Part shown: positions 1-64,000 of the stretch, in pieces
Position numbering within the stretch: position 1 is the first letter of the stretch
How the letters are laid out: the number at the start of each line of letters is the position of its first letter
NCBI GenBank assembly: GCA_947494435.1
Contig: CANLUY010000001.1
Coordinates: 1,912,001 to 1,976,000 of the forward strand
Direction: 5' to 3'
From: an uncultured Litoreibacter sp.
GTDB taxonomy: Bacteria; Pseudomonadota; Alphaproteobacteria; Rhodobacterales; Rhodobacteraceae
DNA: 64,000 bases
Notes under the pieces: model-generated
Database searches by the model: none
Seen by the model: the letters and a program-made list of their open reading frames with translations, nothing else
What the model was told of the DNA's origin: nothing
Position numbers and translations under genes: made by a program

Positions 1-1
1 C

Positions 2-1288
2 GACAGCAAAGTGGACGAGGAAATCTGCTATCGGCGGGCCGGCGCAATTGACCCCTCGCTGATGACGCCCCAGCGGCTGAGCGAATATTCAACCCACGGT
101 GCAGCGGTCCTCGGGATTGCCGCAGGCGATAAGGAAGACAACCATCTGCTGATGGGCGTCAACTTTCCGCCCGCGGCAGTAAAAGATACGTCTGGCAGCC
201 TGCTGCCATTCTTCGTGCTGCTCGGCATTTGCCATTGTCTTGAAAGAACGCAAGCACTGAGCCAGCAACTTGCAAAAGCCGCGCCCAAACGCTTTGCGAA
301 TGTCACCATTCCCCTTGTGTTCAACCTCAGCTACGGTGTGCTGGCTGGACCCAAAGACGGATCGGGAATCCTCGAAAACGTGATGGAGCAGCTCAGCCAG
401 CTTGCACCCGGATGCCTGCCCGGCATCGGCAAGATCAGTTTCGTTGTCCCAATGGGCAACGGCAAGCAGACGCAAACCTCAGCACTTCTTAGCAAAGGGG
501 CCAAATCTGCAGTCCAACTGCGTCTTCCGCCTGAAGACCGGACGCCCAGCTACGTTGAGCTATGGCAATGTGGAACATCTGCGTCCAAACCACAGACCCA
601 AAGCTTCACGTTGAAGCTGACCCCACCACAGGGCAAAACCGCCTGCGAAATTCCGCTCGCGCCTTTTGAAACTCAAACCACCTACACTTTCGATTGTGGT
701 GCGCATCTGCGCATCTACACATCGCTGAGGGAGCATAACGGCGTTTACCGCGAAATGGTGATGTTGGCCTTTCCGCCAACTTGGGCGCGCGCGCGCAAGA
801 ACTACTCCCGTCCCGGCGACTGGAAGATAGAGCTGGTCTCCGCAACCCAAAGCCAAGTGCAGATCTATGTGCAGCGCGATGAAAGCCTGTTCGGCCTTGA
901 ATCCGGTGGACGTCAATCCAGACTGCATCACAAGGACTACGTCCGCCTAGGGCCAGATGGCCGGTTGCTCAACGAAGACCCGCCCCAGCAAAGCAGTCCA
1001 ATCACACGGATGCGCACAGTCAGCGCATTTGCAAATGCACCTTCAGTGAAACGTGTCGGCGGTACGGTCAAAAAATTCGGCCAGCACGCCTATTATTCGG
1101 CTCTGGGGGATGCGGCCCAGTCGCGCCCTATCGATGGCGACCACAAAGAGTTCTCCGATGACAGTCGCAACACGGCTGGTGTAATCGTACGCGGTGTTCG
1201 AAGCGGGTGTTACGAACGCCTTTCCGGGACAAGCCTAGCAGCCCCGAAAGTAGCCCTCGGCATCGCGCGGGGGGACATTCCTCCGTAG
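2..1288 (+). CDS. Subtilase (S8 family serine peptidase), 5' end missing
   Basis: The reading frame is open from the first bases of the window, so the gene starts upstream; the GTG at 11 is probably internal. Counting from that GTG, the catalytic His is in the STHGAAV motif (His29), the substrate-binding NLSYG segment is near residue 105, and the catalytic Ser is in GTSLAAP (Ser408). The Asp motif must lie before the window. About 300 residues separate NLSYG from the Ser motif, more than in simple subtilisins, so a domain seems inserted. The gene stops 20 bases before the convergent ArsC-like gene. The substrate and cellular location cannot be told without the N-terminus. Confidence 0.75.
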   Translation, partial: DSKVDEEICYRRAGAIDPSLMTPQRLSEYSTHGAAVLGIAAGDKEDNHLLMGVNFPPAAVKDTSGSLLPFFVLLGICHCLERTQALSQQLAKAAPKRFANVTIPLVFNLSYGVLAGPKDGSGILENVMEQLSQLAPGCLPGIGKISFVVPMGNGKQTQTSALLSKGAKSAVQLRLPPEDRTPSYVELWQCGTSASKPQTQSFTLKLTPPQGKTACEIPLAPFETQTTYTFDCGAHLRIYTSLREHNGVYREMVMLAFPPTWARARKNYSRPGDWKIELVSATQSQVQIYVQRDESLFGLESGGRQSRLHHKDYVRLGPDGRLLNEDPPQQSSPITRMRTVSAFANAPSVKRVGGTVKKFGQHAYYSALGDAAQSRPIDGDHKEFSDDSRNTAGVIVRGVRSGCYERLSGTSLAAPKVALGIARGDIPP

Positions 1289-1308
1289 CGGGACTTCAAA
1301 AGCCGGTC

Positions 1309-1641
1309 CTAGAGGATCTCCAGGACGGCTTCGGGCGGTCGTCCGATCGCCGCTTTGCCATTGGCAAAAACAATAGGTCGCTCGATCAGGATCGGATGCG
1401 CGGCCATAGCGGCTATCAACTTGTCTGCGTCATCGGTTTTGCTCAAGCCGAGGTCTTTGAACACAGCTTCACCGGTGCGCATCATTGCAATCGCGGGCAC
1501 TCCCAGCGTGTCTAAGGCCGCTTTGATTTCTGCCACGGTCGGCGCGTCTTTGAGGTAAAGCCGAACGGTGGGGGCGGTCAGCAAAGCAAGCGTCTGACGC
1601 GACTTCGTGCAGCGCGGATTGTGCCAAATTTCTACAGCCAC
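1309..1641 (-). CDS. ArsC/Spx-family thioredoxin-fold protein, probable arsenate reductase
   Basis: This 110-residue protein opens with a thioredoxin-fold strand followed by HNPRCTKSR, where Cys11 is the redox Cys of the ArsC family, and ends with the family's RPIVF...GRPPEAVL segment. In ArsC enzymes this Cys attacks arsenate and is recycled by glutaredoxin and glutathione. The start codon overlaps the end of pyrD by 10 bases, so it is the last gene of a DUF952-pyrD-arsC operon. No other ars genes are nearby, so a general YffB/ArsC-like thiol role is possible. Confidence 0.82.
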
Positions 1642-2690
1642 GCGTCACGCCCTGTTCCGACAGCTTCGCTGAGTGTGGCAAAGCCGTCCTTTTGCAAAAG
1701 CCGGTCGAGGCCGCGCGCAATCTCGCCCGCAAGGCCCACACCACCATAAACCATTGCCGTATAAAGCTGGATGGCTGAAGCACCCGCCTTGATCTTCGCA
1801 TAGGCCTGATCTGCATTTGACACGCCGCCAACCCCAATCAACGGCAAGGCACCATCCGTCAGTTGAGAGATTTGCGCCAGCACCCGTGTCGAAGCCTCGA
1901 ATAAGGGCTGCCCTGACAAGCCACCCGCTTCGCCTTTATGGCGGCTGGTCAATCCTTCGCGCGACAAGGTCGTGTTGGTTGCAATGATCCCGCTGATACG
2001 CGTTTGCATGGCAACCTCAACGATCTCGGCGATCTCGTGACCGCTTAAATCTGGTGCGATTTTCAAGAACACCGCTGTGCCGCGTGCATGTTGATCGCGG
2101 ATTGCCATCACGCGGTCGAGCAAATCGAACAACGCGGCCTTTCCTTGCAAATCACGCAGCTTTTCTGTGTTGGGCGAGGAGACATTGACCGTCGCGAAAT
2201 CGACCAGACCACCCACGCGTTGCAGCACCGTTGCGAAATCGGCGGACCGGTCATTGCTGTCTTTATTTGCGCCAAGGTTCAATCCGACCGGCACGGGGGC
2301 GCGGGCGGCATCAATACGGTCCGCAATGGCCTCCATGCCGTCATTGTTAAACCCGAAGCGGTTGATCGCGGCCTGATCTTCGCTCAACCGGAACAGTCGC
2401 GGTTTAGGGTTGCCGGGTTGCGGGCGCGGTGTCGCGGCCCCCACTTCCAGAAACCCGAAGCCGGTCTTGGCCAAAGGTCCGATTGCTTGCGCATTCTTGT
2501 CAAAGCCCGCCGCCAATCCGACCGGGTTTGGCATCACCACCCCCGCAACCTCCGTCCGCAACCGGGCGGAGGTGACAGGCCCGGACCCGCCGGCTAGCCC
2601 TAAGTTCAGCGCTTTCAACGCCAACCCATGCGCGGTCTCGGGATCAAACTTGCGCATCAGCGGCAAGCCGAACCGCTCCAGCAAGCTCAT
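1632..2690 (-). CDS. pyrD: Dihydroorotate dehydrogenase (quinone), class 2
   Basis: The product catalyses the fourth step of pyrimidine synthesis, oxidising dihydroorotate to orotate with FMN and passing electrons to membrane quinone. At 352 residues it has the length of class 2 enzymes, with their N-terminal membrane-associating helices (residues 1-40). It has the FMN/substrate segments [12 protein letters not shown] (about 57-68), RFGFNN (111-116) and NVSSPNT (169-175), where Ser replaces the catalytic Cys of class 1. It overlaps the upstream DUF952 gene by an ATGA and the downstream ArsC-like gene by 10 bases, so all three should be cotranscribed. Confidence 0.95.
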
Positions 2691-3025
2691 GCCATATTGT
2701 CCGGAAACTGGTGCACGCCATCTTTGAGGGGCAGATCAGCGTGGCCGACCACCTCATCCAATGGCCAATCACGGTACAGATGCGGAAATTCCGCACCACC
2801 GCGGGAGACTTCCCATTTCAACGCCTCACCAAGCGCATCCCCGTCAGCCCAAATCAGCCGCAAGTCGGTTTGCCCAGCAAAATGCTTGGCTGCCGTCTCC
2901 TGCGCTTGCGCGGCGGTGGAGAAGTGAATGTAGCCATCCGTCAGATCAATCGCCGCACCGGTGAAGACACCGCTCTGCGCGAACTCTGCCCATTGGGCCG
3001 TTGTCATAATTTTGTAAATAAGCAT
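2687..3025 (-). CDS. DUF952 family protein
   Basis: This 112-residue protein has the features of DUF952: a start of the type [13 protein letters not shown], the [11 protein letters not shown] segment and the closing [13 protein letters not shown] segment. The family is small and cytoplasmic with no established reaction. I chose the ATG at 3025 because the domain starts there; ATG or GTG codons further upstream would add residues that do not look conserved and would run toward the divergent nucleotidase gene. It overlaps pyrD by 4 bases and is the first gene of that operon. Confidence 0.85.
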
Positions 3026-3132
3026 GCGCCAGATGTGCATCGTGTCAGACGCAGGGTCAAGCAGGCAACCCTTTGACTCTTGCGCGCGCTCGGACCAAGC
3101 TGATGACAATCAATTCAAGGGGGATTCATTCC

Positions 3133-4707
3133 ATGCTCACCAAATTCATGACATCTGCTGCCGCTCTGGCCCTGTCCACAGGCGTCGCGGCTGCTGATTA
3201 CTCACTGACGATCCTGCACACCAACGACTTCCACGCACGGTTCGAGCCGATCAGCAAATACGATTCCGGCTGTTCGTCCGAGGACAACGCCGAGGGCAAA
3301 TGCTTTGGTGGCTGGGCCCGTCTGGTCAACGCCGTCAAAGACGCACGCGCCCGTTCGAACAACTCGATCCTTGTCGATGGTGGCGACCAGTTCCAAGGCA
3401 CGCTGTTCTACACCTACTACAAAGGCAAAGTCGCGGCTGAGATGATGAACGGGCTGGGCTATGACGGCATGACCGTCGGCAATCATGAGTTCGACGACGG
3501 CCCCGAAGTGCTCGCAGGCTTCATGGACAGCGTGAATTTCCCCGTCCTTATGTCCAACGCTGACGTCTCCGGCGAACCCGCACTGGCCGATAAGCTGATG
3601 AAGAGCCAAGTCATCGAGCGCGGCGGCGAGAAGATCGGCCTCATCGGCCTGACACCCCAAGACACACCTGATCTGGCCAGCCCCGGCAAAAACATCACCT
3701 TCACCGAACCGGCATCGGCTGTTCAGGGGGAGGTCGACAGACTGACAGCCGAAGGCGTGAACAAGATCATCGTGCTCAGCCACTCCGGTTTCATGGTCGA
3801 CAAGATGGTCGCGGCAAAAACCACAGGCGTTGACGTGATCGTCGGTGGCCACTCCAACACGCTTTTGTCCAACACGCAGGAACGCGCGGTGGATGTCTAC
3901 CCCGTGATGGTGAACGACACAGCCATCGTGCAGGCCTATGCCTACGGTAAATTCTTGGGCGAGCTGAATGTCACATTCGATGACGCTGGCAACATCACCG
4001 AAGCCAAAGGGGAGCCGCTCTTGATCGACGGCCAAGTCGCCGAAGACGAAGCCATCGTGGCCCGTATTGGCGAGCTTGCGGGACCGCTGGATGAAATCCG
4101 CAACAAAGTCGTGGCCTCTGCCGCAGGTGCTTTGGAAGGCGACCGCTCTGTCTGCCGTGTCGAGGAATGTGCCATGGGCAACCTGATCGCCGACGCCATG
4201 CTGGCCCGCGTGAAGGACCAAGGCATCGACATCGCGATCATGAACTCCGGTGGCATCCGTGCCTCCATTGATGCGGGCGACGTGACTATGGGCGAAGTGC
4301 TGACCGTGCTGCCCTTCCAGAACACGCTGTCCACGTTCCAAGTGTCGGGCCAAACCATCATCGACGCGCTGGAAAACGGCGTTAGCCAAGTTGAAGAGGT
4401 CAAAGGCCGCTTCCCGCAGGTCGCTGGCCTGAAATACACATGGGACGCATCTGTTGCACCAAATGAAGGCCGTATCCAAGAAGTAATGGTCATGGATGGT
4501 GACGCGTTCACACCGATTGATCCCGCCAAAACCTACGGCGTCGCGTCAAACAACTTCGTACGCAACGGCGGTGACGGCTTCAAAATGTTCACAACGGCTG
4601 ACAACGCCTACGACTTCGGCCCTGACGTCGCCGATGTGGTCGCTGAATATATGGCAGAGAATGGCGATAACGCCGTGTCTGTCGAAGGCCGTATCACCAA
4701 GAAGTAA
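3133..4707 (+). CDS. Exported 5'-nucleotidase / 2',3'-cyclic phosphodiesterase (UshA family)
   Basis: The 524-residue product carries a signal peptide (residues 1-21, ending GVAAA). The metallophosphoesterase domain follows with LHTNDFH (about 29-34), DGGDQFQG, GNHEFDDG and GGHSN, which hold the two-metal site. The C-terminal 5'-nucleotidase domain has NSGGIRASI, the VLPFQNTL segment and RNGGDGF, which bind the nucleoside. It should release phosphate and nucleosides from nucleotides in the periplasm. The ATG at 3133 was chosen because an AAGGGGG ribosome site lies about 9 bases upstream and the signal peptide begins there. It stands alone; a strong hairpin follows. Confidence 0.92.
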   Translation: MLTKFMTSAAALALSTGVAAADYSLTILHTNDFHARFEPISKYDSGCSSEDNAEGKCFGGWARLVNAVKDARARSNNSILVDGGDQFQGTLFYTYYKGKVAAEMMNGLGYDGMTVGNHEFDDGPEVLAGFMDSVNFPVLMSNADVSGEPALADKLMKSQVIERGGEKIGLIGLTPQDTPDLASPGKNITFTEPASAVQGEVDRLTAEGVNKIIVLSHSGFMVDKMVAAKTTGVDVIVGGHSNTLLSNTQERAVDVYPVMVNDTAIVQAYAYGKFLGELNVTFDDAGNITEAKGEPLLIDGQVAEDEAIVARIGELAGPLDEIRNKVVASAAGALEGDRSVCRVEECAMGNLIADAMLARVKDQGIDIAIMNSGGIRASIDAGDVTMGEVLTVLPFQNTLSTFQVSGQTIIDALENGVSQVEEVKGRFPQVAGLKYTWDASVAPNEGRIQEVMVMDGDAFTPIDPAKTYGVASNNFVRNGGDGFKMFTTADNAYDFGPDVADVVAEYMAENGDNAVSVEGRITKK

Positions 4708-4741
4708 AAGATATCGCCGCGCCCAAGCGCGTCGATCCAAT

Positions 4742-4762
4742 GGGGAGGGCAATGCCCTCCCC
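4742..4762 (+). terminator. Hairpin after the 5'-nucleotidase gene
   Basis: A perfect 9-base-pair stem, GGGGAGGGC paired with GCCCTCCCC around an AAT loop, lies 34 bases after the stop codon. There is no T-run after it, so it may act as a weak terminator or protect the 3' end of the transcript. Confidence 0.55.
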
Positions 4763-4795
4763 AAATGGTTCTGATCCAAGGATGGGAGACCCGCA

Positions 4796-5455
4796 ATGTG
4801 TGGTCGTCAGGCCCTCACTCTGCCACATGATGCAATGAGCCAGATGTTCGGTGCGACGCTGGCCAATGATCTGCCGAACTTGCCCAATTATAATATCTGC
4901 CCCACGAACCAAATCTGCGCAGTGACCAGTTCCGATGGCGCGCGGCACGTCTCAGCCATGCGCTGGGGCTTCATTCCGCATTGGTACGCCAAGCCAGATG
5001 GCGGCCCGCTCTTGATCAATGCGCGCAGCGAAACCATCGCCACAAAACCTGCCTTTGGCGAGGCCGCACGCCAAAGGCGTTGCCTGATCCCGGCAACAGG
5101 GTTTTACGAATGGACCAAAGATGAGGAAGGCAACCGTCTGCCATGGTATATCCACGCCGCGGACGGTGGACCCATCAGTTTCGCCGGCGTCTGGCAGCGC
5201 TGGGAACGCGAGGGACAAAGCTTCACCACCTGCGCGATTGTCACAACGCTGGCCAATGAAAAAATGGCGACCCTGCATGCGCGCCAACCCGTCACCATAG
5301 CCCCCGACCAATACGGTCTCTGGCTGGGGGAGGAGGGGCACGGCGCGGCAACACTGATGAAAGCCGCCCCGCCTGAGCAGCTTGATTTCTTCCGCGTCGA
5401 TCGAGCCGTCAATTCGAACCGTGCCGCAGGGCCTGAATTGATAGAGCCGATCTAA
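4796..5455 (+). CDS. SOS response-associated peptidase (SRAP; YedK/HMCES family)
   Basis: The 219-residue protein starts MCGRQ, placing the catalytic Cys at position 2. It has the ARSET segment, LIPATGFYEW with the active-site Glu, and the His in the LHARQPV segment; the usual HxRMP reads HARQP here. Members of the family form a thiazolidine crosslink with abasic sites in single-stranded DNA and shield them from cleavage. The gene is separated by a hairpin from the nucleotidase gene and is probably transcribed alone. No LexA-type operator was obvious upstream. Confidence 0.93.
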   Translation: MCGRQALTLPHDAMSQMFGATLANDLPNLPNYNICPTNQICAVTSSDGARHVSAMRWGFIPHWYAKPDGGPLLINARSETIATKPAFGEAARQRRCLIPATGFYEWTKDEEGNRLPWYIHAADGGPISFAGVWQRWEREGQSFTTCAIVTTLANEKMATLHARQPVTIAPDQYGLWLGEEGHGAATLMKAAPPEQLDFFRVDRAVNSNRAAGPELIEPI

Positions 5456-5520
5456 ACGCCATCTGGTTGCATCTGCCCCTGCAATCGCTCAGTTTTCACG
5501 TGGCTCAACTTTTAGGATAA

Positions 5521-7056
5521 ATGATGTCGACTTATGCTTTTTTGATTGCCGATCATGACGCCGCGCATTTTGCCATCGGCGCGCCGGATCGCTCGTGGTT
5601 GAGCTATGGCGCGTTGCGCGATCAGGCGACCTATGTGGGCAAAGCTCTGCACGGGTTTGGCATCGGGCGCGGGGATCGCGTGGCAATCGTTTTGCCCAAC
5701 GGGCCGGAAATGGCTTCCGCCTTTGTCTGCGTGGCTCAAACCGCCATCACGGCCCCCCTGAACCCAGCCTATAAGCAAGAAGAATACGCCTTCTACCTCG
5801 AGGACCTAAGCGCCAAAGCTTTGATGGTGATGGCGGATTATGACGGTCCCGCTCTTGCCGCCGCTCTTGCGCTCGGCCTTGCCGTAATTCGCGTGAGCGT
5901 CGGGCCGGAACACGCCGCCGGTGCCTTCACGCTGACCCTCGACGGGGACGCGCTCGGCGATTGCGACAGCAGCGCGCCTAGCGCGGATGACACCGCCCTG
6001 ATCCTGCACACATCCGGTACCACATCGCGCCCCAAGATCGTGCCGCTTTTGCACTCCAACGTCGCAGCCTCTGCGCGCAATATCGAAGCCTCGTTGGCCT
6101 TGACCGCCGAAGATCGCTGCATGAACGTCATGCCGCTCTTCCACATCCATGGCCTGATCGCCGCCGTCTCTGCCACGCTCGCCGCAGGCGGCCAGGTCTG
6201 GTGCGCACCGGGCTTTGATGCGTTGAAATTCTTTACATGGATGTCTGAAGCTGAACCCAGTTGGTACACTGCTGTGCCGACCATGCATCAAGCGATCCTC
6301 AGCCGGGCAGGGCGCAACACTGAGGTGATCAACGCCAACCCCTTGCGCTTCCTGCGCTCCTCCTCCGCCTCGCTGCCGCCGCAGGTCTTCGCCAAGCTGG
6401 CCGAAACTTTCAACGCTCCCGTCATCGAGGGCTACGGCATGACCGAAGCCGCCCACCAAATGGCCTCCAACCCGCTGCCGCCCCGTGCGCAAAAGCCCGG
6501 TTCCGTCGGTGTCGAAGCAGGCCCCCAAGTCCGCATCGCACATGAGACTGAGCCGAAGCTGATCGACGGCACCGGCGAAATCGTCATCTCCGGCCCCAAT
6601 GTCACGCCGGGCTATGAAAGCAACGACAAAGCCAATGCCGAAAACTTCTTCGAGTTTGAAGGCCAACGCTGGTTCCGCACCGGCGACCAAGGCCAGTTCG
6701 ACGCCGAGGGCTACCTGAGCCTCACCGGCCGCCTCAAGGAAATCATCAACCGCGGCGGGGAAAAGATCAGCCCCCTAGAGATCGACGAAATGCTCATGGA
6801 CCACCCCGACGTCGCCCAAGTCGTCTCCTTCGCCGTCCCCCATCCCAAACTGGGTGAAGAGGTCGGCGCCGCCATCGTCCTGACCAACAAAGACACAACC
6901 GAACAAGACCTCAAAGCCTTCGCCAAAACCCGCGTGGCCGAGTTCAAAATCCCCCGCCACATCGTCATCATGGACGAGATCCCCAAAGGCGCCACCGGCA
7001 AAATGCAACGCATCGGCATGGCCGAAAAACTGGGCCTCACGAAAGAAACGAAATGA
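5521..7056 (+). CDS. AMP-forming acyl-CoA ligase (ANL superfamily)
   Basis: The 511-residue protein has the ANL motifs in order: the P-loop LHTSGTTSRPK (about residues 163-173), the A5 motif EGYGMTEA (about 304-311), RTGDQG, the hinge GRLKEIINRGGEKI and the C-terminal catalytic Lys in PKGATGKMQR. It adenylates a carboxylic acid and transfers it to CoA. The sequence resembles small or medium acid ligases of the oxalate/malonate-CoA ligase type, but the substrate is not evident. Two tandem ATGs (5521, 5524) could start it. The next gene overlaps by 4 bases (ATGA), so they are coupled. Confidence 0.88.
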   Translation: MMSTYAFLIADHDAAHFAIGAPDRSWLSYGALRDQATYVGKALHGFGIGRGDRVAIVLPNGPEMASAFVCVAQTAITAPLNPAYKQEEYAFYLEDLSAKALMVMADYDGPALAAALALGLAVIRVSVGPEHAAGAFTLTLDGDALGDCDSSAPSADDTALILHTSGTTSRPKIVPLLHSNVAASARNIEASLALTAEDRCMNVMPLFHIHGLIAAVSATLAAGGQVWCAPGFDALKFFTWMSEAEPSWYTAVPTMHQAILSRAGRNTEVINANPLRFLRSSSASLPPQVFAKLAETFNAPVIEGYGMTEAAHQMASNPLPPRAQKPGSVGVEAGPQVRIAHETEPKLIDGTGEIVISGPNVTPGYESNDKANAENFFEFEGQRWFRTGDQGQFDAEGYLSLTGRLKEIINRGGEKISPLEIDEMLMDHPDVAQVVSFAVPHPKLGEEVGAAIVLTNKDTTEQDLKAFAKTRVAEFKIPRHIVIMDEIPKGATGKMQRIGMAEKLGLTKETK

Positions 7057-8054
7057 AAATCTGCATCTTCGGCGCAGGCGCCATCGGCGGCTATCTCGGC
7101 GCGAAACTCGCCCAAACCGACGCGGAAGTCTCCATGATCGCCCGCGGCCCGCACCTAGAGGCCATGCAAGACAACGGCCTCACGCTCATGGAAGGCGACG
7201 GCTACGTTAATGTCGACGTCATCGCCTCAGACACCGCCTCCTTCCTCGGGCCGCAAGACTACGTCTTCATCACGCTCAAAGCCCACTCCGTCCCGCCCGT
7301 CGTCGACAAAATCGCGCCGCTCATCGGCCCCCAAACCACCATCGTGTCCGCGGTCAACGGCGTCCCGTGGTGGTACTTCCACGACCTCGAAGGCCCCTAC
7401 GAAGGCACACGCCTCGCCTCCGTTGACCCCGGCAACGCCCAATGGGACGCCTTCACCCCCGAAAAAACCCTCGGCTGCGTCGTCTACCCCGCCGCCGAAG
7501 TCGTGCAACCCGGCGTCATCCGCCACATCGAAGGCAACCGCTTCTCCCTCGGCGAGCCCTCAGGCGAGAAGTCCGAGCGCGCGCTCACTCTCTCCAAACT
7601 CCTCACATCCGCAGGCCTCAAAGCCCCCGTCCGCCCCCGCATCCGAGACGAGATCTGGATAAAGCTCTGGGGCAATCTCAGCTTCAACCCGATCTCCGCC
7701 CTGACCCACGCGACCCTCGAAGAGCTCTGCACCGACCCCGGCACCCGCGCGCTGGCCCGCAACATGATGGTGGAGGCCCAAGACATCGCCGAAACCCTCG
7801 GCGTCAAATTCCCCATCACGGTCGACAAACGCATCGACGGAGGCGCCGCGGTCGGCCCCCACCGCACCTCCATGTGGCAAGATTTGGATGCCGGTCGCCC
7901 GATGGAAATCGAAGCCCTCGTCGGCGCCATCTCCGAGCTCGGGTTGCTCACCGGCAAACCCACCCCTACCATCGACGCCGTCCTCGCACTGGTGCGCCTA
8001 AGGGCGAAAACTTTCTGGACGCAACATGAAACAACAAAGGTCCAACCAACCTAG
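7053..8054 (+). CDS. 2-dehydropantoate 2-reductase family protein (ApbA/PanE)
   Basis: The 333-residue product has the NADP-binding IFGAGAIGGYLGAKL at the N-terminus, the central NGVPWW segment where KPR enzymes have NG(V/I), and the C-terminal domain motif LWGNLSFNPISALT. The family reduces ketopantoate or related 2-keto acids. Coupling to an acyl-CoA ligase rather than to panB/panC suggests a catabolic 2-ketoacid reductase, though a role in pantothenate synthesis cannot be excluded. Third codon positions are almost uniformly C, part of the C-rich plus-strand bias of this end of the window. Confidence 0.85.
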   Translation: MKICIFGAGAIGGYLGAKLAQTDAEVSMIARGPHLEAMQDNGLTLMEGDGYVNVDVIASDTASFLGPQDYVFITLKAHSVPPVVDKIAPLIGPQTTIVSAVNGVPWWYFHDLEGPYEGTRLASVDPGNAQWDAFTPEKTLGCVVYPAAEVVQPGVIRHIEGNRFSLGEPSGEKSERALTLSKLLTSAGLKAPVRPRIRDEIWIKLWGNLSFNPISALTHATLEELCTDPGTRALARNMMVEAQDIAETLGVKFPITVDKRIDGGAAVGPHRTSMWQDLDAGRPMEIEALVGAISELGLLTGKPTPTIDAVLALVRLRAKTFWTQHETTKVQPT

Positions 8055-8167
8055 TTGAATGAATTTGGCTAACTATTTATTTCAGACCGACAGCTGCATT
8101 GATGCGTGGATCAACAGATAGGATTATGTTATCCGATCAGACCATCCAATGACTACGGCGATTTTTT

Positions 8168-8572
8168 TTAAGATGCTTGATGAATGGTATCTGTAATTTT
8201 TCCGTCCGGGGAAACAATTTTTCGTCGGACTTGATTTTTTGCCTTAACTCTCGTTTGAGTTTTTCCAATTTCGATGCCCTCTAGAAAGAAGTCCTTGATG
8301 TCTATATCGCCGTTTCCAACCCATGGGTTCGGCTGCAGCGTCTGTAAAACGCCCTCCAAAGACTCTAACTGCTCCTTGGAAAATATTTCACCTATGAACT
8401 CACCAATTCTTTGCACTCTATATCCCTCAGGGGATCGCGCAACAGCGTCGCCACTTAAGTATGCAACGAGTTCATCAAGCAAGCCCGCATAATCGTTGAG
8501 GTATCTTTCTAGCACTTCAATTTTGTCTGATTTTTTTAACGACCGAAAATTCGGAGTAAGAGACTGCCCCAT
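8168..8572 (-). CDS. Hypothetical protein, 134 residues, AT-rich
   Basis: I do not recognise this protein. It is charged and soluble, with no signal peptide or membrane segment, and appears mostly helical in its first 90 residues and basic near the C-terminus (KTQTRVKAKNQVRRK). A good AAGGAA ribosome site precedes the ATG at 8572. It follows another hypothetical gene by 38 bases in the same direction, so the two are probably cotranscribed. The base composition is clearly more AT-rich than that of the flanking genes, suggesting transfer. The pairing may be that of an effector and its partner, but no motif shows that. Confidence 0.65.
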   Translation of the reverse strand: MGQSLTPNFRSLKKSDKIEVLERYLNDYAGLLDELVAYLSGDAVARSPEGYRVQRIGEFIGEIFSKEQLESLEGVLQTLQPNPWVGNGDIDIKDFFLEGIEIGKTQTRVKAKNQVRRKIVSPDGKITDTIHQAS

Positions 8573-8610
8573 TCTATCCCGTTCCTTTCTTCACGATACC
8601 TGAAAACAAC

Positions 8611-9189
8611 TTACACAAAATCGCCATCCAAATCGAGATGGATATCCATTCCAATTTTAGAAGCAAAATGGCGCGCAAAATTCATAATCTGTTGCGCGTT
8701 TGGTCGCTTAGCCGGGTCTCTGTGATATCTACCCGACAAGAAATTCAAATGCCAAAAATACGCCCCATCGACTTTATCAAGATATAGTTCTCCTGCAGCA
8801 CGCGCTTCCATGTCCGGATGTAGGCACGGATGACCTAATTTTCTCTCCCCATCCACATCCAACGGGAAATTGCGTCGTATAGGGAATCCACCGTAGATTT
8901 TGGTTCCGTCAAGTTCCGCCAATGCTTCCACGGCCACGGCAATTTCACCGGATGGTTTCATAGCCCAAATAAAGGTCACGCCTCTTGATAGATCGCTGAT
9001 AGGTTTGGATGCGCACGCCTCGCAAAACTTCTTCAATGCAGCTGCAGACTCATCGTCTAGTACGCATAGAGAGGAAGGAGATCGATCCTTCTCCCAATCC
9101 ATGCTGGGCTCGTCCGAATACTGGCTATCTGCTGCTTTTACTACTCCAAAGTGTTCGTCCATGTCTTCGAAATCAACTTGCAGGCTCAT
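8611..9189 (-). CDS. Hypothetical protein with C-terminal SGRYHRDP segment, AT-rich
   Basis: The 192-residue protein has an acidic N-terminal third and a C-terminal domain with GELYLDK, YFWHLNFLSGRYHRDP and a final helix. The SG-x-Y-x-x-x-P segment followed by a helix with Asn faintly recalls a domain seen in polymorphic toxin and immunity loci; that is a weak inference. I chose the ATG at 9189 because AGGGGA lies about 11 bases upstream; a GTG at 9198 is too close to that site. It leads a two-gene AT-rich operon. Function unknown. Confidence 0.65.
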   Translation of the reverse strand: MSLQVDFEDMDEHFGVVKAADSQYSDEPSMDWEKDRSPSSLCVLDDESAAALKKFCEACASKPISDLSRGVTFIWAMKPSGEIAVAVEALAELDGTKIYGGFPIRRNFPLDVDGERKLGHPCLHPDMEARAAGELYLDKVDGAYFWHLNFLSGRYHRDPAKRPNAQQIMNFARHFASKIGMDIHLDLDGDFV

Positions 9190-9304
9190 TAATAGCACTT
9201 CCCCTAGTGGAGGGCATCTTTAACCTTGCCAACTCGGTGCTGCAACAGAAAAAAATCTCTAGTAAATGTCAGGACAAAAGTGATGAAAATTTCGCACATT
9301 CATG

Positions 9305-9346
9305 CGATCACAGCTGACAAAACAATGTATCTTGCAGTTGTGATCG
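9305..9346. repeat. Inverted repeat downstream of the antitoxin-like gene
   Basis: CGATCACA at 9305-9312 and TGTGATCG at 9339-9346 form an 8-base perfect inverted repeat around 26 bases. It lies just past the stop of the antitoxin-like gene and before the start of the hypothetical pair. It could be a loose terminator or a regulator site; nothing decides between them. Confidence 0.3.
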
Positions 9347-9356
9347 TGGAGATCCA

Positions 9357-9854
9357 CTAAAACCACCACCACCACCTCCGCCTTTTGACCTCCGGCCCAG
9401 CCTCCACCTCCGGCACCACCTCAACCTCCTCTATCAACTCCCCACCCGGCAGCGGCTCCAGCCCAACGCGCGCCAAAGTTTCGCGCTCGATCTTGCGGGT
9501 GAGTTGTAGCTTCTGGACGGCATCCGCCGCCTCAGCGTCAGTCATCCATCTATCGTCCTTGGTGAATTGCACCAACCACGGGCGGGATTTGCCTGCGGCG
9601 ACGCGGTCCATGCGCTCTCGGTTCCAGATCCGTTCCAGCTCCGCCATCGAGACAATCGCGCCGACCTCCCGCCCGTAGCGGGTCAGGATCAGCGTGCGGC
9701 GCGGATCTTGGACGAAGGTCAAAATCTCTGCCAGCCTGTCTCGGGCCTCAGAGGTGGGCATCCTGATATTTTGGTATTCCAGCGATATGGGAACCTCGGG
9801 AAATGTTGTACAAGTTGGGTTTTGGGCGTCTGAGTGTGCCCCCAATTTGTACAA
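9357..9854 (-). CDS. Phd/YefM-family antitoxin-like protein, orphan
   Basis: The recognisable part, SEARDRLAEILTFV followed by TLILTRYGREVGAIVS, matches the DNA-binding and dimerisation domain of Phd/YefM antitoxins. A charged helical tail ends in the unusual KRRRWWWWF, coded by a short TGG repeat. No toxin gene is adjacent. The start is uncertain: 9854 is a TTG that lies inside a TTGTACAA palindrome, the first ATG is at 9761 but would cut off the family's first beta strand, and a rare CTG at 9782 or ATA at 9788 after a GAGG would fit the domain best. Length with the TTG is 165 residues. Confidence 0.7.
   Translation of the reverse strand: MYKLGAHSDAQNPTCTTFPEVPISLEYQNIRMPTSEARDRLAEILTFVQDPRRTLILTRYGREVGAIVSMAELERIWNRERMDRVAAGKSRPWLVQFTKDDRWMTDAEAADAVQKLQLTRKIERETLARVGLEPLPGGELIEEVEVVPEVEAGPEVKRRRWWWWF
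9806..9854. promoter_or_regulatory. Pair of TTGTACAA palindromes at the antitoxin-like gene
   Basis: Two identical 8-base palindromes occupy 9806-9813 and 9847-9854, 41 bases apart or about four helical turns. The core TGTACA is the reported operator core of YefM-YoeB. Because the gene between and below them codes for a YefM/Phd-type protein, autoregulation is the natural reading, and the true start codon would then lie downstream of both sites. Confidence 0.55.
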
Positions 9855-9894
9855 AAACCCGTTACCCGAGCGCGCGCCCGCCTTTAACGAAACC

Positions 9895-10983
9895 CTAATG
9901 CGCCTCGAAAGGTGTTAACGCGTCCCAGCGAAATTCCACACCCGTGCCCGGCACCTGCGGGGCCACGGCCATATGGTCCACCACCACCAGCGGACGGGTT
10001 GTGTAGCGGTCAATCGGGAAGCTATGCACCTCCAGCCAGCCGGGGTTTTTCTGGGCCGAGACAAGGCTGACATGTAGCTCCTGCATCCCGTGTGAACAGA
10101 TAGGAACGTCTGTGTTTTCAAACACTTGCGCTGCCTGTAGCCACCCCGTAATGCCCCCGCAATTCGACGCATCCGGCTGGATAAAACTCAGCTTCGCCTG
10201 ATCGCGGGCATATTCGAACTCATGCACCGTGTGCAGGTTCTCCCCCATTGCCAGCGGCATCCCTGTGGCCTCAGATATCCGTGCAAAGCCTTGATAATCA
10301 TCAGGAATTATCGGCTCCTCGAACCAGAAGATGTCGTATTTTGCAAAAGCCTTCGCCGCCTCAATCGCCTGATCCACCGACATCGAGTAGTTCGCATCGA
10401 CCATGAAGGTCACATCCGGCCCGATCAATTCCCTGACCGCCGCGATCCGTTCGACGTCATCAGCCAGTTCAGGCTGCCCGATCTTGATCTTTACCGCATT
10501 GAATCCATTGGATAAATACCCGCGCACAGACTCCAGAAGCTTCGGCAGCGGAAACCCTAAATCAATTCCCCCGCAATAAGCATTGCAGCGATCCGAGGTG
10601 CCGCCCGCCATCTGAACAAGCGGCTTGCCCAGCACCTTCCCACGGATATCCCACAGCGCAATATCGACCGCGGAAATCGCAAAAGACGCCACGCCGCCCC
10701 GCGCCACATAATGCACATGCCACTGCATCGCGTCGTATAATTCTTCAACGCTTTCAGCATGTTGGACAATCAGAAATGGCGCGAGATCATCTTTGATCAT
10801 CGCCAAAATCGCCGTTCCGCCCTTGCCACCCGTATAGGTGTAGCCGGTCCCCGTGGTCCCGTCCTCAAGCGTGACGGTCGCGGTCACCAGCTGAAAATGC
10901 GTGTGGTCGCCATGTTTGGCATCCACCAGTACTTCGTCCAGCGGCACATTGAACAGCCGCCCAATGACCGACGTGATCCTCAC
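9895..10983 (-). CDS. Enolase-superfamily (mandelate racemase/muconate lactonizing) sugar-acid dehydratase
   Basis: The 362-residue protein shows the mandelate racemase subgroup pattern: the catalytic KIKIG lysines, metal ligands in MVDANYS, WFEEP and MGEN, and the His region SHGMQE. The family abstracts the alpha proton of an acid sugar and usually removes water. The GTG at 10983 was chosen because it forms a GTGA overlap with the stop of the upstream dehydrogenase; the ATG at 10995 would overlap by 16 bases. It is the last gene of the sugar-acid operon and could supply fuconate, rhamnonate or galactonate dehydratase activity; the substrate cannot be read directly. Confidence 0.88.
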
Positions 10984-11936
10984 AAATGGGCGCATTCCGG
11001 CACAGGTGTCAGGACCGTACCATCTTGTTTCCATTGGATTAAGTTGTCGACAGTCAGTTTGCCCATCGCCGCCCGCGTCTCATGCGTGGCAGAGCCCACA
11101 TGCGGCAAAAGCACGACATTATCCATCGCTTTCAGCGCGTCGGGGATGTGCGGTTCCTTCTCAAACACATCTAGTCCAGCCATGCCCAATTTGCCCGATT
11201 GCAACGCCGCGATCAGCGCGTCTTCGTCGATCACAGTGCCGCGCGAAACGTTAACAACAAGCCCCTCAGGCCCCAACGCTTCCAGCACATCCTTGTTTAC
11301 AATCTTATTTGTAGACGCCCCACCCGGGGTAATACAGATCAGCACATCCGCCCGCGCCGCCATCTCTTTCAGGTCAGCGCAATACTCGTAGGGAACGTCT
11401 TTCTTGGATCGTGTGTGGTACAGAAGGGTCGGGTTAAACACTTGCAAACGCTCAGCAATTTCTTGACCGATACGCCCCATGCCAAGGATGCCAATGACCC
11501 GGTTGTCCGGTGATCGCGAGAGGGGCGCATTGCCCTCACGCTCCCAGTCGCCGGATCGCGCATGGTGCTCGTCGGATAGGAAGTTGCGGAAGCATGCCAA
11601 GATCAGCAGCAGCGTCGTGTTTGCGACCTCCGCATTCAGCACGTTCGGCGTGTGAGAAACCTTAATGCCGCGCGCCACACAGGCCGCAGTGTCAATCGCA
11701 TCGTAACCAACGCCATACGCAGACGCGACTTTCAAATTCGGACACCCCTCCATCACACGTGCAGGGACACCGTCATGACCATTGGTTGCTACGGCTTCGA
11801 TCGATGCGCCTGATGTTTCGACCCACGTATTGAAGTCTTTGATTTCGTTGAGTTTATGCAGTGTGAATTCTGCGCTCATGCGGTCCAACATGATGTCTGT
11901 TGCACCGCCGATCAGAAGTAAACCTGGTTTGCTCAT
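10980..11936 (-). CDS. D-isomer-specific 2-hydroxyacid dehydrogenase
   Basis: The 318-residue product has the NAD(P)-binding [16 protein letters not shown] segment and the catalytic triad of the family: Arg in NVSRGTVID, Glu in FEKEP and His in [13 protein letters not shown]. It interconverts 2-keto acids such as glyoxylate or hydroxypyruvate with D-2-hydroxy acids. It overlaps the FAH-type hydrolase gene upstream by ATGA and the enolase-superfamily gene downstream by GTGA, so all three are translationally coupled. In this operon it may reduce a keto acid fragment of the sugar-acid route. Confidence 0.9.
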
Positions 11937-12778
11937 GCGTCTTGCCCCACATTCTGACGTTGAGTTCCGAGACCTTCAATCGTCAGCTCCATCACATCAC
12001 CTTTCTTCAAAAACACAGGTTTGGGTTTCATCCCACCGCCGACACCCGGAGGAGTGCCGGTAGAAATTACATCACCCGGATGCAGCGTCATAAGCTGGCT
12101 GAGATGGGAGATGATTTGGGCGACATTGAAAATCATCGTAGCCGTCGTACCTGTCTGCATGCGCTTGCCATTTACGTCTAGTGACATTGCAAGGTTTTGC
12201 GGGTCAGCCACTTCATCTGCCGTCACAAGCCATGGCCCTGTTGGCCCGAACGTGTCGCAGCTTTTGCCTTTGGTCCATTGACCCGTCAGCTTGGTCTGAA
12301 AATGCCGCTCACTCACATCATTCACAATGCAATAGCCTGCAACGTAATCGAGGGCCTCTTCTTCAGAGACGTATTTGCAAGTCTTGCCAATCACGGCACC
12401 GAGCTCAACTTCCCAATCGGTCTCAGTCGAGCCACGGGGTATTATCACATCGTCATTCGGACCAACGATCGCAGAGTTTGCTTTGAAAAATAAGATCGGA
12501 TGCTCTGGATAATCCAACCCCATTTCGTCGGCATGATCGGAGTAGTTCAAACCAATGCACAAGAACTTACCAATATCGCCGATGCAAGCGCCCATCCTTG
12601 GATTTCCTGCGACCTCGGGCAGCGTATTCGGATCGATCGCCTTAAGGTCATCAAGCTTGTTGGCGAGTGTCTCGCCGTTTATGTCGGAGACATGTGCGCT
12701 GAGGTCGCGCAATATGCCTTCTGCGTCAATCGTACCCGGCTTTTCTGCGCCGAATTCTCCGTAGCGAACTAATTTCAT
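11933..12778 (-). CDS. Fumarylacetoacetate hydrolase-family protein, probable 2,4-diketo-3-deoxy-sugar-acid hydrolase
   Basis: The 281-residue protein has the FAH metal site: Glu-x-Glu in DWEVELGAVIG, the DVSERHFQ segment and the STGTPPGVG segment near the C-terminus. The family cleaves a carbon-carbon bond in diketo acids or hydrolyses ureidoglycolate. Sequence style and neighbours (dehydratases, an SDR of the ketodeoxyfuconate dehydrogenase type) favour cleavage of 2,4-diketo-3-deoxy-L-fuconate or -rhamnonate to pyruvate and lactate. It starts 9 bases after the IlvD/Edd gene and overlaps the next gene by ATGA. Ureidoglycolate lyase is the main alternative. Confidence 0.85.
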   Translation of the reverse strand: MKLVRYGEFGAEKPGTIDAEGILRDLSAHVSDINGETLANKLDDLKAIDPNTLPEVAGNPRMGACIGDIGKFLCIGLNYSDHADEMGLDYPEHPILFFKANSAIVGPNDDVIIPRGSTETDWEVELGAVIGKTCKYVSEEEALDYVAGYCIVNDVSERHFQTKLTGQWTKGKSCDTFGPTGPWLVTADEVADPQNLAMSLDVNGKRMQTGTTATMIFNVAQIISHLSQLMTLHPGDVISTGTPPGVGGGMKPKPVFLKKGDVMELTIEGLGTQRQNVGQDA

Positions 12779-12787
12779 TGATCTCTC

Positions 12788-14575
12788 CTAGTGATTGTCG
12801 CGCGGCATGTAGCGGCGTGCGATATCTTGATATTTGGCGGCGCCGTCGAGGGTCATACCTTCGCTGAACGGACGGACCATGGATCTGAAAATCTCTTGCC
12901 AAGGCGTCTGACTGTCAGGAACCTCGATAGACCCATCGACAAGTTTTTCAGCACGCGCTTTCAAGGTGGCATCATCCACCAGCATGTCGGCCGAGCATTT
13001 CTTGAGATCAATGCGAACCATGTCACCGGTTTGCACAAGGGCGAGTCCACCGCCATCTGCCGCTTCAGGTGATGCATTCAAGATCGAAGGGGAGCCAGAT
13101 GTGCCGGACTGGCGGCCGTCTCCTACACAAGGTAGCGCGTGAATGTCTTTCTTCAAAAGGTAGGACGGCGGACGCATATTGACTACTTCAGCTCCGCCTG
13201 GATAGCCCTTCGGCCCTGCGCCTCGCATGATTAGAATGCAATTTTCGTCAATCCCAAGACTTTCATCATCAATCCGATGGTGGAAGTCTTCGGGGCCATC
13301 AAAAACGATAGCGCGTCCTTCAAAGGCATCGGGGTCATCAGGGTTTGATAGATAGCGATCACGGAATTCTTTCGAGATAACGGATGTTTTCATGATCGCG
13401 GAGTCGAATAGGTTGCCTTTCAGGTTGATGAAGCCTGCGTCCTGCAGCATTGGCGCATCAGTCGAATAGATGACGTCAGGGTTACTCGTCCAAATGCCCT
13501 CGCAATTCTCGCGCATGGTTTTGCCGTTTACTGTCATCACGTCAGGATGTGGCAGCAGATCGGCTTTAATCAATTCGCCAATGACAGCAGGAACACCACC
13601 TGCGCGGTGGTAGTCCTCCCCCAGATACTTACCAGCGGGTTGCAGGTTAACCAGCAGCGGAACCTTATGTCCGAGGCCTTGCCAGTCATCATTCGTGAGA
13701 GCGACATCCAGATGTTTTGCGATCCCGTTCAAATGGATCGGTGCATTTGTTGAACCGCCAATCGCGGAGTTGATGACGATGGCATTTTCAAACGCTTCGC
13801 GCGTCATAATGTTGGACGGGCGCAAATCCTCATGCACCATCTCGACGATCCGCTTGCCGGTTTCGTAACTGATCTGGCCGCGTTCGCGATATGGCGCAGG
13901 GATAGCAGCAGAGCCCGGCATTTGCATACCCAATGCCTCAGCCAAAGAGTTCATGGTGGATGCGGTGCCCATCGTGTTGCAATAGCCGACCGACGGCGTA
14001 GAGGACGCGACAAGGTCCATAAAGCCGTCATCATCAATCTCGCCCGCCGCTTGCATTTCGCGTGCTTTCCAGACGATGGTACCGGACCCTGTCCGTTCCC
14101 CGTTGAACCAACCGTTCAACATCGGACCGACGCTGAGTGCGATCGCCGGGATATTCACGGTTGCAGCAGCCATCAGCAGGGCAGGGGTCGTCTTGTCACA
14201 ACCGATGTTCAAGACCACGCCATCCAGCGGGTATCCAAATAATGTTTCGACTAGCGAAAGATAGGCGAGGTTGCGGTCTAACATGGCCGTCGGGCGTTTG
14301 CCGGTCTCTTGGATCGGGTGGACAGGCACTTCGATCACCGTGCCGCCCGCTGCAATGACACCATCGCGGACCCGTTTTGTCAGCTCAATGTGATGCCTGT
14401 TACATGGCGAGAGGTCAGACCCGGTTTGCGCGATTGCGATGATCGGTTTGCCAGACTGAAGCTCTTCACGGGTTAGGCCGTAATTCAGATATCGCTCCAG
14501 ATAAAGCGCGGTCATTTCCTGATTGTCAGGATTGTTGAACCATTTTTGTGATCTGAGCTTCGACTTATCTGCCAT
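12788..14575 (-). CDS. IlvD/Edd-family sugar-acid dehydratase (arabonate/xylonate type)
   Basis: The 595-residue protein belongs to the dihydroxy-acid/phosphogluconate dehydratase family, with iron-sulfur cluster cysteines in [15 protein letters not shown] and [10 protein letters not shown], and the family's [14 protein letters not shown] segment. The length and the WFNNPDN start match L-arabonate/D-xylonate dehydratases rather than IlvD of isoleucine synthesis. It would convert a sugar acid to its 2-keto-3-deoxy form. It sits between the SDR and the FAH-type hydrolase, the order expected for a non-phosphorylated pathway. Having two dehydratases of different folds in one operon suggests two stereoisomeric substrates. 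Confidence 0.9.
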
Positions 14576-14672
14576 GTGTTCTCTTCATTCGGTTGTTGCG
14601 TTGACGCGCCCACTTACTGGTCGCAAGGTTAGTATCGTTGTGGCTTGAATTGGCCAACTGACGTCTTTGGGT

Positions 14673-15416
14673 CTAACCGGACCAACCGCCGTCGATGACG
14701 TGGGGCTGGCCGGTTGTAAAAGCACTCTCATCGCTGGCCAAGTAAACGACCAGGGCTGCAATTTCTTCCGCAGTTGCGACCCGTCCCATAGGTTGCCGCG
14801 CGACGAATGCGTCCAAAGCGGCCTCGTAGCTTCCCATCTTCTCGCCGAGCGCTTTGACGCGGTCGTGCCAGCTGGGGCTTTCGACGGTACCGGGGCAGAT
14901 GCAATTACAACGAATACCTTCTTTGATATATTCGATTGCGACCGATTTTGTCATCCCAATCACCGCAGCTTTGGTGGTGCCGTAGATGAATCGGTTCGGC
15001 GCGCCAATAATAGAAGACAGTGCCGAAGACATGTTGATGATCGAGCCGACACCCCGTTCGCGCATGCCCGGCAGACATGCACGCATAGTGCGGTACATTG
15101 ATCGGACATTCAGATCGAAGGCCATGTCCCAATCATCGTCGGTCGCTTCCAGAATAGAGCCATGATGCACGAAACCCGCGCAATTGAAGAGAATGTCGGG
15201 GTTTGCCCTTGCGACCCCCGCTGCCACGGAGGCATCATCTCGGACATTCAAGACGTAGGTTTCGATATTGGGATGTGACAGGTTTGCGAGTTTTGTCTCG
15301 TTTACGTCTGTCGCGAAAACTTTCGCACCTTCTTCAGCCATAGCCAGAGCACTCGCGCGTCCAATGCCTTGGCCGGCTGCAGTCACGAGAGCGCGTTTGC
15401 CGTTTAGTCTACCCAT
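14673..15416 (-). CDS. Short-chain dehydrogenase, probable 2-keto-3-deoxy-L-fuconate dehydrogenase type
   Basis: The 247-residue SDR has the cofactor motif TAAGQGIGRA (about residues 12-21), NMSSALSS with the catalytic Ser, YGTTKAA with Tyr and Lys, and the ending GQPHVIDGGWSG. The sequence, in particular its NIETYVLNVRD and CPGTVESPSW segments, resembles the DHRS6/BDH2-like SDRs that include the Xanthomonas 2-keto-3-deoxy-L-fuconate 4-dehydrogenase. It is the first gene of the minus-strand sugar-acid operon, 97 bases before the dehydratase gene, and is divergent from the DenD-like gene. Confidence 0.85.
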   Translation of the reverse strand: MGRLNGKRALVTAAGQGIGRASALAMAEEGAKVFATDVNETKLANLSHPNIETYVLNVRDDASVAAGVARANPDILFNCAGFVHHGSILEATDDDWDMAFDLNVRSMYRTMRACLPGMRERGVGSIINMSSALSSIIGAPNRFIYGTTKAAVIGMTKSVAIEYIKEGIRCNCICPGTVESPSWHDRVKALGEKMGSYEAALDAFVARQPMGRVATAEEIAALVVYLASDESAFTTGQPHVIDGGWSG

Positions 15417-15543
15417 TTGCGATTGCTCCCCCAGTTTCCCGACTCATAAAGTGTTATCGCAAACATCTGTCGCGGTATCTGAGGCGATGGTCAAGGCAGG
15501 GTGCTTTGTGTCAGACAGGGCGTAAAGCTCAGGGAGGTGACTT

Positions 15544-16512
15544 ATGGTCAAGGTACTTATACTCGGCGGCGGCGGGATGGTCGGGCAGAAATTAGCGTGG
15601 CGCTTGTCTGCGGAAGGCCTTGATGGGTCCGCTTGCGAGGTAACGCTCTATGATTTGGGCTTTCCTGAAAACGGTGCGCCGGTCGCGGAAGCGCGGATCG
15701 GCAATTTAACTGAAGCAGGTCAGATGGCGGGGCTTGCCGCAGAGAAGTTTGATATAATCTTTCACCTCGCCTCCATCGTCTCTGGCGAGGCTGAGGCGGA
15801 TTTCTCGAAGGGTTGGCGGGTCAATATGTTTCCGACTTGGGAGTTGCTTGAGGGGTTGAGGCAGGCCAATGAAGCGGACCCGAGCTATGTGCCGCGTTTG
15901 GTTTTCACTTCGTCTATCGCGGTCTTTGGGGGGCCTTATCCGGATAAGATCGGGGATGAATTCTTGTCGGCACCTCAGACCAGCTATGGGGCGCAGAAGT
16001 CGATTTGTGATACGATGATCTCTGACTTTTCCCGGAAAGGATTTATTGATGGGGTATCGATCCGTTTGCCGACGATTTGCGTCAGGCCGGGTAAGCCTAA
16101 TCTGGCGGCGTCGGGGTTTTTCTCGGGCATTATCCGTGAGCCTTTGAATGGAGTTGAAGCGATCTTGCCTGTGTCGGATGAGGTGCGGCACTGGCATGCG
16201 AGCCCGAGGTCGGCGGCGACGTTTCTGACGCATGCGGCGACTTTGGATACCAGCCTTCTCGGGTCGCGGCGGGCTATGAATTTGCCGGGCATCAGCTGTA
16301 CCGTAGCGGAGCAGATTGAGGCGTTAAGGGAGGTTGCGGGCAATGATGTGGTCAAGCTTATCAAGCCTCAACCTGATGAGACGATCATGAAGATCGTTGA
16401 AGGGTGGCCACGGGATTTTGATCCTCAAAGGGCGATTGATTTGGGCTTCTCTGCGGAGCGGAGCTTCAAGGAAATTATCGAGATTTATCTTGAGGACGAC
16501 CTACCACGGTAA
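15544..16512 (+). CDS. NAD-dependent epimerase/dehydratase-fold dehydrogenase, DenD-like
   Basis: The 322-residue extended SDR has the NAD motif ILGGGGMVGQKL, FTSSIAVFGG and the catalytic SYGAQK. It resembles D-erythronate dehydrogenase (DenD), which oxidises the hydroxyl at C2 of a four-carbon sugar acid. The usual partners OtnK, OtnC and OtnI are not in the window, so the substrate may differ; oxidation of a uronate or sugar acid feeding the divergent operon is possible. A GGGAGG ribosome site lies close upstream. A perfect palindromic terminator follows. Confidence 0.85.
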   Translation: MVKVLILGGGGMVGQKLAWRLSAEGLDGSACEVTLYDLGFPENGAPVAEARIGNLTEAGQMAGLAAEKFDIIFHLASIVSGEAEADFSKGWRVNMFPTWELLEGLRQANEADPSYVPRLVFTSSIAVFGGPYPDKIGDEFLSAPQTSYGAQKSICDTMISDFSRKGFIDGVSIRLPTICVRPGKPNLAASGFFSGIIREPLNGVEAILPVSDEVRHWHASPRSAATFLTHAATLDTSLLGSRRAMNLPGISCTVAEQIEALREVAGNDVVKLIKPQPDETIMKIVEGWPRDFDPQRAIDLGFSAERSFKEIIEIYLEDDLPR

Positions 16513-16532
16513 TCCCCCGCATGCGGGGGATT
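16511..16532. terminator. Bidirectional terminator between the DenD-like and GntR genes
   Basis: A perfect 22-base palindrome (half-site AATCCCCCGCA) can fold as a 9-base-pair GC-rich stem with a CATG loop and is followed by TTTT. It begins inside the TAA stop of the DenD-like gene and lies between two convergent genes, so it can serve both. Confidence 0.85.
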
Positions 16533-16579
16533 TTGTAAGATATTGAAATTATTATATTTTTGTCTTTTTTAAGCATATA

Positions 16580-17269
16580 TTAACCTGCGGGCGCGGATTT
16601 GGGGCGGAGCTCCCCACTGGCGCCGCCGTCGCGCAGGTTGCGTTTCATGTGTTCATAGATTGCAAAACAGCATCCCGCGACGTCGCGCTCAAGCGCTGTT
16701 TTGACGATTGCGGTATGCTCGACCGCGTTTTCGGAATGATAGCCGTAATCGGGCTGCATGATTTTCTGTTGGCGGAACTGGTCATAGGTCCGCCTGTAAC
16801 TTGATCTGAGAAATGGAGAATCGCAGGCTGACAGAAGCGTGTCGTGAAATTCCAATTCAGCCAAAGACCAGAGCCTAAGGGTCGGGCCGCCGAGTGACGT
16901 TTCCGTCAATCTGCTTTCGATATGACCGAGCTTTTGATGCGCTGCGGCCAGTTGTGATTCCCATTCCAATCCGCCGTGCCGGATGGAGGCTGTTGCCCCT
17001 TCCTGTTCGAGTGTGATGCGAAACTTTGTCAGGTAGTGAAGCCGCTCCGGATCTGCGGGGCGGGCGCGAAATCCGCGCTGTTCTTCAAAGACCACCAAGC
17101 CTTCAGAAGCCAAGCGAAACAGGACTTCGCGGATCGTATTGGCTGAGCAATCATAATCTTCGCGCAACCGTTCAGAGCGCAGTTTCTGACCTTGCGGGAT
17201 CTGTGCTGTGACAAGTTGCATGTGCAAATCATCATAGATTTGCGGGGTCGAAAAAGATGCTTTGAGCAT
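16580..17269 (-). CDS. GntR-family regulator with FCD ligand-binding domain
   Basis: The 229-residue protein has an N-terminal winged helix (residues 10-70, with the SANTIREVLFRLASEGLV segment) and an all-helical FCD domain whose metal or ligand site includes FHDTLLSACDSPFL and the EHTAIVKTALERD histidine. Such regulators usually bind an organic or sugar acid and repress the neighbouring catabolic operon. It is divergent from the TRAP importer operon by 198 bases, so control of that operon is the natural inference; a link to the upstream sugar-acid operon is also possible. Confidence 0.9.
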   Translation of the reverse strand: MLKASFSTPQIYDDLHMQLVTAQIPQGQKLRSERLREDYDCSANTIREVLFRLASEGLVVFEEQRGFRARPADPERLHYLTKFRITLEQEGATASIRHGGLEWESQLAAAHQKLGHIESRLTETSLGGPTLRLWSLAELEFHDTLLSACDSPFLRSSYRRTYDQFRQQKIMQPDYGYHSENAVEHTAIVKTALERDVAGCCFAIYEHMKRNLRDGGASGELRPKSAPAG

Positions 17270-17293
17270 AAAACGCCTAGCGAAAAAAGTGCC

Positions 17294-17305
17294 GTTGGTA
17301 CCGTT
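17294..17305. promoter_or_regulatory. Candidate GntR operator before the TRAP operon
   Basis: GTTGGTACCGTT contains a TTGGTACC core resembling the TTGGTATACCAA-like sites of FCD-type regulators such as UxuR. It lies 24 bases upstream of the GntR gene start, inside the divergent promoter region. The symmetry is imperfect in the outer positions, so this is a weak call. Confidence 0.3.
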
Positions 17306-17467
17306 TCAGTATATTCAATAATTCCGCAATTCCCAGAAAATTTCAAAATTTCTAAAAATCAGGTTTTTTGTTGTCGGACTCACAATCCCTCGTTAGGCTC
17401 TCTTTTACGCGGCGCGCAAAGTCGAGAAAATAACTGCGCCGAACGTGTTTAAACTGGGAGGAAACCA

Positions 17468-18493
17468 ATGAGTTTCGTAAAATCCGCTGCGGCAGGTGTC
17501 GCAGCAGCAGCTATTGCTGCAACTGGCGCTTTTGCCGACGGTCACGCGACCACAAAACTGCGCATTCAAACGCACTATGCCCCTGAGACTGTATCCGGCA
17601 AGCTGGCCGCACAGTACATGGAAGACATTCAGACAATGTCTGGCGGCGGCATTGAAGTTGAGATGTTCTACTCGTCTTCCGTTGTGAAGTCGGTTGAGAC
17701 ATTCGATGCGGCAGCAACAGGTATTCTGGACTGCGACATGACCGGTGGTGGCTACCAGACTGGTAAAAACTCTGCGTTCCAATTCGTTGGCGACATCATG
17801 GGTGGCTACGAGACACCTTACCAGCAGCTGTCTTGGCTGTATTTCGGTGGCGGCAAGGAAGCTGCGGCTCCGCTCTACAATAAATATGGCATGGAGCTGA
17901 TCGGCTGGTGGGTTTACGGACAGGAATCCTTCGCGTCCTCCAAGCCAATCGAAAAAGTGGCTGACTTCAAAGACTGGAAGTTCCGCTCCCCTCCCGGCAT
18001 GGAAACAAAGATCTTTGAAAAGCTTGGCGCATCGCCAATCGTGATGGACTTCACCGAGATCTTTACAGCGCTGGAAACAGGCATCATCGACGGTGCGGAC
18101 GCATCCGGTCTGGCCAACAACGTTGGTCTGGGTCTGTATGACATCGTTAAATATGCCAACTTCCCAGGCTTCCACTCCATGCCATCTGACCACTTGGCAT
18201 GTAACAAAGCTGTCTTCGACGAGATGCCAGAAGCGCATCAGCGTATCATGAAGGTTGCTATGGAAGCGCTGGCGCTGCGCACGGCTCTGACATTCGAGAA
18301 GAAGAATGCTGAAGCGGCTGCACAACTGCGCGAGCAGGGCGTGACACTGTCCCAGTGGGCTCCAGAAGAGCTGCAGAAATTCCGCGATGCCGCACAAGCG
18401 ACATGGCCAGAATTTGCGGACACACCAGAAGCCAAAGCACTGGTTGAAGCACACCTGTCCTACCTGACTCAGTTGGGTCTTGTGTCTCAATAA
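17468..18493 (+). CDS. dctP: TRAP transporter substrate-binding protein (DctP family)
   Basis: The 341-residue protein starts with a signal peptide (about residues 1-24) ending AFADGHA, the junction typical of roseobacter binding proteins. The DctP fold shows in the FRSPPGME segment with the conserved Arg that binds the substrate carboxylate, and in ETGIIDGADASG. It captures an organic or sugar acid in the periplasm and delivers it to DctQ/DctM. A GGGAGG site precedes the ATG. A hairpin separates it from the permease genes, which would let it be made in excess. Confidence 0.93.
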   Translation: MSFVKSAAAGVAAAAIAATGAFADGHATTKLRIQTHYAPETVSGKLAAQYMEDIQTMSGGGIEVEMFYSSSVVKSVETFDAAATGILDCDMTGGGYQTGKNSAFQFVGDIMGGYETPYQQLSWLYFGGGKEAAAPLYNKYGMELIGWWVYGQESFASSKPIEKVADFKDWKFRSPPGMETKIFEKLGASPIVMDFTEIFTALETGIIDGADASGLANNVGLGLYDIVKYANFPGFHSMPSDHLACNKAVFDEMPEAHQRIMKVAMEALALRTALTFEKKNAEAAAQLREQGVTLSQWAPEELQKFRDAAQATWPEFADTPEAKALVEAHLSYLTQLGLVSQ

Positions 18494-18503
18494 GACTTCT
18501 TTG

Positions 18504-18527
18504 GAGGGGCGGTTTGATCCGCCCCTC
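18504..18527 (+). terminator. Hairpin between dctP and dctQ
   Basis: GAGGGGCGG pairs perfectly with CCGCCCCTC around a TTTGAT loop, 11 bases after the dctP stop. It has only a short T-containing tail, so it more likely attenuates or stabilises the message than ends it. Confidence 0.65.
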
Positions 18528-18643
18528 TTGCTGAGGTCTTGGTCTGGGCGGCGCGTTGCTGGCGCGTAAACGCATCACAGAAGTGATCAGGTCAGAGGGA
18601 TAAGGGGGAAGCCGAGCCGGCTTGCTCAATTGGGGAGGTTTTC

Positions 18644-19540
18644 ATGGATCAGGAAAAGCACGGCACTCCGGTCGAATGGCTGGTGCCGTTAGGTTTCATT
18701 TTCTGTGCGGGATGGGTGGTTTGGCATATGCCAGCCTTCATCCTTGATTGGGGTGGTCATGGGGACCAGCTTGCGGCCTTGTTTGGCCGGATCGACGTGA
18801 CGCCCAATGCCCCGATCATAATGGGTACGCATATCGATATTTTCGATGTTCTGGCGCTGATCGCTTTGCCGATCTTTCTTGTGCTTGGCATCACAACAGT
18901 GCGCCGCGCCCCGATGGAGTTTGAATCCTGGGGCGCGCTGGATCGCCTGTCGATTTTCATCGGCCGTGTGACGATGATGCTGATCATCTTGCTGACTATG
19001 GTGATGCTTTACGAGGTTGTGCTGCGCTACGTCTTTGAAGCACCGACCCTGTGGGCCAATGAGATGTCGCTGTGGCTGGCCGGGTTCGTGTTTCTGACAG
19101 CGGGTCTTTATGCGATGCAGCAGCGGTCGCATATTCGGATTTTCCTGCTCTATGATGTGATGCCGCGCTGGGTGCAGCGGTTGTTTGACTGTATCTCGAC
19201 CGCGCTGATCGTGGTCTTTGCCTTTGCGCTGATCTACGGCGGGTATGGCGAGGCGTTCCAGAAGTTCGGCCGTTGGGAGACCTTTGGAACGGCGTTTGAC
19301 CCGCCGATCCCTGCGACAATCAAGATCGCCGTGTTGTTCATCGTGGCGATGGTTGCGGTGCAGGCGGTGATCAATCTGTTCTCTGACTGGAATGCAGAGC
19401 CGGTGATCCACACCGCGGCAGACGACATTGATCAAGATGAATTGGAGCGGTTGCGCGCTTCAGTGGGCGCGGACGGGACGGGTGATATGGATGTCACACG
19501 CGGCGCAGTACAAGGCAATCAGACGAAGGCAGACGGCTAA
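18644..19540 (+). CDS. dctQ: TRAP transporter small permease (DctQ family), extended
   Basis: The 298-residue protein has the DctQ core (about residues 100-250) with four membrane helices and the LWANEMSLWLAGFVFLTAG segment. Two further predicted helices precede it (about 12-35 and 65-85), and a hydrophilic acidic tail of about 45 residues follows. Typical DctQ proteins have 160-200 residues, so this is an enlarged form matching the enlarged DctM next to it. A GGGGAGG ribosome site lies upstream. It overlaps dctM by one base (TAATG). Confidence 0.88.
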   Translation: MDQEKHGTPVEWLVPLGFIFCAGWVVWHMPAFILDWGGHGDQLAALFGRIDVTPNAPIIMGTHIDIFDVLALIALPIFLVLGITTVRRAPMEFESWGALDRLSIFIGRVTMMLIILLTMVMLYEVVLRYVFEAPTLWANEMSLWLAGFVFLTAGLYAMQQRSHIRIFLLYDVMPRWVQRLFDCISTALIVVFAFALIYGGYGEAFQKFGRWETFGTAFDPPIPATIKIAVLFIVAMVAVQAVINLFSDWNAEPVIHTAADDIDQDELERLRASVGADGTGDMDVTRGAVQGNQTKADG

Positions 19541-21342
19541 TGGATATCGGAACAATTTCACTGGTCTTGATGCTGGGCCTTTTGGTGCTGCTGGCGATTG
19601 GGATGCCTTTGGGCATGGCCTCTGCTGTGCTGGCGGTGCTTGTCTTGGTGATGAAGTTTGAGCCGCAATTGCTGACGGCCCCTTGGACCTTTGGGGACGG
19701 GATATTGACGGGGAGGCCGGGGAGCGGGCCCCTTAATATCTTAGCGCAGAAGATATACGGGCTTTTAACGGATTATGTGCTCATATCCATTCCGCTGTTT
19801 ATCTTTATGGCGTCGTTGTTGGAACGCTCCGGTATTGCGAAGGACATGTATTCCTCCCTGTCGGTTTGGTTGAACCGGACCCGTGGGGGGATCGCGATTG
19901 TGACCTCTATCATGGCGGTGATCATGGCGGCGATGTCCGGGATTATCGGTGGTGAGGTTGTGTTGCTGGGCCTGATTGCTTTGCCGCAGATGTTGCGGCT
20001 TGGGTATAACCAGAACCTTGCCATCGGGACGATCTGTGCGTCGGGCTCTTTGGGGACGATGATCCCGCCCTCGATTGTTTTGATCATCTACGGGCTGATC
20101 ACGGAGACGTCGATCAAGGCGCTGTTTACCGCGTCCTTCCTGCCGGGCTTCATGCTGGCGTCGTTCTTTATCATCTACATCATCATCCGCACGCAGTTGC
20201 GCCCTGAAGATGCGCCACTGCCAGAGCCGCAACCGGGCGAGCCTCAGGGGCTTGAGAAGCTGGGTCTGTTCGCGGCTTTCCTTGCGGTGCTGACCGCAGG
20301 TATTTGTACCGTGCTGTTCCTGCGCGCGCTGTTCTTCACGATCACAGGTCAGAACGTTGATCTGGGGGACGGGGTGGAGCCGATCTTCTGGGGCACGACG
20401 GATTATGTGCCGTGGTTCGGCGGCATCGTCGCGATTTGTCTGGGGTTGATCTACTTTGCCTTCGGTGTCGAGCGCACGACGCGCGGCTGGTTGCTGGGCA
20501 AGGGTCTCGTTGCGCCGATTGTTGTGATTGGCGTTGTGATGGGCTCCATCTATGGCGGGATCACGGGGATCACGGAGGCTGCTGGCATGGGCGCCTTGGC
20601 GGTGTATCTGCTGATGACGCTGTACCAGAAAGACTTCGCGGGCTGGGTGGCGCTGCTGACCAAGAATATGATCTGGATCGGGCTTTATGTGGTCGTTGTC
20701 TTGATCGCGCCGCAGTTCTTCATCGACAGCCCCAACCTTGGCATCACGCAAACCATGATCACGCTGTTGGTCTTGTTGCTGCTGACGCTGCGCTTGCCTG
20801 CCGTTCTGGACGGTTTGTGGGACAGCCTGATGCGGACGCTCAAATCCACGGGCACGATCATCTGGGTAACCATCGGGGCTGCGGCTTTGGCGGGCGCGTA
20901 CACCATCGCGGGCGGGCCAACTTACGTTGCTGATTTCATCGTGGGTAGCGACTTGCCGTCGATGGGAATTATCCTCGCGATGATGCTGATCTTGCTGTTC
21001 ATGGGCGCTTTCATGGATTGGGTCGGGATCGTGCTTTTGATCATTCCGGTCTTCCTGCCCATCGTACAACGTCTGCCCATCGAAGAGATCGGGTTGCTGG
21101 GTGATCCGCTTCAGGCGAAGTATCTTTCGGTTTGGTTCGGCGTATTATTCTGTATGAATATGCAGGTCAGCTTCTTGTCGCCTCCGTTTGGTCCGGCAGC
21201 CTTCTATTTGAAATCGGTTGCCCCGCCGCACATTTCGCTGACGGATATTTTCAAGGGCTTTCTGCCCTTCATCGGGATCCAGATTTGTGCGCTGTCCGTG
21301 TTGCTGATCTGGCCGCCTATTGTCGAGATACTTTTGAAATAA
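19540..21342 (+). CDS. dctM: TRAP transporter large permease (DctM family), extended
   Basis: The 600-residue membrane protein has the DctM signatures: the GMPLGMASAVLAVLV start, the PLFIFMASLLERSG and SGIIGGEVVLLG segments, and GSLGTMIPPSIVLIIYG. Ordinary DctM proteins have about 425 residues; here about 120 extra residues with at least two hydrophobic segments (about 235-320) lie before the GITGITEAAGMGAL motif. It forms the channel subunit of a sodium-driven importer with DctP and DctQ. The catabolic genes that follow by 9 bases should act on the imported compound. Confidence 0.92.
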   Translation: MDIGTISLVLMLGLLVLLAIGMPLGMASAVLAVLVLVMKFEPQLLTAPWTFGDGILTGRPGSGPLNILAQKIYGLLTDYVLISIPLFIFMASLLERSGIAKDMYSSLSVWLNRTRGGIAIVTSIMAVIMAAMSGIIGGEVVLLGLIALPQMLRLGYNQNLAIGTICASGSLGTMIPPSIVLIIYGLITETSIKALFTASFLPGFMLASFFIIYIIIRTQLRPEDAPLPEPQPGEPQGLEKLGLFAAFLAVLTAGICTVLFLRALFFTITGQNVDLGDGVEPIFWGTTDYVPWFGGIVAICLGLIYFAFGVERTTRGWLLGKGLVAPIVVIGVVMGSIYGGITGITEAAGMGALAVYLLMTLYQKDFAGWVALLTKNMIWIGLYVVVVLIAPQFFIDSPNLGITQTMITLLVLLLLTLRLPAVLDGLWDSLMRTLKSTGTIIWVTIGAAALAGAYTIAGGPTYVADFIVGSDLPSMGIILAMMLILLFMGAFMDWVGIVLLIIPVFLPIVQRLPIEEIGLLGDPLQAKYLSVWFGVLFCMNMQVSFLSPPFGPAAFYLKSVAPPHISLTDIFKGFLPFIGIQICALSVLLIWPPIVEILLK

Positions 21343-21351
21343 GGACATAGC

Positions 21352-22275
21352 ATGCTCACAGACGACCAGATCACCGCGTTTCACCGGGATGGCTATCTGG
21401 TCGTCGAGGATGTGGTGACGGACAAACTGCCTGCGGTGCAGGTGGAGTATGAGGGCTTGCTTGACCGCTTATGTGCCACTTGGGGCGTGCGCGGTGTCGA
21501 TTTCGAAGACAAGATAATTCGCGCCTATATGGAGGGGTTCGAGTGGTTCCAGCCGCTTGATATCTCCCTGCCGGGAGATCGCATCTTTGCCAATACGCCG
21601 ATGCATCAGGGGCCGGCGGTGTTTGACATGATGACCGCGCCTAAATTGCTGGATTTGGTCCAAGACCTGATCGGCCCTGAGATCACGTCAAATCCGATCC
21701 AGCATGTCCGGATCAAGCCACCTGCGCCGGTCGTGATGGAAGACGAAACGCGCGCGCATATCACATCGACGGAATGGCATCAGGACAGGGCCGTGGCGTT
21801 AGAGGAGGCGGATCAAACCGATATGGTGACGGTCTGGATTGCTGTCACCGATGCGACCGCCAAAAACGGATGTTTGCAGGTTGTGCCGTTTGGTCCGAAC
21901 CCTGAGATACTGCCGCATTGCCCCAACAAGCAGACCTCGATCGCGGACGGGTTCTTGAACGATGCAGGGGCTATATCGCTTCCCGTCAATAAAGGCGGCG
22001 TGGTTCTGTTGCACCCTTTGGTGCCGCATTCCTCCTTGCGCAATTATACGAAAGGCATTCGGTGGTCTTTTGATTTGCGCTTCAATGTGACGGGCCAGCC
22101 GACAGGGCGCGCGCATTTTCCGGAATTTGTTGCGCGCTCCGCCGCGAACCCCGAAAGCGAATTGCATGATTGGCGGGAGTGGCGTGATCTTTGGGAAGAC
22201 GCACGCAAACGTCTTGCGGTCTCCCCCCATATCGACCTTCACAGATGGACATCAGACGCGCCCTATTGCGCGTGA
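21352..22275 (+). CDS. Phytanoyl-CoA dioxygenase (PhyH)-like Fe(II)/2-oxoglutarate oxygenase
   Basis: The 307-residue protein has the iron ligands His143 and Asp145 in EWHQDRA, a distal His226 in LVPHSSLRN, and a following Arg for 2-oxoglutarate. PhyH-fold enzymes hydroxylate many small molecules, not only phytanoyl-CoA. The position directly behind the TRAP permease (gap 9 bases) suggests it acts early on the imported compound. It is related to, but clearly diverged from, the second PhyH-like gene at 25591. Confidence 0.88.
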   Translation: MLTDDQITAFHRDGYLVVEDVVTDKLPAVQVEYEGLLDRLCATWGVRGVDFEDKIIRAYMEGFEWFQPLDISLPGDRIFANTPMHQGPAVFDMMTAPKLLDLVQDLIGPEITSNPIQHVRIKPPAPVVMEDETRAHITSTEWHQDRAVALEEADQTDMVTVWIAVTDATAKNGCLQVVPFGPNPEILPHCPNKQTSIADGFLNDAGAISLPVNKGGVVLLHPLVPHSSLRNYTKGIRWSFDLRFNVTGQPTGRAHFPEFVARSAANPESELHDWREWRDLWEDARKRLAVSPHIDLHRWTSDAPYCA

Positions 22276-22290
22276 AGCAGAAAGACCGAG

Positions 22291-23796
22291 ATGAAAGACT
22301 ATATACGCCTCGATGCTGACGACAATGTCGTCACGGCCACGCGGGCATTGGAAGTGGGGATTGAGGTCGCCGATGGCAAGCGGACCACGCAGCTGATCCC
22401 GTCAGGCCATAAAGTTGCCATTCGCGCGATTCCTAAGGGCGACCAGATCCGCAAATACGCGCAGATGATTGGCGTCGCCTCCGACCACATCGCGCCCGGC
22501 GAGCACGTGCATGTGCATAATTGCGACTTTGTACCGACCGCGCAGAATTATGAGTTCGGGACAGATATGCGCGCCGTGGTTCCTGCAAGCGGGGACACGT
22601 TCATGGGGTATCGCCGTGAGAATGGTGGCGTGGGGACGCGCAATTACATCGCGATTGTTACCTCGGTGAACTGTTCTGCCACGGCGGCGCGGCGTATTGC
22701 AGATCATTTTACGGAAGAGCGTTTGGCGGATTATCCCAATGTCGATGGCGTCTGTGCTTTCGTGCATGGCACGGGCTGCGGCATGGCTGATAGCGGTGAC
22801 GGGTTCGAGGCGCTGCAACGCGTGATGTGGGGTTATGCAAAACACCCCAATCATGCGGGCGTTTTGATGGTGGGTCTGGGCTGCGAGATGAACCAGATCG
22901 ACTGGTTGGTCGAAGCCTATGGTCTGAAGATGTCGCCCACGTTTCAGGTGATGAATATTCAGGGCGTGGCTGGGTTGGCCAAGACCATTGAGATGGGCAT
23001 TGCCAAGGTCGAGGCGATGTTGCCTTTGGCCAATGAGGTGTCGCGGGAACCGTGTCCGGTCTCGGAACTGAAGGTTGCGTTGCAATGCGGTGGCTCTGAT
23101 GCGTGGTCGGGTGTGACGGCCAATCCGGCTTTGGGTTACGCATGTGATCTTTTGGCGGCCCAAGGCGGAACCGGTGTCTTGGCTGAGACGCCGGAGATTT
23201 ACGGGGCGGAGCATTTATTGACGCGGCGTGCGGTGTCTTCGGATGTCGGGGAGCGGTTGATCGGGTTGATTGACTGGTGGAAGGATTACACGGAGCGCAA
23301 TCGCGGCTCGATGGATAATAACCCGTCGCCCGGCAATAAGAAGGGTGGTTTGACGACCATTCTTGAGAAGTCTTTGGGGGCAGCGGCTAAGGGCGGGACT
23401 TCGCCTTTGACGGGCGTCTATAAGTATGCGGAGACGGTGACGGCCTCCGGATTCACTTTCATGGATTCACCCGGCTACGACCCTGCATCAGTGACGGGGC
23501 AGATCGCGGGCGGCTGTCAGGTGGTGGTGTTTACGACCGGGCGCGGGTCTGCCTTCGGGTCTAAGCCCGCGCCGACGATCAAGGTTGCGACGAACTCCCA
23601 GATGTATGCGCGCATGACGGACGATATGGACGTGAATGCGGGCGATATGCTGTCGGGCGGTGTGACTTTGGAGGAGAAGGGGCGCGAGATTTATGAGCTG
23701 ATCTTGGCCGTGGCCTCTGGCGAGGCCTCGAAGTCTGAGGCGCAGGGCTTGGGGGATTTCGAGTTTGTGCCGTGGCAAATCGGAGCGGTGATGTGA
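22291..23796 (+). CDS. UxaA-family altronate/galactarate-type dehydratase
   Basis: The 501-residue protein joins an N-terminal SAF domain (residues 1-75) to the D-galactarate/altronate dehydratase domain, with GYRRENGGVGTRNYIAI, the TSVNCS and HGTGCGM cysteines, and GLGCEMNQ. These enzymes use iron to dehydrate an acid sugar to a 2-keto-3-deoxy acid. It follows the PhyH-like gene by 15 bases and overlaps the next gene by GTGA. The altronate enzyme itself is the closest named relative, but the unusual neighbours make another polyol acid possible. Confidence 0.88.
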   Translation: MKDYIRLDADDNVVTATRALEVGIEVADGKRTTQLIPSGHKVAIRAIPKGDQIRKYAQMIGVASDHIAPGEHVHVHNCDFVPTAQNYEFGTDMRAVVPASGDTFMGYRRENGGVGTRNYIAIVTSVNCSATAARRIADHFTEERLADYPNVDGVCAFVHGTGCGMADSGDGFEALQRVMWGYAKHPNHAGVLMVGLGCEMNQIDWLVEAYGLKMSPTFQVMNIQGVAGLAKTIEMGIAKVEAMLPLANEVSREPCPVSELKVALQCGGSDAWSGVTANPALGYACDLLAAQGGTGVLAETPEIYGAEHLLTRRAVSSDVGERLIGLIDWWKDYTERNRGSMDNNPSPGNKKGGLTTILEKSLGAAAKGGTSPLTGVYKYAETVTASGFTFMDSPGYDPASVTGQIAGGCQVVVFTTGRGSAFGSKPAPTIKVATNSQMYARMTDDMDVNAGDMLSGGVTLEEKGREIYELILAVASGEASKSEAQGLGDFEFVPWQIGAVM

Positions 23797-24779
23797 GACT
23801 GCTGATTGCGGGTCTCGGCCTGATCGGCGCACGGCATCTGGAGCATGCGTTGCGCGTGCCGGGGATTGAGGTTGTGGGGGTCGTTGATCCTGTTGTGGCC
23901 TCTGATCTGCCCCGGTGGGATGCGATTGAGGATGTGGATGTGGAGGCAGACGCGATTGTGATCGCGACGCCGTCTCATTTGCATGGCGATCACGCTGAGG
24001 CTGCGGCGGCGCGGGGTTGGCATATGTTGATCGAGAAGCCGGTGGCGCATTCTTTGGAAGCAGCGGACCGGATTATTTCTGTTTCTGGCGCTGCTGGTGT
24101 GCAGACGTTGGTGGGGCATCACCGGCGGCATCATTCTTGTGTCGTGGCGTTGAAGGACCTCCTTGATCGTGGCGAGATCGGGGTGCCGGTGTTGGCGTCT
24201 TTGATCTGGTCTATGAAGAAGCCGGATGATTATTTCTTGGGGAATTGGCGCGCGGGGGCTGATGGCTCCCCGGTGTTGATCAATCTGGTTCATGAGGTGG
24301 ACCTGCTGCGGCATTTATTCGGGGAAGTGACTGCGGTGCAGGGGATTGGCGCGAACGCGTTGCGCGGGGCGGGGCGGGTCGAAAGTGGCGTTGTGGGCTT
24401 GGGGTTTGCTTCGGGTGTGTCCGCGTCGATTGCATTTGCGGATTGTGCTGTCAGCCCGTGGGGGTTTGAGGCGGGAACGGGGGAAAACCCGAATATCGGG
24501 ACGACGGGCGAAGACTATTTACGGGTTACGGGGACGAAAGGGTCTGTTGGGTTTCCGTCTTTGACGGTTTGGTCGGGGGCTGCGGATTGGTCGGAGCCTG
24601 CTCAGCCTGTGTCGCGCGAGGTTGTGCGCAATGTGCCGTTGGAGGCGCAGTTGGCGCATTTTCGTGACGTCGTGGCGGGGCGGGCAGCGCCTGTTGTCAG
24701 CGCAGTTGAAGGGCGTAAATCGCTGGAAGTGACGTTGCAGATCGAGGCGGCGGTTGCGCCCAGACGGGCTGCGGCATGA
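23793..24779 (+). CDS. Gfo/Idh/MocA-family oxidoreductase
   Basis: The 328-residue protein has an N-terminal Rossmann fold (LLIAGLGLIGARHLEHAL), the EKPVAHSLE segment with the conserved Lys of the EKP motif, and a C-terminal alpha/beta domain with HEVDLLRHLFGEV. The family uses NAD(P) on sugars, inositols and related cyclic compounds. I chose the GTG at 23793, which makes a GTGA overlap with the UxaA-type gene. It overlaps the AroE-like gene by ATGA. Confidence 0.88.
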   Translation: MRLLIAGLGLIGARHLEHALRVPGIEVVGVVDPVVASDLPRWDAIEDVDVEADAIVIATPSHLHGDHAEAAAARGWHMLIEKPVAHSLEAADRIISVSGAAGVQTLVGHHRRHHSCVVALKDLLDRGEIGVPVLASLIWSMKKPDDYFLGNWRAGADGSPVLINLVHEVDLLRHLFGEVTAVQGIGANALRGAGRVESGVVGLGFASGVSASIAFADCAVSPWGFEAGTGENPNIGTTGEDYLRVTGTKGSVGFPSLTVWSGAADWSEPAQPVSREVVRNVPLEAQLAHFRDVVAGRAAPVVSAVEGRKSLEVTLQIEAAVAPRRAAA

Positions 24780-25594
24780 CGTTGCGGGCGGGTTTGATTG
24801 GCGCGCATATCTCTCGCACGCGGTTGCCCGCGGCGCTGGAGATCATGTGCGATGCACATGGGATGGGACTGGACTTTGAGCTGATTGATACCGCGGATGT
24901 GAAAGCGTTCGATTTCGATGCGACGGTGCATGGTCTGATCAATCGCGGCTGGAGCGGGGTGACGGTGACGCATCCCTATAAGACCAACGCGGCGCGCTAT
25001 GCGGAGGAGGGGATGCATCCTGATGTTGCGCATCTGGGGGCGTGCAATACGCTTGTCTTCGGTGAGTATCTGATCGGGTATAATACGGATTACACCGGCT
25101 TTCTGGCAGCGTTCGCACAGGTGGCGGATCGCGGGGCGGTTGTGATGGCAGGCGCGGGCGGTGTCGCGCGCTCCATCGGGGCGGCTTTGGTATCGTTGGG
25201 CGTGTCTGATCTGGCGATTTATGATCGGGACACGTTGCGGGCGAAGGACCTCGCTTTCAGCATCGGCCCACCCGCCCGCGCTATCCCGTCCTCAGAATTT
25301 GAAAGTGCTGTGCTGGGCGCCTCTGGCCTTGTGAACGCGACGCCGATGGGCATGGCGGAATATCCGGGATCGGCTTTTGACTCGGACTTCATAGGGGGAC
25401 AGGTTTGGGCCTTTGATGCGGTTTACACGCCGACAGACACAGCTTTTCTGAAAGACGCAGAGGCGGCGGGTTTGCATGTGGTGACGGGGTTCGATCTGTT
25501 TCGCCATATGGCGATCCGCTCCTTCGTGGCCTACACGGGCCTTGCCGTGGATGAAGACGATATCTTGCCAAAACTGGAGGCGCTCAGACCATGA
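24776..25594 (+). CDS. Shikimate/quinate dehydrogenase-like protein (AroE family), divergent
   Basis: The 272-residue protein has the catalytic Lys in VTHPYKTNA, the Asp in NTDYTGF and the NADP motif GAGGVARS of the AroE family. The N-terminal shikimate-binding motif, normally Ser-x-Ser-Pro in a HSxSP context, is replaced by AHISRTRLP. It is unlikely to be the aromatic biosynthesis enzyme; a catabolic dehydrogenase on a cyclitol or quinate-like compound fits the operon. It overlaps both neighbours by 4 bases. Confidence 0.85.
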   Translation: MTLRAGLIGAHISRTRLPAALEIMCDAHGMGLDFELIDTADVKAFDFDATVHGLINRGWSGVTVTHPYKTNAARYAEEGMHPDVAHLGACNTLVFGEYLIGYNTDYTGFLAAFAQVADRGAVVMAGAGGVARSIGAALVSLGVSDLAIYDRDTLRAKDLAFSIGPPARAIPSSEFESAVLGASGLVNATPMGMAEYPGSAFDSDFIGGQVWAFDAVYTPTDTAFLKDAEAAGLHVVTGFDLFRHMAIRSFVAYTGLAVDEDDILPKLEALRP

Positions 25595-26481
25595 CACTGG
25601 AAACCCTCACCCAAGACCAAAAGGCGTTCTATGAGGAGAACGGCTACTTGGTGCTGGAGAACCGCATCCCTGCCGACATTTTGCAAAATATCCGCGATGA
25701 GATCGCGAAATATCAAGGCCAGGCGAAAGGGATGACCGCTTCTAACGATCAGATTGATCTGGAGGATAGCCATACGGCTGAGGAACCAAGAGTGCGCCGC
25801 ATCAAGCTGCCGCATACGCATAACAAAGTGATGCGAGATTTGATGTATTCGGATCATGTGCTGGCCCCTGCGCGCGATTTGATCGGGCCTGCATTGCGGC
25901 TGCATACGACCAAGCTGAACATGAAAATGGGCGGCTATGGCGCGGCCGTAGAATGGCATCAGGATTTTGCGTTCTATCCTCATACGAATGACGACGTTTT
26001 GGCGATTGCGGTCATCATTGATGATATGGCCAGCGAGAATGGGCCGCTGATGGTATTTCCCGGCTCGCATAAACACCCGATCAACGACCACCATGTCGAC
26101 GGCGTTTTTGCGGGTGCAATGGATTTGGAAGCATGCGGCTATGACATGAAAGACGCGGTGGAGTTGACGGGGCCAGCGGGCTCTATTTCGATCCATCACG
26201 GGCGGATCGTGCATGGATCGGCGTTAAACGTGTCAGACCGCGACCGGCGGTTGCTTTTTTACGAAATGATGGCGGCGGATGCGTTTCCGATCATGGGGTC
26301 GATGACCAAGTGGAACGGGATCGCGGATTACGACACTCGGTTGCTGTGTGGGGACCCCGTGCTGGAGCCGCGGGTGCAGTCTATCGGCGCTCGGATACCA
26401 GCGCCGCTGCCCACGGATGAGTTCACGATTTACGAGGTGCAGAAGCAATTGAAGAATCGCAGTTTCGGGGTTGCCGAGTGA
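25591..26481 (+). CDS. Second PhyH-like Fe(II)/2-oxoglutarate oxygenase
   Basis: The 296-residue protein carries the iron ligands His123 and Asp125 in EWHQDFAFYPH and His208 in IVHGSALN, followed by the SDRDRR arginines for 2-oxoglutarate. It belongs to the PhyH family and differs substantially from the copy at 21352, suggesting a different step on the same pathway. ATGA overlaps tie it to the AroE-like gene before and the flavoenzyme after. Confidence 0.88.
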   Translation: MTLETLTQDQKAFYEENGYLVLENRIPADILQNIRDEIAKYQGQAKGMTASNDQIDLEDSHTAEEPRVRRIKLPHTHNKVMRDLMYSDHVLAPARDLIGPALRLHTTKLNMKMGGYGAAVEWHQDFAFYPHTNDDVLAIAVIIDDMASENGPLMVFPGSHKHPINDHHVDGVFAGAMDLEACGYDMKDAVELTGPAGSISIHHGRIVHGSALNVSDRDRRLLFYEMMAADAFPIMGSMTKWNGIADYDTRLLCGDPVLEPRVQSIGARIPAPLPTDEFTIYEVQKQLKNRSFGVAE

Positions 26482-27560
26482 AGATAGGCGTTATTGGTCG
26501 GGGGCTGATGGGATCAGCCGCGACGCGGCATCTGGCTATGGCGGGTGCGGATGTGACGGTGATTGGTCCGTCTGAACCTGCGGAGAAGCGGTCGCATAAA
26601 GGTGTTTTCGGCTCTCACTATGACGAGGGGCGGATCACGCGGCACAATGCGACGCTGCCGTTTTGGGTGGAGGTCTCAAAAGCCTCAATCGCGCGCTACG
26701 CGGAGATTGAAGCGCAAAGCGGGATCCCGTTTTTCACTGAGGCTGGTGCGCTGATGGCGGGGGATGACGCTTACATTGGGAAGGTTGATGCGGCGGCGCA
26801 GATATGTGGGGTTGAGAGCCATGCGTTGAACGCGGATGGGCTGCGGGAGCGGTTTCCTTATTTTCAATTTCCGGACCATTATTCAGGTGCTTACGAGGCG
26901 CGGATGGCGGGGCATGTCAGCCCTCGGCGGTTGGTGGCGGCACAAACAGAAGCGGCGCGGCGCGCGGGCGCGCAGGTGTTGGACGAGACGGTTTTGGTTC
27001 TAGATGAAGGCCGCGTGACGACGGATCAGGGCGTGCATCAGTTTGATCAAGTGCTGGTTGCAGCAGGTGGCTGGACAGACGCCGTTTTAGACCGTGCGCC
27101 GCAGTTGGATGTCTATGCGCGGACAGTGGCCTTGTTCGAAATATCTGAAAATGAAGCAAAGCGTCTCGCCAACATGCCCTCACTGGTATACCAGTTGCAG
27201 GAAGACCCGTATTTGCTGCCGCCGATCCGGTATCCTGATGGCAAGATTTACGTCAAACTTGGGGGCGATCCCGAGGATGTCAGGCTGGACGGACCGGAAG
27301 CGGTCCATGAGTGGTTTCGATCTGGTGGGAATGCCCAAGTGCGGGACCGGCTGGAAGAGATGATCCGGGACTTGATGCCGTCTTTGGCCATTGAGAGCAT
27401 TCGTATGGATGCTTGCGTGACCAGCTGGACGGCCGACCGCTTGCCGGAGATCCGGCGGTTGGGTGATTGGTTGAGCGTCTGTACGGGCGGGAACGGTGCC
27501 GGGGCCAAATGCTCGGATGAATTGGGGCGTCGCGGCGCGGCGCTGGTTATGGAAGTTTAG
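26478..27560 (+). CDS. FAD-dependent oxidoreductase (DAO / sarcosine oxidase-like)
   Basis: The 360-residue protein begins with the FAD-binding IGRGLMGSAATRHLA and has the DAO-family layout, with VLVAAGGWTD in the middle and GGNGAGAKCSDELG near the end. The MTOX/sarcosine-oxidase subgroup binds FAD, sometimes through a Cys, and oxidises a secondary amine or amino acid. Its presence suggests that the pathway substrate, or an intermediate, carries an amino or methylamino group. It overlaps the PhyH-like gene by 4 bases. Confidence 0.85.
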   Translation: MKIGVIGRGLMGSAATRHLAMAGADVTVIGPSEPAEKRSHKGVFGSHYDEGRITRHNATLPFWVEVSKASIARYAEIEAQSGIPFFTEAGALMAGDDAYIGKVDAAAQICGVESHALNADGLRERFPYFQFPDHYSGAYEARMAGHVSPRRLVAAQTEAARRAGAQVLDETVLVLDEGRVTTDQGVHQFDQVLVAAGGWTDAVLDRAPQLDVYARTVALFEISENEAKRLANMPSLVYQLQEDPYLLPPIRYPDGKIYVKLGGDPEDVRLDGPEAVHEWFRSGGNAQVRDRLEEMIRDLMPSLAIESIRMDACVTSWTADRLPEIRRLGDWLSVCTGGNGAGAKCSDELGRRGAALVMEV

Positions 27561-27570
27561 GAGAGACGCG

Positions 27571-28452
27571 ATGAGCGACATTGGATTTATTGGCCTTGGC
27601 CTGATGGGCGACGCAATGGTGCAGCGGCTGCAGGCGAAGGGGCATGCGTTGACGGTTGTCGCGAACACATCGCGAGCGAATGTTGACGCGGCTGTGGCGC
27701 GTGGTGCGGTTGAGGTTGGCACGGCCCGTGAAGTGGCTGCAGCGTCTGACATCGTGATGCTGTGCATGGGTACGTCGGATCAGGTGGAAAGCCGGATGAA
27801 CGGGGATGACGGCGTGATCGCTGGGCTGCGCCCGGGCGCGGTTGTGATTGACTTCGGGACGTCTTTGCCTGCGTCCACACGGGCGCTGGGTGAGGCTGTG
27901 GCTGCGGCTGGCGGGGCATATCTGGACGGGCCTTTGGGAAGGACTCCGGCGCATGCAGTAGACGGTTTGCTGAACATCATGTGTTCGGGCGATAAGGCCG
28001 CGTTTGATCGCGTGAAGCCGGTTTTGGATGATCTGGGTGAGAATGTGTTCCATCTGGGCGCGCTCGGTTCTGGTCATACGATCAAGCTGATCAACAATTT
28101 CTTCGGCATGACCGTGGCCAATGCTATGGCGGAGGCTTTTGCGATGGCCGATAAGCAGGGCGTGGATCGTCAGGCTCTGTATGATGTGATGAGCGCAGGG
28201 CCGTTGCATTCGGGCATGATGGATTTTGTCAAAGGCTACGGTGTGGATGGTGATCCGGCGCAGCTGGCTTTTGCGATCAAGAATGCGGCCAAGGACGTTG
28301 GCTATTACGCGACGATGGCGGAGGATGCAGGGGTGGATTCGATCATGTCGAAGTCAACGTTGCATGCGCTCAGCGCGGCGCGTGACACCGGGCGTGGCGA
28401 AGATATGGTGAGCCAGATGGTCGATTTCTATGCCGATCATTTCAAAGGCTAA
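27571..28452 (+). CDS. NAD(P)-dependent beta-hydroxyacid dehydrogenase (3-HIBADH family)
   Basis: The 293-residue protein has the cofactor motif GFIGLGLMGDAMVQRL, the substrate segment DGPLGRTPAHA where family members have DAPVSGG, and the catalytic Lys in GHTIKLINNF. The family includes tartronate-semialdehyde reductase and 3-hydroxyisobutyrate dehydrogenase. The altered substrate segment suggests a different acid. The ATG at 27571 follows a GGAGAG ribosome site; starts further upstream run into the flavoenzyme gene. Confidence 0.9.
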   Translation: MSDIGFIGLGLMGDAMVQRLQAKGHALTVVANTSRANVDAAVARGAVEVGTAREVAAASDIVMLCMGTSDQVESRMNGDDGVIAGLRPGAVVIDFGTSLPASTRALGEAVAAAGGAYLDGPLGRTPAHAVDGLLNIMCSGDKAAFDRVKPVLDDLGENVFHLGALGSGHTIKLINNFFGMTVANAMAEAFAMADKQGVDRQALYDVMSAGPLHSGMMDFVKGYGVDGDPAQLAFAIKNAAKDVGYYATMAEDAGVDSIMSKSTLHALSAARDTGRGEDMVSQMVDFYADHFKG

Positions 28453-29361
28453 GTGAGCCGCGTTGCGATCCATGCGAATGAGGACCGCGCCCAGCTAGGC
28501 ATTGCGATGATGCTGGCAGCGTGGTTCTTTTTCTCGCTGATTGATACCTCTGTGAAATGGCTTGTGCTTGCGGGATTGCCCGCGTTGCAACTGGCCTTCA
28601 TGCGCTATTTTGCGCATTTCTTTATCTCGACATTTTTGGTTTTGCGCGGTGGGGCAGACCTTGAGCGGTTCAAGACCGCGCAGCCCGGATGGGTGATCTT
28701 TCGGGCGTATTTGTTGACGGCCTCTACGGCGTTCAATTTCATTGCATTGCTCTATTTGCCGCTGACAGTGACAGCAGCGATCATGTTCACCTCGCCGATC
28801 ATTGTGTGTCTGCTCGGCTGGCCGATGTTGGGGGAGCTGACGGGGCCGTGGCGTATTTTTGGTATTTTGATGGGGTTCATCGGCGTCTTGATCGTGATGC
28901 GGCCCTTTGGGGAGCATTTCCACTGGGCGATGCTGCTCTCGATCCACAATGCGGTGGCATTGGCGCTCTATTCGATCATCACGCGCAAGCTGGCGGGCGT
29001 GGTCGCGACGGAGACGATGCAGTTCTATATGGGGGCATTTGGGACGATGGCCTTGCTGCCGTTTGCGATCTGGCACTGGACCAATCCTGCGACCGCATTT
29101 GATTGGGTCGTGATGGTACTGCTGGGCGTTTGGGGCTGGGCGGGGCATGAGATTTTGACGCGGGCGCATAGGTTTGCGGCGGCCAACACGCTGATGCCCT
29201 ATACCTATTCCTTCCTGATCTACCTGACGGCGTCGAGCTATTTGATCTGGGGGCATATTCCCGATTTTTACACCATGCTGGGGGCGGCTATTATTATTGG
29301 CTCTGGCCTCTTGATCTGGGCGCGGGAGCGGCGGAAATTAAGGGAGGTTGCACATGGATAA
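28453..29361 (+). CDS. DMT-superfamily transporter (EamA repeats)
   Basis: The 302-residue protein has about ten hydrophobic helices arranged as two EamA repeats, with the VTAAIMFTSPIIVCLLG and NTLMPYTYSFLIYL segments typical of the first and second repeat. It is an inner-membrane carrier, probably an exporter. The GTG start lies directly after the stop of the previous gene. Within a catabolic operon it may remove a toxic intermediate or a by-product; nothing in the sequence shows the substrate. Confidence 0.87.
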   Translation: MSRVAIHANEDRAQLGIAMMLAAWFFFSLIDTSVKWLVLAGLPALQLAFMRYFAHFFISTFLVLRGGADLERFKTAQPGWVIFRAYLLTASTAFNFIALLYLPLTVTAAIMFTSPIIVCLLGWPMLGELTGPWRIFGILMGFIGVLIVMRPFGEHFHWAMLLSIHNAVALALYSIITRKLAGVVATETMQFYMGAFGTMALLPFAIWHWTNPATAFDWVVMVLLGVWGWAGHEILTRAHRFAAANTLMPYTYSFLIYLTASSYLIWGHIPDFYTMLGAAIIIGSGLLIWARERRKLREVAHG

Positions 29362-30361
29362 ACCTATTCGGATCGGGATCGTGGGGATTGATCACCGGCA
29401 TATCTACGGCATGGCGGCTCAGATGCAGGCGGTGGGCTGCGAGTTGGTGTGCTGGTGGACGGAAGGCGCTCCGGCGACGTTAGAGGGATTTATGAAGCGC
29501 TTCCCGGATTTGCCAAGGGTTCAGACGGCTGCCGAGGTCATCGAGCGCGATGATATCGACCTGATCTTGCTCTCGGGCATTCCTGCGGACCGCGCGGATC
29601 AAGCGATTGCAGCGATGAAGGCTGGCAAGGATGTGATGAGCGACAAGCCGGGGTGTACGGACCTGCCGCAGCTAGCGGCAATCAAGGACTGTGTGGCGGA
29701 GACGGGGCGCATCTGGTCGATTGATTTCTCGGAGCGGTTTGAGGTGCCTGCGGTCACAAAGGCGGCGGAGCTTGTGGCGGAAGGGGCCATTGGGCGGGTC
29801 ATTCAGACGATAGGTATCGGGCCGCATCGGTTGAACCTGAACACGCGGCCGGATTGGTTTTACGAGCGTGATCGGTTTGGCGGGATCCTGACGGACATTG
29901 CCTCACATCAGATTGACCAGTTTCTGTTCTTCACGGGCTCTACGGACGCGCGGATCACCTTGGCCAGCACAGGTAATTTCGGCAATCCTGCGACGCCGGA
30001 GCTTCAGGATTTCGGCCAGATCGCTTTGGAAAGCGAGCAAGGCATGGGCTATATCCGTGTCGATTGGTTCACCCCTGAGGCGCTGCCGACATGGGGTGAC
30101 GGGCGGCTGATGCTGCTGGGCACGGAAGGCACCATTGAGCTACGCAAATATGTCGATGTGGGTGGCGCGGAAGGCGGCGACCATCTGTTCCTTGTCAATG
30201 GCACACGCTGCGAGCGGATAGACTGTAAAGATGCGGGACTGCCGTATTTCGCCCGCCTGGCCGATGACATCCGCAATCGAACTGAGACAGCGATGCCGCA
30301 GGCTCATGCGTTCAAAGTGATGGAACTGGCGATTACTGCGCAAGAGATGTCTGAAGCTTAG
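29354..30361 (+). CDS. Second Gfo/Idh/MocA-family oxidoreductase
   Basis: The 335-residue protein has the Rossmann start IRIGIVGIDHRHIYGMAAQM, SDKPGCTDLP in place of the usual EKP motif (so Asp replaces Glu, Lys is kept), and a DIASHQIDQFLFF segment in the catalytic domain. The ATG at 29354 was preferred because GGGAGG lies 6 bases upstream; the TTG at 29348 has no such site. It overlaps the transporter gene by 8 bases and the convergent kynU by 4. It is the last gene of the TRAP-linked cluster. Confidence 0.87.
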   Translation: MDKPIRIGIVGIDHRHIYGMAAQMQAVGCELVCWWTEGAPATLEGFMKRFPDLPRVQTAAEVIERDDIDLILLSGIPADRADQAIAAMKAGKDVMSDKPGCTDLPQLAAIKDCVAETGRIWSIDFSERFEVPAVTKAAELVAEGAIGRVIQTIGIGPHRLNLNTRPDWFYERDRFGGILTDIASHQIDQFLFFTGSTDARITLASTGNFGNPATPELQDFGQIALESEQGMGYIRVDWFTPEALPTWGDGRLMLLGTEGTIELRKYVDVGGAEGGDHLFLVNGTRCERIDCKDAGLPYFARLADDIRNRTETAMPQAHAFKVMELAITAQEMSEA

Positions 30362-31548
30362 GTAACGCGGCTTTTCGTTTTGTATTCCGGCCGATCCCAA
30401 AGCTTGTTGTCGAGCACGTCTGCAATGCGCGTAACAGCTTCTGTCACATCGCCCGCGTCGATATAGAGCGGCGTGAAGCCGAAGCGCATGACGTTCGGGG
30501 CACGGAAATCGCCGATTACGCCTTTGGCGATGACGGCTTGCATGGCGGCGTAGCCATTCTCAAATGCGAAGGAGACTTGGCTGCCGCGCTCATTGCCGTT
30601 GCGGGGACTGATTAGCGTGAGATCGGGGCAGCGGCCCTCAACCTCCGTGATGAACTGGTCGCAAAGCGCGATGGAGGCGGCGCGGATGTCGGACATTTCC
30701 ACGCCCTCCCAAACGGTCAGTGCGGCTTCGAGCGCGGCCATTTGCAAGACGGGCGGGGTGCCGACCCGCATACGCTCGATCCCTTGGCCGGGGCGGTAGT
30801 TTTGCTCAAATGCGAAGGGCGCGTCATGGCCAAGCCAGCCAGACAGGGCGGGGTCGATTTGAGGCGCGAGATCGGGGCGCACATAGATGAAGGCGGGCGC
30901 GCCGGGGCCGCCATTGAGGTATTTGTAGGTGCAGCCGATGGCGAATTCGCATTTGGAGCCGTGCAGGTCCACCTCGATCGCACCTGCGGAATGGGCGAGG
31001 TCCCATATCATTACGGCGCCTGCGTCATGGGCCTGTTTCGTGATCGCGGTCATGTCGTGTTTGCGGCCGGTGCGGTAATCGACTTCGGTCAGCATGACGG
31101 TGGCGATGGTATCGTCAATATGTTGGGTGACGTCTTCGGGGTCCACGACGCGCAGCTCGTAGCCTGCGTCTTTGAGGCGGATCAGCCCCTCGGCCATGTA
31201 CAGGTCCGTGGGAAAGTTGCCGTTGTCTGACAGGATCACTTTGCGCTTGGGCCGCATCGCGATGGCTGCGGAGAGCGCTTGGAACACTTTGATCGAGAGC
31301 GTGTCGCCCATGACGACGGACCCTTCTGGCGCGCCGATCAGGCGTCCGACTGTGTTGCCGACCTCAGACGGTTGGGCCATCCAGCCGCAGGTGTTCCAGC
31401 CCTTGATCAACTGCTCGCCCCACTCCGCGCTCAGCGTGTGTTGCACGCGGTCGGTTACGGCTTTTGGCAAAGGGCCAAGGGAGTTGCCGTCGAGGTAGAT
31501 CATGCCGTCGGGCAAGTGAAACAGGTCTTTGCGGGGGAGCGACATCAC
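30358..31548 (-). CDS. kynU: Kynureninase
   Basis: The 396-residue PLP enzyme cleaves kynurenine to anthranilate and alanine. The cofactor Lys209 is in [10 protein letters not shown], preceded by [11 protein letters not shown] with the Asp that holds the pyridine nitrogen; the start [12 protein letters not shown] is typical of the family. It overlaps kynA by ATGA, so the two enzymes are coupled. Kynurenine formamidase (kynB), the step between them, was not found here. Confidence 0.95.
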
Positions 31549-32378
31549 AGGTCTCCTCTCATATGCCAGAGTTCGGGGAACAGCTCGACCTCGAGCATGC
31601 GGCGCAGGTATTTGACGCCACTTGTGCCGCCGGTGCCGCGTTTGAAACCTATGACGCGTTCCACTGTTGTGACGTGGTTAAAACGCCAGCGGCGGAAATA
31701 GTCTTCGAGATCAACGAGTTTCTCGGCGAGTTGGTAGAGCATCCAATGCTCGTTTGGCGCGCGGTAGATTTCGGCCCATGCCGCGATGACGGCGTCGTTG
31801 GATGTATGCGGTCCGTCCATCTTATATGTGTCGGGGGCGAATTCTGTATTCAGCTCAGTTTCCAACGCGCGCAAGGCGACGTGGTAGAGGGAGGGTTGGG
31901 TCAGTTCGAATGCCAACATTTTGTGCAGCTCGGGCCGGTGTTCGTGGACCTTCATCATCGCGGTGTTGCGGTTGCCGAGCATGAATTCGATTAAACGGTA
32001 TTGGTGCGATTGAAAGCCCGACGACGCGCCGAGGTCGTCGCGAAACGTGGTGTAATCGCTGGGCGTCATGGTGCGCAGCACATCCCATGCGTTGTTCAGC
32101 TGCTCAAAGATGCGCGCCACGCGGGAGAGCATTTTGAAGACCTGATCGGGCTGGTCTTGCAGCATCAACTCGCGGCTGGCGTTCAGTTCATGCAGGATCA
32201 GACGCATCCACAGCTCAGAGGTTTGGTGCTGCACGATGAAGAGCATCTCGTCATGCGCCTCAGACATCGGGCGCTGGCCGTGCAACAGACCGTCGATGTT
32301 GAGGTAATCGCCATAGCTCATGTCCTTGGCGAAAGACATTTTCGCGCCGTCATCTTCCGGATTGTAGCTGTTGGTCAT
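31545..32378 (-). CDS. kynA: Tryptophan 2,3-dioxygenase
   Basis: The 277-residue heme enzyme opens the indole ring of tryptophan to N-formylkynurenine. Recognition rests on [12 protein letters not shown], the [17 protein letters not shown] segment with the substrate-contacting residues, and the C-terminal [18 protein letters not shown] segment, where His235 is the proximal heme ligand. It lies 102 bases downstream of the amino-acid binding-protein gene in the same direction and may be cotranscribed with it. Confidence 0.95.
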
Positions 32379-32480
32379 TGCGCGCCTTGGATGTGGAGGT
32401 GTCTTGGCGCGAGCCTATGGCAGAATGTCAGCCATGGCGAGGTGTGACGGGCCTTGGAACCGGCCCGCCACGAAGTTTTT

Positions 32481-33251
32481 TTACAGGCCCCATTTGGCCT
32501 TGTTGGCGTCAAAGAAGCCTTTTGCTTCTTTCACTTTGACCCAGTTGTTGACGTAGTTGATCCAGACTTGATCGTCTTGTGGCAACAGCATCGCGATGGG
32601 GGACGGGGAGCGTGGTTCTGCGCCTTCAACGACGGCAACGCCGAACTTCTCTTCCAGCGTTGCGCCTTCAATGTTGGATGTGATGAACACATCCGCGCGG
32701 CCCGCGAGCACTTCCTGATAGCCACGTGCTGGCGCTTCAACAACTTTGATGTCGGCGTTCGGATACCATTCCTTCACCAGTTTCTCGAATGTGGTGCCGA
32801 GGGTCGTGGCGACTTTGACGCCGGGTTGGTTGATCGCGTCATGGTCCGCGAATTTACCCGCGTTTTCTTTCGCGGTGAATGGCAGGATTTCTACGGCGAT
32901 GTAGCTTTCAGAGAAGCCCGCCGCTTTCATCCGTGCGGGTGAGATCGAGGCGGAACCGGTGATATGATACTGGCCAGCAACGACGCCGTTGACGAGGGTT
33001 TTCCAGTCGGTTGGTACAAACTCGACTTCCACGCCCAGATCTGCGGCCAGTTCGGTCATGATGTCGATATCAAACCCTTTGTAGCTGTTGGTCGCGGGAT
33101 CGCGGACGGACATCGGGTTCCAGTCGCCGGTTGTGCCCACTTTGAGAACCCCTGCGTCGAGGATTTCGTTCAATGCGGACTGCGCGTGCGCCGCACCGGC
33201 AAGTGCGAGGCTGACGGCAGCGACGGCTGCGGTTTTGAAGATTTTGTTCAT
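32481..33251 (-). CDS. Amino-acid ABC transporter substrate-binding protein (cyclohexadienyl-dehydratase-like group)
   Basis: The 256-residue protein has a signal peptide (residues 1-23, ending GAAHA) and the SBP family 3 fold, with GVLKVGTTGDWNPMS, YKGFDIDIMTELAADLGV and GSASISPARMKAAGFSE. The start LNEILDAGVLKVGTTGDW resembles the group that also contains cyclohexadienyl dehydratases. It is divergent from the matching ATPase and permease genes and upstream of kynA and kynU, so tryptophan or kynurenine is a plausible ligand. Confidence 0.88.
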   Translation of the reverse strand: MNKIFKTAAVAAVSLALAGAAHAQSALNEILDAGVLKVGTTGDWNPMSVRDPATNSYKGFDIDIMTELAADLGVEVEFVPTDWKTLVNGVVAGQYHITGSASISPARMKAAGFSESYIAVEILPFTAKENAGKFADHDAINQPGVKVATTLGTTFEKLVKEWYPNADIKVVEAPARGYQEVLAGRADVFITSNIEGATLEEKFGVAVVEGAEPRSPSPIAMLLPQDDQVWINYVNNWVKVKEAKGFFDANKAKWGL

Positions 33252-33316
33252 GGGAACTCCGATGTTATGTCGTCAATGTCGAGGTGTTGATGCATATTAT
33301 GGCCTTGCGCAAGGGA

Positions 33317-33337
33317 TTGTCACTAGCGCAGTGTCAA
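33317..33337. promoter_or_regulatory. Inverted repeat in the divergent ABC promoter
   Basis: TTGTCACT and AGTGTCAA face each other across AGCGC, with 7 of 8 positions symmetric. The element lies in the 120-base region between the divergent binding-protein and ATPase genes. It is a candidate operator controlling both, but no regulator gene adjoins it. Confidence 0.4.
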
Positions 33338-33371
33338 CTAAACTTTACAATTGCTGAAAAAGTGAGGGGCA

Positions 33372-34112
33372 ATGGCCCAGCCATCTATCGAGCTTGTCGA
33401 TGTAAACAAGTGGTTTGGCACGTTTCACGTGCTCAAAGACATCAATTTAAGCGTGGATGCGGGCGAACGGGTGGTAATTTGCGGGCCGTCCGGCTCTGGC
33501 AAATCCACTGTCGTGCGCTGCATCAACCGCTTGGAAGAACATCAAAAGGGCGTGATCCGGTTGGACGGGCGCGAGCTGACCAATGATCCGGCGTCTGTCG
33601 CTTCTATCCAAGGGGATGTGGGCATGGTGTTTCAGCAGTTCAACCTGTTTCCACATCTCAGCGTGCTGGAAAATCTTGTGCTGGGGCCGATGAAAGCCCG
33701 CGGCCTGAGCCGCGAAGAGGCAGAGACCCCCGCGCGTCATTATCTGGAGCGGGTCCGAATCCCAGAACAAGCCAACAAGAAACCCTCCGAGTTATCTGGC
33801 GGGCAGCAGCAACGCGTGGCGATTGCGCGCTCGCTATGTATGGAGCCGAAGGTGCTGTTATTCGATGAGCCTACTTCGGCGCTGGATCCTGAGATGATCT
33901 CGGAAGTGTTGGACGTGATGGTCGAGTTGGCCGAAGAAGGGATGACGATGGTCGTCGTGACCCATGAGATGGGGTTTGCGCGCAAGGTGGCTGACAAGAT
34001 GGTGTTCATGGATGAGGGCGAGATTGTCGAACAATCCGCGCCGGAGGCGTTTTTCGCCAATCCGCAGACAGAGCGCTGCCGTAAATTCCTTAGCCAAATT
34101 TTGCAGCATTGA
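33372..34112 (+). CDS. Polar amino-acid ABC transporter ATPase
   Basis: The 246-residue ATPase has Walker [10 protein letters not shown] (about residues 39-47), the Q-loop [17 protein letters not shown], the signature [15 protein letters not shown], Walker [14 protein letters not shown] and the switch His in VVVTHEM. It is of the GlnQ/HisP type that energises import of polar amino acids. It pairs with the single permease gene downstream (gap 8 bases to the chosen start) and the divergent binding protein. Confidence 0.95.
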
Positions 34113-34120
34113 GGGGGCGC

Positions 34121-34882
34121 ATGATGAAACCGTTTCTTTTGCTCTCAACTCTGCTGTTGTTGGCGGGATGTTCGTCCAACGGCACGTGGGGGTGGTATGT
34201 TATCAATCCCACGACCGCCAGCGGGTGGACCAATATCAAATTCCTTGTCTCCGGCATGGGGAACACGATCCTGATCTCGGTCATCGCGGCGGCGATCTCG
34301 ATTGTGGTGGGGCTGGTCGTGGCCTTGCCCGGGCAATCTTCAAAGCGCGGATGGCGGATAGTGAACCGCGTCTATGTCGAATTCATCCGTTCCATCCCGT
34401 TGCTGCCAATGCTGTTTTGGGTGTTTTACGGGTTGCCGATCATCTTCAAATCCATGGGGCTGAACATTCCGATTGATCCGTTTTGGGGCGCGATCATCAC
34501 GCTTGCTATTTCTGACTCGGCGTTCACGGCAGAGATTTACCGATCCGGCATCCAGTCCATAGCTAAGGGGCAGAAGGAAGCGGCGCAGACCATCGGTCTG
34601 AACTACATCCAGACGATGCGCTATGTGATCCTGCCACAAGCGATCCGGCGGATTTTGCCGCCTTTGGCGAACCAGTTTATCTACATCGTGAAGATGAGCG
34701 CTTTTGCTTCGGTTATTGGTATGCAGGAACTGACGCGCCGCGCGAATGAGCTGGTGGTGACGGAATATCGCCCGCTTGAAATCTACACGCTGTTGATCGT
34801 GGAATATCTGATCCTTGTGCTGATTATCAGCGCGGGCGTGCGATGGTTGGAACGTAAAATGGGATCGGATGAAAGGGTCTAA
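34121..34882 (+). CDS. Polar amino-acid ABC transporter permease with lipobox-like N-terminus
   Basis: The 253-residue permease has the GNTILISVIAAAIS start of the HisM/GlnP family and the EAA loop QTIGLNYIQTMRYVILPQAIRRILPP. Only one permease is encoded, so it probably works as a homodimer. The first 20 residues end in LLLLAGCSS, a good lipoprotein signal, which is odd for an inner-membrane permease. ATG codons at 34121 and 34124 both fit the GAGGGGG ribosome site; a TTG at 34109 would overlap the ATPase stop. Confidence 0.9.
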   Translation: MMKPFLLLSTLLLLAGCSSNGTWGWYVINPTTASGWTNIKFLVSGMGNTILISVIAAAISIVVGLVVALPGQSSKRGWRIVNRVYVEFIRSIPLLPMLFWVFYGLPIIFKSMGLNIPIDPFWGAIITLAISDSAFTAEIYRSGIQSIAKGQKEAAQTIGLNYIQTMRYVILPQAIRRILPPLANQFIYIVKMSAFASVIGMQELTRRANELVVTEYRPLEIYTLLIVEYLILVLIISAGVRWLERKMGSDERV

Positions 34883-34886
34883 GGCT

Positions 34887-35225
34887 ATGGATTGGAAAGA
34901 GTTTCTGGCAGAGACAGAAGCAAATATTAGCACGCTGACGAAAGAAATCCCGCAGACGGCCAAAGGATTTGGCCAGATGGGACAGGCCGCGAAGGCGGAT
35001 GGTGCGTTGAGCGAAAAGACCAAGGAATTCATCGCCTTGGGTATCGCGATTGCCACACGATGTGACAGCTGTATCGGGTTTCATGTCCGCTCGCTGGTGC
35101 GGTTGGAGGCCACGCGGGAAGAACTTTGCGAAGCCTTAGCGATGGCGACCTACATGGGCGGCGGGCCGTCCTATGCTTATAGTGCTAAAGCATTGGAAGC
35201 CTATGACGCGTTTACCGCCAGTTGA
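34887..35225 (+). CDS. Carboxymuconolactone decarboxylase/AhpD-family protein
   Basis: The 112-residue protein has the AhpD-like CxxC-xxx-His site in RCDSCIGFHVRSLVR and the typical helical GGGPSYAYSA segment. Proteins with the CxxC motif act as thiol reductases in peroxide defence rather than as decarboxylases. The ATG at 34887 follows 4 bases after the permease stop. It ends 25 bases inside the convergent LysR gene. A link to tryptophan uptake is not obvious. Confidence 0.85.
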   Translation: MDWKEFLAETEANISTLTKEIPQTAKGFGQMGQAAKADGALSEKTKEFIALGIAIATRCDSCIGFHVRSLVRLEATREELCEALAMATYMGGGPSYAYSAKALEAYDAFTAS

Positions 35226-36052
35226 GCCACCGCGCTGTCTAGCCACGCCCATCCATCTCGCGCAGAGCGGTTGAACGTCAGATAAACGCGGCGGGTGAAA
35301 GTGGGGGCGTCTTGCAGGTAAGATAGCGTGCCGTTCTGGATGTGGTTGGTGACCAGCCGGTCCGGCAAATAAGCGCTGCCGCCGACGCGTAGTATGTGAT
35401 CCAGTCCGACGGTTGCATTGCCGAAATTCAAACGCGCTGTGTTGGCGTCCGCATAAGCCGCCGCATGATCGCGACCGAAGGCTTCGCCGGCCTCCACAAA
35501 CACATATCCCGGATCGAAACGCAGTGGGCTGTCAGGTCTGGTGGACACCAGAACCAGTCGATCCGCGTCGAGCTCGATTTGCCCCTGTCGCTGAGAGTTT
35601 GCCGCGCGGTGCGTAAAGGCCAGATCAGATTTTCCGTCCTTTAACCAAGCCGCGACATCCGCGTGGCTGCCCAGCCAGACGGAGATCGCAAGATCGGGAT
35701 GGTCGCGCTGCAGGTTGTGAAAGAAAACCTCCCCCAGTTCGGGCCAGAGATCGGTTTCGCAAGCCAGATTGCACACGCCTGATGTTCCATCGGGCAGCGC
35801 TGTTTCCTGCCGTGCCTGCCGCCAGAGATCTGCAATCGTATCGGCATAGCGATGAAGCCGCACGCCTGCACCCGTCATCGTCGCGCCGGATTTGGAGCGG
35901 TTGATCAGGGTTTGGCCCAGTTGATCTTCCAGCGAATGAAGCCGCGCCGTGACGGTTGATTGCGTGACATTCAAGACCTCGGAGGCGCGCACGAGGCTGC
36001 CCGTGTCGACGATGGTCAGGAAGGTGCGAAGCTCTTGCAGGTTCATTTTCAT
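35201..36052 (-). CDS. LysR-family transcriptional regulator
   Basis: The 283-residue protein begins with the winged helix LQELRTFLTIVDTGSLVRASEVLNV, including the recognition segment TQSTVTARLHSLEDQL, and continues with an effector-binding domain. It is divergent from the flavin reductase operon by about 90 bases and is the likely activator of it. Starts at 36052 and 36046 are both plausible; neither has a strong ribosome site. The 3' end overlaps the AhpD-like gene. Confidence 0.9.
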   Translation of the reverse strand: MKMNLQELRTFLTIVDTGSLVRASEVLNVTQSTVTARLHSLEDQLGQTLINRSKSGATMTGAGVRLHRYADTIADLWRQARQETALPDGTSGVCNLACETDLWPELGEVFFHNLQRDHPDLAISVWLGSHADVAAWLKDGKSDLAFTHRAANSQRQGQIELDADRLVLVSTRPDSPLRFDPGYVFVEAGEAFGRDHAAAYADANTARLNFGNATVGLDHILRVGGSAYLPDRLVTNHIQNGTLSYLQDAPTFTRRVYLTFNRSARDGWAWLDSAVAQLAVNAS

Positions 36053-36066
36053 TAATTCGGATATTT

Positions 36067-36091
36067 CGAATGTATTGTCCAATATTATTCG
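36067..36091. promoter_or_regulatory. Candidate LysR box
   Basis: CGAAT at 36067-36071 and ATTCG at 36087-36091 form an inverted repeat with a 15-base AT-rich spacer containing further partial symmetry. It lies between the divergent LysR and flavin reductase genes, where a LysR regulator normally binds. Confidence 0.35.
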
Positions 36092-36143
36092 TTTTTCTGA
36101 ATGTTGAATTGCCTTTACTCTTTTGACCGAGGGAGGAGTTCAG

Positions 36144-36635
36144 ATGCAGATGGTCGATCGCACGAAGTTTATTTCTGCCATGCGTCATGTCGCGAGCAGT
36201 GTCAGCGTGGTCACGACAAACGGTCTTGCGGGGCGGCACGGGGCGACCGTGTCAGCGTTCTGTTCGGTATCGGCTGATCCGCCCGCAGTTTTGGTGTGTT
36301 TGAATGCAGGCTCGAAGATCGCGCAATGCGTGACAGGCAATGGCGTGTTTCGGGTGAATGTGCTGCCGGACGGCGCCTCGCGCATTGCAAATCGGTTTGC
36401 GGGTTTGGACGATACAGATGTCACAGACCGGTTCGACGGAATGCCGGTCTGGGGCGACGTTCCGGCAATTTCCGGTGCGACGTCTTTGGTTTGCGAGCTG
36501 AGCCAAACGACGGTTGAGGGCACGCATTTGATCTGCATTGGACGCGTGACCGAGGTCAGTTTGGGGGCGGACGTGCCGCTGACCTATTTGGCCGGGCGGT
36601 ATCACACTTTAACACAAAGCGAGGTCGTACAATGA
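36144..36635 (+). CDS. Flavin reductase (HpaC-like, FMN-binding split barrel)
   Basis: The 163-residue protein has the split-barrel segments SVSVVTTNGLAGRHGATVSAFCSVSADPP and VNVLPDG of NAD(P)H:flavin oxidoreductases that supply reduced flavin to two-component monooxygenases. The ATG at 36144 follows GGGAGGAG; an upstream TTG at 36123 precedes that site and is unlikely. It is the first gene of the operon and most likely serves the luciferase-like monooxygenase three genes on. It overlaps the aldehyde dehydrogenase by ATGA. Confidence 0.9.
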   Translation: MQMVDRTKFISAMRHVASSVSVVTTNGLAGRHGATVSAFCSVSADPPAVLVCLNAGSKIAQCVTGNGVFRVNVLPDGASRIANRFAGLDDTDVTDRFDGMPVWGDVPAISGATSLVCELSQTTVEGTHLICIGRVTEVSLGADVPLTYLAGRYHTLTQSEVVQ

Positions 36636-38104
36636 GCGTTCAAACCTATCACATGCTGATCAATGGCGCGTGGGTCGATGCGTCAGACGGCGCACGGTTT
36701 GACAGTGTGAACCCCGCGACGGGGGCGGTTTGGGCCACGGTGCCCGAGGCGACTTCTGCTGATGTGGATGCGGCTGTTGATGCGGCTGAAGCGGCGCTGA
36801 ACGGTGAGTGGGGCGCGATGACGCCCACCGCGCGGGGCAAGTGTTTGCGGCGGTTGGGGGATTTGCTGGCTGCGCATTCTGAGGCCATCGGTCGGGTCGA
36901 GACGACGGATACGGGCAAGATGTTTTCGGAGACCGCGTGGCAGGTGACTTATATTGCGGAGTATCTGCATTTCTACGCGGGCGCTGCGGATAAAATCCAT
37001 GGCGAGACGCTGCCGATTGATAAGCCGGATATGTTCGTCTTCACCGACCGTGAACCCATTGGCGTTGTCGCGGCGGTGGTGCCTTGGAATAGCCAGATGT
37101 TTTTGAGCGCGGTGAAGATCGGGCCGGCACTGGCTGCTGGCAATACGATTGTGCTGAAGGCCTCGGAGCATGCCTCAGCCCCGCTGCTGGAATTCGGAAA
37201 GCTGATGGCGGAGGCGGGAATCCCGGATGGCGTCGTCAATATTGTGACGGGCCATGTGGATCCATGTGGTCGCGCGCTGACGTCCCATCCTTCTGTGGCG
37301 AAGATTGCATTTACGGGCGGGCCTGCGGCGGCACGCCATATCGTGCGGAACTCGGCTGAGAATTTTGCGGAAGTGTCGTTGGAGCTGGGCGGGAAATCTC
37401 CGTTCATTGTGTTTGACGATGCGAATTTGGACTCGGCGGTGAATGGTTCTGTTGCGGGGATTTTTGGCGCGACTGGGCAGAGCTGCGTGGCAGGCTCCCG
37501 GCTGTATCTGCATGAGGATATTGCGGACGCGTTTCTTGAGAAGATGGTCGCGATTGCGGGGGCCATTCGCATTGGCGACCCGCAAGCCGCAGAGACGGAG
37601 ATGGGGCCGCTTTGCACGCCGGGGCAGCTTGAGCATATCGAGGCTCAGGTGGCTTTGGCCTTGGAGGAGGGCGGGCGTGTTTTGACTGGCGGGAAGCGGG
37701 CGGATCTGGACGGGCTTTATTATCAGCCGACCATCATTGATTGCCCGCGTCAGGACATGAGCATTGTGGATACGGAGCTATTTGGGCCGGTGCTGGCTGT
37801 GCAGCGGTTCCGTACCGAAGAGGAAGCCGTGGCGCTGGCCAATGACACGCAGCACGGTTTGGCGGCGGGGATCTTCACCCGCGACAGCGCGCGGTCGCTG
37901 CGGATGTCGAAGCGAGTGAAGGCGGGCATTGTCTGGGTGAATACCTATCGCGCGATCAGTCCGATTGCGGCGTTTGGCGGTATGAAATCAAGTGGTTACG
38001 GGCGCGAGGCGGGCATGCAGGCGGTGTATTCTTATACGCGGCCCAAGACGGTTTGGATGAACCTGTCTGACGACCCAATTGCCAACCCATTTAAGCCGAG
38101 GTGA
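36632..38104 (+). CDS. NAD(P)-dependent aldehyde dehydrogenase
   Basis: The 490-residue enzyme has the ALDH landmarks: the catalytic Asn in VVPWNSQMF, the cofactor FTGGPAAARHIV segment, the base Glu in LELGGKSP and the nucleophile Cys in GATGQSCVAGSRL. It oxidises an aldehyde to the acid, probably the product of the monooxygenase encoded next to it. ATGA overlap with the flavin reductase gene and a 4-base gap to the following gene show tight coupling. Confidence 0.93.
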   Translation: MSVQTYHMLINGAWVDASDGARFDSVNPATGAVWATVPEATSADVDAAVDAAEAALNGEWGAMTPTARGKCLRRLGDLLAAHSEAIGRVETTDTGKMFSETAWQVTYIAEYLHFYAGAADKIHGETLPIDKPDMFVFTDREPIGVVAAVVPWNSQMFLSAVKIGPALAAGNTIVLKASEHASAPLLEFGKLMAEAGIPDGVVNIVTGHVDPCGRALTSHPSVAKIAFTGGPAAARHIVRNSAENFAEVSLELGGKSPFIVFDDANLDSAVNGSVAGIFGATGQSCVAGSRLYLHEDIADAFLEKMVAIAGAIRIGDPQAAETEMGPLCTPGQLEHIEAQVALALEEGGRVLTGGKRADLDGLYYQPTIIDCPRQDMSIVDTELFGPVLAVQRFRTEEEAVALANDTQHGLAAGIFTRDSARSLRMSKRVKAGIVWVNTYRAISPIAAFGGMKSSGYGREAGMQAVYSYTRPKTVWMNLSDDPIANPFKPR

Positions 38105-38108
38105 AGGG

Positions 38109-39140
38109 ATGAAGTTTCACATAGCGATCAATTTGGAGCGGATGGACGCCTCCACCGACATGAAAGCCGTGCGTGATCATACGCTTGAGATGGTGAAGAT
38201 GGCCGATGCGGCAGGGTTCGAGGTGGCTTGGGCGGCGGAGCATCATGCGTTGGAGATGACCATCGCACCGAACCCGTTTCAGCTGATGACCTGGTGGGCC
38301 GATCATACGGAGAATATTCGCGTTGGCTGCGGAGTGGCGAACGCGGCCTATTGGCATCCGATCAATCTGGCAGGCGAGGCCGCGATGGTGGATTTGCTTT
38401 CAGGGGGTCGGTTGGAATTGGGACTCGGATCGGGCGCGTATCAGCGGGAGTTTGACCGGATGAAACCCGGATTGCCGCAGCCGGAAAGCTATAAGTATTT
38501 GCAGGAAATGTTGCCTCTGGTCCGTGAGCTTTGGAAGGGCGATGTGACCCATGAGGGGGAATATTGGCAGTTCCCGAAGGCGACGGCCTGCCCGAAGCCT
38601 GTGCAGGACGAGGTGCCGATGTGGGTTGCGGCGCGCTCTCCGGTGACGTTTGATTATGCGGTAGAGAATGGGTGCAACATCATGTGCTGGCCGCTGACCA
38701 TGCCGATGGCGGAGGCGGAGAAATACCGTGCGCAATTGGATGAGAGTATTGCCAAAGCGGGTGGCTGGGATGGCACATTTGCGCTGATGCGGCATACGTC
38801 GGTTTATGACAACGAAGATGATCGCGCGGCGACGATGGTCGCCATTCGCAACGTGCTGGGGCAGTTCGGCAATCTGATGATGAAGAAGGGCGATGTGGTC
38901 AACGGCTTCCCGGACCGCGTGCCTTTCGAAGAATTGGAAGGCAATGTACGGGTGGAGCCTGGCATGTTGGAAGAAAACCTTATGTTTGGTTCACCCGAGA
39001 CGGTCATATCTAAGCTGCGCGCTTATGAAAAACTGGGCGTGGACGCGTTCATCTACTACGCCTCGATGGGGTTGGATATGGAGGTGCAGAAGCGCTCCCT
39101 GTCGTTGTTTATCAATGAAGTCATGCCGGAGTTTGCCTGA
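38109..39140 (+). CDS. Luciferase-like (LLM) flavin-dependent monooxygenase
   Basis: The 343-residue protein has the bacterial luciferase-like barrel, with GFEVAWAAEHHALEM, VGCGVANAAYWHPINLAGEAAMVDLLSG split by the usual strand, GRLELGLGSGAY, and VAARSPVTFDYA. It uses reduced FMN and oxygen, and the flavin reductase at the head of the operon can supply the flavin. The ATG at 38109 is preceded by AAGGG. It overlaps the DUF1185 gene by one base. Confidence 0.9.
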   Translation: MKFHIAINLERMDASTDMKAVRDHTLEMVKMADAAGFEVAWAAEHHALEMTIAPNPFQLMTWWADHTENIRVGCGVANAAYWHPINLAGEAAMVDLLSGGRLELGLGSGAYQREFDRMKPGLPQPESYKYLQEMLPLVRELWKGDVTHEGEYWQFPKATACPKPVQDEVPMWVAARSPVTFDYAVENGCNIMCWPLTMPMAEAEKYRAQLDESIAKAGGWDGTFALMRHTSVYDNEDDRAATMVAIRNVLGQFGNLMMKKGDVVNGFPDRVPFEELEGNVRVEPGMLEENLMFGSPETVISKLRAYEKLGVDAFIYYASMGLDMEVQKRSLSLFINEVMPEFA

Positions 39141-39736
39141 TGCCTGCTGAAATACGTCGTACGATTCTGAACATCCAGGACACTCATATTGAGGGGTGGA
39201 AGAAGGTCGAGACTCCGACGCGTTTGGTCAGCGCCATGGCGATCATCAAGAACCCGTGGTTTGGACGCGGGCATGTGGAGAATTTGCGGCCTGAAATCCG
39301 CGATGTGGGGCCGGAGATTGGCGAGCTTTTGACGGGGATGATTTTGGGCGTCACGGGTGACAAGCTGGAGGGCTATGGCAAGGCCTCTGTTGTGGGGATG
39401 GGCGGCGAGATCGAGCATGCGCAGGCGCTGACGCACACGCTGTGGTTTGGCAATAAGTTCCGCGAGGCGGTGAATGCGCAGTCCTATCTGGTGTTTTCCA
39501 ACACGCGCGGTGCGGCGGGATGCTCGCTGATGATCCCGCTGATGCATAAGGATGATGGCGGGTTGCGGTCGCATTATCAAACCATTCATACCTCGGTGCA
39601 GGATGCGCCGGCTGAGGATGAGATCATCGTGGCATTGGGGGCGTCCATTGGCGGGCATCCGAACCACCGGATTGGCAACCGCTATGAGGACCTCAAAGAG
39701 ATGGGGCATGATGTGGACAATCCCGCAGGTGTCTGA
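39140..39736 (+). CDS. DUF1185 (amino acid synthesis family) protein
   Basis: The 198-residue protein matches the family named amino acid synthesis protein (DUF1185), seen in RRTILNIQDTHIEGWKKVETPTR at its start, AIIKNPWFGRG, and GASIGGHPNHRIGNRYEDLKEM near its end. Despite the name no reaction is established. Members tend to occur in oxidative catabolic operons, as here. It is coupled to the monooxygenase by a one-base overlap and overlaps the start of the hydrolase gene. Confidence 0.88.
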   Translation: MPAEIRRTILNIQDTHIEGWKKVETPTRLVSAMAIIKNPWFGRGHVENLRPEIRDVGPEIGELLTGMILGVTGDKLEGYGKASVVGMGGEIEHAQALTHTLWFGNKFREAVNAQSYLVFSNTRGAAGCSLMIPLMHKDDGGLRSHYQTIHTSVQDAPAEDEIIVALGASIGGHPNHRIGNRYEDLKEMGHDVDNPAGV

Positions 39737-40517
39737 ATTTGCGCTTGATGGGACGGCCTATGATCTGATTGGGCCGGAAGGCGCACCTTGTGTGGTGTTG
39801 ATCCATGGGCTCGGGCTGTCGCGGAAATTATGGGAGGCGCATCTGCCCGCCTTCGCGGGCCACCGGGTGCTGCTATATGATCTCTACGGCCACGGAGAGA
39901 GTGCGCCACCGCCGGAGGCTGCATCGCTGGCGGTGTTCGCTGCTCAGCTGGACGGGCTTATGGCGCATGTTGGGATGGCGCAGGGGCATATTGTCGGGTT
40001 CTCCATTGGTGGGATGATCAATCGGCGGTTTGCGTTGGATTACGCGGGGCGGGTGGCCTCGCTGGTTATTTTGAACTCGCCGCATGATCGCGGAGAGGAG
40101 GCGCAGGCGCAGGTTGAGGCGCGGGCGCGCTTGGTCAGGGAACAAGGGGCGTTTTCCACATTTGAGGCTGCGCTGAAACGGTGGTTTACGCCGGGATATT
40201 TGGAGAACAGTGATGGGGCTGAGCTGGTGCGTCATTGGCGGGGGCAGGTTGATGCGGAAAGCTATGCGCAGACGGCTTGGGTCTTGGCGCATGGGGTGCG
40301 GGAGTTGATCGCGCCTGAGCCTGCGGTGGATGTGCCGGCGCTGGTGATGACCTGTGAGAATGATAGCGGGTCGACGCCTGCGATGAGCCGCGACATAGCG
40401 GCTGAGATTGCGGGGGCCGAGCTGATGATCGTGCCGGAGTTGCAGCATTTGGGGCTGATGGAAGAGCCCGATTTGTTCACGGGGCCAATTTTGGAATTCT
40501 TGCGGAAGGTGACGTGA
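39711..40517 (+). CDS. Alpha/beta-hydrolase (3-oxoadipate enol-lactonase-like)
   Basis: The 268-residue protein has the oxyanion VLIHGLGLSRKLW, the nucleophile elbow GFSIGGMINRRFAL and a C-terminal catalytic His in LQHLGLMEEP. It resembles PcaD-type lactonases and similar small-molecule hydrolases. Its start is uncertain: ATGs at 39708 and 39711 overlap the DUF1185 gene by about 26 bases, while a GTG at 39729 gives an 8-base overlap and still keeps the whole domain. The following gene starts at its stop codon. Confidence 0.87.
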   Translation: MWTIPQVSEFALDGTAYDLIGPEGAPCVVLIHGLGLSRKLWEAHLPAFAGHRVLLYDLYGHGESAPPPEAASLAVFAAQLDGLMAHVGMAQGHIVGFSIGGMINRRFALDYAGRVASLVILNSPHDRGEEAQAQVEARARLVREQGAFSTFEAALKRWFTPGYLENSDGAELVRHWRGQVDAESYAQTAWVLAHGVRELIAPEPAVDVPALVMTCENDSGSTPAMSRDIAAEIAGAELMIVPELQHLGLMEEPDLFTGPILEFLRKVT

Positions 40518-42205
40518 TGGCAAAGCAGATGAGCGGCGGGCAGGCGGCGGTTGAGGCCTTGCAGGTGGAAGAGGTGAGCCATGTCTTCGGGCTGATCGGC
40601 TCTGCCACGATGGAGATGTTTGATGCTTTGTATGATGCCTCCGACATCAAGTTCATCGGTGTGCATGACGAGCGGACGGGCACCCATATGGCGGACGGGT
40701 TTGCGCGGGCCTCGGGCAAGGCGGGCGTGGTGTTGGCGGGCCAAAACGGACCGGGGGCCACGAATTTGGTGACAGGCTTGTCGCAAGCGAAGGCGGCGTT
40801 TTCGCCGGTTGTCTCTATTGCGGGGATGTTGGCGCAGGGGCATATCTATCGTGATGCGTTTCAAGAGGTGGATCAGCAGGCGCTGTTTGCGCCGGTGACG
40901 AAAAAGACGTGGACGACGCCCTCGGCTGACCGTGTACCGGAGCTGATGCGCGAGGCGTTTCGCACGGCTTTGTCGCCCCGGATGGGGCCGGTGCAGTTGA
41001 ACCTGCCGCGTGATGTGTTGGCGGCGCAGGCAGAGTTTCCGGAGGCGCAAGCGCCGAAAGGGTATCGCAATATGTCGGTGCCAGCGGGTCATCCTGAGCA
41101 GATCGCGCAGGCGGCGAAGATGCTGGCGGGGGCGGTGCAGCCGGTGATCATCGCGGGTGGCGGGATCAAGAATACGCGCGGGGCGGGGGACGCGCTGGCG
41201 TTGGCGGAGGCGTTGAATTGTCCCGTCGTGAGCTCTCCCGGTCATGGGGATGCGGTGCCGTTTGGGCATCCGCTCAATGCGGGGCAGATGGGGCCGCGGG
41301 GGAATGCGGTGGCCTCGCGCTTGGTGAAAGAGGCGGATGTGATCCTCGCGCTGGGGACGCGGCTGGGGTTCAATGCGACCTTCTACACTTATGACAACAT
41401 TAACCGGGATGCGCAGATCATTCAGGTAGAGCTGGAACCCACTGCCATTGGGCGGTTTTTCCCTGTGGCGCTTGGGATTTGGGCGGATGCGCCTACCACA
41501 GCGCGGCAGTTGGTTGATGCGCTGGAGGGTGCCGCCAAGCGGGCTGAGGCGGATGCGTGGACCAAAGCGTTTCAGGCGGAGCGGCAAGCATTTTTGGCGA
41601 CGCGAGATGCCGAGGCGGTTGAGACCAATCCGATACAACCATCAGGGCTTTTCAAAGCGTTACGTGGCGTCTTGCCCAAGGATGCGGCGATCACAATGGA
41701 TGCGGGCACGCTGTGTTTGCAGGCCACGGACGCGCTGAATTATCACCAGCCGGGTAGTCTGTTCACGCCGTTGGATTTCGGGCTGGTCGGCTTCTCCTTC
41801 GCTTGTGGTCTGGGTGTGAAATGCGCGCAGCCGGAGCGGCCTGTTGTGTCGCTGATGGGGGATGGCGGGTTTGGCATGACGGTCAGCGAGCTGAGCACGG
41901 CAGTGGATCATGGGATCAACACGGTGACGGTGGTGATGAACAACAAATGCTGGGGAGCGGAAAAGGCCTATCAGCGCGATTTCTTCAACGGGCGCTATAT
42001 CGGGGCGGATGTGTCGAGCCCGCCTTTCGACAAGCTCGCGGAGCTGTACGGTGCGAAGGGGTTCCGCGCGGATACGCTGGCGGAGGTTGCGCCTGCGATT
42101 GAGGCTGCGTTGGCCTGTGGTAAGCCTGCTGTGGTGGATGTCGCCGTTGACCCCAATGCGCTCTATTCCTTCCGGCGCGACAGTTTCAAACATAGAGGCG
42201 GCTGA
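40517..42205 (+). CDS. Thiamine-diphosphate-dependent enzyme (acetolactate synthase / Xsc-like)
   Basis: The 562-residue protein has the three ALS-family domains. The catalytic Glu is in HDERTGTHMADGFARASG, the GQNGPGATN segment follows, and the ThDP/Mg motif is MGDGGFGMTV...NN near residues 450-480. Some segments (GLIGSATME, FQEVDQQALF) recall sulfoacetaldehyde acetyltransferase, but the match is not decisive and no phosphotransacetylase lies here. It could cleave or condense a 2-keto acid or aldehyde made by the monooxygenase and dehydrogenase. GTG at 40514 is an alternative start. Confidence 0.88.
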   Translation: MAKQMSGGQAAVEALQVEEVSHVFGLIGSATMEMFDALYDASDIKFIGVHDERTGTHMADGFARASGKAGVVLAGQNGPGATNLVTGLSQAKAAFSPVVSIAGMLAQGHIYRDAFQEVDQQALFAPVTKKTWTTPSADRVPELMREAFRTALSPRMGPVQLNLPRDVLAAQAEFPEAQAPKGYRNMSVPAGHPEQIAQAAKMLAGAVQPVIIAGGGIKNTRGAGDALALAEALNCPVVSSPGHGDAVPFGHPLNAGQMGPRGNAVASRLVKEADVILALGTRLGFNATFYTYDNINRDAQIIQVELEPTAIGRFFPVALGIWADAPTTARQLVDALEGAAKRAEADAWTKAFQAERQAFLATRDAEAVETNPIQPSGLFKALRGVLPKDAAITMDAGTLCLQATDALNYHQPGSLFTPLDFGLVGFSFACGLGVKCAQPERPVVSLMGDGGFGMTVSELSTAVDHGINTVTVVMNNKCWGAEKAYQRDFFNGRYIGADVSSPPFDKLAELYGAKGFRADTLAEVAPAIEAALACGKPAVVDVAVDPNALYSFRRDSFKHRGG

Positions 42206-42206
42206 G

Positions 42207-42542
42207 ATGATCACGCGCTATGCGATTTTTGGTGGGACAGTGAAGGCGGGGCAGGAGGCCGCGATGCGGGCTTGGGTGACGGAAAACCTGACGCCGCTCT
42301 GGCGCAAGTTTGCCTGCGCTGAGGAGGTGCGGGTTTTGTACGGCGAGGAGCAGGATGAGAATGGCCCGACAATTCCGCTGATCCTTGCGATCACCTATGC
42401 GGATCATGCGGCAATGGAAAAGGGCGTCTCCAGCCCTGCGCGTTATGCGGCGAAAGACCTATTGCCGGAGCTCTATGAACGGTTCTACAACAAGGTTGAG
42501 CTGTGGCACTACGTGATGGAGCGTGAGCAGTACTTTGACTAA
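42207..42542 (+). CDS. Small EthD/ABM-like protein, paralogue of the one at 47285
   Basis: The 111-residue protein starts MITRYAIFGGTVKAGQEAAMRAWV and contains LTPLWRKF and IPLILAITYADHAAMEKG. It looks like a dimeric alpha-beta barrel, the fold of EthD and antibiotic-biosynthesis monooxygenases. It begins one base after the TPP enzyme gene, so it is the last member of that operon. A clear paralogue is found 5 kb downstream at the end of the idonate operon. Function unknown; no catalytic motif was identified. Confidence 0.75.
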   Translation: MITRYAIFGGTVKAGQEAAMRAWVTENLTPLWRKFACAEEVRVLYGEEQDENGPTIPLILAITYADHAAMEKGVSSPARYAAKDLLPELYERFYNKVELWHYVMEREQYFD

Positions 42543-42548
42543 CTTAGC

Positions 42549-44000
42549 TTAGGTCTGAAACAAGGGAAAGCTGACGCCAAGTGCCCAAGCGAGGACCAAA
42601 CCCAAAGCAAAACCGGTACTGAGGGGGCCTGATCGCTTTGCGCTCGCTTGGCCCATAGTCGCGAAGACTGCGTAGAACAGGACGAGCACGGGTGCGATCA
42701 TGATCAGGAAAAACAGCGCCTCAAAGTCCAAGGCAACCGCTATTCCAAGTGAAATCAGTAGGCTGAACCGCGAAGCAACGCGCTGCAGATAACTGGCCCG
42801 AGAGGCGATAAGGGCGTCGGCCAGCATATACGGGACCGCACCGAGGCTGAGTGCGGCGATGATCCAGACCCGCTCTGGCGTCGGCCAGAAATTGGCGGCG
42901 TACCGGTCGAGCGCATATCCGAACACTGCGCTGTAGCTCAATATGAGGAGCAACGCGGGAAAGTTTACGCTGCCAAATTTGATCCGCCAGTAACGGAGAC
43001 ACAGCACCTGAATACACCCGAAAATGAAGAGGTGCACAGCGAGGTAGTCTGCAACCAGCACGGGCAAAGAATCGAGGTTGAGTGTCACTGCGATAAGTGG
43101 CGCGATTAGGGTGGGTGCGACACAAAGCAAAGCGACTTGTTTTCGTTTCAAAGGCGCAAGAGCCTGTGCCGTTGAGGGTAAGCGTTTTGCCACGACGGGA
43201 AAGAGCAGAACAAGACCTGAAAGTAGACCGAGGATTGCCCAGCCTGTTGGCAAGATTAAGACATCGGATGTGCGGCCATAGGCTTGGTCGAGCCACATGA
43301 CCGCTTCGCGTCGGGCAACGCGGCTTTGAAGGATAGAGACATGCTCGCTTGCGGGCGCGGCGATGACGCGTCTTGAGATGGTATCGGCGGTTATGGTTTG
43401 CCCTTCTTGGGCAGAAGGGTCGAGCTGACGTACGGCATCTAGTGCGAAGGCGCGTAGGCCACTCTCCCACGCGCCGGTGAGCAGCAACAGGGAAGACGGC
43501 GTGATCCCGTCGATGGCCTTAGAGAAGGCGGAAATCAGAACCATCGGGCCGATATCTGTCCTGTCAGTGGCCACACGGACGAGAATATCCGTCGCCATGG
43601 AGTGGCCGATCAGGCCGATATCTGTGCGCCCCTCGCTCAAGGCGTCGATGACGGTCGCGGTCTGATCCATTAACAGGCGCGTTGTTCCGTCAATGGCGCT
43701 TACATCGCCCGACATCGGGTCGGGGTGCCGTCCATGGCCCAAGAATTCAAAGGCAAACACGCGGTAGCCCGCACGGGCAAGCGGCAGAGCATAGCCTTGC
43801 ATCATTTGCTGAGATCCCGCGAAGCCGTGCGCGATGATGACAATCGGGCCGTCTGCGTTTTGCTGCGCATATTGGGTGACGGGGGTCCTGTCGACGTTAA
43901 GTGACGTAATCTCCACCGTGCTGCGCGCGCGTTCGAGGCAGAGCACGGAAAGGACGATCAGCGCGAGGGCGATCAGAATACGGGTGGTGAATGACATCAT
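42549..44000 (-). CDS. Alpha/beta-hydrolase fused to a multi-helix membrane domain
   Basis: The 483-residue protein has an N-terminal hydrophobic anchor, then an alpha/beta-hydrolase domain with IVIIAHGFAGSQQMM and the nucleophile elbow LIGHSMATDILV (about residues 55-255). From residue 250 on it has about eight or nine hydrophobic helices. The hydrolase domain should face the periplasm or lie at the membrane surface. It ends 6 bases from the convergent small gene and has no coupled partner. The substrate is unknown; a lipid or ester is possible. Confidence 0.82.
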   Translation of the reverse strand: MMSFTTRILIALALIVLSVLCLERARSTVEITSLNVDRTPVTQYAQQNADGPIVIIAHGFAGSQQMMQGYALPLARAGYRVFAFEFLGHGRHPDPMSGDVSAIDGTTRLLMDQTATVIDALSEGRTDIGLIGHSMATDILVRVATDRTDIGPMVLISAFSKAIDGITPSSLLLLTGAWESGLRAFALDAVRQLDPSAQEGQTITADTISRRVIAAPASEHVSILQSRVARREAVMWLDQAYGRTSDVLILPTGWAILGLLSGLVLLFPVVAKRLPSTAQALAPLKRKQVALLCVAPTLIAPLIAVTLNLDSLPVLVADYLAVHLFIFGCIQVLCLRYWRIKFGSVNFPALLLILSYSAVFGYALDRYAANFWPTPERVWIIAALSLGAVPYMLADALIASRASYLQRVASRFSLLISLGIAVALDFEALFFLIMIAPVLVLFYAVFATMGQASAKRSGPLSTGFALGLVLAWALGVSFPLFQT

Positions 44001-44126
44001 TGTCCCGACACTGCGCTGAACGGAGTGAAGTTTCTACTATGTTTCTACGAGTCTCTTAACAGCGAGCGTCATCTTGATTGAGGGATCCGGCTGCAATAAC
44101 AATGCCTGCTTTGAGGGGCATGACCG

Positions 44127-45155
44127 CTAAAAGCTGATGCCGACCTTAATCGCCTGTGATCTGTCCGAGGCCAATTCAAACGCTTTCACCGCGTCGTCAA
44201 TCGGCAGGCTGTGGGTGATCAATGGTCGCACATCAATGCGTCTGTTGCGCAATGCCTCGGCAACCTCAAAAAACTCGGCATGGAAGCGGAAGGACCCTTT
44301 TAAAACAAGCTCTTTCGCGGTCATGGCCTGCAAAGGCAATGTCATGTCTCCACCAAGGCCCAGTTGAACAATCGTCGCACCTGGACGCAGGGCAGGTACG
44401 GCGGACGCAAGTGCGACCGCAACGCCGGTACATTCAAAGAGGACGTCGAAATGTCCCTTGTCTTCGTCGTATTTGCGCAATCCGTCCGGCTCAGTCACGA
44501 CGTTGATTGTATGATCAGCGCCGACATCTTTCGCCTTCGATAAGGTGAATTCGGCCAAGTCAGTCGCGACGATTTCAGCCGCCCCAGCATACCGCGCCAC
44601 AAGAACGCAGAGCAATCCGATTGGGCCGCACCCTGTGACTAGGACGCGTTTGCCGGTGAGCGATCCGGCCTGACGCACCGCGTGCCAAACCACAGACAGA
44701 GGCTCGGCCATCGCGGCTTCTGCGGCAGTGATGTCACCGGCTTTGGCGCATTGGCTCACATCAGCGACGATATTTTCTTGGAACGCGCCTTGAATGTGTG
44801 GGAACGGCATCGCTGATCCGTAGAACCGCATGTTGAGGCAATGGTTTTGCGTGCCTTGCGCACAATATTTGCAGTTGCCGCAGGGGCGTGACGGTGAAAT
44901 AGCGACCAACTCGCCTTGGGTGAAGCCGTCAACACCCGCGCCAAGCGCCTCGATATGTCCGGCGACTTCGTGGCCCAGCACCATGGGCTCCTTCAATTGG
45001 ATCGGGCCAAATCCGCCGTGATTGTAATAATGCAGATCGGATCCACAGATGCCACCTGCCGCCATCTTGATCAGAACTTGACCGGCCCCCAGATCAGGGA
45101 TGTCGCGGTCTTCAATCCGCAGGTCTTTTGCAGCATGGGCGACGATGGCTTTCAT
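44127..45155 (-). CDS. idnD: Zinc-dependent L-idonate 5-dehydrogenase
   Basis: The 342-residue enzyme is a medium-chain dehydrogenase with the catalytic zinc site GGICGSDLHYY and GHEVAGH, the structural zinc cysteines in PCGNCKYCAQGTQNHC, and the NAD motif VTGCGPIGLLCV. It closely matches IdnD, which oxidises L-idonate to 5-ketogluconate. The ATG at 45155 follows a GAGG ribosome site; longer in-frame starts reach back over 170 bases of non-conserved sequence. It is divergent from idnO across 412 bases that hold the operator pair. Confidence 0.9.
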   Translation of the reverse strand: MKAIVAHAAKDLRIEDRDIPDLGAGQVLIKMAAGGICGSDLHYYNHGGFGPIQLKEPMVLGHEVAGHIEALGAGVDGFTQGELVAISPSRPCGNCKYCAQGTQNHCLNMRFYGSAMPFPHIQGAFQENIVADVSQCAKAGDITAAEAAMAEPLSVVWHAVRQAGSLTGKRVLVTGCGPIGLLCVLVARYAGAAEIVATDLAEFTLSKAKDVGADHTINVVTEPDGLRKYDEDKGHFDVLFECTGVAVALASAVPALRPGATIVQLGLGGDMTLPLQAMTAKELVLKGSFRFHAEFFEVAEALRNRRIDVRPLITHSLPIDDAVKAFELASDRSQAIKVGISF

Positions 45156-45567
45156 TGTGGACCTCATAAGGCTGGAGTGGGCAGGGATTGGCCTGCGCGT
45201 TGGATGGGAAGAGCCGCGCGGTTGGGTTGAGCCAAATCTGTGTTGCTCGCGCGAAACTGCGGATCGACTCTCGTTTTTTTCTGAGCAGGGATGCTCCCGT
45301 TGCCCCGAGCTTGCTTGAACACGGCGCATCATTCAACGCTTCTTCTTTACGGGCTGACATCGGCGTGCTTCTGATTTTTTGGCCGTAGGGCTGTCGTGGC
45401 ATTACTTTCTGAGCGGGCCGCATTTATGACCCAGACCGGTCTAAGGCTAACCTGCAGAATGACGGAATTATAAGACATGTATTCCCGCTTGACAGAAATT
45501 GTTATCGGTATCATGTTATCGGTAACAATTGTCATGCCGTCAAGGCCCCGAACGGAGAATACCCTTC
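45156..45567. other. 412-base divergent intergenic region between idnD and idnO
   Basis: The left 320 bases show no conserved coding frame, RNA gene or repeat that I can support. The right end holds a TTGACA hexamer at 45489-45494 and two back-to-back LacI-type operators at 45500-45527, about 40 bases before the idnO start. Confidence 0.6.
45500..45527. promoter_or_regulatory. Tandem GntR/IdnR-type LacI operators before idnO
   Basis: TGTTATCGGTATCA (45500-45513) is followed directly by TGTTATCGGTAACA (45514-45527); the second is a near-perfect palindrome. Both resemble the operators of enterobacterial GntR. They begin 5 bases after a TTGACA -35-like hexamer and would cover the -10 region, so binding should repress. 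The LacI gene at 47624 is the likely regulator. Confidence 0.75.
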
Positions 45568-46332
45568 ATGAGCAACTTATTTTCGCTGTCTGGCAAGCGT
45601 GCGCTGATCACCGGATCTTCGCAAGGTATCGGCTTCGCATTGGCGCGTGGATTATCGGCAGCGGGCGCCGAAATTATTTTGAACGGGCGCGATACGGCAA
45701 AGCTTGCTGAGGCTACAAAACAGCTGAGGGAAGAGGGTGCCGCGGTCAGTGAGCTGGCTTTTGACGCAACCGATCATGACGGCGTGCGCGCCGCCGTAGA
45801 TGGGTATGAGGCCGCGAATGGGACAATTGATATCTTAGTCAACAACGCTGGCATGCAGCATCGCACGGAGCTTGAGAATTTTCCGGCAGATGCGTTTGAG
45901 CGTTTGTTGCAGACCAATATCGCAAGCGTCTTTCATGTGGGTCAGGCTGTTGCACGACATATGATCGGGCGCGGCGCGGGTAAGATCATCAATATTGCAT
46001 CGGTCCAGACTGCATTAGCACGTCCTGGCATTGCGCCTTACACGGCGACCAAAGGTGCGGTTGCCAACCTCACCAAAGGGATGGCGACGGATTGGGCGAA
46101 GCATGGGTTGCAATGCAATGCCATCGCGCCGGGCTATTTCGACACGCCGTTGAACGCCGCCTTGGTGGCCGATCCGGAGTTTTCCGCATGGCTTGAGAAA
46201 CGCACACCGGCTGGGCGCTGGGGACAGGTCGATGAGTTGGTCGGGGCAGCGGTTTTCTTGTCGAGCGCGGCATCGAGCTTCGTAAATGGTCACACCCTTT
46301 ACGTTGATGGTGGGATCACGGCCAGCCTTTGA
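45568..46332 (+). CDS. idnO: Gluconate 5-dehydrogenase / 5-ketogluconate reductase (SDR)
   Basis: The 254-residue SDR begins MSNLFSLSGKRALITGSSQGIGFALA, like IdnO/Gno enzymes, and has NNAGMQHR, the catalytic YTATKGA, and IAPGYFDTPLNAAL followed by KRTPAGRWG. It interconverts 5-ketogluconate and D-gluconate with NAD(P)H. With idnD it forms the two-step link from L-idonate to gluconate. The ATG at 45568 follows a GGAG site. The operator pair lies about 40 bases upstream. Confidence 0.9.
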   Translation: MSNLFSLSGKRALITGSSQGIGFALARGLSAAGAEIILNGRDTAKLAEATKQLREEGAAVSELAFDATDHDGVRAAVDGYEAANGTIDILVNNAGMQHRTELENFPADAFERLLQTNIASVFHVGQAVARHMIGRGAGKIINIASVQTALARPGIAPYTATKGAVANLTKGMATDWAKHGLQCNAIAPGYFDTPLNAALVADPEFSAWLEKRTPAGRWGQVDELVGAAVFLSSAASSFVNGHTLYVDGGITASL

Positions 46333-46400
46333 AGACGCCTGCAGCTTGAGCAGCAGGACAATTTGCAAACCAATAGCGGGCCTTTCAGGAGGGCGATCCA

Positions 46401-47288
46401 GTGAGTGAAAAAATTGCTCTAATCGGGGCAGGTGCCATGGGCGGTGCCATCGGGACCCGTTTTCTAGAGACAGGAAATGCGCTTTGCGTCTTTGACCTCG
46501 ATCCCGACCGGGTTGCGGCGTTGGTCGACAAGGGGGCAACCGCGGCGCAGACGGCGGCAGATGCCGCGCGTGAAGCCGATTTTGTGATCGTCAGTCTGAA
46601 TTCCTCAAAGATCGTCGAGTTGGCTGTGTTTGGTGATGGCGGCGCTGCGCAAGGGGCCAAGCCCGGTACGCTGATCATTGATATGTCCTCCATCGAACCT
46701 GACGCGACGCGACGCTTTGCGGAGCAGGCGAAAGCGCAAGGGCTCGGATGGGTCGACAGCCCACTCTCGGGCGGTGCGCCAAAGGCCTTGCTTGGTGAGT
46801 TGACACTGATGGCGGGAGGGGAGGTTGCGGATGTTGAGCGTGCTCATGTGGCCCTGAAACATGTCGCATCAAATTACACACATATGGGTCCGGCAGGGGC
46901 CGGGCAGACGACCAAGCTTATCAATCAGGTGTTGTGCGGATTGGGCTTTCTTGCGGTAGCAGAAGCCACGCAACTTGCACTGGACGCGGGCGTAGATGCC
47001 GAAAAAATCCCGCAAGCGCTTAAAGGCGGTCGTGCGGACAGCGCGTTGCTGCAGGAATATCTGCCGCGCTATGCCACCAAAGACTACCGCCGCACGGGCC
47101 GGATCGACAACATGGTCAAAGACCTCAATGCAGTGAACGATCTGGCGCGGCAAACCGGAACTTCGATGCCGATGACCGCGCTATGTGGTGAGATCCACCG
47201 CATGCTGACTGCTGCTGGCCTTGGCGGCGAAGATCAGGCTGCGGTGATGGAATTTTTCAAGGGTGCGAAAGAGGAGATAGCTCCATGA
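46401..47288 (+). CDS. Beta-hydroxyacid dehydrogenase (tartronate-semialdehyde reductase-like)
   Basis: The 295-residue protein starts at a GTG after a strong GGAGG and has the cofactor motif ALIGAGAMGGAIGTRFL, the substrate segment DSPLSGGAPKAL and the catalytic Lys in GQTTKLINQV. The family includes GarR, L-threonate dehydrogenase and 3-HIBADH. In this operon it probably acts on a sugar-acid intermediate. It overlaps the small EthD-like gene by ATGA. Confidence 0.9.
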   Translation: MSEKIALIGAGAMGGAIGTRFLETGNALCVFDLDPDRVAALVDKGATAAQTAADAAREADFVIVSLNSSKIVELAVFGDGGAAQGAKPGTLIIDMSSIEPDATRRFAEQAKAQGLGWVDSPLSGGAPKALLGELTLMAGGEVADVERAHVALKHVASNYTHMGPAGAGQTTKLINQVLCGLGFLAVAEATQLALDAGVDAEKIPQALKGGRADSALLQEYLPRYATKDYRRTGRIDNMVKDLNAVNDLARQTGTSMPMTALCGEIHRMLTAAGLGGEDQAAVMEFFKGAKEEIAP

Positions 47289-47617
47289 TTACACGTTTTG
47301 CTTTGTTTGAAGGAACGGTGAAGCCCGGGCAGACGGAGGCGTTTCGCGCTGCCGTGCACGAACGGCTCGTCCCATTGTGGACGCAGTTTCCGGGAAATGC
47401 AGGTGTCCAAGTGATGTTCGGGGAAGACCGCGATCCGGGTGCGCCAGAATTTCCGCTGATGCTTGCGATCAATTATCCAGACGAAGCTGCCATGATAGCC
47501 GCGCTGGAAGCGCCCGTTCGTCAGCAGTCAAAAGATGTGACGGGCGAAGTGGTCGCGGCTTTCTTTGAGGGGCGCATTCATCACCACGTGACGACATGCC
47601 ATGATTTTCCGGCCTAA
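47285..47617 (+). CDS. Small EthD/ABM-like protein, paralogue of the one at 42207
   Basis: The 110-residue protein starts MITRFALFEGTVKPGQTEAFRAAV and shares with the 42207 protein the LTPLW/LVPLW segment, VMFGEDRD versus VLYGEEQD, and PLMLAINYPDEAAM versus PLILAITYADHAAM. It is probably a dimeric alpha-beta barrel. It is coupled to the beta-hydroxyacid dehydrogenase before it and lies 6 bases from the LacI gene after it. Function unknown. Confidence 0.75.
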   Translation: MITRFALFEGTVKPGQTEAFRAAVHERLVPLWTQFPGNAGVQVMFGEDRDPGAPEFPLMLAINYPDEAAMIAALEAPVRQQSKDVTGEVVAAFFEGRIHHHVTTCHDFPA

Positions 47618-47623
47618 GTCCTG

Positions 47624-48631
47624 ATGAGCGCGCGCATCACCATGCGCGATGTGGCACGCCATGTTGGCGTGTCGCCCATGACCGTCTCGCGCGCGCTTCG
47701 GGATGATGAAACGGTCAACCCGAAAACGCGCGCGAAAATCAAGGAGGTCGCGGACGCGCTGGGCTATGTCTATGACACGACCGCGCAGGCTTTCCGCACC
47801 AACAAAAGCGGGTTTGTCGCGTTTACGCTGCCCTCGCTCAACAACGCCAACTTTGCGACAACGTATCGCGATCTCTCGAACGGCTTGGCGGGAACGCCGA
47901 TTCAGCTGTTGATCGGCAGCACAAATTACCGTGTTGAGAAAGAGGAAGAGTTGATACAACAACTTCTGGCCCGCAATCCGGAGGCAATGGTTCTGACCGG
48001 CGGATATCACACCGACACAACCCGAAGTTTGCTAAAGCGGCGCGATATTCCTGTGATCGAGATTTGGGATTTGCCGGACACCCCAATCGGTCATGTCGTA
48101 GGCTTTTCCAATGCTGATGCGATGGGGCTTGTGGTGCAGCATCTCGCGCAAACAGGTCGGCGTCGCTTGGCTTTTGTCGGTGCCGCGGAGGGGGCTGACC
48201 AACGCGGTGCGGAGCGGCGGGCAGGGGCTGAGAAAGCCGCGCGTGACTTGGGTCTGCCAGAGATGGCGTTCATCAATTGCGGACCTGCGCCTGTCTCCAT
48301 GCGCCATGGCGCGGATGCGATCGTGGAATTGGGCGCAGGCGTCGCGAAATATGATGCTTTGGTCTGTGTGTCCGATCCTGTGGCGTTCGGATGTTTGTCG
48401 AGCTGTAAGCGATTAGGCCTGTCTGTCCCGGATGATCTGGCAATCACAGGGTTTGGGAATTTCGACATGTCGCAGGTCTCAGACCCGCGTATCACGACGG
48501 TCAATGTCAATGCGGGGCAAATCGGCCACGGATGTGCCGACGTCTTGCGATCTATCTTCGAAGAGGGCGCTGCGCTGGCACCGCAGGTCCACGATGTTGG
48601 GTTCAACTTGGTGCCGGGCGAGACGAGCTAG
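47624..48631 (+). CDS. LacI-family regulator of the GntR/IdnR subfamily
   Basis: The 335-residue protein has the helix-turn-helix MRDVARHVGVSPMTVSRALRDD (recognition residues Pro18, Met19), a hinge helix near residue 50, and a periplasmic-binding-protein-like effector domain with FVAFTLPSLNN and FGNFDMSQVSDPRITTV. It closes the idnO operon and probably binds the operators at 45500-45527, with gluconate or a related acid as inducer. It converges with the next LacI gene, overlapping by 4 bases. Confidence 0.92.
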   Translation: MSARITMRDVARHVGVSPMTVSRALRDDETVNPKTRAKIKEVADALGYVYDTTAQAFRTNKSGFVAFTLPSLNNANFATTYRDLSNGLAGTPIQLLIGSTNYRVEKEEELIQQLLARNPEAMVLTGGYHTDTTRSLLKRRDIPVIEIWDLPDTPIGHVVGFSNADAMGLVVQHLAQTGRRRLAFVGAAEGADQRGAERRAGAEKAARDLGLPEMAFINCGPAPVSMRHGADAIVELGAGVAKYDALVCVSDPVAFGCLSSCKRLGLSVPDDLAITGFGNFDMSQVSDPRITTVNVNAGQIGHGCADVLRSIFEEGAALAPQVHDVGFNLVPGETS

Positions 48632-49665
48632 GCCTCTGGCAGCCTGCGCACTGTAGAGCCTGGGATCAACCGGAACCCCACATCCTTGCAGTTTTCGACC
48701 GGCTCGTTGGACAGCCGCGCGATCATCATCTCGGCTGCGGTTTGCCCAAGCTTCAGATGCGGCACATGCATGGAGGTCATGCGAGACGTCAGCACAGGCG
48801 CGATAGGCAAATCGCCCCATCCGGCAATGCCGATATGTTCTGGAATGCGTAAGCCTTTGGACTGGCAATATTGCGATCCGCCAAATGCCATCGCGTCATT
48901 TTGGTAGAAAATACATTCGGTGTCTCCAGAGGAAGCCAGCAATTGTTCGGTGCCGTAGAAGCCGGGGTAATAGGTCGCGGTATCGTGCAGGCACAACTGT
49001 TTGACGACTTCCCCACCGCCATTCTCAACGGCCTCAACGAACCCTGCCATGCGGGTGGTCGCTGCATTTGCCGTGTTGTGGGATGTGCCGACATATCCGA
49101 TCTTGCGATAGCCGCAATTGATCAGATAGCGACCCATGTCAAAACCGCTGTCAAAATGATTGATCCCGACGCTCATATCCAAAGGGCTGGAGTTAAAGTC
49201 CCAAATCTCAACAATGGGTATGCCTGCATTGCGCAACATATCCATCGCTTTTTTGGAGTGGTTGCGTCCCGTCAGGATCAGCCCCGCAGGCTGCCATGAC
49301 AAAACAGTCCTGATCCAGCTTTCTTCTTCCTCAAGCGTGTGTTGCGTCAGCCCCAGAACGGACTGATATCCAAGCCGTCCCAGCTTGCGATCGATGCCTT
49401 CCAGCACCTGCGCAAATACTTCGTTTCCGAGGTCGGGGATCGACACGCCGATGAAGGTCGAAGACGTGTCACCGGCAAACACCGTGGCCAAACGATTCGG
49501 CAGGTAGCCCAAACGGTCGACCTGCTCCATCACCTTAAGGCGCGTATCTTCCGAGTATCCGCCTTCTTCGCGCAAAACACGGCTTGCGGTCATTTTTGAA
49601 ACGCCTGCTGCCTTGGCGACCTGAGTGAGGCTTACCTTGTTGTTTTTATTTCTATTTTCACTCAT
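48628..49665 (-). CDS. LacI-family regulator of the GntR/IdnR subfamily, divergent from sugar ABC operon
   Basis: The 345-residue protein has the helix-turn-helix SLTQVAKAAGVSKMTASRVLREEG (recognition residues Lys24, Met25), and the effector domain with FIGVSIPDLGNEVFAQVLEGI and GWGDLPIAPVLTSRMTSM. It is closest in style to E. coli GntR, which also has Lys-Met. It starts 15 bases from a GTTACGGGTAAC operator and is divergent from the tandem ABC importers, so it likely represses both itself and that operon. Confidence 0.92.
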   Translation of the reverse strand: MSENRNKNNKVSLTQVAKAAGVSKMTASRVLREEGGYSEDTRLKVMEQVDRLGYLPNRLATVFAGDTSSTFIGVSIPDLGNEVFAQVLEGIDRKLGRLGYQSVLGLTQHTLEEEESWIRTVLSWQPAGLILTGRNHSKKAMDMLRNAGIPIVEIWDFNSSPLDMSVGINHFDSGFDMGRYLINCGYRKIGYVGTSHNTANAATTRMAGFVEAVENGGGEVVKQLCLHDTATYYPGFYGTEQLLASSGDTECIFYQNDAMAFGGSQYCQSKGLRIPEHIGIAGWGDLPIAPVLTSRMTSMHVPHLKLGQTAAEMMIARLSNEPVENCKDVGFRLIPGSTVRRLPEA

Positions 49666-49679
49666 TTTTGGTCACTTAC

Positions 49680-49748
49680 GTTACGGGTAACTTAGCGCTT
49701 GACAGGATGCGTTTCTGCGACAAACAATAGCTCAGCGTTACGGGTAAC
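49680..49748. promoter_or_regulatory. Promoter flanked by two identical GTTACGGGTAAC operators
   Basis: The 12-mers at 49680-49691 and 49737-49748 are identical and near-palindromic. Between them lies a -35-like TTGACA (49699-49704) and an AT-rich AACAAT at 49723-49728 with an 18-base spacer. One operator adjoins the LacI gene start and the other lies about 40 bases before the ABC ATPase, a layout suited to repression from both sides or to looping. Confidence 0.75.
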
Positions 49749-49787
49749 TCAATCGTAGAGTTGTCCATGACTTGGGAGGGGCGCGAC

Positions 49788-51314
49788 ATGCAGAACCTAC
49801 AATCAGGTCTGTTTTTCGACGGGATCGAGAAGCATTTTGGCGGCACATATGCCCTGAAAGATGTCTCGTTGACTGTGGGTCGTGGCGAGATCGTAGCGCT
49901 GCTTGGCGAGAACGGTGCTGGCAAATCAACCCTCATCAAAGTGCTAGGCGGCATTCACCAGCCTGACGGTGGCAAAGTGCTGATTGACGGTGTGGAATAT
50001 CAACACCGCACTGCCGGGTTTGGCGAGCGCCAGAAAGTGGCGTTTATCCACCAAGACCTCGGTCTGATCGAGTGGATGACGGTTGCCGAGAACATTGCGC
50101 TTGCGCTTGGCTTCGCGCGGAAGCGGGGCCTTGTTGATTGGGGCTCCGTCGACCAGTTCGCGGTTGAAGCACTGAAGAAAGTGGATTGTGATTTTGACCC
50201 AAGCACGCGGGTTGAGGATTTGTCACGGACAGAGAAATCCCTCGTCGCCATTGCACGGGCCTTAGCTGTCGATAGCGAGTTTCTTGTCCTCGATGAGCCG
50301 ACGGCGTCGCTTCCTGCCGACGAGGTGGAGCGGCTGTTTGCGGCACTGCGTCCATTGCGCGAGCGCGGCGTTGGGATGATCTATGTCAGTCACCGCTTGG
50401 ATGAAATTTTCCAGATTGCAGATCGCGTGGCCGTGTTGCGCGACGGCGCAATGGTCGGCGTGCGCAGTATTGAACACACTACGCCCGAAGAGCTGGTGCA
50501 AAAGATCGTGGGCCGCAAAACCCGCAAAACGGTCAAGCTGGACAACGCGCCCGGCGAAGAGGTGCTGCGGCTCGAAAAGTTCAAGGTCGGCGCGGTCGGC
50601 CCGCTTGAGTTTTCACTGCGTAAGTTCGAGATCGTTGGACTGGTCGGTCTGCGCGGGGCAGGTCATGAAGACATTTCCCGCTCGCTTTTTGGCTTGGCCC
50701 CTTTCCAGGGGCAGGCCTTTTTGGAAGGTACGCCATTGTCTGTCCCGACGCCGCAGGCCGCAATGGCTGCGGGCATTGGCATGGTGGCCAAGGATCGCAC
50801 AGAGGAATCTGTCGCTATGAGCCTGTCTATCCGCGAAAACACTTTCCTGAACCCAGAAGGGTTTGGCCGCAAGCTCATGAGCTTCTTGTCCCCTCGCACG
50901 GAAGCGGACCAAGCAGCCATCATTGGGGCGGAGCTGGGGCTGTCGCCGAACGATCCAACCCTTGCGATTGAAGCTTTGTCAGGGGGCAATCAGCAGAAAG
51001 TCGTCATTGGGCGGTGGTTGGCAACGAACCGCAAACTTCTGCTCTGCGAGGACCCGACGGCTGGCGTCGATGTCGGCGCGAAGTTCGAAATTTATTCTCT
51101 GATGAACCGTGCATTGTCGGAAGGTGTCGCGATCCTCGTGGTCTCCACAGACTTTGAAGAGATCGCAACCATTTGCCATCGCGCCGTTGTGTTCAGCCAA
51201 GGCGAGATCGTCGATGAGCTGTCAGGCGTGCGCTTGACCACTGAAAATCTAATTCAATCGGCTTCGGCTGGGAATATTGCTGAGACGAAGGAGACGCCGC
51301 ATGCAATCGCTTGA
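49788..51314 (+). CDS. CUT2-type sugar ABC transporter ATPase (two nucleotide-binding domains)
   Basis: The 508-residue ATPase joins two ABC domains, as in RbsA/MglA/XylG. The first has Walker A GENGAGKST, a reduced signature VEDLSRTEKSLVAIARAL and Walker B FLVLDEPTASLP. The second has a degenerate Walker A (GLRGAGHEDI) but a good signature SGGNQQKVVIGRWL and CEDPTAGVDVGAK. The ATG at 49788 lies 7 bases after GGGAGGGG. It overlaps the permease gene by 14 bases. First gene of a six-gene run with two full importers. Confidence 0.93.
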   Translation: MQNLQSGLFFDGIEKHFGGTYALKDVSLTVGRGEIVALLGENGAGKSTLIKVLGGIHQPDGGKVLIDGVEYQHRTAGFGERQKVAFIHQDLGLIEWMTVAENIALALGFARKRGLVDWGSVDQFAVEALKKVDCDFDPSTRVEDLSRTEKSLVAIARALAVDSEFLVLDEPTASLPADEVERLFAALRPLRERGVGMIYVSHRLDEIFQIADRVAVLRDGAMVGVRSIEHTTPEELVQKIVGRKTRKTVKLDNAPGEEVLRLEKFKVGAVGPLEFSLRKFEIVGLVGLRGAGHEDISRSLFGLAPFQGQAFLEGTPLSVPTPQAAMAAGIGMVAKDRTEESVAMSLSIRENTFLNPEGFGRKLMSFLSPRTEADQAAIIGAELGLSPNDPTLAIEALSGGNQQKVVIGRWLATNRKLLLCEDPTAGVDVGAKFEIYSLMNRALSEGVAILVVSTDFEEIATICHRAVVFSQGEIVDELSGVRLTTENLIQSASAGNIAETKETPHAIA

Positions 51315-52323
51315 ATCAAGCGCATTGGAGCCGACCAAGGCCGAACTGACCGGCCTGACATTCGGGCAGAAACTGATGCGGTTCTTGCCTGTTTATGGGC
51401 TTGTGATTTTGATGGTGTTTTTGATCGGGTTGTTCTCGGTGCTGCTGCCGAACACTTTCCCGACCATGTTGAACTTGCGGGCGATTGTCTCTGACAAAGC
51501 AATTATCGCGCTGTTGAGCTTGGGCGCCATGATCCCAATGGCTGCGGGCCGGATTGATTTGACTGTCGGCTACGGGATTGTGTTGTGGCACATTTTGGCG
51601 ATCAGCTTGCAAACCATGCTGGGCTTGCCTTGGCCGATTGCGGTGGCTGTGGTTTTGCTGCTTGGCGCTGTGAGCGGATTTCTGAACGGGCTGCTCGTCG
51701 AAGTGGCCAAGATCGACAGCTTCATCGCCACACTTGGTACGGGCACGGTGCTTTACGCATTGGCGCTTTGGCATACGGGCGGGCGGCAAATGGTGGGTGT
51801 CTTGCCGCAAGGGTTTTACGACATCAGCACAACCTTTGTCTTCGGACTGCCCATCACTGGCTATTATCTTCTAGCCATCACCGTGGTGATGTGGGTCGTC
51901 CTCGAATACACGCCCGTGGGACGCTACCTTTACGCCATCGGCGCCAACCAACGCGCCGCACAGCTAAACGGTATTCCGACGCGGAAATATGTGATCGGTG
52001 CGTTCGTTGCCTCAGGAACGATGACGGCTCTGGCCGGTGTCATTCTCGCCTCAAAACTGCGGATCGGGCAGGCCAGTGTTGGACTTGAGTTCCTGCTGCC
52101 CGCACTTGTGGGCGCGTTCTTGGGATCAACAACAATCAAGCCGGGTCGGGTCAATGTTTGGGGCACAATCGTCGGTGTCGCCATTCTGGCGGTGGGCATT
52201 TCCGGTATTCAACAATTCGGCGGCTCCTTCTGGGTTGAGCCGCTGTTCAACGGGGTAACCCTGCTGATCGCCATTGGCATCGCAGGATACGCACAGCGCA
52301 AAAAAGGTGCAGATAAGCGCTGA
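51301..52323 (+). CDS. CUT2-type sugar ABC transporter permease (RbsC family)
   Basis: The 340-residue permease has about nine to ten membrane helices and the family segments MIPMAAGRIDLTVGYG, SGFLNGLLVEVAKIDSFIATLGTGTVL and the ANQRAAQLNGIPTRKY cytoplasmic loop that contacts the ATPase. It should form a homodimer. Its start overlaps the two-domain ATPase gene by 14 bases. Binding protein follows after 28 bases. Confidence 0.92.
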   Translation: MQSLESSALEPTKAELTGLTFGQKLMRFLPVYGLVILMVFLIGLFSVLLPNTFPTMLNLRAIVSDKAIIALLSLGAMIPMAAGRIDLTVGYGIVLWHILAISLQTMLGLPWPIAVAVVLLLGAVSGFLNGLLVEVAKIDSFIATLGTGTVLYALALWHTGGRQMVGVLPQGFYDISTTFVFGLPITGYYLLAITVVMWVVLEYTPVGRYLYAIGANQRAAQLNGIPTRKYVIGAFVASGTMTALAGVILASKLRIGQASVGLEFLLPALVGAFLGSTTIKPGRVNVWGTIVGVAILAVGISGIQQFGGSFWVEPLFNGVTLLIAIGIAGYAQRKKGADKR

Positions 52324-52351
52324 GACTTTACATGCAAAGGGAGGACTAACT

Positions 52352-53392
52352 ATGCAAAAAAGAACATTTATCGCAGGGCTTATGGCTACATCCATGATGG
52401 TCAGCGTGCCAGCCTTGGCCGCCGATTGGGACGGTCCGACAACGGGACCGGCGGCGGCAGATGGCAAGTCCATCGTGGTTGTTGCAGGTGATCTGAAGAA
52501 CGGCGGTATTCTGGGCGTGACAGGTGGCGTTGAAGAGGCGGCCGCAAAAATTGGCTGGGATGTTCGGGTGCTTGATGGCGCGGGCTCTATCCAAGGCAGG
52601 ACAGCTGCGATTGGACAAGCAATGGCGTTGCAGCCGGATGGTTTGATCATCAACGGCTTTGACGCGGTTGAACAACAAGCGGCGCTTGAAGGCGTCGTTG
52701 CGGCCTCCATTCCAATGGTTGCGTGGCATTCTGGTCCGAAGATCGGGTGCGATGCGCCGGGTGGCATTTTCGCGAATGTATCCACTGACGCGATGACGGT
52801 GTCCGAAGTGGCAGCGGAGTGGGCGATTGACGACGGCGGCAAAGATATCGGCGTCGTGATTTTTACGGACTCCACCTATCAGATCGCGATCGACAAAGCG
52901 GACCGTTTGAAAGAAACGGTAGAAGCTGCAGGCGGCAAAGTTCTGGAATATGTCGACACACCGATTGCCGATACGTCGACCCGCATGGGGCCATTGACGA
53001 CCTCGCTTTTGCAGAAATACGGCGACAGCTGGACCCATGCTTTGGCGATCAATGACCTGTATTTCGACTTTATGGGGCCATCACTTGCTGCTGCGGGCTT
53101 GGCGCCGGATGCAGGGCCACAAGCGGGCTCTGCAGGTGACGGATCAGAGGCGGCATTCCAGCGGATCCGCTCAAGCGGTTATCAAACCATCACTGTTGCT
53201 GAGCCATTGAATTTGCAGGGTTGGCAGCTGGTTGACGAGTTGAACCGCGCAATCTCTGGTGAGGCTTGTTCAGGCTACATCACGTCGCCAGCTCTGGTCA
53301 CCAAAGATGGTTTGGAAAAAATGGGTGATGCGAACGCCTTTGATCCAGACATCCCGTACCGCGACGCTTACGCCACAATTTGGGGCAAGTAA
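52352..53392 (+). CDS. Sugar ABC transporter substrate-binding protein (RbsB-like), first set
   Basis: The 346-residue protein has a signal peptide (residues 1-23, ending PALAA) and the sugar-binding fold with SIVVVAGDLKNGGILGVTGGVEEAA and the PDGLIINGFDAVEQQAAL segment. The ATG at 52352 follows GGGAGG. It is the third gene of the first importer set. The ligand is not evident; the neighbours suggest a sugar or sugar acid. A hairpin follows. Confidence 0.88.
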   Translation: MQKRTFIAGLMATSMMVSVPALAADWDGPTTGPAAADGKSIVVVAGDLKNGGILGVTGGVEEAAAKIGWDVRVLDGAGSIQGRTAAIGQAMALQPDGLIINGFDAVEQQAALEGVVAASIPMVAWHSGPKIGCDAPGGIFANVSTDAMTVSEVAAEWAIDDGGKDIGVVIFTDSTYQIAIDKADRLKETVEAAGGKVLEYVDTPIADTSTRMGPLTTSLLQKYGDSWTHALAINDLYFDFMGPSLAAAGLAPDAGPQAGSAGDGSEAAFQRIRSSGYQTITVAEPLNLQGWQLVDELNRAISGEACSGYITSPALVTKDGLEKMGDANAFDPDIPYRDAYATIWGK

Positions 53393-53410
53393 GCGTTTCG
53401 GTCCTCCCCG

Positions 53411-53434
53411 GCTCTCGGGAGCAATCCCGAGAGC
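53411..53434 (+). terminator. Hairpin after the first sugar-binding-protein gene
   Basis: GCTCTCGGGA pairs perfectly with TCCCGAGAGC around a GCAA tetraloop, 18 bases after the stop codon. There is no T-run, so it may stabilise or partly attenuate the transcript before the second ABC set. Confidence 0.65.
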
Positions 53435-53506
53435 TAAACGTTCCAGAAGGCATTCGACGGTTGCGGTCTCGTGCAACTGAATTCAACTCATATTGAAAGT
53501 GGTCAG

Positions 53507-54262
53507 ATGAGCCCTCCTTTGATCAAGATGCGCGCGATCACCAAGCGTTTTGGCGGCGTCACCGCCCTCAGCCAAGTCGACCTAGATGCCCATGCAGGCG
53601 AAGTTCTTGCAATTGTTGGCGACAACGGTGCTGGAAAATCCACGCTGATCAAAGTCCTCACAGGTGTTTATCAGCCTACCGAGGGACAATTGTTCTTGGA
53701 TGGATCGGAAGTCGCCTTTGCCTCTCACGCAGACGCAATTGAGAAGGGTATTGATGCGGTCTATCAGACCTTGGCGCTGGCCGACCACTTGGACCCGGCG
53801 GCCAATATGTTCCTCGGCAATGAGCTGACCCGCAAAGTGATGGGTATGACATTGCTCGACAATAAACGCATGCGCGCAGAGACTGAACGCGTCTTGATGG
53901 AGCGTTTGGGGGTTCAGCTAAAATCCCTCGATGCGCCAACCGAAAGCTTGTCAGGCGGCCAGCGCCAAGCCGTTGCGATTGCGCGGGCGGTCTATCACGA
54001 AGGCCTGCGGGTTTTGGTGATGGACGAACCGACCGCAGCCCTCGGCCCGCAGGAGACCGCGCGGACCCTGAAGCTTATCAAAACCCTTAAAGCGCAAGGG
54101 TTAGCAGTCATCCTGATCAGCCACTCTTTGGACGACGTCTTCGATGTCTCCGATCGCATACACGTGCAACGCAGGGGAAAATGTGTGGGCGTTGTCGAGA
54201 CGAAGAACAGCAACACGCAAGAGGTCCTCGGCATGATCGTCGGCGCAGAGGAGGCGGCATAA
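53507..54262 (+). CDS. CUT2-type sugar ABC transporter ATPase, single-domain, second set
   Basis: The 251-residue ATPase has one ABC domain with Walker A GDNGAGKST, signature LSGGQRQAVAIARAV, Walker B VLVMDEPTAALGP and switch His in ISHSLDD. Single-domain ATPases of this family (FrcA type) work as homodimers, unlike the two-domain copy in the first set. The ATG at 53507 lies after GAAAGTGG and starts the domain; a GTG at 53471 would add 12 residues. The stop overlaps the permease start (TAATG). Confidence 0.92.
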   Translation: MSPPLIKMRAITKRFGGVTALSQVDLDAHAGEVLAIVGDNGAGKSTLIKVLTGVYQPTEGQLFLDGSEVAFASHADAIEKGIDAVYQTLALADHLDPAANMFLGNELTRKVMGMTLLDNKRMRAETERVLMERLGVQLKSLDAPTESLSGGQRQAVAIARAVYHEGLRVLVMDEPTAALGPQETARTLKLIKTLKAQGLAVILISHSLDDVFDVSDRIHVQRRGKCVGVVETKNSNTQEVLGMIVGAEEAA

Positions 54263-55380
54263 TGTCTGACGCAACTTACACAAAAACCACCGTAGAGCGC
54301 TTGGAACCTTACATTGCGATCATCGGCCCTTTGGTCATGATCCTTGCCATTCTTATTTTCATGGGAATTGCGGAACCTGCCCGCTATTTCCGGCTGACCA
54401 ATATCAATCTGATCTTGCTGGATGCAGCACTTTATATGCCGATGGCGATGGCCATGACCTTCGTGATCACGCAGCGTGGCATTGACTTGTCTATCGGCTC
54501 AATCGCCGCTTTGTCCGCGATCATAATGGCCTTCCTCATCAAGCAATACGGGTTCTCCGTCTATGTCGCCGTGCCGATTGCAATCATGATCGGGGCGGTT
54601 CTGGGCCTTATCAACGGGTTAATCATCACTCGGTTCAATGTGCCCGATCTGATTGGCACGCTCGCGATGGACCTTGTCTATCGTGGCTTTGCCCTGGTGC
54701 TGGCCAAAGGATTGGTGCTGGCACGTTTCCCTGATTTCCTGACAGAAATCGGGCGCGGTCAAATTCCGGGGTTTGTCCCGATTCCGGTTGTGATCGGCAT
54801 TGCGACGATGATCGGAGGCTTTCTGCTCCTACGGCGGACATATTTCGGACGCTACACCATCGCAATTGGGTCCAATCCCGAAGCGGCAGAACTGACCGGC
54901 GTCGCTGTCGCACGTCACAAGGTTTACGCCTATGTGCTCTGCGGCGCAGCTGCGGCACTGGCTGGCGTCATGCTGACAGGCAAACTCAACGCCATTCAGG
55001 CAACGTCAGCGCCCTATTTCAACTTGCACGTCATCGCGGCTGTAGTCGTCGGCGGTACATCTCTCTTCGGTGGACGGGCGGCGATGCTGGGGTCGTTCTG
55101 TGGTGTCTTGTTGTTGTCCATGATGATCAACGCGCTCGTCACTTTGCGGATTGAGTTCTTTTGGCAATCCGTGGCCTCAGGCGTCGTGATCGTCAGTTCC
55201 GTGGCCTTGTACACTTGGATGCAAAAAAAGGACCGTGATGGGGCGGGGGGCTGGATGGCAGCCCTCGCAACACCAGAGGGACAAAAAACACTGCGCTTTT
55301 GCGCATTACTCATTGGGCTATTGATTGCGCTGCTTGCAATCGGTGGCCTGACGGCCGGAAGCGCTAATCCTAGCGGTTGA
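54262..55380 (+). CDS. CUT2-type sugar ABC transporter permease, second set
   Basis: The 372-residue permease has the segments MAMTFVITQRGIDLSIGSIAAL, GAVLGLINGLIITRFNVPDLIGTLAMDLV and the ATPase-contact loop SNPEAAELTGVAVARHK. An additional C-terminal hydrophobic helix (about residues 342-362) lies after a short charged stretch, making it longer than the first-set permease. It overlaps its ATPase gene by one base. Confidence 0.92.
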   Translation: MSDATYTKTTVERLEPYIAIIGPLVMILAILIFMGIAEPARYFRLTNINLILLDAALYMPMAMAMTFVITQRGIDLSIGSIAALSAIIMAFLIKQYGFSVYVAVPIAIMIGAVLGLINGLIITRFNVPDLIGTLAMDLVYRGFALVLAKGLVLARFPDFLTEIGRGQIPGFVPIPVVIGIATMIGGFLLLRRTYFGRYTIAIGSNPEAAELTGVAVARHKVYAYVLCGAAAALAGVMLTGKLNAIQATSAPYFNLHVIAAVVVGGTSLFGGRAAMLGSFCGVLLLSMMINALVTLRIEFFWQSVASGVVIVSSVALYTWMQKKDRDGAGGWMAALATPEGQKTLRFCALLIGLLIALLAIGGLTAGSANPSG

Positions 55381-55402
55381 CCGGATCAAGCGGAGTTGGC
55401 CG

Positions 55403-55424
55403 GGTCGGGGGTGCAGCTCCGACC
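55403..55424 (+). repeat. Hairpin between second permease and second binding protein
   Basis: GGTCGGGG pairs with CTCCGACC (one G-T wobble) around GTGCAG. An outer AGCGGAG (55389-55395) also matches CTCCGCT (55436-55442). No T-run follows, so this may be an mRNA processing or stability element. Confidence 0.5.
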
Positions 55425-55465
55425 ACGACCGATGGCTCCGCTCTCATGCAAAGGGAGGAACCAAG

Positions 55466-56611
55466 ATGAGACTTTTAGCAACAACGGGACTGGTCGCAAG
55501 TGTGACGCTGGCAGGTGCTGCATTTGCAGATGGGCACGCGAGTTTACCGCTGGTCGAATTGCCGGGCATTGAAGACCGCGACTATTGGGTGCCGGGTGAA
55601 GTGAACGCGGAAGGCAAACTTGAAGCACTGCAAGCAGTCGTCGGTAGTGACGCGGTTGCGTTCACAGGAACGCTGGAGAAGCCCGTTCAAATCGCACTGA
55701 TATATCCGTCAGCCGATACGTCTGATTTCTGGGCCCGCAACTACCTCGCGCTTACAAAGCGGCTGGACCAGTTGGGCATCAACTATGAAACCACGGAATT
55801 TGCTTCGCGTCAGATCGAACACTCACTGCAATCGACCTATGCCAACCAGGTGTCGCAAGATGCAGACCTTTATGACTATGTCATCTTCGGCCCGTCTGAG
55901 CTGGCTATTCAAGGCGACAACATCCAAAAGCTGGCAAGCAATGACGGTTTCGCGACATATGTCTGGGCTTTTCACACGCCACTGAAATATCTCGAGAAGC
56001 AGCCTGATGCTTGGTTTGACTTCTCGTCTGCGGCTGGTGCGCTGACCATGTGTGACTACATGCTTGGACGTTTGGGCAACGATGTCACTATGGCGATGAA
56101 CCGCGGTATTCCGGGCATCACCGACAATCAGCGTTCGGGTGACTTCAAAGCCTGCGTTGAAGAAAAAGGCAATTGGACCACCGTGTATGAGCATTACGGC
56201 GAATACCAAACGGAAGGTGGATTTGAAGGTACATCGCTGATTTTGCAGTCCTATCCAGAGGCCACGATCATCCACAACGCCAACACGGCGATGGCAATGG
56301 GCTCAGTTGAGGCGCAGGTCTCGATGGGCAAAGAGAAAGAAATTTTCTCAACCGGCTGGGGCGGTACTGGGCTTGAGCTTGATGCAATCCGGCGCGGTGA
56401 GCTTGACGCGACACCAATGCGGATGGGCGACGATGTCGGCGCGGCAACAGCCGAAGCCATCAAGGCCGATTTGGAAGGGCGCGCGGATGAGTTGCCGCTT
56501 GTCTTCCTTGGCCGGATCACGGTCGCGCATGACCAAATGAGCGCGGACGAGATTGACGGTTTGGAAAAAGAAGCCTTCCGTTTCTCTGGCGTCGGTGCCT
56601 TGAAACGCTAA
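55466..56611 (+). CDS. Sugar ABC transporter substrate-binding protein, second set
   Basis: The 381-residue protein has a signal peptide (residues 1-22) ending AFADGHA. A linker of about 50 residues precedes a periplasmic-binding fold starting IALIYPSADTSDFWARNYLAL. It has similarity in layout to TorT/LuxP-like sugar binders. GGGAGG precedes the ATG at 55466. It differs greatly from the first-set protein, so the two importers probably have different ligands. A terminator follows. Confidence 0.87.
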   Translation: MRLLATTGLVASVTLAGAAFADGHASLPLVELPGIEDRDYWVPGEVNAEGKLEALQAVVGSDAVAFTGTLEKPVQIALIYPSADTSDFWARNYLALTKRLDQLGINYETTEFASRQIEHSLQSTYANQVSQDADLYDYVIFGPSELAIQGDNIQKLASNDGFATYVWAFHTPLKYLEKQPDAWFDFSSAAGALTMCDYMLGRLGNDVTMAMNRGIPGITDNQRSGDFKACVEEKGNWTTVYEHYGEYQTEGGFEGTSLILQSYPEATIIHNANTAMAMGSVEAQVSMGKEKEIFSTGWGGTGLELDAIRRGELDATPMRMGDDVGAATAEAIKADLEGRADELPLVFLGRITVAHDQMSADEIDGLEKEAFRFSGVGALKR

Positions 56612-56617
56612 GCGATC

Positions 56618-56650
56618 AAGACGGCGCTATGCCAACCATGGCGCCGTCTT
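56618..56650 (+). terminator. Terminator after the second binding-protein gene
   Basis: AAGACGGCGC pairs perfectly with GCGCCGTCTT across a 13-base loop and is followed by CTTGTT. It ends the tandem ABC run just before the next LacI promoter. Confidence 0.75.
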
Positions 56651-56673
56651 CTTGTTATGGGTTGACCTTCCTT

Positions 56674-56687
56674 TGTGACCGGTAACA
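56674..56687. promoter_or_regulatory. LacI-type operator TGTGACCGGTAACA before the third LacI gene
   Basis: This 14-mer is nearly palindromic and identical to the sites in front of the CUT1 operon (57784-57819). It lies 10 bases before the LacI start and just after TTGACC at 56662-56667, consistent with autorepression. Confidence 0.75.
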
Positions 56688-56696
56688 CAGTAGGGC

Positions 56697-57746
56697 ATGT
56701 CTGACATGCACCCTCCCAAAGCCCCAAATCTTGTGACGATGCGCGACGTCGCCCGCGCGGCGGGTGTGTCTCGGATGACGGTGTCGAGGGCTCTGAAGAA
56801 GGACAGCCCCATCTCGAAAGAGACGCGGGACCGCATTCTAAAAATCGTGCGGGAGATGAATTATGTCCCCGATCAGATGGCGGGCAGCCTGACAACCAAA
56901 CGCTCAGGCTTCGTCGCGGTGCTGGTCCCGTCGTTGAATAACCTACACTTTGCCGAAACCGTTCAGGCCCTGACCGAAGAGCTTGAGAAGATCGACCAAC
57001 AGGTTCTGCTTGGCTACACCGACTATTCCGCGGCCCGCGAAGAACAATTGGTAGAAACCATGCTGCGTCGCAGGCCTGAGGCCATTGTCTTGTCCTATGA
57101 CGGGCATTCCCCTCGTACTGCCGCGCTTTTGGCGGATGCGAATGTGCCGGTGATTGAGCTTTGGGAGCGTCCCCAAGACCCGATTGGCTACACAATTGGA
57201 TTTTCGAACCGCAAGGCTGCCGCTGATATGACAACGGCTTTGATCGCGCGCGGATATCGCAACATCGCTTTCCTGAGTGAGGACGAGGATGACTGGACAC
57301 GCGGTGCGCAGCGCTTCAAGGGCTACGTTGATGCCATGACTGCGGCGGGCTTGTCAGCGCACCGCGTAATGAAGATCGGCAAGCCGCCTTTGTCAATCGA
57401 AGACGGTGCCGCTGCCGCTGGCCCAATGTTGACCGCGTTTCCAGATACGGATTGCATCTTCTGCGTCTCGGATGCCCCCGCATTTGGGGTTCTGTCAGCT
57501 ATCAAGTCGATGGGAAAATCGGTTCCAAACGACATCGGCGTCGCAGGCTTCGGGAACTTCGAAGTTTCACGATTTTCATCGCCCACCATTTCGACCGTTA
57601 CGGTTGATCCGAAGGTGATCGGGCGGGCATCTGGGCAATTGATCGCCAAATTATTCTCCCAATCGAATCCCGAACCAGAGATCGTCAAAAATTTGGATGT
57701 GACGGTCCAATTGAGCTTTCGCGAAAGTACGAAAAATACGAAGTAA
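56697..57746 (+). CDS. LacI-family regulator of the CUT1 sugar importer operon
   Basis: The 349-residue protein has the helix-turn-helix TMRDVARAAGVSRMTVSRALKKD (recognition residues Arg26, Met27), and an effector domain with FVAVLVPSLNNLHFAETVQAL and GFGNFEVSRFSSPTISTV. It shares the GntR/IdnR-like layout with the other two regulators of the region. An ATG at 56706 is an alternative start. Identical operators before itself and before the ATPase gene at 57839 indicate control of both. Confidence 0.92.
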   Translation: MSDMHPPKAPNLVTMRDVARAAGVSRMTVSRALKKDSPISKETRDRILKIVREMNYVPDQMAGSLTTKRSGFVAVLVPSLNNLHFAETVQALTEELEKIDQQVLLGYTDYSAAREEQLVETMLRRRPEAIVLSYDGHSPRTAALLADANVPVIELWERPQDPIGYTIGFSNRKAAADMTTALIARGYRNIAFLSEDEDDWTRGAQRFKGYVDAMTAAGLSAHRVMKIGKPPLSIEDGAAAAGPMLTAFPDTDCIFCVSDAPAFGVLSAIKSMGKSVPNDIGVAGFGNFEVSRFSSPTISTVTVDPKVIGRASGQLIAKLFSQSNPEPEIVKNLDVTVQLSFRESTKNTK

Positions 57747-57783
57747 CGGTATTTCAATGGTTTAGCCGAGTTTGTTTTTCTTG

Positions 57784-57819
57784 TGTTACCGGTCACAATT
57801 GTTAATGTGACCGGTAACA
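57784..57819. promoter_or_regulatory. Inverted pair of LacI-type operators before the CUT1 operon
   Basis: TGTTACCGGTCACA (57784-57797) and TGTGACCGGTAACA (57806-57819) are exact reverse complements, with a 22-base period or about two helical turns. The second ends 19 bases before the ATPase start. The arrangement puts two regulator dimers on one face of the DNA. Confidence 0.8.
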
Positions 57820-57838
57820 TTTATTCCAAGAGGGCAGT

Positions 57839-58927
57839 ATGCCAACAATCCATCTCGAAAATCTTGTGAAACGATATGGCGAGGTTGAGGTCCTGCACGG
57901 GATCGAGCTTGAGATGGCGGATAACGAATTCACAGTTCTTGTCGGACCATCAGGCTGCGGAAAATCGACGACACTGCGGATGATTGCGGGCCTTGAGGAC
58001 GTCTCAGACGGTGAGATCTATATCGGCGGAAAGCCGGTCAGTCATCTCGAACCGAAAGAGCGCGATCTTGCGATGGTATTTCAGGATTACGCTCTTTACC
58101 CACACATGAACGTTGCCAAAAACATGTCATTCGCCTTGCGTCTTCAAAAACGTCCGCAGGCGGAGATCGACAAGAAAGTACGCGACGTTGCGGCGACGTT
58201 GGGCCTCAGCGAATATCTTGATCGCAAGCCGGGTGAGTTGTCTGGCGGTCAGCGGCAGCGCGTCGCAATGGGCCGCGCGCTGACGCGTGACGCGGGTACG
58301 TTCCTGTTTGACGAGCCGCTTTCGAATTTGGACGCGAAATTACGCGGGCAGATGCGCGCTGAACTCGCCTTGATGAGCCAGCGTGTTCAGAAAAACATGA
58401 TCTACGTCACCCATGACCAGATCGAGGCGATGACACTGGCGGATCGGATTGTGGTCATGCATGGCGGATATATCCAGCAGCAAGGCACACCGGAAGAGCT
58501 GTTCAAGCGTCCAGTCAACAAGTTCGTCGCAGGCTTCTTAGGCATGCCACCTATGAACTTTCTGGAAGGTGAGATCGAAGAGCGCGCGGATGCTGTGTTC
58601 ATCAAAGGGGAAGGGTTCGACCTGCGCCTTGATGGCGAGCGCGCGGCCACCGCTAAAGCGCATCGTGCAAGGGAAGTCACGCTCGGTGTGCGCCCGTCTG
58701 ATCTTACCTATGACGCCAATGTCGCGGCCGACAGGTCGCTGACGCTCGACGTCATGGTTTCTGAATATGTCGGCGCGCAGTCGGTTCTGTTGTGCCAATG
58801 CGGCTCGGCCAAAGTGATGGTGGAGCTGAACTCTGAGACGCCCGTTGCCTTGGGTCAAACGCTGACATTTGCGGTGAATGCGAACGGGGTTCACCTGTTC
58901 GACCGCCAAAGCGAAGCCGCCCTTTAG
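57839..58927 (+). CDS. CUT1-type sugar ABC transporter ATPase (UgpC/MalK family)
   Basis: The 362-residue ATPase has Walker A GPSGCGKST, Q-loop VFQDYALYPHMNV, signature LSGGQRQRVAMGRAL, Walker B FLFDEPLSNLDA and switch His in YVTHDQIEA. The regulatory OB-fold tail (residues 240-362, ending HLFDRQSEAAL) marks the MalK/UgpC type. Being first in the operon, ahead of the binding protein and permeases, is unusual in order but clear in spacing (31 bases). Confidence 0.95.
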   Translation: MPTIHLENLVKRYGEVEVLHGIELEMADNEFTVLVGPSGCGKSTTLRMIAGLEDVSDGEIYIGGKPVSHLEPKERDLAMVFQDYALYPHMNVAKNMSFALRLQKRPQAEIDKKVRDVAATLGLSEYLDRKPGELSGGQRQRVAMGRALTRDAGTFLFDEPLSNLDAKLRGQMRAELALMSQRVQKNMIYVTHDQIEAMTLADRIVVMHGGYIQQQGTPEELFKRPVNKFVAGFLGMPPMNFLEGEIEERADAVFIKGEGFDLRLDGERAATAKAHRAREVTLGVRPSDLTYDANVAADRSLTLDVMVSEYVGAQSVLLCQCGSAKVMVELNSETPVALGQTLTFAVNANGVHLFDRQSEAAL

Positions 58928-58958
58928 CGGCTCAATCAAACATCACAGGGAGGAACTG

Positions 58959-60299
58959 ATGTATACTTTTATTAAATCAACCACGCTGGGCCTGACGGCT
59001 GCAGCTCTTATGGCAAGCACAGCCATTGCGGATGGTCATGGTGGGCCATATGCGCCGTATGCTGACACGACATTGATCGTGAACTTCCCGGCGCACCCAC
59101 ATTACAACGCCGTGATGAAAATCCTGCCGGAATTCACCAAAGAAACTGGCATCGAAGTTGAAGTTGATCAGCTTCCATACCTGAAAATGCGTGAGCGCCA
59201 GACATTGGAGCTGGCACAGGACGAAGGCGAATACGACCTGATCTCCTACGTTGTTTTCTCGAAAGCGGATTATGTCTTCGCGGACCAGCTTGAGAACCTT
59301 GCGAAATACTTCATGAACCCGAAACTGTCAGATCCAAGCTATGATGCAGAAGATCTGATTGACGGCTACGTCCAGAATATCGGCGTTGCAGGCGGTAAAA
59401 AAGGTTATTTGCCGGGCGCGACCGGATCGCTCTTCGGTATCCCCTTCGGGTCTGAGACATCCGTTCTGGCCTACCGCAAGGACATTTTCGAGAAGCACGG
59501 CATCGCCGAGCCAACCAATTATGACCAACTGCTCGACGCGGCGTGTAAAATTCCGGAAGTTGAGCCGGGTATGGGTGGAATGGCGTCTCGTGCGGCCTCT
59601 GGTCACCAAGCGTCCCATGCGTTCTTGCTGCACCTCGCGCCCCTTGGTGGCCGTGTGTTTGACGATAACTGGGAGCCGATCATCAACAATGAAGCAGGTG
59701 TTCAAGCTGCAAATGCTTTGAAAACCATTGTGGATTGTGGCCCCGAAGGCGCAATGAGCTTCGGTCCAGCCGAAGCGGCGAATGCTTTCGCAAACGGTGA
59801 CGCGGCGATGTTCATGGACTCCATCGCGTTCATGCCGGGCTTCGAAAACCCTGAGCGGTCCAAAGTTGTTGGTAAAGTCGGCTATGCCATGCACCCCGAA
59901 GGCGTGCGTCGTGGCAGCCAGACAGGTGGTTTTGGGATCGCTATTCCGAAAAACGCCGAGAACAAAGAAGCGGCATTCCTGCTGATGCAGTGGCTGACGT
60001 CGAAAAAGGGCGACCTGATGGTCGCGATGGAGGGCGGCAACCCGTCCCGTTTCTCTACCTATGAGAATGCCGAGCTGAACGCGAAGTACCCGTTCTCAGC
60101 GACATTTGGTGAGGCGCTGAAATTCGCTGATCCGGACTGGCGTCCAATCATCCCAACTTGGGGCAAGATCAACGCAGATATCGGCACAACCATGTCGAAA
60201 GTTCTGACCGAAGATCTCGACATCCAAGAAGCATTGAACGGTGTTGCCGAGCGCGCCCGTGCCGTGATGGATGAAGCTGGCTACTACACCTGGCAGTAA
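58959..60299 (+). CDS. CUT1-type sugar ABC transporter substrate-binding protein
   Basis: The 446-residue protein has a signal peptide (about residues 1-24) ending TAIADGHG and the large SBP family 1 fold, with EFTKETGIEVEVDQLPYLKMRERQ split over two strands, GIPFGSETSVLAYRKDIFEKHG and the hinge-region TGGFGIAIPKNAENKEAAF. It binds a sugar, oligosaccharide or polyol in the periplasm. A GGGAGGA site precedes the ATG at 58959. A hairpin separates it from the permease genes. Confidence 0.92.
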   Translation: MYTFIKSTTLGLTAAALMASTAIADGHGGPYAPYADTTLIVNFPAHPHYNAVMKILPEFTKETGIEVEVDQLPYLKMRERQTLELAQDEGEYDLISYVVFSKADYVFADQLENLAKYFMNPKLSDPSYDAEDLIDGYVQNIGVAGGKKGYLPGATGSLFGIPFGSETSVLAYRKDIFEKHGIAEPTNYDQLLDAACKIPEVEPGMGGMASRAASGHQASHAFLLHLAPLGGRVFDDNWEPIINNEAGVQAANALKTIVDCGPEGAMSFGPAEAANAFANGDAAMFMDSIAFMPGFENPERSKVVGKVGYAMHPEGVRRGSQTGGFGIAIPKNAENKEAAFLLMQWLTSKKGDLMVAMEGGNPSRFSTYENAELNAKYPFSATFGEALKFADPDWRPIIPTWGKINADIGTTMSKVLTEDLDIQEALNGVAERARAVMDEAGYYTWQ

Positions 60300-60310
60300 G
60301 ATCCTCCCTA

Positions 60311-60339
60311 TCTCGGGGCGGCGCAATGCCGCCCTGAGA
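60311..60339 (+). terminator. Hairpin between the CUT1 binding protein and permease genes
   Basis: TCTCGGGGCGGC pairs with GCCGCCCTGAGA (one G-T wobble) around GCAAT. No T-run follows. It resembles the hairpin after dctP and may allow higher expression of the binding protein than of the permeases. Confidence 0.65.
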
Positions 60340-60374
60340 CCCAGACGAATTTCCCAATCGAAAGGCTGCATCTG

Positions 60375-61286
60375 ATGCGCATCGCTCAGGCAAACCGCAT
60401 GACGCCGTATTTATTTATGGCACCGGCCGCGATCATCATGGCCATCGCGTTGATGTATCCGCTGGGCTACATGATGTGGGGCAGCTTGCGGGATTGGGAC
60501 CCGACGCAGACCATCGGCGAGGCCGAATTCGTGGGCCTGCGCAATTACGTGACGCTCTGGAATGATCCGAATTTCTGGGAAAGCCTCACAGTTACATTGA
60601 AGTTTGCCTTTTTCGTCGTGACATTCGAGATGGTCATTGGTGTAGGGCTCGCGCTGCTTCTTGACCGCGATATCCGCGGCATGTCGATCCTGCGCACACT
60701 CTTCATTCTACCGATGATGATCGCCCCCGTCGTGGTTGGTTTGATGTGGCGCTACATGTACCACCCGACCATCGGGACCTTTAACCGCTTCCTTGAAAGC
60801 ATCGGGCTGGAGCGCGTCGATTGGCTTGGCAACCATGCTCTGATGTCGATCATCATTGCCGATATCTGGCAATGGACCCCGTTCATCTTCATCCTTGCCT
60901 TGGCCGCGCTGCAATCCTTGCCCCGCTCCGCACTCGAAGCCGCGCGCATTGATGGCGCGACGGGCTGGCAGCAGATCATTCACATCAAACTGCCTTTGAT
61001 GATGCCGGTTCTGATCGTCACCGCGCTGTTGCGTTTGATTGACGCGTTCAAAGTGCTTGAGGTGATCCTTGTGATGACCGAAGGCGGGCCGGGTCTCAGC
61101 ACAGAAATCCTCGCCCTTCGGATCAGCCGGACAGCGACGGAGTTCCGCGAGCTTGGCGTCGCGGCAGCGATGTCGAACTATCTGTTGATCCTGCTTTTGC
61201 TGCTCACCGTCGCCATGTTCGCGTTCAACCGCTGGCAGGAAATTCGTGCCGCCCGACAGAAAATGGCTGTGGAGGAGGAAGAATAA
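60375..61286 (+). CDS. CUT1-type sugar ABC permease (MalF/UgpA family)
   Basis: The 303-residue permease has six predicted membrane helices and the EAA motif ALEAARIDGATGWQQIIHIKLPLM. The N-terminal helix PYLFMAPAAIIMAIALMYPLG is typical of the family. It overlaps the second permease gene by one base (TAATG) and forms a heterodimer with it. Confidence 0.93.
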   Translation: MRIAQANRMTPYLFMAPAAIIMAIALMYPLGYMMWGSLRDWDPTQTIGEAEFVGLRNYVTLWNDPNFWESLTVTLKFAFFVVTFEMVIGVGLALLLDRDIRGMSILRTLFILPMMIAPVVVGLMWRYMYHPTIGTFNRFLESIGLERVDWLGNHALMSIIIADIWQWTPFIFILALAALQSLPRSALEAARIDGATGWQQIIHIKLPLMMPVLIVTALLRLIDAFKVLEVILVMTEGGPGLSTEILALRISRTATEFRELGVAAAMSNYLLILLLLLTVAMFAFNRWQEIRAARQKMAVEEEE

Positions 61287-62221
61287 TGTCGACCGTTCGC
61301 CAAAAACAAAACCCCGCCTTCTATGCCCTGATTGCTGTTCTGGTTTTCATGTCCATCGGCCCCGTCGTGCTGATGTTCGCAAACTCTTTCAAGCTGGATG
61401 TCGATATCATCTCCGGGACCAGTGGCATGATCTTCCTGCCGACGATCCGCAATTACGAGCAAGCGCTCTGTGACGTCCTTTGGTACGAGCCGGACCATCT
61501 GGATTTCTGTTCTCTCAAATTCGGCGGAGCGTTCATCAACTCCCTCATCATTGCCTTGATTTCAACGGTGCTCACCCTTGTGATCGGCTGTATGGCGGCC
61601 TACGCGCTCGTGCGGTTCCGTTTCATGGGGCGCGACACCGTTTCTTTGAGCACGTTGATGGTGCGCATGGTGCCGCCAGCTGTGCTTTTGGTTCCTGTTT
61701 TCGGTCTTTGGAACAACGAGTTCTGCATCGGTAAAACAACCCTCGTTGGGGGCTGGATACGTGACATGTTCGGTGGTCGTGGCGATGTCTGTCTTGCAGG
61801 CACACATTCGGGGATCATCCTGATCTATGTTGCGATGAACCTTCCTTTTGTGATCTGGATTTTGCAGAGCTTTATTGTGCAAGTCCCGCGCTCCCTTGAG
61901 GAAGCCGCTCGCGTGGATGGGGCAGGGCCGTTTCAGGTCTTCTTCAAAATCGTTTTGCCCCTAATCAAACCAGGTCTGGCAGCGGCAGCAATCTTCACCT
62001 TCCGCATTGCGTGGAATGAATATCTCCTCGCCTCCGCACTTAGCGATCGCGACACCAAAACTGTGCCGATCCTGATCGTGAACAACATGTCCGAGTTCAA
62101 TGTAGAGTGGGGCGTGATCATGGCCACGGGCATGTTGCTCGCCATCCCGCCGATCATTTTCACCCTGCTGGCAAGCCGCCAGATCATTACTGGCATGACC
62201 GCTGGAGCGGTCAAAGGCTGA
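61286..62221 (+). CDS. CUT1-type sugar ABC permease (MalG/UgpE family) with Cys-bearing loops
   Basis: The 311-residue permease has the EAA motif SLEEAARVDGAGPFQVFFKIVLPL and the segment LSTLMVRMVPPAVLLVPVF. Unusually, two presumed periplasmic loops are enlarged and carry cysteines: one in the first loop (EQALCDVLW and HLDFCSLKF) and one in a later loop (NNEFCIGKT and GDVCLAGT). These might form disulfides. It overlaps the cytochrome b561-like gene by one base (TGATG). Confidence 0.92.
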   Translation: MSTVRQKQNPAFYALIAVLVFMSIGPVVLMFANSFKLDVDIISGTSGMIFLPTIRNYEQALCDVLWYEPDHLDFCSLKFGGAFINSLIIALISTVLTLVIGCMAAYALVRFRFMGRDTVSLSTLMVRMVPPAVLLVPVFGLWNNEFCIGKTTLVGGWIRDMFGGRGDVCLAGTHSGIILIYVAMNLPFVIWILQSFIVQVPRSLEEAARVDGAGPFQVFFKIVLPLIKPGLAAAAIFTFRIAWNEYLLASALSDRDTKTVPILIVNNMSEFNVEWGVIMATGMLLAIPPIIFTLLASRQIITGMTAGAVKG

Positions 62222-62991
62222 TGTGGGAGTGGCTCCTGTCACCCATTGATGCGACCCGCGCGCATGAGGTTGGGGCCTATATTTCTTGGCACGGACGGTT
62301 GATGGTCTTGGCATGGGGCGTGCTCGCACCGATGGCCGTTCTAATCGCGCGATACTTCAAAATTCTACCGGGTCAGGACTGGCCCAAACAGCGAGACAGC
62401 CAAGTTTGGTGGCGCAGCCATTGGATCGGGCAATCCGTCGTTGTGGCATTGTCCTTCGGAGCCCTAGCACTGGTGATGCCAGCGAATTTCACAAATCTCG
62501 GTTGGCACGGGATCATGGGGTACGGCTTGTTGATGATCGTGATCATTCAGGTTCTGCTTGGCGTGTTTCGCGGTTCCAAAGGTGGCCCGACCGCGCTTGA
62601 CAAGGATGGCACAACGCACGGGCATCACTACGACATGACGCCGTGGCGACTGATGTTTGAGGCCGTACACAAGACGTTGGGATACGGCGCGCTTGCGCTC
62701 GGGATGGCGACGATCCTCTTTGGCATGTGGAAGGCAAATGCGCCGGTTTGGATGTGGCTTGTGATCGGTTCTTGGTGGATTGCGCTGATTGCCCTGTTTA
62801 TGCTTTTGCAAAAGCGTGGGATGGCGGTTGATACATACCAAGCGATTTGGGGTCACGACCCCGCGCACCCGGGCAATCAGCGTCCGCCGCCCGGATGGGG
62901 GGTGCGCAGACCCGGCGACAAACAAGAAGAGGTGACAGATGTTCGGAGTGATCGAGGGGACAGGGTTCGAGGTCATCGACCCCAGCTTTGA
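62221..62991 (+). CDS. Cytochrome b561-like membrane protein
   Basis: The 256-residue protein has four to five membrane helices with histidines placed as in b561 domains: SWHGRLMVL, SHWIGQSVVVAL, GWHGIMGYGLLM and HKTLGYGALALG, likely ligands for two hemes. The tail after about residue 215 is hydrophilic and Pro/Gly-rich, and its last 53 bases overlap the next gene. It may carry electrons for an oxidation of sugar or lactone in the periplasm; the coupling to the transporter operon supports a link to the imported compound. Confidence 0.85.
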   Translation: MWEWLLSPIDATRAHEVGAYISWHGRLMVLAWGVLAPMAVLIARYFKILPGQDWPKQRDSQVWWRSHWIGQSVVVALSFGALALVMPANFTNLGWHGIMGYGLLMIVIIQVLLGVFRGSKGGPTALDKDGTTHGHHYDMTPWRLMFEAVHKTLGYGALALGMATILFGMWKANAPVWMWLVIGSWWIALIALFMLLQKRGMAVDTYQAIWGHDPAHPGNQRPPPGWGVRRPGDKQEEVTDVRSDRGDRVRGHRPQL

Positions 62992-63862
62992 GGCCTGCTT
63001 TGTAGGACATGCCCGTGTTGAACGGCTGTGGACCGGCGCACGCTGGTCTGAAGGTCCTGTTTGGTTCGCTGCGGGGCGGTATCTGCTGTGGTCTGACATC
63101 CCAAATAACAAGATCATGCGGTATGACGACACCGATGGCACTGTCTCTGTCTTCCGCGACCCGGCGAATAACTCAAATGGGCATACTGTTGACCGGCAAG
63201 GACGCTTGGTGTCCTGCGAACACTTGACCCGCCGTGTCACGCGAACGGAACTTGATGGCTCGGTCACGGTGTTGGCTGACAGCTTTGAGGGTAACCGGCT
63301 GAATTCACCAAATGATGTCGTCGTAAAGTCTGACGGCTCCATCTGGTTCACTGACCCTTCCTATGGGATCTTGATGGATTATGAAGGAGACCGCGCCGAG
63401 AGCGAGATTGGGGCCTGTCATGTCTACCGGATCGATCCGTCAGGCGCCCTGAGCATCGTGGCGGATGACTACATGAAGCCGAACGGACTGGCGTTTTCGC
63501 CTGATGAAAAGCACCTTTACATTGCTGATACAGGGATCACCCATGATGCAAATGGCCCGCGTCATATCCGGAAGCACAAGGTCGAAGCGGATGGCAGTCT
63601 GAGCGGCGGCGAGGTGTTTGCTGAATGTAGCGATGGCGTTTTTGATGGCTTCCGTCTGGATCGCGATGGGCGGGTTTGGACATCGGCTGCAGATGGCGTG
63701 CATTGCATTAACCCGCAGGGCGCATTAATCGGAAAAATCATGATCCCTGAGATGGTTGGTAATGTCTGCTTCGGCGGGCCGAAACTCAACCGGCTGTTTA
63801 TTTGCGGGACCACGTCGCTCTATTCGGCATTCCTCAATGTGAACGGAGTGTCACCACTTTAG
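62939..63862 (+). CDS. SMP-30/gluconolactonase-family protein
   Basis: The 307-residue protein is a six-bladed beta propeller of the SMP-30/regucalcin family, with WSEGPVWFAAGRYLLWSDIPN, the metal ligand Asn in NRLNSPNDVVVKSDGSIWFTDPSYG and KPNGLAFSPDEKHLYIADT. Family members hydrolyse sugar lactones using a divalent metal. The ATG at 62939 follows GAGG and lies within the end of the b561-like gene in another frame. With the oxidative genes around it, it would open the lactone formed from an aldose. Confidence 0.92.
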   Translation: MFGVIEGTGFEVIDPSFEACFVGHARVERLWTGARWSEGPVWFAAGRYLLWSDIPNNKIMRYDDTDGTVSVFRDPANNSNGHTVDRQGRLVSCEHLTRRVTRTELDGSVTVLADSFEGNRLNSPNDVVVKSDGSIWFTDPSYGILMDYEGDRAESEIGACHVYRIDPSGALSIVADDYMKPNGLAFSPDEKHLYIADTGITHDANGPRHIRKHKVEADGSLSGGEVFAECSDGVFDGFRLDRDGRVWTSAADGVHCINPQGALIGKIMIPEMVGNVCFGGPKLNRLFICGTTSLYSAFLNVNGVSPL

Positions 63863-63882
63863 ATCCTGCGAAAGGGACACGA

Positions 63883-64000
63883 ATGTTCGTCACTGAATCA
63901 CGCAAACTTACCCACGTTGCTGCACTAAAAATGCTGGATGCGGCTGTGCAAAAAGCCGATGAGATTGGCCAACCGCAATGTATTGTGATCGTGGATGCAA
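63883..64000 (+). CDS. GlcG/HbpS-family (DUF336) protein, 3' end missing
   Basis: The 39 visible residues, beginning MFVTESRKLTHVAALKMLDAA, and QCIVIVDA match the start of the GlcG/HbpS family, whose members bind heme or small ligands and often accompany oxidative catabolic genes. An AAGGGA site precedes the ATG by about 7 bases. The gene runs off the end of the window. Confidence 0.75.
   Translation, partial: MFVTESRKLTHVAALKMLDAAVQKADEIGQPQCIVIVDA

Follow-up and report, generated by a model that had tools for sequence, protein, structure and literature searches.

In the 64,000-nucleotide stretch of an uncultured Litoreibacter sp. genome analysed here (the window), three neighbouring LacI-family genes, A, B and C, probably encode three local repressors of one gluconate/idonate-type island, each of which would use its own operator class. 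The three open reading frames were confirmed at 47624..48631 (A, plus strand), 48628..49665 (B, minus strand) and 56697..57746 (C, plus strand), and all three products carry the LacI (PF00356) and Peripla_BP_3 (PF13377) domains above cut-off. A and B are convergent, with ends overlapping by 4 bp. An earlier note on this DNA had described regulators that differ in the first recognition residue, and this is what we find (VSPMTVSR in A, VSKMTASR in B and VSRMTVSR in C). As to the GntR/IdnR layout which it gave to the three proteins, the best two NCBIfam matches of each are GntR/IdnR models, but the scores (266, 247 and 255 bits) stay below the equivalog cut-offs (400 bits for the best model). We regard the set as a clear, largely ordinary case of related repressors coming to use different switches.

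The island opens with an L-idonate 5-dehydrogenase-like gene (44127..45155, minus strand; NCBIfam NF007375, 349 bits, below the 469 cut-off). Its start is probably near 45155, at the Met in residue 60 of an open reading frame extending to 45332, and the NF007375 match begins at residue 58 of that longer frame. On the plus strand, family searches identified a gluconate 5-dehydrogenase-like SDR as the first gene of the A operon (45568..46332) and an NAD-binding 2-hydroxy-3-oxopropionate reductase/3-hydroxyisobutyrate dehydrogenase-like gene (46401..47288), which are followed by an ABM-like small protein (47285..47617; Pfam ABM, marginally below cut-off) and by A itself. Beyond B lie two sugar ABC importers, each with ATPase, permease and binding protein (49788..53392 and 53510..56611, plus strand), and beyond C a UgpC/MalK-type ABC importer with ATPase, binding protein and two permeases (57839..62221, plus strand), after which comes, in the same orientation, an SMP-30/gluconolactonase-like gene (62939..63862, plus strand; Pfam SGL). 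The gluconate/idonate-type substrate is a putative assignment taken from these family names, the key ones of which score below curated cut-offs. A Tateyamaria plasmid carries the same island plus a gluconokinase.

The operators of the window were located by motif scan. Two A-type operators, TGTTATCGGTATCA (45500..45513, plus strand) and TGTTATCGGTAACA (45514..45527, plus strand; TGTTACCGATAACA on the other strand), abut each other 14 bp apart ahead of the first gene of the A operon, and such an abutting pair is kept in most A1 relatives. Two identical B-type operators, CGTTACGGGTAACT, stand 57 bp apart at 49679..49692 and 49736..49749 (plus strand). The C-type operators are found ahead of the C gene (TGTGACCGGTAACA, 56674..56687, plus strand) and before the third importer, where TGTTACCGGTCACA (57784..57797, plus strand) and TGTGACCGGTAACA (57806..57819, plus strand) form the exact 22-bp inverted pair reported in the earlier note. 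The pairing of operators, which had also been claimed, is seen at A, B and C, and a single site that would be autoregulatory precedes C's own gene; A has no operator directly upstream, its sites being about 2.1 kb away. In total, 13 matches to the GTTA family were obtained at ≤2 mismatches, whereas 100 shuffled sequences gave 0.39 on average, both strands being counted where both match and one match, at 15452, lying outside the cluster. What sets the A sites apart from the B sites is the centre and the outermost base; both have TT at the two bases that the first two recognition residues are expected to read.

Between the two B operators there is a promoter-like TTGACA-18-AACAAT element (49699..49728, plus strand). 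The consensus scan returned 4 promoter-like sites in the region versus 6.0 in shuffles, so that the scan alone is no evidence for it; the TGTCAA on its complement strand is conserved in a 17-locus alignment. A terminator-like hairpin of 14 pairs (56618..56650, plus strand) separates the B operon from C, in a scan that showed no excess of hairpins overall (14 versus 14.3 in shuffles). An operator-like site was looked for in the gap 5' of the second importer (53510) and none was found.

A scan of the 3.9-Mb genome for each 14-mer, as the earlier note had suggested, found the exact C site only at its three occurrences in the window and the exact B site only at its two, with none of either at 1 mismatch; a wider regulon of B or C thus gains no additional site at that level. 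At 2 mismatches the C site gave 14+14 strand matches versus 17+17 for a reversed control. For the A site, 1 mismatch yields three places, the adjoining A site and two elsewhere. Further A targets were considered at the other GTTANCGNTAAC places and rejected: five of these precede zwf-, edd- and enolase-like genes and two GAPDH-like genes, and one precedes the GapR-like E regulator, which fits GapR. The genome's regulator L222 (VSEMTVSR) is Met-type like GapR of Rhodobacteraceae (PMC4052901), and the presence of GTTANCGNTAAC before L222 and before the zwf-, edd-, enolase- and GAPDH-like genes agrees with the published regulon content. The GapR-like sites differ from those of the island in that 6/6 carry, in one half or both, a G at position 2, as against 0/196 A and B halves and 1/82 C halves (a few more in a wider set). 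Furthermore, GapR is a global regulator, whereas A, B and C appear local.

The earlier note had paired proteins and sites by position only. We scanned 71 regions for operators, the window among them, and from genome to genome each regulator is accompanied by an operator class of its own. The scan needed a GT.A core and left positions 4, 2 and 1 free in its main rule, so the common core of the operators is partly by construction. Sites were present in 37/40 promoters of the A clade (A1 15/15 and A2 22/25, with L196 and L221 counted as A1 in the clade totals), 16/17 of B1 and 14/14 of the C-importer, counts that are not independent because the loci are kin. Among the 14 C-gene promoters a site is missing from one, imperfect in another and of the A type in a third. 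The operators are kept while the surrounding intergenic DNA varies, and so is their spacing (14 bp in A1, 55-58 bp in B1 and 21-23 bp in C). The pairing therefore rests on more than position. The importer adjoining C has C operators, whereas homologous importers beside non-orthologous D regulators have CGTTA-type sites, which indicates that the operator follows the regulator. At L128 a homologous Ga5DH operon lies beside a non-Met (Thr-Ile) regulator and has ATGGTAT-type palindromes without a GTTA site. The even palindromic operator with central CG, a LacI/GalR trait, is present for A1 and C, with C at NT-1 in 53/56 and 82/82 halves, respectively; B1 operators are often CC or GG centred (39 C and 25 G among 64 halves), a reported minority type.

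In gammaproteobacteria, GntR/IdnR systems likewise have idonate dehydrogenase-like and gluconate 5-dehydrogenase-like genes nearby; the asymmetric TG/TT operator of C and the three regulators in one island are different. A search for the exact operator strings in a limited literature set returned a paper on the E. coli GntR switch and a Lactobacillus paper; a further search of that set gave no paper which, to judge by its title, deals with this island. The E. coli case gives weight to the alternative that A, B and C, together with a GapR-like global regulator, cross-bind overlapping operators as one network, much as GntR and IdnR of E. coli are reported to do; to this alternative we assign a real though somewhat less than even chance. 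The window A site, as TGTTACCGATAACA, is a 14-mer of the tested GntR site ATGTTACCGATAACAG, and the window B core is GTTACCCGTAAC, the core of the likewise tested GntR consensus ATGTTACCCGTAACAT (PMC10450161); either core is reportedly used by E. coli GntR (PMC10450161), which also recognises IdnR sites (PMC4052901). A single base separates the A site from TGTTATCGCTAACA, the site of the E regulator, and on the A1 and C matrices the A site scores 24.4 and 22.3, respectively. Among the relatives, one and the same 14-mer serves the A promoter and the B promoter of L205, and sites are exchanged in two others: in L189 the A promoter has a C-type site, and in L190 the C gene is preceded by one of A type. 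However, the outer T bases of the GntR consensus are absent from the window B sites, which score 22.9 on the B1 matrix versus 7.6 (A1) and 3.4 (C), and leave-one-locus-out weight matrices, built with one overlapping L185 match excluded, return 96/101 sites to their own class (26/28 A1, 30/32 B1 and 40/41 C).

It is rather unlikely that the operator differences between old lineages are unselected products of neutral drift, with genes whose proximity reflects no more than a pathway shared by their operons. The A/C lineage is separate from that of B, near-identical sites are found where B2 and A2 coexist (6/13 B2 sites classify as A2), and the C operator pair is present in G259 and G321, two genomes in each of which none of the five candidates scored matches A at E <= 1e-80; all these observations would agree with drift. 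The right C-importer site is identical in 14/14 loci, however, and both sites of the pair are so in 12/14, which is beyond what drift would leave.

Taken in full, the earlier note proposed a single diverged paralogue set whose three specificities follow from the first recognition residue (Pro, Lys or Arg) and keep the operons separate. Residue and operator do both differ in the window, but we consider this proposal improbable. In the phylogenetic tree A and C are sister clades (100/99) and B clusters with the E and D regulators (100/99), so a single local triplication is rejected as the origin of A, B and C. The outgroup consisted of ten further LacI proteins from the genome, and the tree carries a long-branch warning for these but none within the Met-type clade. 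The first residue is likewise rejected as a general cause for A and B. In the A clade, P, V, A and T at this position all go with TGTTATCGATAACA, and the distant B regulators (B2) keep Lys with A-like operators unlike those of B1. Comparison of related regulators with their promoters thus supports the residue for C and fails for the Lys of B. With regulators of identical sequence removed, a TG half-site accompanies Arg in 30/32 regulators having an operator, and Pro, Val, Ala, Ser or Thr in 1/74. Two Arg regulators, L267 and L274, have only TT sites, and no operator was found for four more (five in a narrower search stretch). In two C-clade members with Ser or Val in place of Arg the operators are TGTTATCGATAACA-like, residue and operator shifting together. 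For a test on the tree, the states of the Arg regulators were set by hand (31 with TG, 2 without and 4 unknown; the narrower stretch gives 30, 2 and 5), and L259, L261 and L265 were omitted because they duplicate loci that were included. A single Arg clade is not rejected (AU test, p 0.211) and the independent-pairs test gives 1 independent pair on supported branches, which is too few events; Arg may have a single origin in the tree.

These results can be compared with the LacI recognition code, in which positions 15/16 pair with bases 5/4 and a Met at 16, the second recognition position, accompanies TT at the corresponding bases (Camas et al. 2010, PMC2978694). The contrast between B1 and B2 falls outside the 15/16 code. 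The same paper reports covariation of base 2 with residues 55, 15 and 5 (PMC2978694). At hinge position 54 we find Leu in C (14/14) and A2 (29/30), and Phe in A1 (16/16) and B1 (17/17); with Leu reported there in 82% (Camas et al. 2010, PMC2978694), Leu54 is not obligatory in LacI/GalR.

It is very improbable that the C operator is asymmetric because it is read by a mixed dimer of the sister proteins, C taking the TG half with its Arg and A the TT half with its Pro, the mirror pair seating two dimers with C subunits facing so that the third importer would integrate two signals, for although the symmetric TG/TG sites of some C relatives (L266, L270 and L334) would suit this arrangement, the C pair is kept in G259 and G321, where a close A match is lacking among the candidates scored.

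For three local repressors with separate operator classes we propose the following mechanism. A would bind the two abutting sites ahead of its own catabolic operon, B the two sites bracketing the importer promoter, and C the inverted pair before the third importer and the single site before its own gene. All these operators would belong to one Met-type family near TGTTATCGATAACA. From this common type, C, the sister of A, would have come to combine Arg at the first recognition position with a TG half-site, and B1 would have altered the operator centre and outer base with Lys retained, so that DNA-binding residues other than Lys must have a part in it. Each repressor is presumably released by a sugar acid or lactone. 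Binding, repression and effectors, and also the direction of these changes, we infer from the sequences and their comparison; separation of the three sugar operons, by avoiding cross-binding, would be a plausible purpose, against which stand the identical or swapped sites of relatives, the B2 sites that classify as A2, the C pair in two genomes where no close A match was found among the candidates scored, and the reported use of both cores by E. coli GntR.

The island and its relatives provide a comparative set of regulators of nearly the same architecture with distinguishable operators. The set allows a direct test of the share of specificity that comes from the two recognition residues versus elsewhere, by means of B1 and B2, for which the contrasting sites are CGTTACGGGTAACT and TGTTATCGATAACT. 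Anyone predicting operators for Met-type LacI regulators here must also reckon with a global, GapR-like regulator whose site differs by one base.

The three neighbouring LacI-family regulators A (47624-48631, forward strand), B (48628-49665, reverse strand) and C (56697-57746, forward strand) each lie beside their own operator variant, as confirmed by reading frames and site scans. A pattern scan of the window recovered every operator of the earlier note: an abutting A pair at 45500 and 45514, a B pair at 49679 and 49736, a single C operator at 56674 and, at 57784 and 57806, two C operators inverted to each other. The pattern TGTTAYSGGTAACA, with up to two mismatches, matches 13 times in the window, whereas shuffled sequences average 0.39 matches. 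The exact C and B sites occur genome-wide in three and two copies, all in the window, and the whole-genome scan found no one-mismatch version of either. The regulators would likely repress locally, from operators that overlap or flank promoters.

At E-value limits of 1e-100 for C, 1e-85 for B and 1e-80 for A, a search of 394 family genomes, that of the window among them, found these regulators in 11, 24 and 40 genomes respectively. Counted from the search lists, A is also present in 9 of the 11 C genomes and all three regulators in 6; they are found together in a single stretch in L109, L182, L183, a Tateyamaria plasmid (L335) and the window itself. In an operator scan of 70 fetched regions plus the window, sites were present in 13/13 promoters of the A1 clade and 24/27 of the A2 clade (15/15 and 22/25 once two loci were reassigned), 16/17 of B1 (close B regulators), 9/9 of B2 (distant ones), 13/14 C-gene and 14/14 C-importer promoters, and, for the further classes D and E, 5/5 D-gene, 4/5 D-importer and 1/4 E promoters, the background rate being 2-5% of shuffled sequences. 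The 13 C-gene sites include an imperfect one in L181 and a distant A-type one in L190; the sole B1 promoter without a site by scan (L116) has an imperfect pair visible in the alignment. Both sites of the 14 aligned C-importer promoters are nearly invariant, as are the B pair and the TGTCAA that it encloses, which is complementary to the predicted -35, the remainder of both promoters being variable. The predicted pairing of protein and site, earlier made by position only, is thus supported by co-conservation in sequence.

Among half-sites, position 4 is T in 105/106 for A1 and A2 together and G in 40/82 for C; in B1, position 7 is C or A in 58/64 and position 1 is G in 25/64. Leave-one-locus-out matrices correctly called 26/28 A1, 30/32 B1 and 40/41 C sites, and only 7/13 B2 sites against the A2 and C matrices. 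The C importer pair consists of TGTTACCGGTCACA followed by TGTGACCGGTAACA, TG half inside and TT half outside, exact in 12/14; in L110 (position 4, A) and L182 (position 5) a single base of the left inner half is changed. Its spacing is 22 bp in nine loci, 23 in four and 21 in one, and the A pair (45500-45527) abuts exactly at 14 bp, an arrangement kept, on recount, in 13/15 A1 loci, window counted. In Ravcheev et al. (PMC4052901) site spacings peak at 13, 22 and 32 bp; the A spacing is near the 13-bp class, which is described there as hard to square with two bound dimers. More distant C relatives of the named-genome set have symmetric TG/TG sites (L266, L270, L334) or TT-only sites (L267, L274). 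The C relative (64%) in L334, a Ruegeria pomeroyi megaplasmid, adjoins an operon with L-rhamnonate dehydratase and has symmetric TGTGACCGGTCACA sites. PDB entry 3e3m closely matches C and may be this relative or a similar protein. Homologues of the third importer in L111, L203, L220, L226 and L228 adjoin non-orthologous Met-type regulators of class D with CGTTA-type sites such as CGTTAACGTTAACG, so that this importer there has another regulator and another operator.

The reading of the earlier note, one paralogue set diverged in DNA specificity and differing in the first recognition residue, is partly supported: for the protein-site pairing and for C, but not for a single duplication or a Pro/Lys rule. 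In a 105-protein tree the regulators with Met as second recognition residue fall into a single clade (100/97) with two branches, C+A (100/99) and E+D+B (100/99), in agreement with pairwise identities (A-C 40%, A-B and B-C 28%); A and C are therefore sisters and B lies outside their duplication. The first residue is P, V, A, T or S in the A clade, of which P, V, A and T share TGTTATCGATAACA; Lys occurs in both B1 and B2, with sites mostly AGTTACCCGTAACG-like in the former and often AGTTATCGATAACA-like in the latter, and residues 2, 3, 5, 6, 7, 18, 26, 52 and 55 distinguish the two. By contrast, a TG half is found in 30 of the 32 Arg regulators having an operator (37 examined) and in 1 of 74 with other residues (94 examined), the exception being the A promoter of L189, whose genome also has C. 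Eleven further DNA-binding-domain columns differ between C and A, so the C-A contrast alone does not single out Arg. In the C clade, L269 and L276 (Ser or Val) have TT sites only and a similar hinge; the best tree nests them within the Arg clade, a single Arg clade not being rejected (p 0.211). Camas et al. (PMC2978694) tie residues 15/16 to bases 5/4, and Met16 to TT. The most useful results are the way TG tracks Arg in C and the contrast between B1 and B2.

The variants were proposed to keep three sugar operons apart; the regulators could instead share targets. Separation is favoured by the much lower scores of the window's B sites on the matrices of other classes, whereas A and C sites are scored nearly as high by each other's matrices as by their own (24.4 vs 22.3; 25.1 vs 19.8). 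Sharing is also favoured by an identical 14-mer at both A and B promoters of L205, by swapped types (C-type at the A promoter of L189, A-type before the C gene of L190) and by two genomes that retain the C pair but give no close A match among the candidates scored, at most five per genome. In work on an Escherichia coli GntR switch (PMC10450161) two GntR sites were tested, the better response coming from the first; the 14-mer of that site, read on its opposite strand, is the window's A site, and the second site, the consensus, shares its core with the window's B site. IdnR sites are recognised by GntR according to Ravcheev et al. (PMC4052901).

Separation claims must also include a fourth Met-type regulator, the VSEMTVSR regulator of the same genome (L222, site TGTTATCGCTAACA), since the A operator differs by one base from its site type. 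GTTANCGNTAAC occurs at 7 places genome-wide (reversed control pattern, 11): the A operator, one place before this regulator and five ahead of genes interpreted as zwf, edd, enolase and a pair of GAPDH genes. The regulator and these sites (L222 7692-8817; L223 3344 and 7441; L249, L250, L251) are likely to represent the GapR global regulon, with whose published membership (PMC4052901) these genes agree.

A is the last gene of an operon with a gluconate 5-dehydrogenase-like SDR, a hydroxyacid dehydrogenase-like gene and an ABM-like protein, and an L-idonate dehydrogenase-like gene lies across the A operators from it. Two sugar ABC importers face B, a terminator-like hairpin separates these importers from C, and downstream of C are a UgpC/MalK-type importer and an SMP-30 lactonase-like gene. 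From these family names, of which the key ones score below cut-off, we infer a putative sugar-acid role. The three-regulator island, plus gluconokinase, is also on the 79-kb Tateyamaria omphalii plasmid pDOK1-4-2 (L335), and may therefore be able to move between replicons.
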